A DNA stretch of 23,568 nt from a virus. Shown piece by piece: positions 1 through 23,568 of this stretch. Numbering within the stretch: the stretch's first letter is position 1; the number at the start of each line of letters is the position of its first letter. The DNA lies in IMG/VR virus record IMGVR_UViG_3300031696_000062, positions 1-23,568 of that record, one strand, 5' to 3'. The notes below the pieces were generated by a model. The model saw nothing but the letters and a program-made list of their open reading frames with translations, was not told the DNA's origin and ran no database searches. Position numbers and translations under genes: made by a program.

Positions 1-13
1 AGTGGGTGCCAGC

Positions 14-793
14 ATGAACGCACAAGTTAGAATGATGGGCCAAACCAAGATCGCCAAGCCAACCAAGCAAGCGAACGTGCTAGGCTTCACCTTATACGAG
101 GGGCCTTCCATGCTAACGGGTGAACCTGTGGTGGCTATACTAACGCTTAAGACTAGCAACCGTAAAACGGGCAACATGGCACAAGTGTGGATTATCGCAA
201 GTGGCGACCTTAACCCCGTTGAATTGAGTCAAGCTAAGCTAGATAGCAGTATCTGTGGTAACTGCCCTCATAAGCAATCAAGTGGCGGTGCTTGTTATGT
301 CAACATAGGCCAAGCGCCCTTGGCAGTGTACAAGGCGTACAAACGTGGCCGCTACCCTGCCTTTGTTGCTAGTGAGCATGGGCACTACCTAACAGGTCGT
401 AAACTACGCCTAGGGGCTTATGGTGATCCTGCGGCGGTTCCTTTTGATGTTATGAATGATCTAACTAAACTAGCACTAGGCCACACAGGCTACACACACC
501 AAGCGGCTAATATTGGTTTTGATTCGCGTTATGCCTCTATTTGTATGGTGTCAGCAGATACACCAAAACAGGCGGCGAAGTATCAAAAGCTTGGCGCTAA
601 GACGTTCAGAGTGGCACTAGAAGGCGATAGCCTAGCCGCTAATGAAGTGGAATGCTTGGCGGATAGCGAAGGCCTAACGTGCAACGATTGCGGATTATGT
701 GACGGTACGAAAAGCAATGTAGCTATCACGGTGCATGGCTCAAGATCTAAGCGTTTTACTAGCAAATTAATTAATCTAACAGAGGTAGCATAA
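14..793 (+). CDS. Conserved cysteine-rich phage protein of unknown function
   Basis: This encodes 259 residues if translation starts at the ATG at 14. The frame is open to the window edge and there is no convincing ribosome binding site, so the true start may lie upstream. Visible features are a Cys cluster C81-x2-C84-x9-C94 (the CGNCPHK...CYVN pattern), a basic stretch followed by RLGAYGDPAAVP near 132-143, and a C-terminal cluster C214, C223, C226 and C229. The cysteines suggest metal binding, but I recognise no catalytic motif. I recall similar proteins in phages and plasmids without a known role. It heads a series of closely packed small early genes and is followed one base later by the next ATG. 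No function is assigned. Confidence 0.8.
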   Translation: MNAQVRMMGQTKIAKPTKQANVLGFTLYEGPSMLTGEPVVAILTLKTSNRKTGNMAQVWIIASGDLNPVELSQAKLDSSICGNCPHKQSSGGACYVNIGQAPLAVYKAYKRGRYPAFVASEHGHYLTGRKLRLGAYGDPAAVPFDVMNDLTKLALGHTGYTHQAANIGFDSRYASICMVSADTPKQAAKYQKLGAKTFRVALEGDSLAANEVECLADSEGLTCNDCGLCDGTKSNVAITVHGSRSKRFTSKLINLTEVA

Positions 794-794
794 A

Positions 795-1028
795 ATGAAC
801 GATAAGCAATTAGCGGCCATATGCCTAGGCCACGAACGTGACAACGACCCAACGTGTGCGGAGGTGCTGCAAAGGTTTTACCTAGACTTCCACAATGACG
901 GTCTAACCACGGCACAATATGCGGAGCATGGTGAACTTGAATTAAACCTAGTAGAGCATGGTTTAAGCCTAGGCCGCGCAATAGCCCATACGTTAACAGG
1001 AGGCGCACCCGATGAATACAGAGCATAA
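795..1028 (+). CDS. Hypothetical small early protein (77 aa)
   Basis: An acidic 77-residue protein. The ATG lies one base after the preceding stop and has an AGAGGT ribosome binding site inside the end of that gene, so the two are probably translationally coupled. It has no membrane segment and no recognised motif. The central part is rich in Glu, Leu and His and is probably helical. Its 3' end overlaps the next gene by 17 bases. Early placement fits a host-takeover accessory, but that is only inference. Confidence 0.7.
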   Translation: MNDKQLAAICLGHERDNDPTCAEVLQRFYLDFHNDGLTTAQYAEHGELELNLVEHGLSLGRAIAHTLTGGAPDEYRA

Positions 1029-1206
1029 TCTAGCACTAGCACGTAAAGCCGCATATGCAGCCAGTGACGCCCTAGAAGCCTTAAGCCCTACGGGTGACAC
1101 TAGGGCAGACATTAAAGCGCTTGTGAGGGCCTGTGTGCTTGCTAATAACACTTTCAAGGCGTGGACGGTTGCCCTAGCTTTACACGAAAAAGAGGCTACA
1201 CAATGA
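1012..1206 (+). CDS. Hypothetical small Ala-rich helical protein (64 aa)
   Basis: A 64-residue alanine-rich protein, predicted by eye to be almost entirely helical (ARKAAYAASDALEAL and similar stretches). The ATG at 1012 is preceded by GGAGG about ten bases upstream, inside the preceding gene. The stop overlaps the next ATG (ATGA at 1203-1206), so it sits in a coupled chain. No family is recognised and no function assigned. Confidence 0.65.
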   Translation: MNTEHNLALARKAAYAASDALEALSPTGDTRADIKALVRACVLANNTFKAWTVALALHEKEATQ

Positions 1207-1364
1207 AACATGATCTAAAGAACCACGGGCAGGGTATCAAATCAAGCGCACAGGTGACGCAGGCGCAAAAGAGGCACCAACGTATTGATCTGGCGGTTAC
1301 CGCCCTAGGGGGCCTTATAGGGGCCTTCTGTGTGGTCTACGCTACAATAGTATTAATTAACTAA
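1203..1364 (+). CDS. Small single-pass membrane protein (53 aa)
   Basis: The ATG at 1203 is chosen over an in-frame GTG at 1161 because AGAGG sits just upstream and the start overlaps the previous stop. The protein has a basic, polar N-terminal half and one hydrophobic segment at about residues 28-51 (LAVTALGGLIGAFCVVYATI). The expected topology is N-terminus in the cytoplasm with a single membrane span. The family is not recognised. A role at the host membrane early in infection is possible but unsupported. Confidence 0.65.
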   Translation: MKHDLKNHGQGIKSSAQVTQAQKRHQRIDLAVTALGGLIGAFCVVYATIVLIN

Positions 1365-1387
1365 GCATTAGCAAAAGAGGTATCACA

Positions 1388-1687
1388 ATGAAAACTAGAC
1401 ACAGCTTTACACGTACACAAGTGGCATTGTTCAATCTACTATTAGACCTAAACTATAGTGAGCCCTATATAACCATGCAAGACATACAAAGGGCAACGGG
1501 CAGCTCTAAGCACCAATTAGCCCTTGTGCTGGGCGACTTAATTAGCAAGGGCAAGATACTAGCAGGCAATGAAGAGGCCCTAGGCACGATGCTACATACG
1601 TACACGCCTATTGTGTACCGTGGGCAAGCCTATGGTTATCCCTTAGACGAGTTCACATACGAAGAGTGGATGCAATTTGCTCTATAA
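1388..1687 (+). CDS. Putative winged-helix DNA-binding protein (99 aa)
   Basis: A 99-residue protein with a good AGAGG ribosome binding site. Residues about 15-60 look like a helix-turn-helix or winged helix: FNLLLDLNYSEPYITMQDIQ, then ATGSSKHQLALVLGDLISKGKI, which fits a recognition helix leading into a wing. The C-terminus is acidic and aromatic. Early position and this fold suggest a regulator of host or phage transcription. The fold is judged by eye and no specific family is recognised. It lies between two other small early genes with short gaps. Confidence 0.65.
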   Translation: MKTRHSFTRTQVALFNLLLDLNYSEPYITMQDIQRATGSSKHQLALVLGDLISKGKILAGNEEALGTMLHTYTPIVYRGQAYGYPLDEFTYEEWMQFAL

Positions 1688-1717
1688 CTAAAGAAAAGTA
1701 AACAAAAGGATTGACAA

Positions 1718-1918
1718 ATGCGATGCAAAGCGTGTAACATTATATTAGGTGATTATGAGTTAAGTCGGAAAGATAGCGAAACGGGAGAATTTCTAGATAT
1801 TTGTAATAGGTGCTTGACAAGTGCTAGAGAAGGCGAATATAATTACTCCGTAGATGCAAATGATCTTGATGTTAACGAAACGAAAGGCGATAGCCCTTGG
1901 CTAGCCGATAGAGGATAA
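1718..1918 (+). CDS. Small zinc-ribbon protein (66 aa)
   Basis: A 66-residue protein with two CxxC knuckles, C3/C6 and C29/C32, forming a probable treble-clef or zinc-ribbon site. The C-terminal half is acidic. Similar MRCKAC-type proteins are familiar from marine podophages and cyanophages, where they remain uncharacterised. An AGGA ribosome binding site precedes the ATG. The TTGACA just upstream of the ATG belongs to the translation start region and has no good -10. A perfect TTGACA-18-TATAAT lies inside the gene at 1814-1843 and is listed separately. Nucleic-acid binding is plausible but not shown. Confidence 0.75.
   Translation: MRCKACNIILGDYELSRKDSETGEFLDICNRCLTSAREGEYNYSVDANDLDVNETKGDSPWLADRG
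1814..1843 (+). promoter_or_regulatory. Possible internal sigma70 promoter (P0)
   Basis: TTGACA (1814-1819) and TATAAT (1838-1843) are both perfect hexamers, with an 18-base spacer. They lie inside the zinc-ribbon gene and read toward the acidic 81-aa gene and the control region. Unlike the other three consensus promoters here, no CTAAG follows the -10. Confidence 0.45.
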
Positions 1919-1922
1919 TAAG

Positions 1923-2168
1923 ATGGCAGAGTCAACGATTAACATAGGCCTATCTATAGGTACCTATACAGAGGTTACATTAGAAATTGAGGTAGACTGG
2001 CGGTTAAGTGAGACAGGTGAATTAATGATCAATGACTTCTACGCCTACTACATGGCTACAAGCCCTACAGGCCACGTAAGTTATGAACGTATACCTTACT
2101 GGCTACATAAGCTTGTAGAGGTAGAGCTAGAAGAGTATCACGAAGAAATTGTAAATAAAATGGATTAG
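1923..2168 (+). CDS. Hypothetical acidic protein (81 aa)
   Basis: An 81-residue acidic protein starting four bases after the previous stop (TAATAAGATG). The N-terminal half alternates hydrophobic and polar residues as in beta strands (INIGLSIGTYTEVTLEIEVDW). The C-terminal part is helical and acidic (LHKLVEVELEEYHEEIV). No family is recognised. It is the last gene before the major control region, and the consensus promoter P1 begins five bases after its stop. Confidence 0.65.
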   Translation: MAESTINIGLSIGTYTEVTLEIEVDWRLSETGELMINDFYAYYMATSPTGHVSYERIPYWLHKLVEVELEEYHEEIVNKMD

Positions 2169-2172
2169 CCTA

Positions 2173-2210
2173 TTGACAGGAAATCCTAAGTTTGATATAA
2201 TATACCTAAG
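2173..2210 (+). promoter_or_regulatory. Consensus sigma70 promoter P1 for the replication arm
   Basis: Perfect TTGACA (2173-2178), a 17-base spacer and perfect TATAAT (2196-2201) with an extended -10 TG at 2193-2194. CTAAG (2206-2210) spans the expected start site. It drives SSB and the replication genes. The stretch TATAATATACCTAAGA recurs exactly at promoter P2 on the other strand (18723-18686). It implies transcription by the host RNA polymerase. Confidence 0.92.
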
Positions 2211-2411
2211 AGAAGAAAAGAATATACTTTAAGAATAATCTATAAGAACATACTAAAGACACTTAAGACTCTTAAGTAGTTCAAAAGAACTAAATAGTAG
2301 TTGCTTTAGATGATAGCTTAAAGTATAATTAGTAAAGTGTTCAAAAGGCACTTAAGTAGTACAAAGACCTATTTGGGTCATAATAGATAATCTTAAAAGA
2401 GAGTAAAGCAT
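2202..2411 (+). promoter_or_regulatory. A+T-rich untranslated leader with repeats upstream of ssb
   Basis: About 210 bases without a gene. They hold AAGAACATACTAAAG (near 2244-2258), shared with the P2 leader, and several CTTAAG sites (2262-2267, 2271-2276, 2351-2356), two of them in the related strings CTTAAGTAGTTCAAA and CTTAAGTAGTACAAA. There is also a perfect stem-loop, TAGTTC-AAAA-GAACTA (2277-2292), and a weak GACC/GGTC hairpin near 2366-2380. A purine-rich ribosome binding site precedes the ssb ATG. This looks like a regulatory leader, operator array or replication-origin region. Low G+C next to SSB and primase would suit an origin, but that is inference. Confidence 0.7.
2277..2292 (+). 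repeat. Small perfect stem-loop in the P1 leader
   Basis: TAGTTC (2277-2282), loop AAAA, GAACTA (2287-2292). The stem is 6 bp with a purine tetraloop, about 75 bases into the predicted transcript. It has no U-tract, so it is not a terminator. It could be an RNA processing or protein-binding site. Confidence 0.5.
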
Positions 2412-2774
2412 ATGTCAGTATTAACAGGTTCAGTAGCATTCGCCAACTTAGACGCCCACGAAATGTATCAGGGTCAAAGCACTGGCAAGTATTCGGTCGT
2501 GCTTACATTAGACGAAAAGAACGCGGATATCTTAGAAAGCGCAGGTGTTAAGCTACGCAGCTATGAAGGCACCAAGCAACGAAAGTTTGCAAGCAAGTTT
2601 GAAGTGGATATTGTTGACTTAGACGGTGAACCATGCAAGGAACGTATCACACGAGGCTCATTGGTTCGTGTACAGTACACTTTAGGTCAAGAGCACCCAG
2701 TACATGGCATTACGCCTTACTTGGATAAGATCCGCGTCCTAGAGCTAGCCAGCGCCAGCGATGACGACTTCTAA
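2412..2774 (+). CDS. ssb: Single-stranded DNA-binding protein, T7 gp2.5-like
   Basis: A 120-residue protein with an OB-fold-like pattern of strands (SVLTGSVAFANLD, KYSVVLTLDEKN, LVRVQYTLGQE) and an acidic tail ending SDDDF. A terminal aromatic after an acidic tail is the signature by which T7 gp2.5 and cellular SSBs contact replication partners. It is about half the length of T7 gp2.5 (232 aa), so it carries only a compact OB core plus tail. It is the first gene after promoter P1 and precedes the primase-helicase, the usual context for an SSB in T7-type phages. It should coat exposed template strands and recruit polymerase and helicase during phage DNA synthesis in the cytoplasm. The assignment rests on tail, size and position. 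Confidence 0.82.
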   Translation: MSVLTGSVAFANLDAHEMYQGQSTGKYSVVLTLDEKNADILESAGVKLRSYEGTKQRKFASKFEVDIVDLDGEPCKERITRGSLVRVQYTLGQEHPVHGITPYLDKIRVLELASASDDDF

Positions 2775-2795
2775 TCTAAGGTGCCTTAAGTCAAA

Positions 2796-2827
2796 CCCTA
2801 GCCTTACTATTCCCCAGTAGGCTAGGG
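2796..2827 (+). promoter_or_regulatory. Hairpin between ssb and primase-helicase
   Basis: CCCTAGCC (2796-2803) pairs with GGCTAGGG (2820-2827). TACT (2805-2808) pairs with AGTA (2816-2819), leaving one bulged T and a 7-base loop. No T-run follows, so it is not a classic terminator. It may be an RNase III-type processing site, an mRNA end stabiliser or a partial attenuator. CTAAGGTGCCTTAAG lies just upstream (2776-2790). Confidence 0.65.
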
Positions 2828-2858
2828 CCCTCACACAAGCTTACAGGAGCTCTCAGGC

Positions 2859-4496
2859 ATGGCTAGTAAAGAGTACGAAGAAAATCATTTAGTCAGTAAG
2901 GGCCCTTGCAGTGAATGTGGGGCATGGAAGGCTAAAGCAACCTATTCCGATGGTCATAGTATTTGTTATGCTTGTGATCACTATACACATGGTAGTGGCT
3001 CAATAAGCGCACCTAATAAAACTAAAGTAAGGCCGTTAGAGATGACAGGAACAATATCAGCAATACAAGACCGTAGAATAAGCCTAGACGTAGCCAAGCG
3101 GTACAGGGTTACAGTAGAGCATAATCAAGACGGAAGTATCAGCAAGCACCACTACCCCTATTACAACCAAGATGGTAACCAAGTAATAGGCACTAAAGTG
3201 AGAGGCGTCAAAGATAAACAGTTCTATGCCACGGGTGATATGGCAGCGTCAGGTCTATTTGGCCAGCAGGCCTTTAGGGAGGGTGGTAAATACATAACCA
3301 TTACAGAGGGAGAGCTAGACGCCTTAGCAGTTAACGAAATGTTTGACGGTAAGTGGCCTGCGGTAAGTATCAAGGGCAGCTCTAGTGCGGTTAAAGATAT
3401 TAAGAATAGCTTGCAATGGCTGGAGACCTTCGAGCACGTTGTCATATGTTTTGATAATGATGAAGCAGGCAACAAGGCCTCACAAGCCGTTCTAAGCCTC
3501 TTTAGCCCACGTAAGGCTAAGGTATGCACCTTGACCATGAATGATGCTAGTGATATGCTTAAGGCTAACAAGATACGCGAGTTCACCAAATGCTGGTGGG
3601 ACGCTAAAGCTTTTAAGCCTGAGGGTGTAGTCAGCTTCGGTGACGAGGGTGTGTGGGACAAGTTTGTTAAGCGCGGTACAGAAGAGGTGATACCCTTCCC
3701 AAGCTGTTTTGATTCATTGAACAAGATGATGAATGGCGGCATAGCGGCTGGTGAACTAACTGTAATTGGTGCCTTGACAAGTATTGGTAAGTCTACTATG
3801 GTATCTAACCTAGTGACAGGATTCAGCGAAGAGAGCAACAAAACAACGGGTTGTATCTTCCTAGAGGCTGACATAGGCGAGACAGTAGAGAATCTAGTGG
3901 CGGTTAAGGCTGGTATCAACATCAGCAACATACCACACGAAATGAGAGACTACACTGGACTTAAGACGGTTTACCAAGGTATGGTAGACAAAGGCAACTT
4001 ACACCTACTTGATCATCAAGGGTCGTTAGACAGTGAAGAACTATTTGCTAAGATTCAGTATATGATTAAAGGGCTGGAGTGTGATATAATCATTATTGAC
4101 CCACTACAGGCTGGTGTGAAGAGTAACGAGAACAGCGCCATTGACGACTTCATGGATAGGTGCTTGAAGTTGATTAAGAATACAGGGGTGAGTATGATCC
4201 TAGTGTCTCATATGAAGAAACCACCTCACGGGCAGAGTGCTCATAACGTGGACGAATATGATCTTAAGGGCTCTAGCTCAATCAACCAGATTGCATTCAA
4301 TACTATCCTATTGAGTCGTGACAAAATGACGGACGATGAATATGCACGTAACTGTACTCAGGTGCAACTAGTTAAGTGTAGACGTACAGGACGTACAGGT
4401 GTAGCAGGGTGGTTGTTCTATGAGAATAACACATCACGTTTAGTAGCTACGCAGGCACCTGAAATTAAAGCAGCACACTCACATGAGGATTTCTAG
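2859..4496 (+). CDS. Bifunctional DNA primase-helicase, T7 gp4-like
   Basis: A 545-residue protein (T7 gp4 has 566). The N-terminal zinc ribbon uses C17, C20, C36 and C39, the same positions as in T7. The TOPRIM primase core has EGELDA and the acidic CFDNDEAG. The hexameric helicase domain has Walker A GALTSIGKS (304-312), Walker B CDIIIIDPLQAG, and the SHMKKPPHG and LKGSSSINQ motifs that follow it in the gp4/DnaB family. It makes RNA primers on the lagging strand and unwinds DNA 5' to 3' at the replication fork. AGGAG nine bases before the ATG supports the start. Met62 with its own AAGG could give a zinc-less helicase isoform like T7 gp4B (see findings). The next gene starts two bases after the stop. 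Confidence 0.96.
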   Translation: MASKEYEENHLVSKGPCSECGAWKAKATYSDGHSICYACDHYTHGSGSISAPNKTKVRPLEMTGTISAIQDRRISLDVAKRYRVTVEHNQDGSISKHHYPYYNQDGNQVIGTKVRGVKDKQFYATGDMAASGLFGQQAFREGGKYITITEGELDALAVNEMFDGKWPAVSIKGSSSAVKDIKNSLQWLETFEHVVICFDNDEAGNKASQAVLSLFSPRKAKVCTLTMNDASDMLKANKIREFTKCWWDAKAFKPEGVVSFGDEGVWDKFVKRGTEEVIPFPSCFDSLNKMMNGGIAAGELTVIGALTSIGKSTMVSNLVTGFSEESNKTTGCIFLEADIGETVENLVAVKAGINISNIPHEMRDYTGLKTVYQGMVDKGNLHLLDHQGSLDSEELFAKIQYMIKGLECDIIIIDPLQAGVKSNENSAIDDFMDRCLKLIKNTGVSMILVSHMKKPPHGQSAHNVDEYDLKGSSSINQIAFNTILLSRDKMTDDEYARNCTQVQLVKCRRTGRTGVAGWLFYENNTSRLVATQAPEIKAAHSHEDF

Positions 4497-4498
4497 TT

Positions 4499-4693
4499 AT
4501 GCCACAATGGAAGAAGGGAGGGAACAGGCCCACCAGTTCAGACTATTATATAGTAAAGGCAACGGATGGTGTACGTGAGTGGGAGGAAGAGCTTCACTAT
4601 TACATATGCCCTGAGTATGGCTTTGGAGTGTGGGAGACTTTAGAAGATGAAGACTTCACATATAAGATTATAGAGTGGAAGGAGAAGTGGTAA
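4499..4693 (+). CDS. Hypothetical small aromatic-rich protein (64 aa)
   Basis: A 64-residue protein rich in Trp, Tyr and Glu (six W and eight Y by eye). The ATG follows the helicase stop after two bases, with a GAGG motif inside the helicase gene. It has no Cys cluster or membrane span and probably forms a small beta-rich domain (YYIVKATDG, YGFGVWETL, FTYKIIEW). No family is recognised. The next ATG begins directly after its TAA, so it belongs to a coupled chain between helicase and lysin. Confidence 0.65.
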   Translation: MPQWKKGGNRPTSSDYYIVKATDGVREWEEELHYYICPEYGFGVWETLEDEDFTYKIIEWKEKW

Positions 4694-4762
4694 ATGTTAT
4701 CAGAAAGCTTGCTAGTAGTTGGCTTAAGTGCTATACTAATTGGGTACTGTTGGAATGATTAG
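4694..4762 (+). CDS. Tiny membrane peptide (22 aa) upstream of the SleB-like lysin
   Basis: The ATG directly abuts the previous TAA. A strong AAGGAGA ribosome binding site lies about eight bases upstream, better than that of the following gene. The peptide is MLSES followed by a hydrophobic core, LLVVGLSAILIGY, and a short CWND tail, so it is one possible membrane helix. Its stop (TAG, 4760-4762) overlaps the ATG at 4755 of the cell wall hydrolase in the +1 relative frame, giving ATGATTAG. The clear evidence is ribosome binding site plus coupling. The function is unknown: a translational leader, a mini-holin or lysis regulator, or a membrane anchor joined to the lysin by frameshifting are options. 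Confidence 0.55.
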   Translation: MLSESLLVVGLSAILIGYCWND

Positions 4763-5168
4763 CGCAGCGGTGTTGTGTATGGCAATGAACATATATCATG
4801 AGGCGCGAGGAGAGCCTCTGGCAGGGCAGATAGGAGTAGCACATAGCGTACTTAATCGTGTGGCAGACCTTAGATACCCTTCTACAGTCTGTGGTGTAGT
4901 TAAGCAAGCTAAGTACCACGGGTGGGACATGGACACACCAATAAGAAACCAATGTCAATACAGTTGGTTCTGTGACGGTAAGTCAGATCACCCACAAGAT
5001 GGTAAGGCAATGTTGGAGGCCACCATACTAGCACAATACGTGTTACATGGTGACTCTATAGACATTATCGAAGGAGCTACACACTACCATGCTGACTATG
5101 TACATCCATACTGGGCTGATCATATGGAAATAACAGTTAAACTAGGTTCACATATATACTATAGGTAA
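4755..5168 (+). CDS. SleB/CwlJ-type cell wall hydrolase (probable endolysin)
   Basis: A 137-residue protein from the ATG at 4755. A TTG at 4740 is in frame but has no ribosome binding site, while 4755 overlaps the stop of the tiny ORF before it. It matches the Hydrolase_2 family: MNIYHEARGEP with the likely catalytic Glu at 16, GQIGVAHSVLNRV, YPSTVCGVV, QYSWFCDGKSD, and a C-terminal GATHYHADYVHPYWA. Family members are peptidoglycan hydrolases, first described in spore germination and common as phage lysins. The first residues (ISAAVLCMAMN) are mildly hydrophobic, but a cleavable signal is not clear. It lies between helicase and polymerase, far from the holin. A second lysin, GH24, is encoded at 8868. 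Confidence 0.9.
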   Translation: MISAAVLCMAMNIYHEARGEPLAGQIGVAHSVLNRVADLRYPSTVCGVVKQAKYHGWDMDTPIRNQCQYSWFCDGKSDHPQDGKAMLEATILAQYVLHGDSIDIIEGATHYHADYVHPYWADHMEITVKLGSHIYYR

Positions 5169-5171
5169 CAC

Positions 5172-6914
5172 ATGGCTAGGTTGATATTTGATATAGAGAC
5201 TAATGGGCTTAACCCAAGTAAGGTGTGGGTCATTGTCACTAAAGATATTGACACTGGCGATATACGTACCTTTGCTTCACCTACAGGGCTCACTACAAAT
5301 GGGTGGGATGCTTTCAATGCTTACATAGCACAAGCAGATGAAGTAATAGGTCATAACATAATGGGGTATGACATCCCAGTGTGCGAAAGGCTACTAGGCA
5401 CTAACTTTAGTAAGTGTAAGATCACAGACACTTTAGTAATGTCACGGTTAGCTGATCCACAAAGGGCTGGTCATTCATTAGCATATTGGGGAGAAGAGCT
5501 TGGGTATCCAAAGGGTGATTACAATGATTGGACACGGTATACTGTGGAAATGGTGGAGTACTGTAAGCAAGACGTTAGGGTTAATGAACAGGTGTACGAA
5601 CGCTTGCTATGTGAGCTTGATACTTTTGGAAGTGAGAGCAGTATACTTGAGCACAATGTACAAAGTATCATACAAAAACAAATAAGAAACGGCTGGCTTT
5701 TGGATGTGCCGAAGGCTAGAGACTTAGTAGCAGAACTTAAAGAGAAATCTTATGACTTGGAAGAAGAAGTGCAGAGAGTATTCATACCGTTGCCTACGTA
5801 TGTTAAGGAAGTTACCCCTAAGATTAAAAAGGATGGTAGCACAAGCATCGTTGGGCTCAAGTTCCTTGGAGATAGGTGGGAAGAAGTAGGTGGCCCTTTT
5901 AGTCGTATTGATTGGCCTGTCTTTAATCTGGGATCTCGTCAGCAAATAGGGCGCTACTTAAAGCACTTTGGTTGGGTTCCTAAGGACTTTACTGAGACAG
6001 GACACGCTATAGTATCGGAGGACATCTTAAAGAATGTCAAAGGCATACCAGAGGCCGAGCTTATAGCTTCATATCTCCTCGTTGGTAAGCGTATAGCTCA
6101 GGTACGCAGTTGGCTGGAGTCGATGGACGAAAGCACAGAGCGTGTACATGGTTATGTTAACACTAATGGTGCTGTAACTGGACGTATGACACACAGTAAG
6201 CCTAATTTAGCTCAGGTGCCCAGCTCTAGTAGCTTATATGGGCCTGAATGCAGAGCTTGCTGGATAGTACCTAAGGGTTACAAACTTGTTGGCATAGACG
6301 CCTCAGGGCTCGAATTACGAATGTTAGCCCACTACATGAACGATTCTGACTATACTAATACTATATTGACAGGTGACATTCATACAGCTAATATGCTAGC
6401 GGCTGGATTAGCAAATCGTAATTTAGCGAAAACTTTCATATACGCTTATTTGTACGGCGCAGGTGACGAGAAGATAGGTAGCATAGCAGGCGGTGGGCGT
6501 AAGAAAGGAAAGCAACTTAAAGAAAGCTTCCTAAAGGCTACACCAGCACTTGCTGCACTTAAAGATAACGTAGCAGCCTCAGCAGGCAAGGGCTACATAA
6601 CCGCCTTAGATGGGCGTAAGGTATTCATAAGATCAGAACACGCCGCACTTAACTCACTTTTACAGTCGGCTGGTGCGTTAGTTATGAAACAAGCCTTGAT
6701 TATCTTGGACAAGTTTGCTAAACTGTACAGCATGGACTACAAGTTCGTGGGTAATGTACATGACGAGTTCCAAGTAGAAGTAAGAGAGGATCAAGCAGAA
6801 CGCTTCGGTGCTCTAGCAGCTAGCTGTATAGAAGCAGCAGGTATTCATTTTAAGCTCAGGTGTCCCTTAGCTGGTGAATACAACGTAGGCAACAACTGGG
6901 CAGAGACTCACTAA
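5172..6914 (+). CDS. Family A DNA polymerase, T7 gp5-like
   Basis: A 580-residue replicative polymerase. The 3'-5' exonuclease domain has Exo I FDIETNGL (D7, E9), Exo II GHNIMGYD and Exo III YCKQDVRVN. The polymerase domain has GYVNTNGAVTGRMTH and PNLAQVP, then motif A GIDASGLELRMLAH (D376), motif B RNLAKTFIYAYLYGAG (R416, K420, Y424) and motif C GNVHDEFQVE (D531), all close to T7. It is about 120 residues shorter than T7 gp5 (704). About 100 of these are missing before motif A, so the thioredoxin-binding insertion of T7 may be absent. Tyr at 424 (Pol I position 762) is the T7-type residue. It begins three bases after the lysin stop and copies the phage genome with SSB and helicase. Confidence 0.97.
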   Translation: MARLIFDIETNGLNPSKVWVIVTKDIDTGDIRTFASPTGLTTNGWDAFNAYIAQADEVIGHNIMGYDIPVCERLLGTNFSKCKITDTLVMSRLADPQRAGHSLAYWGEELGYPKGDYNDWTRYTVEMVEYCKQDVRVNEQVYERLLCELDTFGSESSILEHNVQSIIQKQIRNGWLLDVPKARDLVAELKEKSYDLEEEVQRVFIPLPTYVKEVTPKIKKDGSTSIVGLKFLGDRWEEVGGPFSRIDWPVFNLGSRQQIGRYLKHFGWVPKDFTETGHAIVSEDILKNVKGIPEAELIASYLLVGKRIAQVRSWLESMDESTERVHGYVNTNGAVTGRMTHSKPNLAQVPSSSSLYGPECRACWIVPKGYKLVGIDASGLELRMLAHYMNDSDYTNTILTGDIHTANMLAAGLANRNLAKTFIYAYLYGAGDEKIGSIAGGGRKKGKQLKESFLKATPALAALKDNVAASAGKGYITALDGRKVFIRSEHAALNSLLQSAGALVMKQALIILDKFAKLYSMDYKFVGNVHDEFQVEVREDQAERFGALAASCIEAAGIHFKLRCPLAGEYNVGNNWAETH

Positions 6915-6930
6915 CTAAAAGGATTGGCAT

Positions 6931-7305
6931 ATGTCAACTAAGAAGTGTAATAAGTGTTATATTGATAAGAGTACAGACGAGTTCTATGCACAGCCTGTCA
7001 ATAACGATAGTAAGTTCAACACCTGTAAGGGCTGTATGAAAGCTAAGCGATTAGCACGATGGTTTGAGGTCTTCAAGTACAAGGGTGCAGCTTGTACACA
7101 TTGCGGAATTAGCGATTATGGCCGACCAGCTATCTATGAGTACCATCATATTGACCCTAAGCTTAAGACAGGCAGCGTTAGTACTTTAATGTCCTCAGCG
7201 TCTGATGCTACCTTGTATGCTGAGGTAGACAAGTGTATACTAGTATGCGCTAACTGTCATAACGTAGAGCATTCACGTATGCGAGACCTGTTCGATGAAG
7301 CTTAA
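6931..7305 (+). CDS. HNH endonuclease with N-terminal zinc ribbon
   Basis: A 124-residue protein. The N-terminal part has two CxxC pairs (CNKC and CKGC), and the HNH domain has CTHCG, YEYHHIDP and CANCHNVEH, that is, a zinc-bound beta-beta-alpha-metal nuclease fold. An AAAGGA ribosome binding site precedes the ATG. It sits as a separate gene between polymerase and exonuclease, a location where T7-like phages often carry such genes (for example gp5.3). It could be a mobile homing endonuclease or a DNA-processing nuclease. Its 3' end overlaps the exonuclease start by 11 bases. Confidence 0.85.
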   Translation: MSTKKCNKCYIDKSTDEFYAQPVNNDSKFNTCKGCMKAKRLARWFEVFKYKGAACTHCGISDYGRPAIYEYHHIDPKLKTGSVSTLMSSASDATLYAEVDKCILVCANCHNVEHSRMRDLFDEA

Positions 7306-8059
7306 GCCTAGCGGAGGTAAGCCCTTCGCCCTTTGCTTTGTTGATGCAGACAGCTTGATATACCGTATAGCACTCAAGTCAGACTTAAGCTTGAAGAAAG
7401 CGAAGAGCTACTATGATAAAGCTATTGAGGATATTGAGTGGGCTACAGTGGCTACGGAGGTACGGGTAGCCCTTAAGGGTGACGGTAACTTTCGTTATGA
7501 GATAGCAGAGGACTATAAGGCCAAACGTAAGCCTGAGGAGGATGCTCCTGATCCTAACCCTGAGTTAACTAAGCGTAGACATGAGCTTAATGAGTATGCT
7601 TACAGCCTAGGGCACTTCAAGTCAGACAATTGTGAAGCTGATGATGTTGTGTCTATATGGGCACAGGAGGCCTTAGACGCTGGTGAGAACTTTGTTATCG
7701 CTCATATTGATAAAGATATTGACATGGTGGAAGGTTGGCACTATAATTTCACTAAGGAAATACTTTACTACATTGACGCGGAGGAAGGCTGGTATAAGAT
7801 GTGCATCCAAATGCTTATGGGTGACTCAACTGATAACATTCAGGGGCTCAAGGGCATTGGCCCAAAGAAAGCTGAGAAGTTGTTGACTGATGTAGCTGTA
7901 GGTGATATGATAGATGCAGTTCAAGAAGCGTGGAAAGACCATCACCCAGAAGATTGGGAAGAGAAGCTTGAAGTGTGTTGGAACTTGATCTACATGAGGC
8001 GCAACTGGGATGGCTTCAAGCAACTGACCATAGCGGAGGAGCTTAATGACAAAGTTTAG
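7295..8059 (+). CDS. 5'-3' exonuclease, T7 gp6-like (FEN family)
   Basis: A 254-residue protein. Metal-binding clusters match the 5' nuclease family: FVDADSLIY (D17, D19), EADDVV (114-119) and HIDKDIDM (D139, D141). GDSTDN (176-181) is followed by the helix-hairpin-helix-like LKGIGPKKAEKLL that grips duplex DNA. It should remove RNA primers, degrade host DNA for nucleotides and resect ends for recombination. The ATG lies inside the end of the HNH gene, and its own stop overlaps the endonuclease I start by 14 bases, so translation is coupled. A perfect promoter lies inside the coding region at 7719-7747. Confidence 0.93.
   Translation: MKLKPSGGKPFALCFVDADSLIYRIALKSDLSLKKAKSYYDKAIEDIEWATVATEVRVALKGDGNFRYEIAEDYKAKRKPEEDAPDPNPELTKRRHELNEYAYSLGHFKSDNCEADDVVSIWAQEALDAGENFVIAHIDKDIDMVEGWHYNFTKEILYYIDAEEGWYKMCIQMLMGDSTDNIQGLKGIGPKKAEKLLTDVAVGDMIDAVQEAWKDHHPEDWEEKLEVCWNLIYMRRNWDGFKQLTIAEELNDKV
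7719..7756 (+). promoter_or_regulatory. Probable internal sigma70 promoter P3
   Basis: TTGACA (7719-7724), a 17-base spacer and TATAAT (7742-7747), all perfect, inside the exonuclease gene. CTAAG (7752-7756) follows at the same offset from the -10 as in P1 and P2. It would read into endonuclease I, lysozyme and the nucleotide-metabolism genes. Confidence 0.6.
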
Positions 8060-8438
8060 ATCAGGTCTCGAAAGTTCATTCAGTGAGGCAGTAGGCACCG
8101 AGGACTTTGCTTACGAACCTTATCGTATACCCTACATCATTAGAAAGAAGTACATACCAGACTTCATCTGTGAACGTACAGGGGCTATGATAGAGTGTAA
8201 GGGGTTCTTTAGGGTCGGAGATACACAGAAGTACAAGGCGGTGCGTGATGAAATTGATCGACCCCTTATCTTCTTATTCACCGACTCACGTAAGCGTCTA
8301 CGTAAGGGCTCTAAGATGAACCTAGGGCAGTGGTGTGAGAAGGAAGGGATGGCACACTTTACTATGAAGTCAATACCTGAGCTGCTAGAGCACTTAGCTA
8401 CATTACCAGCCTTAGGGAAGGAGAGGGAGAATGAGTAG
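8046..8438 (+). CDS. Endonuclease I, T7 gp3-like Holliday junction resolvase
   Basis: A 130-residue protein (T7 gp3 has 149). It carries the family's FRSGLE at the N-terminus and the PD-(D/E)xK core YIPDF...IECKG. The likely catalytic residues are E9, D39, E50 and K52, matching T7 E20, D55, E65 and K67. RKGSKMNLGQWCEKEGM resembles the C-terminal T7 stretch. It cuts branched DNA and Holliday junctions, which is needed to resolve replication and recombination intermediates before packaging and helps break down host DNA. GGAGG precedes the ATG. It overlaps the exonuclease upstream and the next small gene downstream. Confidence 0.94.
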   Translation: MTKFRSGLESSFSEAVGTEDFAYEPYRIPYIIRKKYIPDFICERTGAMIECKGFFRVGDTQKYKAVRDEIDRPLIFLFTDSRKRLRKGSKMNLGQWCEKEGMAHFTMKSIPELLEHLATLPALGKERENE

Positions 8439-8595
8439 TACTTTTGAAGAGATCCGAGAGCAGATATTAAACAACTATGATGTTGACTTCTTATGTGAGC
8501 TCTTGGGGATTACGAGTGAATCCTTAGTAGATCGTTACGAGGACATGATCATGAAGAACCTAGGGCTATTTGAGGAGGACACGACTGATGCCTAA
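8431..8595 (+). CDS. Conserved small phage protein (54 aa)
   Basis: A 54-residue acidic, helical protein that overlaps endonuclease I by 8 bases, with a strong GGAGAGGGAG ribosome binding site. It reads FEEIREQILNNYDVDFLCEL, then LLGITSESLVDRYED. The pattern VDxLCELLxIxxExLxDRxED is familiar from many T7-like marine phages as a hypothetical protein. It could be a small DNA-binding or adaptor domain. No function is assigned. Its end overlaps the next ATG by 8 bases. Confidence 0.8.
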   Translation: MSSTFEEIREQILNNYDVDFLCELLGITSESLVDRYEDMIMKNLGLFEEDTTDA

Positions 8596-8866
8596 TGCGC
8601 TGGCTACACAGGTGGGTGGTGATCACTACACTAAGATGAAGCAACAGCCTCTTGAGAAGACTTACTTACAATATGGTTACGATGGTGTTAAACACTCTAT
8701 CTACACCAAGGTTGATAAGTATCTCACTAGGGACAAAGGGACGGACAGGGTGGACATAACGAAGGCTATACACTGCTTACAGTTGCAGTTAGAGTTCTTT
8801 GATAGGTCAAATGAGCTTGCTCTTCAACCTCGGCATACCAATGAAGCTATTGACGGGAACAGATAA
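8588..8866 (+). CDS. DUF3310 protein (nucleotide kinase-related)
   Basis: A 92-residue protein from the ATG at 8588, chosen over TTG 8570 because GAGGAGG lies nine bases upstream. VGGDHYTKMKQQPLEKTYL, then GVKHSIYTKVDKYLTRDKG and ITKAIHCLQLQLEF, fit DUF3310, a phage family often annotated as nucleotide kinase because it is related to T7 gp1.7. No P-loop is present. Location among replication and nucleotide genes agrees with a role in nucleotide metabolism. The catalytic assignment is by family only. The lysozyme ATG follows after one base. Confidence 0.8.
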   Translation: MPNALATQVGGDHYTKMKQQPLEKTYLQYGYDGVKHSIYTKVDKYLTRDKGTDRVDITKAIHCLQLQLEFFDRSNELALQPRHTNEAIDGNR

Positions 8867-8867
8867 T

Positions 8868-9305
8868 ATGAGTAGACTAACAAAGATGCTAATGCGTCAC
8901 GAGGGCACAGAGACCCATGCCTACCCTTGTAGTGAAGGGAAGCTAACCATAGGCGTAGGTCGTAATATCGACCCAGATGGAGGCTTAGGTATATCACCTT
9001 GGGAGATTGAGTTCTTACTACAGAATGATATCAACAGGGTCGAAGAGGAACTTTATGATCACTTTCCTGAATGGTTAGAGGATGAAGGGTTGGACTATGT
9101 ACGTTTAGATGCTATAATAGATATCTGCTTCAACTTAGGCTTAACTAGGTTCCTAGGCTTTGAGAAAGCTTTAGCAGCTATGCAAAATAGGGACTATGAC
9201 ACAGCAGCTTATGAATTTCTCAATAGCAGATGGGCAGATCAGGTAGGAAATAGGGCCATAGAACTGGCCGAAATGATACGAAGTGGAGAATACTCAAATG
9301 ATTAA
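8868..9305 (+). CDS. GH24 (T4-type) phage lysozyme with Cys in the catalytic Asp position
   Basis: A 145-residue muramidase cutting the glycan backbone of peptidoglycan. The N-terminus LMRHEGTETHAYPCSEGKLT aligns without gaps to the T4 lysozyme active site: E12 equals E11, C21 replaces D20 and T27 equals T26. TIGVGRNI follows as in the family. Later blocks FNLG, F..AL..M..RDYDTAA and NSRWADQVGNRA are typical. An E-8-C-5-T arrangement is known among GH24 phage lysins, so activity is expected. There is no signal peptide or membrane segment, so it depends on a holin. The ATG at 8868 follows the DUF3310 stop (an upstream in-frame TTG is ignored). Its end overlaps the glutaredoxin start. Confidence 0.93.
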   Translation: MSRLTKMLMRHEGTETHAYPCSEGKLTIGVGRNIDPDGGLGISPWEIEFLLQNDINRVEEELYDHFPEWLEDEGLDYVRLDAIIDICFNLGLTRFLGFEKALAAMQNRDYDTAAYEFLNSRWADQVGNRAIELAEMIRSGEYSND

Positions 9306-9552
9306 GTTGTACACAGGGCCTAACTGTAGTGCCTGTACGAAGCTCAAGGGACGTTTAGACGGCTTAGGCATACCAAAAGAGAGCTATGAGGAAGCCAATG
9401 TCAATGACGCTGCACACAGGGCCGCTGTAGTGGCCTTAGGGTTCAGGGGCATACCTTTGTTAGTTAAGTATGTAGAGGGCACAGAGGAGCTTGTAGGCAC
9501 CTTAATGGGTGCTTCGTATGGTGATGCTGAATATAAGGAGTTCTTTGCTTGA
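9298..9552 (+). CDS. Glutaredoxin/thioredoxin-like redox protein
   Basis: An 84-residue protein from the ATG at 9298, with GGAG upstream and an overlap with the lysozyme stop. It has the thioredoxin-fold active site CSAC near the N-terminus (LYTGPNCSACTKLKGRL) and the cis-proline motif GIPLLVK. Length and motifs suit a glutaredoxin or NrdH-type redoxin. Two kilobases downstream is a ribonucleotide reductase that needs dithiol reduction each cycle, so this is its likely electron donor, although the pairing is inferred. AAGGAG near the 3' end serves the next gene, whose TTG start overlaps this stop (TTGA). Confidence 0.9.
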   Translation: MIKLYTGPNCSACTKLKGRLDGLGIPKESYEEANVNDAAHRAAVVALGFRGIPLLVKYVEGTEELVGTLMGASYGDAEYKEFFA

Positions 9553-9728
9553 GCAACCTAAGTACTACAATAATTAGAGCAGACAATAAACTGCTTACAG
9601 TTCCCGCAGTCCTACAAGCCGCTATCCTTGGAGTCTTAGTACTCTATGGGGTAGCGTTCTTGAGTATGGACTCGGTACACAATGCAGCACATGACACTAG
9701 ACATTCATTTGCCTTCCCGTGTCACTAA
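9549..9728 (+). CDS. cbtB: CbtB-like cobalt transporter subunit (59 aa)
   Basis: A 59-residue protein starting at TTG 9549. This start is supported by a perfect AAGGAG eight bases upstream and by TTGA overlap with the glutaredoxin stop. One membrane helix (about residues 19-38, AVLQAAILGVLVLYGVAF) is followed by the diagnostic metal-site tail HNAAHDTRHSFAFPCH (H44, H48, D49, H52, C58, H59). This arrangement, a short N-terminus, one span and the HN-H-D-RH-FPCH tail, is that of the CbtB family, a predicted subunit of a cobalt importer that works with CbtA and is usually linked to B12 control. No cbtA is in the window. It is cotranscribed with thyX and a B12-dependent RNR. The family call is strong; the transport role in the phage is inferred. 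Confidence 0.9.
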   Translation: MSNLSTTIIRADNKLLTVPAVLQAAILGVLVLYGVAFLSMDSVHNAAHDTRHSFAFPCH

Positions 9729-9745
9729 CCTAGAGAGAGAGTATA

Positions 9746-9946
9746 ATGTTTAAAGCACAAGCAAAGTCAGTGAAGACAATCACCCACACGTTACGGGTGA
9801 CCCTCAACCAACTAAAGACTCATAAGACAGAGCAAACGGCTATTGCTAACGCGGCAAGCAAACGAATGCAGGGGGCCTTAGACGAGGTAGGGCAGGCAGA
9901 CACTATTGTAACTAACTTAGAAAACCTATTAGGAGATGTAAAGTAA
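9746..9946 (+). CDS. Hypothetical small helical protein (66 aa)
   Basis: A 66-residue basic, helical protein with a coiled-coil-like pattern (LRVTLNQLKTHKTEQTAIANA). It has no Cys and no membrane span. The ribosome binding site is the purine run AGAGAGAG before the ATG. Its TAA overlaps the ATG of the next gene (TAATG), so the two are coupled and may act together. No family is recognised. Confidence 0.7.
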   Translation: MFKAQAKSVKTITHTLRVTLNQLKTHKTEQTAIANAASKRMQGALDEVGQADTIVTNLENLLGDVK

Positions 9947-10116
9947 TGACAACATTTGGATATTTAGTAGGTATAAGCGCTGTAGTATGGGCATTCGCAG
10001 CTTGGGTAACCCATGTGATTGTGTGTTTCACAGCAGGCTCATGGGGCTTCTTGATTGCTGGTGCGTTAGTAGCGCCCGTTGCTGTAGCACACGGCACTTG
10101 GGTGTGGTTTCAATAG
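9946..10116 (+). CDS. Small two-span membrane protein (56 aa)
   Basis: A 56-residue hydrophobic protein. Span one is about residues 4-28 (GYLVGISAVVWAFAAWV) and span two about residues 32-52 (SWGFLIAGALVAPVAVAHG). His23, Cys27 and His49 lie near the predicted membrane edges. The pattern AWxxHVxxC...WxxLxxGAxxxPxxxxHG is familiar in small phage membrane proteins of unknown role. A second holin or a partner of the CbtB-like protein is conceivable but unproven. It starts within TAATG of the previous gene. Confidence 0.75.
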   Translation: MTTFGYLVGISAVVWAFAAWVTHVIVCFTAGSWGFLIAGALVAPVAVAHGTWVWFQ

Positions 10117-10135
10117 AATAGAGAGAGTAAAGGAT

Positions 10136-10237
10136 ATGATGATCATTAAGCATATTGAGAGTATCATGGAAGGTTTTGACTGTGACATTAACACAGCAAT
10201 GCAGTTGTATAAGCGTGGGACAGTCTGGGAGGACTAA
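10136..10237 (+). CDS. Very small hypothetical protein (33 aa) before thyX
   Basis: A 33-residue ORF with two candidate ATGs (10136 and 10139) and purine-rich AGAGAG and AAAGGA signals upstream. It reads IIKHIESIMEGFDCDINTAM and ends LYKRGTVWED. GGAGG inside its last codons is the ribosome binding site of thyX, whose ATG begins one base after its stop, so it is probably translated and coupled to thyX. No function is assigned. Confidence 0.55.
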   Translation: MMIIKHIESIMEGFDCDINTAMQLYKRGTVWED

Positions 10238-10238
10238 G

Positions 10239-10937
10239 ATGCAAGCAGAATACATAAGCCACATGGGTAATGATCTAACAGTAGTTAACGCTGCTAGGGT
10301 ATCCTTTGATAAAGCTTCTGAGCTTGTGGACGCTTATAGAGCTAAGTCAGAGAGCGGTGTAGGTAGTCCAGTGGCAGTAGGGCAGACTGTGTCTAATGCA
10401 GACACTAAGCTAATCAAGTATCTAGCTACTCACGGCCACTGGACTCCGTTCAGTCACCCTCAGATAACCATGCGCTACACAGTGCCTATCTTCATCGCTC
10501 GTCAAGAGTTCAAGCACATCGTAGGCTTCACTCGTAATGAGGTTAGTCGTAGGTATGTTGACGATACCCCTGAGTTCTATGTGCCAGAGGTATGGCGTAG
10601 TAGGCCAGAGGGAAGCGTTAAGCAGGGCAGTGGTGTCCCCTGTGACAACCAAAGCTCGGCAGCTTTTTATGCAAGAGAGGCTACAAAAACAGCTTTACTA
10701 GCTTATAAGTATCTCCTTGAGGATGACAATGTAGCACCAGAGCAAGCACGTATGGTCTTACCACAGTCCATGTACACCAGCTACTACATCACTGGCTCAC
10801 TAGCAGCCTTTGCTCGTATGGTTAAGCAGCGCAGTGACCCTCATGCTCAAGTAGAGATACAAGAGTTAGCCTCTATGGTTGACAAGATAGTGCGACCACT
10901 GTATCCTATATCATGGGAGGCATTAGTAGATGGCTGA
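10239..10937 (+). CDS. thyX: Flavin-dependent thymidylate synthase ThyX
   Basis: A 232-residue enzyme that makes dTMP from dUMP with FAD and methylene-tetrahydrofolate. The ATG at 10239 has GGAGG upstream; the longer frame to 10155 lacks support. Family features are AARVSF near residue 20, a HGHWTPFSHPQITMRYTVPI block and IARQ followed by the signature region KHIVGFTRNEVSRRY (92-106). The signature differs from the textbook RHR-x2-S-x-NE-x-S-x-RY: the second Arg is lost and one residue is inserted, while NE-x-S-x-RY is intact. The C-terminus has QARMVLPQSMYTSYYITGSL, as in ThyX. It works with the RNR downstream to supply DNA precursors. Its end overlaps the next gene by 8 bases. Confidence 0.95.
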   Translation: MQAEYISHMGNDLTVVNAARVSFDKASELVDAYRAKSESGVGSPVAVGQTVSNADTKLIKYLATHGHWTPFSHPQITMRYTVPIFIARQEFKHIVGFTRNEVSRRYVDDTPEFYVPEVWRSRPEGSVKQGSGVPCDNQSSAAFYAREATKTALLAYKYLLEDDNVAPEQARMVLPQSMYTSYYITGSLAAFARMVKQRSDPHAQVEIQELASMVDKIVRPLYPISWEALVDG

Positions 10938-11229
10938 TAAAGAAGTACAAGAGATGATTGAGTGGGAACAGAAGCTGGTCTTAATCTTTGGATACTCGTA
11001 TAACATTGATGAACACCCTACGGTGACTGATGAAATATATGATTATGGTATCAAGAGGCTTCTTATGCTTAAGCGTAGGCACCCACAGGATTGGTGTGAG
11101 AGCACAGTGTGTCCTGAGGTGTTCTTAGACCCTGAGGAAGCGTGGTCATATACTTCAAGTCACTTTCCTGCCAACGCTGAGATAGCTAAATGGGTAGACG
11201 AGAGAAAGCTAGAGCGCAGTAAAATGTAG
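10930..11229 (+). CDS. Orphan protein resembling NAD+ DNA ligase domain Ia
   Basis: A 99-residue protein overlapping the thyX stop. Residues 21-53 read like LigA domain Ia: GYSYNIDEHPTVTDEIYDYG, then LLMLKRRHP, against the family pattern (L)YY/H...D.P...D..YD.L...L..LE..HP. The residues that hold the NMN half of NAD+ in LigA align as Y24, N25 (usually His), D34, Y37 and D38. No adenylation domain (KxDG), OB, HhH or BRCT domain follows, so it is not a ligase by itself. Possible roles are NAD or NMN binding, or help to a host ligase. The resemblance is by eye. Confidence 0.7.
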   Translation: MADKEVQEMIEWEQKLVLIFGYSYNIDEHPTVTDEIYDYGIKRLLMLKRRHPQDWCESTVCPEVFLDPEEAWSYTSSHFPANAEIAKWVDERKLERSKM

Positions 11230-11286
11230 TAAAGTAACACTAATATGCGCTATAAAGTGCAACATAATACTAAAGAGAAGAAAACA

Positions 11287-11526
11287 ATGATGGAACTTAA
11301 GCTTAAAGATGTACAGATGGAAGAGATTACAGTAGCCTACTTAGGCCGAGTGCATAATGATCTTAAGAATGAGTTATACGCTAATGAGATTGAGTGTTTT
11401 ACTTTAGACTATGCTGATGTGTGCGAGGTACTTAGATCAGTGGTTGCCATTGAAACAATACTTAAGGATCTAATGTACGCAGAAGATTACTTTGTATGGA
11501 AACTAGAGAACGGAGTGGAGCTATAA
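11287..11526 (+). CDS. Hypothetical acidic helical protein (79 aa)
   Basis: A 79-residue acidic protein. Translation could start at 11245, 11287 or 11290. 11287 is preferred because AGAGAAG lies just upstream, while 11245 has no clear ribosome binding site. It reads LKDVQMEEITVAYLGRVHND, later DVCEVLRSVVAIETILKDL, so it is probably all helical. TAATG overlap couples it to the RNR, suggesting a linked function, but no family is recognised. Confidence 0.65.
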   Translation: MMELKLKDVQMEEITVAYLGRVHNDLKNELYANEIECFTLDYADVCEVLRSVVAIETILKDLMYAEDYFVWKLENGVEL

Positions 11527-13259
11527 TGAACGCATTAGTAGAAGGGCCTAAGACTAAGATCAGTCAAGAAGTACACGCAACTAAGTATCGTATGGAAGGT
11601 GAGTCATTCAAGGAAGCACAGAATCGCTTTGCTAGTACCTTAGCTGATGATGAAGAGCACTTCCGTAAGCTACGTGATATCTTGCTAGAGCAACGCTTCA
11701 TGGGCGGTGGACGTACACAGTTAGCCATTGGGTCGCCTACAGCTACCACAGCATTCAACTGTTTCGTTAGCTCACCCATCGAAGATAACTTTGATTCAAT
11801 CATGGATATTGCTAAGGAAGCTGGTAAGACTATGCGTAAGGGCGGTGGCATCGGCTACGACTTCTCTCGCTTGCGTCCTAAGGGCTCCTTGATTGTCAGC
11901 TTAGGTAGTCAAGCCTCAGGGCCTATTAGCTTCATGCGTATCTATGACAGCCTATGTAAGACAGTAAGCTCAGCAGGACACCGTAGAGGGGCACAGATGG
12001 GCGTCCTACGTGTAGACCATCCAGACATTGAAGAGTTCATCCATGCTAAGCAGAACAGCACTGAGCTTACGGCATTCAATATCTCCATCGGTGTTACTGA
12101 CGAGTTCATGGAGTGTGTACGTGACAAGAAGATGTTTGACTTGACCTTTGAAGGTAAGGTGTACAAGCAAGTCTTTGCTCCAGCCCTGTGGGAAATGGTC
12201 ATGCGAAGCACATGGGATTGGGCAGAACCAGGAATCTTGTTTATTGATCGTATCAACCAGATGAATAACCTGTGGTACTGTGAGACCATTGAAGCTACTA
12301 ACCCTTGTGGTGAACAGCCTCTACCGTCTAATGGTGCTTGTTTGCTTGGTAGCTACAACTTAGTGAAGTATGTGGACTTTGATGATGAAGGTACACGGAG
12401 CTTTAACTTTGCTCAGCTAATGCAGGACATACCTATCGTTACTCGTGCAATGGACAACATTCATGATAACACTGTCTTCCCTTTGCCAGCACAAGCAGAC
12501 GAGAGTGTAGCTAAGCGCCGTATGGGTCTAGGTGTTACTGGTCTAGCCAATGCACTTGAGGCACTAGGGTTTGCTTATGGCTCACCTAAGTTCCTAGAAG
12601 TAGCAGAAGACATCTTTAAGGTTATTCGTGACGAGACATATCGTGCCTCGGTAGGGCTAGCTAAAGAGAAGGGAGCTTTCCCGTTGTTTGATGCAGAGAA
12701 GTACTTACAGGGTGAGTTCATTAAGACCTTACCAGAAACCGTTAAAGCAGGAATTAAGAAGTATGGGATACGTAATAGCCATCTGCTTAGCTTTGCTCCT
12801 ACGGGCACTATCAGCCTCACCGCAGACAATGTTAGCGGCGGTATTGAGCCTGTATTTAGCTATGGCTACGATAGAACTATCCAGACAGAGGATGGCCCAA
12901 TCATTGAAGAGGTACTGGACTACGCTTACCGAACGTGGGGAGTGAAAGGAAAGAAGGCCAACGATTGTACTGCTGATGAACACTTGAGTGTCTTAGCGTT
13001 AAGCTCTAAGTATGTGGATAGTGCAGTGAGCAAGACAATCAACTGTTCACCTGATATGCCTTGGGAAGACTTTAAGAGTATCTATATCAAAGCATGGGAA
13101 CAAGGTTGCAAAGGTTGCACCACGTTCAACTCAGGCGGTAAGCGATATGGTATCTTGAATGACAAGGCCATTGAAGACCTAGAAGAGCAGATTGAGCAAG
13201 AGCCTACAGTAGAAGCTTGCTTTATCAACTGGGAGACAGGACAGAAGGAATGTAGCTAA
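11526..13259 (+). CDS. nrdJ: Adenosylcobalamin-dependent (class II) ribonucleotide reductase
   Basis: A 577-residue enzyme reducing ribonucleotides to deoxyribonucleotides with a radical generated from adenosylcobalamin. The ATG at 11526 overlaps the previous stop and has GGAG upstream; an in-frame ATG at 11496 is less likely. Core motifs are NCFVSSP with C79, KGGGIGYDFSRLRP, SSAGHRRGAQMGVL, the catalytic NPCGEQ (N259, C261 thiyl site, E263) with C272 as probable partner of C79, and FAPTGTISL. No N-terminal ATP-cone is present. The C-terminal region has GCKGCTTFN, and a last Cys lies two residues from the end (ECS), a possible swinging redox arm. No NrdB-type partner is near, as expected for class II. 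It is the last gene before the terminator. Confidence 0.93.
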   Translation: MNALVEGPKTKISQEVHATKYRMEGESFKEAQNRFASTLADDEEHFRKLRDILLEQRFMGGGRTQLAIGSPTATTAFNCFVSSPIEDNFDSIMDIAKEAGKTMRKGGGIGYDFSRLRPKGSLIVSLGSQASGPISFMRIYDSLCKTVSSAGHRRGAQMGVLRVDHPDIEEFIHAKQNSTELTAFNISIGVTDEFMECVRDKKMFDLTFEGKVYKQVFAPALWEMVMRSTWDWAEPGILFIDRINQMNNLWYCETIEATNPCGEQPLPSNGACLLGSYNLVKYVDFDDEGTRSFNFAQLMQDIPIVTRAMDNIHDNTVFPLPAQADESVAKRRMGLGVTGLANALEALGFAYGSPKFLEVAEDIFKVIRDETYRASVGLAKEKGAFPLFDAEKYLQGEFIKTLPETVKAGIKKYGIRNSHLLSFAPTGTISLTADNVSGGIEPVFSYGYDRTIQTEDGPIIEEVLDYAYRTWGVKGKKANDCTADEHLSVLALSSKYVDSAVSKTINCSPDMPWEDFKSIYIKAWEQGCKGCTTFNSGGKRYGILNDKAIEDLEEQIEQEPTVEACFINWETGQKECS

Positions 13260-13268
13260 GCAGTAACG

Positions 13269-13309
13269 AAAAAGCCCCTAGGTATCTTAATGACGCCTAG
13301 GGGCTTTTT
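13269..13309. terminator. Bidirectional rho-independent terminator between the two arms
   Basis: AAAAAGCCCCTAGG (13269-13282) and CCTAGGGGCTTTTT (13296-13309) are perfect 14-base inverted repeats around a 13-base loop. The T-run on each strand lets the same hairpin stop transcription from nrdJ on + and from the virion genes on -. It lies 9 bases after the nrdJ stop and 12 bases from the end of the convergent gene. Confidence 0.95.
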
Positions 13310-13321
13310 GTTGCCTATGGT

Positions 13322-15100
13322 TTACATGGCTGGTACTTCCTCTTCCGAGGTGTCAGCAGGCGTATTCAAGTAATGAATTAAGACCGCCCTGTCTGCTTTG
13401 TAAAGGTTAAGCTTGATGGGATCAGTAGTCTTCGCCATGACCTTACTAAGCGCCGTAAGAGAAGCGCCTGCGTAGCTCCGTATAGCTGGTGACCTCAGAG
13501 TATTGATAGCTAAAGCACCACTACCTGCAACCGCAAGAGAGGTAGCTACCATAGGCATCCAAGGTTGAGCAGCTAGACCACCCAGTAAGAGCACGTTACC
13601 TGCGATACTTGCAGGGGTCTTAGGGATTGTTATGCCTGTCTTGTCCCTTACTATATTCTGTACCTTACCAAAGACACCTAACAGCTCAGTAGCCGCCCTA
13701 GGCTCCATTACGTTAAGGTTCTGATACAGCCTGCTCTGGCGTGTCAACAAGCCTTGAGAAGCCCTATCAGGTATCATAGCCGCGACTTCCTTATTCAAGA
13801 CACCTCTGGCTAGCTTAACAATCTGGGAACGGGAGTTAACTAGACCACCCTCTATATCAGCAGGTTTCCACTCCTTAATGAACGTGTCAAAGTCTTTACG
13901 AACCTGTAGTAGTCCAGCGGTAGTACCGTCAGAGCGTTGGATAAGATCTTTAAGATGCGACATAAGGGGAGTCACTTGACTTTGTGCACCATTAATAGCC
14001 TGCCAGCCATTAGATAATACTAAGCCTTCCACATCGGAATCTAGCTTATCCATCACAAACTTCCTAATGATCTTAGGGTTGCCAGCCGCGTAGATGTTCT
14101 CAATGACCCTATCGTTCAACGTGTTGATCTGCTCGTAAACCTTATCTACGTTGTAACCTACAGGTGATAAAGGATCTAGTTGAGGAACTTTCTTAAGCTC
14201 TAGTAGACGTTCAGCCTCTATCTTAGTAGGAGTCCATGTAATTACACCACTCTTGGACGTAGTACTTGTGCCCCTATCACTCTTGTACATATCCTTACGG
14301 TCAGGCATCATCATCTTAAAGATACCCTCGTCCCTCTTGCTTCTCTTGCCTTGAGCACCAAAGATTGACAACTCCTTGCCTCTCAGTGCAACAGCGGTAG
14401 ATGGGGGCTTCTTACCTTTAAACGCAGCTATGTTAGCGATGGACGATAGTTGACGAGCATTACGTGGGTTTAGATCTAGAAACTCTTTAGCATCTTCCCA
14501 GCCACCTTCTAGTGCTGCTGTGAAACCCTTCCAAGCTTCTGATTGTCCTATGTCAAACACCACTCCTTTGACAGCCTCAACTGTGGGCTTTTCTATAGCG
14601 TCTGGGGTCACGTTACCGATAACCTCTAGAGCAGCATTACCATACTCCATCAAGGCACCACCAGCAGCAGGAGCAACCGCTTCGCCTGCCATAAACAATG
14701 CAGCCTCTTCAGGAGACCGTGGTGCTGTAGTACCATCATCAGTCATGTACTGGTTCATAGCAGAAGCAGCCATGAGCGGTATACGATCCTGTGTTGGTAC
14801 TGACTGACGCTCAGCCTCTATGCTTGCTATCTTGTTACCCATCTGATCAACAGCGCCCTGTACACCTTCATACAGACCATCTCTAATGTCGTCCATAGGT
14901 GTCATACTAGGCGTGTGCTCTACAAAGGCGGCACGATCCTCAGCGACCTGAGCCTCTTCAGCAGCCGCTTGTTTCATTTCAGCGTGTTGCTTCAAGGCTA
15001 TTTTGGATATTGCAGCCACTAGAGCTTCATTACCAGCCGCGTGGGCCTTAGCTGCCATTTCCTTAAGTTCGGCTATCGTCTTACTATATTGTTTAGCCAT
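13322..15100 (-). CDS. Probable internal virion / ejection protein (592 aa)
   Basis: A 592-residue protein. The N-terminus (about 1-65) is a charged Ala/Glu/Lys coiled coil (IAELKEMAAKAHAAGNEALV). The middle is mixed helical. Residues about 499-533 are Gly/Ala-rich and hydrophobic (SIAGNVLLLGGLAAQPWMPM, then VATSLAVAGSGALAI) and could insert in a membrane. The C-terminus is polar. No lytic transglycosylase or other enzyme motif is visible. It is the last of three large genes after promoter P2, and downstream of the tail genes this position suits T7-like core proteins ejected into the host. Its ATG overlaps the previous stop (TAATG). The role comes from context and composition. Confidence 0.72.
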   Translation of the reverse strand: MAKQYSKTIAELKEMAAKAHAAGNEALVAAISKIALKQHAEMKQAAAEEAQVAEDRAAFVEHTPSMTPMDDIRDGLYEGVQGAVDQMGNKIASIEAERQSVPTQDRIPLMAASAMNQYMTDDGTTAPRSPEEAALFMAGEAVAPAAGGALMEYGNAALEVIGNVTPDAIEKPTVEAVKGVVFDIGQSEAWKGFTAALEGGWEDAKEFLDLNPRNARQLSSIANIAAFKGKKPPSTAVALRGKELSIFGAQGKRSKRDEGIFKMMMPDRKDMYKSDRGTSTTSKSGVITWTPTKIEAERLLELKKVPQLDPLSPVGYNVDKVYEQINTLNDRVIENIYAAGNPKIIRKFVMDKLDSDVEGLVLSNGWQAINGAQSQVTPLMSHLKDLIQRSDGTTAGLLQVRKDFDTFIKEWKPADIEGGLVNSRSQIVKLARGVLNKEVAAMIPDRASQGLLTRQSRLYQNLNVMEPRAATELLGVFGKVQNIVRDKTGITIPKTPASIAGNVLLLGGLAAQPWMPMVATSLAVAGSGALAINTLRSPAIRSYAGASLTALSKVMAKTTDPIKLNLYKADRAVLIHYLNTPADTSEEEVPAM

Positions 15101-16614
15101 TAGTTGATATCCTCAAGGGCGTTAACCATGTTATATAGTTCTGTAGCTGTTTCCTTGCCTGTCAGAACCTGATCAGAGCCTACTACTTTGTTACCTTCAC
15201 TCTTAGCTTCTTCCATCTCGGCTGCTGTAGGTAACACAAGTAAGTTATTCTCTTCCCACTCTTTAACGTACTCCTTCATCTCATAGCGTTTCAGGAGCTT
15301 GTTGTCCTTACGTGCTGCGGCATACTTAGTGTTGATGAAGTCGCTACGTGCTTGCTCCCAACGCTCGGCCTTAACGGCTGTTTCAAGCAGAAGTCTGTTA
15401 CCTGCGACAGTTTTGTCTAGGCCGATACTTGCCTTAGCAAATGCTACCATCTCTTGCTGACTGATAGCACCTTTAGTCTCAGCTACACGATCCAACACGG
15501 AGTCCATGATGTTCGCTCTAAACTGCTCTACGTTACCAGCGTCAATCACAAGATCCTTTCCTGCAAGACCTGAGGCAATTGCCAGCTTACGTACAGCTTG
15601 GAAAGTACCTGCACCTACACCAGTGTACATACCAGCATCTAACATTGCTAGAGACTGTTGATAACTAGCTATGATCTTACCCGACTTGTCTGTAGCGTCA
15701 TTGGCAGTGGTTAAGTAGTTAGAGATATTCAAAGCATCTTGCGCTGCTGTCTTAGTTATGTTAGGATCCATCTCCATACTTAAGGCAGACTTTAGGTTGT
15801 TTATCCGTTTAGCTCCTTCCTCTGCTGTGATACCACCGCTCTCAGGAGGTAGCGCCATTAACGCTGTGATCTTCTGATTACGTTCTGTAAAGGTAGCCAG
15901 CTTCTTCTGAGAAACAGTTGCGCCACTATCCTCACCAATATAGATAGCATCGTTTGGCATAGGTAGAGGCTTACCATCAGGGCCGTAAACAAACCGCGCT
16001 GACCCTTGTACGTAACCAGCAACTAGCTTATTATCAGCAAGCCTGTAAGTACCTTGCTTTACTATCTTATCAGCATTCTCAGGAGAGGCTATCTTAAGTG
16101 CTAGCTTGATAGCGTCAGGGTTACCACGCTCTACCTGTTCAGCCAGTACAGCATTCTTCTCACGAATACCATCAGCAAGCTCTAGGTTAGCCTCAGTGTC
16201 CAAGCTAGCCTGTAGTGCTGTTTCTCGCTCCAGTTTCTCCTTAGCTTCAAGGGCTATGGCACTCTTCTTTACCTCCGCAGCCTTCTGGAAGTAACCAGCG
16301 GCATTGAGGTTAATGGCTAGCTCGTTCTGCTGAGCTGCTGTGCCTGAGGACATTGAACCATACTGCTTTTGCATGGCTACTTGCTCGTCTTCCGCAGCCT
16401 GTAGTTTCTCCATGCGTTCATCAGTGCCTTCTACTTTACCAGCTAAGGCACGACCGAACAAAGAACCTACCATACTGATTGCTTGTGCTTTAGCAGGGTC
16501 ACGAGCCCCCTGAGAGGCTTGTTGCATTAGTTGCTGTTGTAAGTCAGATGACCGCTTGTTTCGTTGATCCAGTAGATCTTGAACACCTGTATTACTTGTG
16601 AATAAACCGCCCAT
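15100..16614 (-). CDS. Probable internal virion / structural protein (504 aa)
   Basis: A 504-residue, Ala/Gln/Glu-rich, mainly helical protein. The N-terminus has LLDQRNKRSSDLQQQLMQQA, and a long charged coiled-coil stretch lies at about 100-165 (AAEVKKSAIALEAKEKLERE). The later part has AETKGAISQQEMVAFAKASI followed by KTVAGNRLLLETAVKAERWE, a pattern often seen in structural proteins of marine podophages. No enzyme motif or membrane span is seen. It is cotranscribed between the repeat-rich protein and the 592-aa protein, with a stop-start overlap to the latter. An ejection or core protein is the best guess. Confidence 0.7.
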   Translation of the reverse strand: MGGLFTSNTGVQDLLDQRNKRSSDLQQQLMQQASQGARDPAKAQAISMVGSLFGRALAGKVEGTDERMEKLQAAEDEQVAMQKQYGSMSSGTAAQQNELAINLNAAGYFQKAAEVKKSAIALEAKEKLERETALQASLDTEANLELADGIREKNAVLAEQVERGNPDAIKLALKIASPENADKIVKQGTYRLADNKLVAGYVQGSARFVYGPDGKPLPMPNDAIYIGEDSGATVSQKKLATFTERNQKITALMALPPESGGITAEEGAKRINNLKSALSMEMDPNITKTAAQDALNISNYLTTANDATDKSGKIIASYQQSLAMLDAGMYTGVGAGTFQAVRKLAIASGLAGKDLVIDAGNVEQFRANIMDSVLDRVAETKGAISQQEMVAFAKASIGLDKTVAGNRLLLETAVKAERWEQARSDFINTKYAAARKDNKLLKRYEMKEYVKEWEENNLLVLPTAAEMEEAKSEGNKVVGSDQVLTGKETATELYNMVNALEDIN

Positions 16615-16626
16615 ATTGTAAACCTC

Positions 16627-18546
16627 TTATCCTAATATTTTAGACAACCAACCACTACCTGTGTCAGTGCCAAAGAAGCCACTGGCGATACCTGTGATTC
16701 CTGTTAACCACGGATCTGGTTGATAGTTGTTTCTATTTACTGTAGACTGACCAATCATACGTGATATGTCATTCTGTTCCTTACCTAGGGCATAGTTCTG
16801 ATCTACAGTCTTATTCTGTAAGCCGAAGTTCTGTTGGTTGATACCGTAGTCCTGTAGCTGCTGCTGACGAGCCAAACCGTAGTTCTGCTGATTGAAACCA
16901 TAATCCTGCATCTGCTGCTGTTGGGCAAGGTCATTACGCTGCTGAGAGATACCGTAGTCTTGCATCTGCTGTTGACGCTGTAGACCATAGTTCTGATCTT
17001 GAGCTGACTGACGCTGATTGAAGTCCTGTGCTTGTCCTCTAGCCGCTAAGCTGTAGTTCTGCTGATTCAAGCCGTAACTCTGGTCTTGTCCTTGCTGAGC
17101 TAAACCGAACTGAGCTTGGTTCAAACCATAGTCTTGCGCTTGGCCCTGCTGTGCTAAACCGAAGTTCTGCTGAGCTAAACCGAAGTTCTGAGCTTGCTGC
17201 TGTGCTGCCATCTGCTGTTGAGCCATTGACTGCTCAAGTGAAGCACCTTGCATACCAGCTTGAAGCATACCTTGACCAGCACCCATCATGTTACCGAACT
17301 GCTGCTGTTGTGCGTTCTGGTTAGCTCCGAACTGATTCAAGTCCATACCTGCACGTTGCATTCCTTCACCAAAGGCATCCTGAGATGACTGTGCGGCTAG
17401 TTGCGCCATTGCTTGTGACTGAGCTTGATTCATTCCAAAGGCATCTGGTTGTACCATGCCTGCACCAGCACCTACTCCTTCACCTGACAAACGTAGACCT
17501 AAGCGACCTGAGCCAAACATACTTTCCTGAGCTTGTGCACGTTGCTGTGCAAACTGAGGTTCCAGTAGAGCACTACGTTGTGTCATCAACTCTTGAGCAC
17601 GATCATTGGTGTTGAAGCTTGTGTCTAACTGGTCAGGAGCGTTCTGTGACTGTGCACCTGCTGCGCCTAGTAGACCTGTACCTTCACCAACTAAGCTGCT
17701 AAGGCCTGAGTAAGGTTCAGCTAGAGAGGTAGTCATACCGTCTGCATCAGAGGTTGAAGTACCAGTGCCTGAACGGAAGGTCACAGGTTTGAATGTACCA
17801 GAATTAGGGTTGCCTGTAGGGATCGCCGCGCCTTGAGGGGTTGCTACTGCATCACCTTGGCTTGCTGCAAATAAGGAAGGTACATCTACAGGAGAAGACG
17901 TAGGAGCCTCAGGAGCATAAGCCTGTGGTGCCCAAGATGGTGCTCCTGTCTCTCCACCGCGTGTAGGTGCCCATGCTGGCGCTTCACCGCCTACAGGCAT
18001 TGGTTGTGGTGCCCAAGATGGAGGCTCTACAGGTAAAGGTGTACTAGGTACTCCCACGTTGCCGCCTAGGACTGGATTAGGCGCTAACATACCACCGCCA
18101 CCTTGCTGTGCTGCTACGCTCTCAGGGCCCATACTACGAGCCATTGGAGGGAGACCTGCTGCCTGACGTTGTACATCATTCATAGCGTGAGGTAATTGGT
18201 TAGCCATTTGATATGACCTAGCTGCCTGCACACGCTGCTGTGGAGACATATTAGCTATCTCTATAGGGGTGTGTGCGTCATAACGTGCTTTAGCTGCATC
18301 ATTCATGCCGTACTTCGTTTGATCCCAGAAGGAAGTACCTATACTTTTAGCGGCAGCGGCTACAGGGTTTGCAGCAGCACTTAACCAACCTAACTTGGAG
18401 TCAGGTGCTTTAGGTGTAAAATTCTGTGTGTCTATCTTATTCTGAACGCTGACCTGCTTTCTTGTTTGACTCTTAGCGCCTGCTGTAGGCCCTTTAAGAC
18501 CTGAGAACTTCTTGGCGTCTTTCACTGTTCCATTAGGTGGTGGCAT
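16627..18546 (-). CDS. Gln-rich virion protein with alternating 7/11-residue repeats (639 aa)
   Basis: A 639-residue protein, first gene after promoter P2, with AGAGGA before its ATG. The N-terminal third is Pro/Ala-rich and disordered-looking, with three copies of a PSWAPQ-like motif (EPPSWAPQ, EAPAWAPT, GAPSWAPQ). Residues about 440-610 form a Gln-rich array of units ending in aromatic-Gly-Leu/Ile, such as NQQNYGL (7) and ARQQQLQDYGI (11), mostly alternating and summing to 18 residues. The C-terminus is Gly-rich (GITGIASGFFGTDTG). Its place before the other two large proteins suggests a virion core or ejection protein, perhaps a long helical conduit, but no homologue is recognised by name. 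Seven- and eleven-residue periods are both coiled-coil periods. Confidence 0.75.
   Translation of the reverse strand: MPPPNGTVKDAKKFSGLKGPTAGAKSQTRKQVSVQNKIDTQNFTPKAPDSKLGWLSAAANPVAAAAKSIGTSFWDQTKYGMNDAAKARYDAHTPIEIANMSPQQRVQAARSYQMANQLPHAMNDVQRQAAGLPPMARSMGPESVAAQQGGGGMLAPNPVLGGNVGVPSTPLPVEPPSWAPQPMPVGGEAPAWAPTRGGETGAPSWAPQAYAPEAPTSSPVDVPSLFAASQGDAVATPQGAAIPTGNPNSGTFKPVTFRSGTGTSTSDADGMTTSLAEPYSGLSSLVGEGTGLLGAAGAQSQNAPDQLDTSFNTNDRAQELMTQRSALLEPQFAQQRAQAQESMFGSGRLGLRLSGEGVGAGAGMVQPDAFGMNQAQSQAMAQLAAQSSQDAFGEGMQRAGMDLNQFGANQNAQQQQFGNMMGAGQGMLQAGMQGASLEQSMAQQQMAAQQQAQNFGLAQQNFGLAQQGQAQDYGLNQAQFGLAQQGQDQSYGLNQQNYSLAARGQAQDFNQRQSAQDQNYGLQRQQQMQDYGISQQRNDLAQQQQMQDYGFNQQNYGLARQQQLQDYGINQQNFGLQNKTVDQNYALGKEQNDISRMIGQSTVNRNNYQPDPWLTGITGIASGFFGTDTGSGWLSKILG
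16790..17225 (-). repeat. Array of about 14 Q-rich 7- and 11-residue coding repeats
   Basis: The DNA shows recurring - strand units encoding QNYGL, QDYGL or QDYGI. Unit lengths read 7, 7, 11, 7, 11, 7, 11, 11, 11, 7, 11, 7, 11, 7, 11 residues, so the 18-residue pair is the main repeat. Codons vary between copies, so the array is old or under selection at protein level. Confidence 0.8.
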
Positions 18547-18694
18547 TATGCTGTCCTCTTTGCTGCTGGAAGGAATGTAATTGTATATGACATATATTAT
18601 ATCTCTGTTGGAACCTAAGGTGCCTAAGTATACTTAAGACACTTTAGTATGTTCTTTAATAATTCATAAAGTAATTTCCTTTGTTCTTAGGTAT
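18547..18694 (-). promoter_or_regulatory. Untranslated leader of the P2 transcript
   Basis: Gene-free A+T-rich stretch. On the - strand it contains AAGAACATACTAAAG, also present in the P1 leader, a CTTAAG, a CTTAGGCACCTTAG block (CTAAGGTGCCTAAG on +) and a perfect TATATG-A-CATATA palindrome at 18584-18596. The ribosome binding site AGAGGA precedes the 639-aa gene. Confidence 0.65.
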
Positions 18695-18723
18695 ATTATA
18701 CCAGAACTAGGGAGGGGTGTCAA
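18686..18723 (-). promoter_or_regulatory. Consensus sigma70 promoter P2 for virion core genes
   Basis: On the - strand: TTGACA (18723-18718), a 17-base spacer and TATAAT (18700-18695), all perfect, with CTAAG at 18690-18686. The -10 and initiation sequence TATAATATACCTAAGA is identical to P1. It reads into the three large virion genes ending at the terminator. No terminator is apparent between the glycine-rich gene and P2, so readthrough from upstream tail genes is also likely. Confidence 0.92.
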
Positions 18724-18741
18724 GCTCTTTCGACAATTACT

Positions 18742-19614
18742 TTAAGATATTGTAAAGTTACTAGGGTTGTGGTAGGTAACGCCTGATGCGCCTCCTGCTC
18801 CTCTTGACGATTCGATGACATGACCGCCGCCACTATGGGCACCTACTACAGCGCCACCTAATGAGCCTGCCGCACCTACAGTGCCGCCTGCACCACCCGT
18901 ACCTCCGCCTGTAGTGCCATCAAAGCCACCTCCGCCTCCTGAACCTTGGGAAGTCAAAGTAGCTGTAGCTCCATTAGAACCAGAGTGTGTCGTGGAGCCT
19001 CCATTGCCTCCAGAGCCATAAGGACGACCTCCGCCACCTCCGCCACCACCTGAGTAAGCAGTACCTACGTGCACAGCACCAGCAGCACCACCGCCACCTC
19101 CGCCTCCTCCAGCTAAAGTACCATTATTGATCATAGTTATGTTAGATTCAACGTGGACTGCTATACCGCCTGAAGTACCATTAGTGGCATTAGCTATTGC
19201 GTTGTAAGAGTAACCGAAACCACCGTTACCTCCGTTGCCTCCTCGACCTAAGATAACACCATTGTTTTCTATGGTCAACTTAGCCACATGACTTGTGCCT
19301 GTCTTTAAAGCGTAAGTGCTTGTGGATGAAGCAACCAGTGAAGCACCCGAAGGGATGACAACACGAACATCGTGATACCTATCCAGACCAAGTGCATCTA
19401 AGTCAACGCTTGTGTGCACTCCATTCGCAAAGGTATATACCGATTCATATTCATATGTCTGCTGCCAAGTACTTCCTACCTTGCCGTATGCTTTCTTAAC
19501 TTTAGTCCATGTACCACCTACGTTAACGTGAGGTACTGGGTCTACCCAACTGCCACCTACTTTAGTTTTAATATTCAAACCAGATGTCTCCGTTAGCTCC
19601 TCCAGTTGGAGCAT
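18742..19614 (-). CDS. Glycine-rich tail tip / receptor-binding adhesin
   Basis: 290 residues if started at the ATG at 19614. A TTG at 19578 (LNIKTKVGGSW) has a better-placed GGAG and less overlap with the fibre gene, so the protein may be 12 residues shorter. The N-terminus (KTKVGGSWVDPVPHVNVGGT, then KVGSTWQQTYEYE) resembles attachment segments of tail proteins. The middle has beta-rich LTIENNGVILGRGG and NITMINNGTLAGGGG repeats. From about residue 120 onward there are long glycine runs (up to eight) broken by short loops. This layout resembles T4-type gp38 adhesins, where polyglycine-II helices carry variable receptor-binding loops. It lies directly after the tail fibre gene, so receptor recognition is likely. 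Confidence 0.8.
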   Translation of the reverse strand: MLQLEELTETSGLNIKTKVGGSWVDPVPHVNVGGTWTKVKKAYGKVGSTWQQTYEYESVYTFANGVHTSVDLDALGLDRYHDVRVVIPSGASLVASSTSTYALKTGTSHVAKLTIENNGVILGRGGNGGNGGFGYSYNAIANATNGTSGGIAVHVESNITMINNGTLAGGGGGGGGAAGAVHVGTAYSGGGGGGGGRPYGSGGNGGSTTHSGSNGATATLTSQGSGGGGGFDGTTGGGTGGAGGTVGAAGSLGGAVVGAHSGGGHVIESSRGAGGASGVTYHNPSNFTIS

Positions 19615-20554
19615 CAGTGTCTACGTAGATTGTACGACCAGTAGCTAAGGTGCCATTAACATTAACACCATTGACTCCCAAGGTGGGACTAGCAGCCATT
19701 ACGTAAGCTGTGGTAGCTAAACGTGTACTGTTGTTGCCTACAGACTGCGTAGGGGCCGTAGGGGTGCCTGTAAGGGCAGGAGAGGCCGTAGGAGCCTTTG
19801 TTCCAATACTGGTAGTAATAGTAGTAGCGAAGCTAGGATCATCTCCTAGGGCCGCTGCAAGCTCGTTAAGGGTGTTCAACGTAGCAGGGGAAGAATCTAT
19901 CAAGCTACTCACCGCAGTACTAACGAAGTCTGTAGTAGCAATAAGGGTACTAGAGTTACCTGCTGTTGGTGTAGGCGCTGTTGGTGACCCTGTAAGCGCA
20001 GGAGAGGCTAGAGGAGCCTTAGTGGCTATAGCAGTGTTAGCAGTTGTGATGTCAGTTTCGTTAGTTGCTGCACTTGAGGTCACGGAAGCAACACCAGCGG
20101 CTATAGCAGCCTGTGTGAAGGCCGTAGTAGCTAAACGAGTACTTGTGTCACTAGTTGACTGTGTAGGCGCTGTAGGGGCTCCTGTGAGGGCTGGTGAGGC
20201 TATAGGGGCCTTAGTGGCTACCACGGCATCAGTAGCTACAATGGAAGCTTCCGTAGCATCTATCGCAATACCATTAGCTAAAGCACTAGCGACAACAGAG
20301 GAAACACCAGCGACTATAGCAGCCTGTGTGAAGGACGTAGTGGCAATCTGAGTACTACTGCTTGCTGCGGTAGCTGTAGGGGCTACAGGTGTGCCTGTGA
20401 GAGAAGGGCTACTGGAGTCAGCTTTTGAGTTGACAGCAGAGGCAATAGCTGTGTACTCATCATCAATCTCAGTACCACTTACGGTCTTAAGGGGGTTACC
20501 TGTAGTCAGGGCATCCTTCGATGCGAAGTTTGTTGCTTTGATGTAATTAGACAT
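19568..20554 (-). CDS. Tail fibre protein with SPALTG-PTAPT repeats
   Basis: A 328-residue, Ala/Ser/Thr-rich protein. The N-terminus (MSNYIKATNFASKDALTTGN) is of the kind seen at phage tail attachment regions. Four repeats follow the phage_fiber_2 pattern SPALTGxPTAPT...STxxATTxF (first copy SPSLTGTPVAPT), separated by about 65-75 residues of helical linker. The C-terminus ends GGANGDIWFEY, a common fibre end motif. It should form a trimeric fibre for host attachment. It lies between tail tube B and the glycine-rich adhesin, starting two bases after the tube B stop, and overlaps the adhesin gene by 47 bases if that starts at ATG. Confidence 0.88.
   Translation of the reverse strand: MSNYIKATNFASKDALTTGNPLKTVSGTEIDDEYTAIASAVNSKADSSSPSLTGTPVAPTATAASSSTQIATTSFTQAAIVAGVSSVVASALANGIAIDATEASIVATDAVVATKAPIASPALTGAPTAPTQSTSDTSTRLATTAFTQAAIAAGVASVTSSAATNETDITTANTAIATKAPLASPALTGSPTAPTPTAGNSSTLIATTDFVSTAVSSLIDSSPATLNTLNELAAALGDDPSFATTITTSIGTKAPTASPALTGTPTAPTQSVGNNSTRLATTAYVMAASPTLGVNGVNVNGTLATGRTIYVDTDAPTGGANGDIWFEY
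19740..20415 (-). repeat. Four imperfect coding repeats in the tail fibre gene
   Basis: Copies centre near 19770, 19990, 20185 and 20390, each encoding SPxLTGxPxAPT. Spacing is about 190-220 bases. Near-identical DNA in some copies (for example a CCTGTAAGGGCAGGAGAGGC-like block) offers recombination sites for fibre shuffling. Confidence 0.75.
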
Positions 20555-20556
20555 AG

Positions 20557-22098
20557 TTAAAGTACCTTACCTTGTTTGGCATAGATTGATATTTTCTGAA
20601 GTGACATTGCAGTGCCATTGATGTCAGTAGTGAAACCTATCTGAATAATGTTACCTGCTCCTTGTGTTGGTGCTGATTGTTCGTTAACTAATACTGCGCC
20701 TGCATACTCAGAGGCACCATACTCAGCTACGCCATACTCAAAGACAGTACCTGCGGTTAGCATGAAGGTCTGTGAGAAGTAAATAGGGCTATACTCATAA
20801 CCAACCTTAAGTGCAAAGGTCTGGCCTGTGGCTCCTACCGTAGTGGCTGATAGCTTCTTAACGATCTTGTTGATGTTAGGCATCTCTAAGTCAAAGAAGT
20901 TGCTGTAGTAGGCCATCTCATACTTCACACCATCATCTTGGTAACCCCTGTACTGTGCTATACCGTTAGGTTGTGCAAAGAAGAGATCTGACCCTAACGA
21001 GAGGAGACCCTTAGGTGTCAACTCAGGCCATACGGTTACCCTGTAGCTTCCGTCCTCTAGTGTCTGCCTAGTGTCAAAGCAAAAGGTCTGCTTGGTCGCT
21101 GGGAACGTAAGTAGGTAGAAAGCGTTAGTAGGTGAGTAAACTGACTTGACGTTAGCTAAGACTTCACCGTTGATAGCCTGAATCATATCATCACGGATAT
21201 TCTTAGAGATATCTCGCATCGGCTGGGACTTCTCTTGTACAGTTCGGTTCAATGAACGTACACCTGTGTTACTCAGGAATAGAATATCTTCACCAGTGTT
21301 CTGTACTGAGTCACGAGCAATACAACCGACACCTTCGATTACTTCCACTAAGGTTAGGTTAGAAGTTGTCATACCACCTTGGAAGTTATCACCATCGCTA
21401 TAGATGATAATGTTATCCTTACAGAAGATAATCAAGTTACCGTTGTGAGCACCTACCGCTACAATCTCATCCATACCTGACGTAAGCACACTAGAGATGT
21501 CTATGGAGCCTGAGGTGCCTGTAGAGAACTTAGTTCCATCAAGGACTGTAGTGAACCATACTGTAGTCTTGTTAGTCAACGTATCAGCAGCCCATAAGCG
21601 ACCATAAGCCGCAAGTACTGTGTTAGCTTCAGGCCAACCAGATGTAGTATGAGCGTGTTCTGAGAATGCTTCAAACTCTGTACTACCTGACTCACAAGTA
21701 AACACTAGAGGCTCATTGCCTCGTTGAAAGAAGTAGTGATGGTCATTAAGTGTAGCTGTCTGCCAGTTGCCTTCAGTGATTGAGTCACCTGAGGCTAGTG
21801 TAGGAGCTATAGCAGTTAATGTTGAAGTGCCAGTGTAGAACGTAGTGTCATTCCACGATAAGCGAGTATCAGAACCAGTGATATCTTTAAAGTTAGATAA
21901 GCCCTTAAGGTTGACACCTGTGCTGCCTGTAGTTAGTGTCTGCCAGCCCTTACGTGAGCCTAGGCGACCATACTTGTCTATGATGCAGTTGTCTGCGTGT
22001 AGTGCGAAACCTTCCTGTAGCGTTACTCCAGATTCTTGGGTGTTTAGCCCGTAGAATGCTGGAGCAGCTATGGAGGCCGCTAGTAGTTGTTTAGCCAT
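20557..22098 (-). CDS. Tail tubular protein B-like (T7 gp12-type nozzle)
   Basis: A 513-residue beta-rich protein. The N-terminus has ADNCIIDKYGRLGSRKGWQT, typical of the tail nozzle family of short-tailed phages, followed by many short strands suggesting a propeller-like body (GNLIIFCKDNIIIYSDGDN). T7 gp12 is larger (794 aa), so this is a compact version, and the relation is at family-pattern level. It should form the distal tail tube below gp11 and above the fibres. It lies three bases after the tail tube A gene, in the T7 order gp11-gp12. Confidence is high for a tail protein and moderate for gp12 equivalence. Confidence 0.8.
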   Translation of the reverse strand: MAKQLLAASIAAPAFYGLNTQESGVTLQEGFALHADNCIIDKYGRLGSRKGWQTLTTGSTGVNLKGLSNFKDITGSDTRLSWNDTTFYTGTSTLTAIAPTLASGDSITEGNWQTATLNDHHYFFQRGNEPLVFTCESGSTEFEAFSEHAHTTSGWPEANTVLAAYGRLWAADTLTNKTTVWFTTVLDGTKFSTGTSGSIDISSVLTSGMDEIVAVGAHNGNLIIFCKDNIIIYSDGDNFQGGMTTSNLTLVEVIEGVGCIARDSVQNTGEDILFLSNTGVRSLNRTVQEKSQPMRDISKNIRDDMIQAINGEVLANVKSVYSPTNAFYLLTFPATKQTFCFDTRQTLEDGSYRVTVWPELTPKGLLSLGSDLFFAQPNGIAQYRGYQDDGVKYEMAYYSNFFDLEMPNINKIVKKLSATTVGATGQTFALKVGYEYSPIYFSQTFMLTAGTVFEYGVAEYGASEYAGAVLVNEQSAPTQGAGNIIQIGFTTDINGTAMSLQKISIYAKQGKVL

Positions 22099-22101
22099 GA
22101 G

Positions 22102-22752
22102 TTACACCGCCTCCCAGATCAGTTCCTCAGGATGCTTACTTGCATCAATAGCGATAGCATCAGATAAGTAGTTATGAGCCATTGCTTTAGCTGACACAGA
22201 TGACATACCACCATCCTCACCACGCTCCTCAAGAGCCATAGCGTAGGCTAAGGCCTGCACAGGCAACACAGGAACCTTGATGATGTCATCGTCATTAGCT
22301 ACGTCAGGTGATCGTTTGATAATGTTAAAGAATAACTGATAAGCGCCATCAGGCTTAGGGTACAAGTCAATCTGTGTGTCACCAGCAGCGTTCAGACCGT
22401 TGAACACATAGTTCTGTGGTGAGCCTGTAGCTGGTGTCTGGTTTAGATACTGATTGTTGAACCAGTGTGCTGTCTGGTACTTCATGAAGGTGTTACTGGT
22501 ATTGTTGATTACATCTAGTACTGTGGACTTGTCACCGAAGTCGTTAAGCACATAGTTGAATACATCAGCTTGTGTGTTGACCGTTAAGGTTTCCCGTAGG
22601 TTAGACCAGTTCCATGCACTCTCTACTGACTCTACGGCATCATGTACCAGTAAGCCTATGAGCTTGGAGTAGCTATTCTCGTCAATAGAATCAACCTCAC
22701 GCTCCCTGAGGCGTATGAGTATGTTATTTACTGTCTGCTTATATGTTTTCAT
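22102..22752 (-). CDS. Tail tubular protein A-like (T7 gp11-type adaptor)
   Basis: A 216-residue protein (T7 gp11 has 196). The N-terminus KTYKQTVNNILIRLREREVD, then HDAVESVESAWNW, and the middle IDLYPKPDGAYQLFFNIIKR are the usual blocks of the gp11/tail adaptor family. VLPVQALAYAMALEERGEDG in the C-terminal part also fits. The protein forms the ring linking portal to tail nozzle. It precedes the gp12-like gene as in T7 and follows the holin. Confidence 0.88.
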   Translation of the reverse strand: MKTYKQTVNNILIRLREREVDSIDENSYSKLIGLLVHDAVESVESAWNWSNLRETLTVNTQADVFNYVLNDFGDKSTVLDVINNTSNTFMKYQTAHWFNNQYLNQTPATGSPQNYVFNGLNAAGDTQIDLYPKPDGAYQLFFNIIKRSPDVANDDDIIKVPVLPVQALAYAMALEERGEDGGMSSVSAKAMAHNYLSDAIAIDASKHPEELIWEAV

Positions 22753-22768
22753 TTGTTTCCTTTACTCA

Positions 22769-23179
22769 CTATTTCTTCCAAGTCTTAACTGCTTTCTCTA
22801 CGCTACGCCCTACGACATAACCACCTAGGCCTATCTCAATCAAAGTCCACAAGTGGCTGTAGTCCTCAGGTGTCATGTTAGGAGATGAGTAACCTAAGAA
22901 CTTAGCAATCACCATAGCCACGAAGGTGAGCATGGTGATTGGACGCCAACTAGCGGCTAACCAGTTTCCACTGACAGCCTCTGAGTTTACAATCTTAGCT
23001 TGGCCCTCGAAGATAGCTTGGTTGTACTTAGTAGCACTATCTACGGCTGAAGCCTGTATCTCAAGTAGCCTTGCTTTCTGTTCTAACTTCTCTTCATCTG
23101 AAGTGTGTAAGTTGTCTATCAGGTCAGCGGCAGGCTTAAAGATATCAGTGACCATACTTAGTACGCTAAATCCACTCAT
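22769..23179 (-). CDS. Holin of the 3TM (GTA-holin-like) type
   Basis: A 136-residue protein. The N-terminal half is a charged helix (TSDEEKLEQKARLLEIQASA). NWLAASWRPITMLTFVAMVI and a last hydrophobic block IGLGGYVVGRSVEK match the WRP...GGYVVGRS.EK signature of the 3TM holin family known from gene transfer agents and marine phages. It should make lesions in the inner membrane that let cytoplasmic lysins reach peptidoglycan. Its ATG lies one base after the stop of the coiled-coil protein upstream, with GAGAGGG as ribosome binding site. No endolysin gene is adjacent; both lysins are in the opposite arm. Confidence 0.88.
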   Translation of the reverse strand: MSGFSVLSMVTDIFKPAADLIDNLHTSDEEKLEQKARLLEIQASAVDSATKYNQAIFEGQAKIVNSEAVSGNWLAASWRPITMLTFVAMVIAKFLGYSSPNMTPEDYSHLWTLIEIGLGGYVVGRSVEKAVKTWKK

Positions 23180-23180
23180 G

Positions 23181-23453
23181 TTACCCTCTCATCATAAAGG
23201 CTAGCCCTGTCACCAAGGCGGCTATTAGAAGACGAACAAACCATTCATTAGCACCGCTGGCCTTAACCACCACTGCAAGCTTTATGGCGTGTTCATCAAT
23301 CACTTCACTATGTCTATTTAAACGAGTGTCCTGTGTATTGTTATGTAGAAGCAGACCGTCTATCTTGGTGTCTATCTCTACAAGTTTGATCATAGCATCA
23401 GCTAGTTTATCAATTTTAGCTTCCAGCCTGTCGAATCTAGCTGCGGATTCCAT
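23181..23453 (-). CDS. Coiled-coil protein with C-terminal membrane span (XhlA-like)
   Basis: A 90-residue protein: a heptad-rich N-terminus (FDRLEAKIDKLADAMIKLVE) and one C-terminal span at about 70-87 (WFVRLLIAALVTGLAFMM) ending in RG. This build resembles XhlA/haemolysin-type holin partners found in phage lysis cassettes. Its stop lies one base before the holin ATG, and its own ATG follows directly on the previous gene's TAG. A holin partner or antiholin role is inferred from neighbour and topology. Confidence 0.75.
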   Translation of the reverse strand: MESAARFDRLEAKIDKLADAMIKLVEIDTKIDGLLLHNNTQDTRLNRHSEVIDEHAIKLAVVVKASGANEWFVRLLIAALVTGLAFMMRG

Positions 23454-23564
23454 CTAGTGCTCCTTCTTAAGTTCGCCAGAGGTTTGCTTGAGAATTGTAA
23501 TCTCAGTATCGTGACCATCAACTCTCCACTCTATCTTAGTGACTCTTTCGTTATAGTGGTCCAT
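23454..23564 (-). CDS. Small coiled-coil protein (36 aa or 5'-truncated by the window edge)
   Basis: An ORF of 36 codons from the ATG at 23564; the frame stays open to the window edge, so it may be the 3' end of a longer gene. It reads MDHYNERVTKIEWRVDGHDT, then EITILKQTSGELKKEH, a charged heptad-like helix. Its TAG directly abuts the ATG of the XhlA-like gene. AAGGAG inside its last codons serves that gene. It may be another lysis-cassette component. Confidence 0.55.
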   Translation of the reverse strand: MDHYNERVTKIEWRVDGHDTEITILKQTSGELKKEH

Positions 23565-23568
23565 ACCA

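Follow-up and report, generated by a model that had tools for sequence, protein, structure and literature searches.

The DNA analysed here (the window) is the entire 23,568-bp record of a marine bacterial virus. Its early genes, taken from left to right, comprise a primase-helicase, PolA, nucleases, a lysozyme, a glutaredoxin, CbtB, two small ORFs, ThyX, two further small ORFs and NrdJ, and the structural genes run in the opposite direction. The nearest relatives of the window PolA belong to the marine phages HTVC104P and HTVC103P, with the CRP roseophages lower in the list, and megablast comparison of the whole window against phages gave no match. Cell-wall-degrading genes are located in the early replication arm (Hydrolase_2, 4740-5168; phage lysozyme, 8838-9305), far from a gene for a 3-TM holin at 22769-23179. 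The features around cbtB are as follows.

9298..9552, + strand: glutaredoxin-like protein (PF00462 26.3 bits, cut-off 22.9; PHROG thioredoxin domain)
9535..9540, + strand: Shine-Dalgarno AAGGAG, 8 nt 5' of the cbtB TTG, read from the sequence
9549..9728, + strand: cbtB, 59-aa CbtB-family protein (TTG 9549-9551, stop 9726-9728), laid out as an N-terminal leader, one transmembrane helix at about residues 18-39, and a C-terminal His/Cys putative metal-binding tail, HNAAHDTRHSFAFPCH
9746..9946, + strand: small ORF between cbtB and thyX (weak PHROG_2380 match)
9946..10116, + strand: small hydrophobic protein of phage family phrog_7319 (51.4 bits)
10239..10937, + strand: thyX, FAD-dependent thymidylate synthase (PF02511 140.8 bits; TIGR02170 113.5 bits, cut-off 87.9)
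11496..13259, + strand: nrdJ, assigned by TIGR02504 as an adenosylcobalamin-dependent class II ribonucleotide reductase

The nrdJ start may be at 11496 or at a later in-frame ATG. The gene is 1.8 kb downstream of cbtB and transcribed in the same direction, and this B12-dependent reductase is the key context that the original prediction overlooked. The glutaredoxin-like protein is likely the electron donor of the reductase.

The TTG-started ORF of 59 codons at 9549-9728 proved to have exactly the coordinates, start and length claimed for it, and the further claim that it is a real gene, coupled to that of the glutaredoxin, is borne out by several observations. AAGGAG is situated 8 nt before the TTG, and the cbtB start overlaps the glutaredoxin stop in the sequence TTGA (9549-9552). 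AAGGAG or AGGAG is retained upstream of cbtB in most close relatives, and the homologous start codon is swapped among relatives, being TTG in some, GTG in L004, and ATG in L006 and L007. Relative to the window copy there are 8 synonymous and 1 non-synonymous changes in L023, 5 and 3 in L005, 14 and 4 in L024, and 18 and 14 in the distant L026; dN/dS in these comparisons is 0.04-0.18, well under 1, indicating purifying selection. The strand opposite cbtB is interrupted by stop codons. These data confirm the ORF as a genuine gene.

The identification of the product as CbtB was likewise upheld by its profile match, with PF09489 scoring 67.7 bits (E = 9.9e-19), far above the gathering cut-off of 27 bits. 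TIGR02459 gives 63.7 bits (E = 1.7e-17, positions 7-60 of 60), 0.7 bits below the curated cut-off of 64.4, and the phage relative L032 reaches 67.7 bits, above that cut-off; on these profile scores we file the window protein as a PF09489 family member rather than as a certified TIGR02459 equivalog. A single transmembrane helix and the C-terminal H...HD.RH...FPCH motif are both present. The one predicted membrane helix corresponds to the only hydrophobic stretch in the protein, with a best 19-residue Kyte-Doolittle mean of 2.35 at residues 20-38, and the predicted hallmark tail is found at the C-terminus, which ends HNAAHDTRHSFAFPCH.

Relatives of CbtB are present in 20 other IMG/VR records, making 21 viral records with the window. 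The pattern HxxxHDxRHxxxFPCH is unchanged in all 13 distinct phage CbtB sequences found, including aligned sequences only 35-39% identical to the window protein, and no loss of the HN-H-D-RH-FPCH residues was seen in related phages. The invariant part of phage CbtB is this His/Cys tail and not the membrane helix, which is of similar length across all phage copies. Family phrog_27887 was discarded as a phage CbtB family at an insignificant 12.2 bits, and degenerate pattern matches in L142-L144 were dismissed as chance matches, not CbtB, when the loci collected by then were screened with the CbtB model.

Bacterial CbtB proteins (PF09489/TIGR02459) resemble the phage protein in length, in having one helix and in their C-terminal HNAAHDTRHSFAFPCH tail, and those of marine Oceanospirillaceae show up to 78% identity to it across the last 36 residues. 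In a CbtB tree that has few columns and is weakly resolved, the window copy falls among the CbtB proteins of marine gammaproteobacteria; on this tree, the most likely donor of the window cbtB is a marine relative of the Oceanospirillaceae within the gammaproteobacteria. Unlike bacterial CbtAB, phage cbtB has neither a CbtA partner gene nor a cobalamin riboswitch, and is located in a nucleotide-metabolism cluster.

The position of cbtB differs among relatives. It follows the glutaredoxin gene in the window, L023 and L005, follows thyX in L027, L028 and L030, precedes thyX in L024, and is 1 kb after thyX in L032; L032, G017 and G020 are the cases where it lies further away. In L026 (IMGVR_UViG_3300031175_000184) the CbtB ORF, at 374-614, is fused in frame behind a duplicated copy of the first 15 codons of thyX, and the intact thyX starts at 614, after the fused ORF, which suggests insertion of cbtB at the thyX start. 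L023 and L005 have the window backbone and the same CbtB, with RTPR in place of NrdJ. CbtB thus stays with the nucleotide module as its place and the type of reductase vary among relatives, its association with class II reductases persists across these moves, and phage CbtB is most likely kept as an accessory of nucleotide synthesis.

Assignment of the window reductase to class II is based on profile and structural matches. NrdJ scores 513.6 bits with TIGR02504, above the cut-off of 399.95, and 245 bits with the class I model TIGR02506, below its cut-off of 341. The best solved relative is the B12-dependent NrdJ of Thermotoga maritima (1xje), and in the aligned C-terminal stretch the window enzyme has KGCTTF where that of T. 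maritima has RGITVY. The tyrosine pair that we take to be typical of class I, as in E. coli NrdA, was not seen in this stretch. Because some cyanophage reductases have been misfiled as class II, a search for small subunits was also run; no class I small subunit (PF00268) was found in the window, a 23.6 kb fragment, or in 11 relatives, although divergent small subunits can escape such searches (PMC6370689). By these sequence comparisons the window reductase is of class II and thus predicted to depend on adenosylcobalamin.

A class II reductase, either NrdJ or RTPR, is present in 15 of the 21 CbtB-bearing viral records, window included. Five have a dimeric-type NrdJ (G000, G002, G003, G014 and G020) and ten have RTPR or an RTPR fragment (G004, G005, G006, G008, G010, G011, G012, G013, G016 and G017), G005 and G010, where the matches are short, being classed from shared N-terminal sequence. 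RTPRs of three CbtB records tested whole score 263-285 bits with TIGR02505, under its cut-off of 340. One member of the RTPR-type group is a phage of 112.8 kb whose CbtB is divergent. Five of the reductase-less records (G001, G007, G009, G015 and G018) are related to reductase-bearing ones and are short or truncated. In the sixth, G019, a 49 kb fragment, no reductase was found; its polymerase matches phrog_262, T4-like by our own reading, and its CbtB is near a pair of radical-SAM genes, of which one gives a B12-binding match below threshold. In the T4-like fragment L145 (IMGVR_UViG_3300025636_000716, 160-3988) CbtB has two radical-SAM genes close by, one of them with a weak B12-binding match, as well as a tRNA and an Asp/Arg hydroxylase-like gene.

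In a control set of 50 viral contigs picked via a random 15-mer, four have an RTPR match and none has NrdJ above the cut-off. Fisher tests give p ~1.5e-7 by record (15/21 versus 4/50) and p 0.007 for contigs of at least 20 kb (5/7 versus 3/23), both indicative as the records are related; counting by backbone, a grouping of our own, gives 8/9 and an indicative p ~1e-4. Within the PolA-related lineage the link between CbtB and class II is weak, because class II is already common there (27 of 38 loci holding any reductase). CbtB was found in 3/80 PolA-anchored loci and in 0/80 NrdJ-anchored loci; it is therefore optional, and most class II phages do not have it.

In cellular CbtB loci CbtA is found within 500 bp in 73 of 80, and cobalamin riboswitches in 17 of the 20 scanned, whereas the CbtA model PF09490 matched nothing in the CbtB-bearing viral records searched, the window included, and no cobalamin riboswitch was detected at the Rfam gathering threshold in the window or in 14 CbtB-phage loci. 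The two-helix phrog_7319 protein at 9946-10116 was ruled out as a CbtA substitute, as it is missing from several CbtB-bearing contigs and is no constant companion of cbtB. Solo CbtB is also seen in cells, in seven Nitrospinota-type MAG loci (L175-L179, L184 and L185) with no recognisable CbtA within ~3 kb.

The sole CbtB match among 50,697 catalogued phage records is Pseudomonas phage Y13 (OQ572414, flagged UNVERIFIED), which we rejected as a CbtB phage since the neighbouring genes read as a P. aeruginosa cobalamin locus, leaving no true CbtB phage in that collection. Positions 6344-22460 of OQ572414.1 (L019) hold CobN-, CobW-, CbtB- and CbtA-like genes, CbtA being confirmed by profile and CobN and CobW being our own reading of the ORFs, and are probably host DNA contamination or a misassembly.

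The original prediction had a phage protein importing a trace metal. CbtB in a phage stands, while import by CbtB alone is not supported, as CbtB is a single-helix accessory subunit, here without CbtA. Phage cobalt import is plausible as part of a larger picture, cobalt transport by CbtAB itself still being mainly a genomic prediction (PMC4771312).

The reading that we prefer, at a probability of roughly 0.55, is that phage CbtB joins the CbtA of the host and, free of B12 repression, raises cobalt for the phage's own class II reductase. The 59-residue protein would span the inner membrane in an N-in, C-out orientation, its His/Cys-rich tail facing the periplasm, a topology predicted from how the charges are distributed, with R10 and K14 on the N side. 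The periplasmic tail would bind Co(II) and pass it to the host CbtA channel; since no CbtB-bearing viral record has a CbtA, the mechanism requires that of the host. Host cbtB and cbtA, usually behind a cobalamin riboswitch, are expected to be off when B12 is plentiful, and phage cbtB has no riboswitch, so that cobalt uptake would be sustained during infection. The extra cobalt would support the supply of adenosylcobalamin for the class II reductase, NrdJ in the window and RTPR in relatives, and this enzyme, together with glutaredoxin and ThyX, would provide deoxynucleotides for phage replication. The data above show the family and coding status of cbtB, its conservation, its lack of CbtA and a riboswitch, and its recurrent company of B12-dependent reductases; we infer the topology, the cobalt binding, the partnership with host CbtA and the benefit to the reductase. 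We hold it an even chance that, more broadly, several B12-dependent phage lineages have acquired a lone riboswitch-free CbtB that overrides host repression of cobalt uptake and is coupled to a class II reductase.

Cobalt enters the aerobic pathway at a late step, and extra cobalt could therefore act within one infection, although conversion of cobalt to B12 may still be too slow for this, which counts against the preferred reading. So does SAR11, the host of the nearest PolA relatives, where CorA is the only potential cobalt transporter (PMC4771312). The weak class II link within the PolA-related lineage, the lack of CbtB in most class II phages and the reductase-less fragment G019 weigh on the same side. 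B12 synthesis is essentially universal among organisms with CbtAB and the remaining predicted Cbt types (PMC2667541). The best functional evidence that we found comes from Methylococcus, where knock-down of cbtB improves growth in cobalt-containing medium, at 1 uM Co, as does lowering cobalt (PMC13108547), which is consistent with CbtB promoting cobalt entry; in Methylobacterium, overexpression of CbtAB gave no gain in growth rate under plasmid-induced cobalt limitation (PMC2773004).

Phage CbtB might instead act solo, as a periplasm-facing metal-binding or storage peptide that, without transport, would trap Co(II) or a different soft metal at the membrane or shield the infected cell. The absence of CbtA from every CbtB phage, the seven Nitrospinota-type loci with CbtB and no CbtA within ~3 kb, and a tail rather than a helix that is invariant all speak for such a role. 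We nonetheless think it unlikely, given the pairing of CbtB with CbtA in 73/80 cellular loci, the similar helix length in all phage copies, and the little metal that one small peptide could hold.

More doubtful is a dominant-negative or regulatory role, in which phage CbtB would bind host CbtA and lower or redirect metal import, limiting cobalt toxicity. A complex can be poisoned by an excess of one lone subunit, cobalt itself is toxic, and the Methylococcus knock-down aided growth at 1 uM Co (PMC13108547); the tail motif of phage CbtB is however fully intact and not degenerate, and the class II reductase needs cobalt, so that a reduced supply would harm the phage. We also disfavour, as quite improbable, the idea that cbtB is a host gene recently carried along without serving the phage: the gene is indeed rare (3/80 PolA-anchored relatives) and variable in position, but it is under purifying selection, is present in several phage backbones and co-occurs repeatedly with class II reductases. 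A lysis-related small membrane protein (holin, pinholin or antiholin), suggested by the single helix and by a lysozyme gene that ends at 9305, one gene upstream of cbtB, is disfavoured as very improbable given the strong CbtB profile match with its invariant tail, the distance of CbtB from any lysozyme in L024, L026, L030 and L032, and the separate 3-TM holin of the window.

The early module of the window resembles that of the cobaviruses (Lentibacter phages ICBM1/2 and relatives), where a glutaredoxin, ThyX and a cobalamin-dependent ribonucleotide reductase accompany the DNA polymerase, primase-helicase and nuclease; neither 'cobalt' nor 'CbtB' occurs as a word in that report (PMC6775973). 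A phage boost of B12 for ribonucleotide reduction has been proposed for the cobS-like genes of T4-like cyanophages, which would encode a cobalt chelatase subunit and according to a review are not actually homologous to bacterial cobS (PMC5083919). CbtB, in contrast, is a membrane cobalt-uptake subunit by family and passes its own Pfam family test. CorA of a Paracoccus prophage (PMC6536676) is a virus-linked metal transport gene of a different family, with no link to a B12-dependent reductase, and for the 'cobalt transporter' of a putative algal-virus contig (PMC11633385) the family is unspecified, no such link is made, and no hallmark gene is listed. In the literature searched, where subscription papers are thinly covered, we found no previous account of CbtB in a phage.

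In the ocean, where both B12 and cobalt are in short supply, phages with B12-dependent reductases are widespread, and a phage CbtB that accompanies class II reductases of two kinds offers a concrete candidate that can be tested. The sharing of one gene cluster by cbtB and a B12-dependent reductase suggests that the virus aids cobalt uptake by its host and so feeds its own DNA synthesis. If the preferred reading is correct, viral replication would be tied to marine trace-metal cycling through a minimal auxiliary gene, one subunit with neither channel nor riboswitch.

Variation was also seen in the reductases themselves. Compared with the window, L243, L244, L248 and L249 share its backbone (PolA identity 81-87%), while NrdJ, RTPR and a class I-like enzyme replace one another as the reductase. 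In L238 (IMGVR_UViG_3300003177_000010), at ~78.7-81.7 kb, an RTPR-type reductase is split by an intein-like insert of ~360 aa (LNPC|VSGDTW ... IAHN|CAEI).
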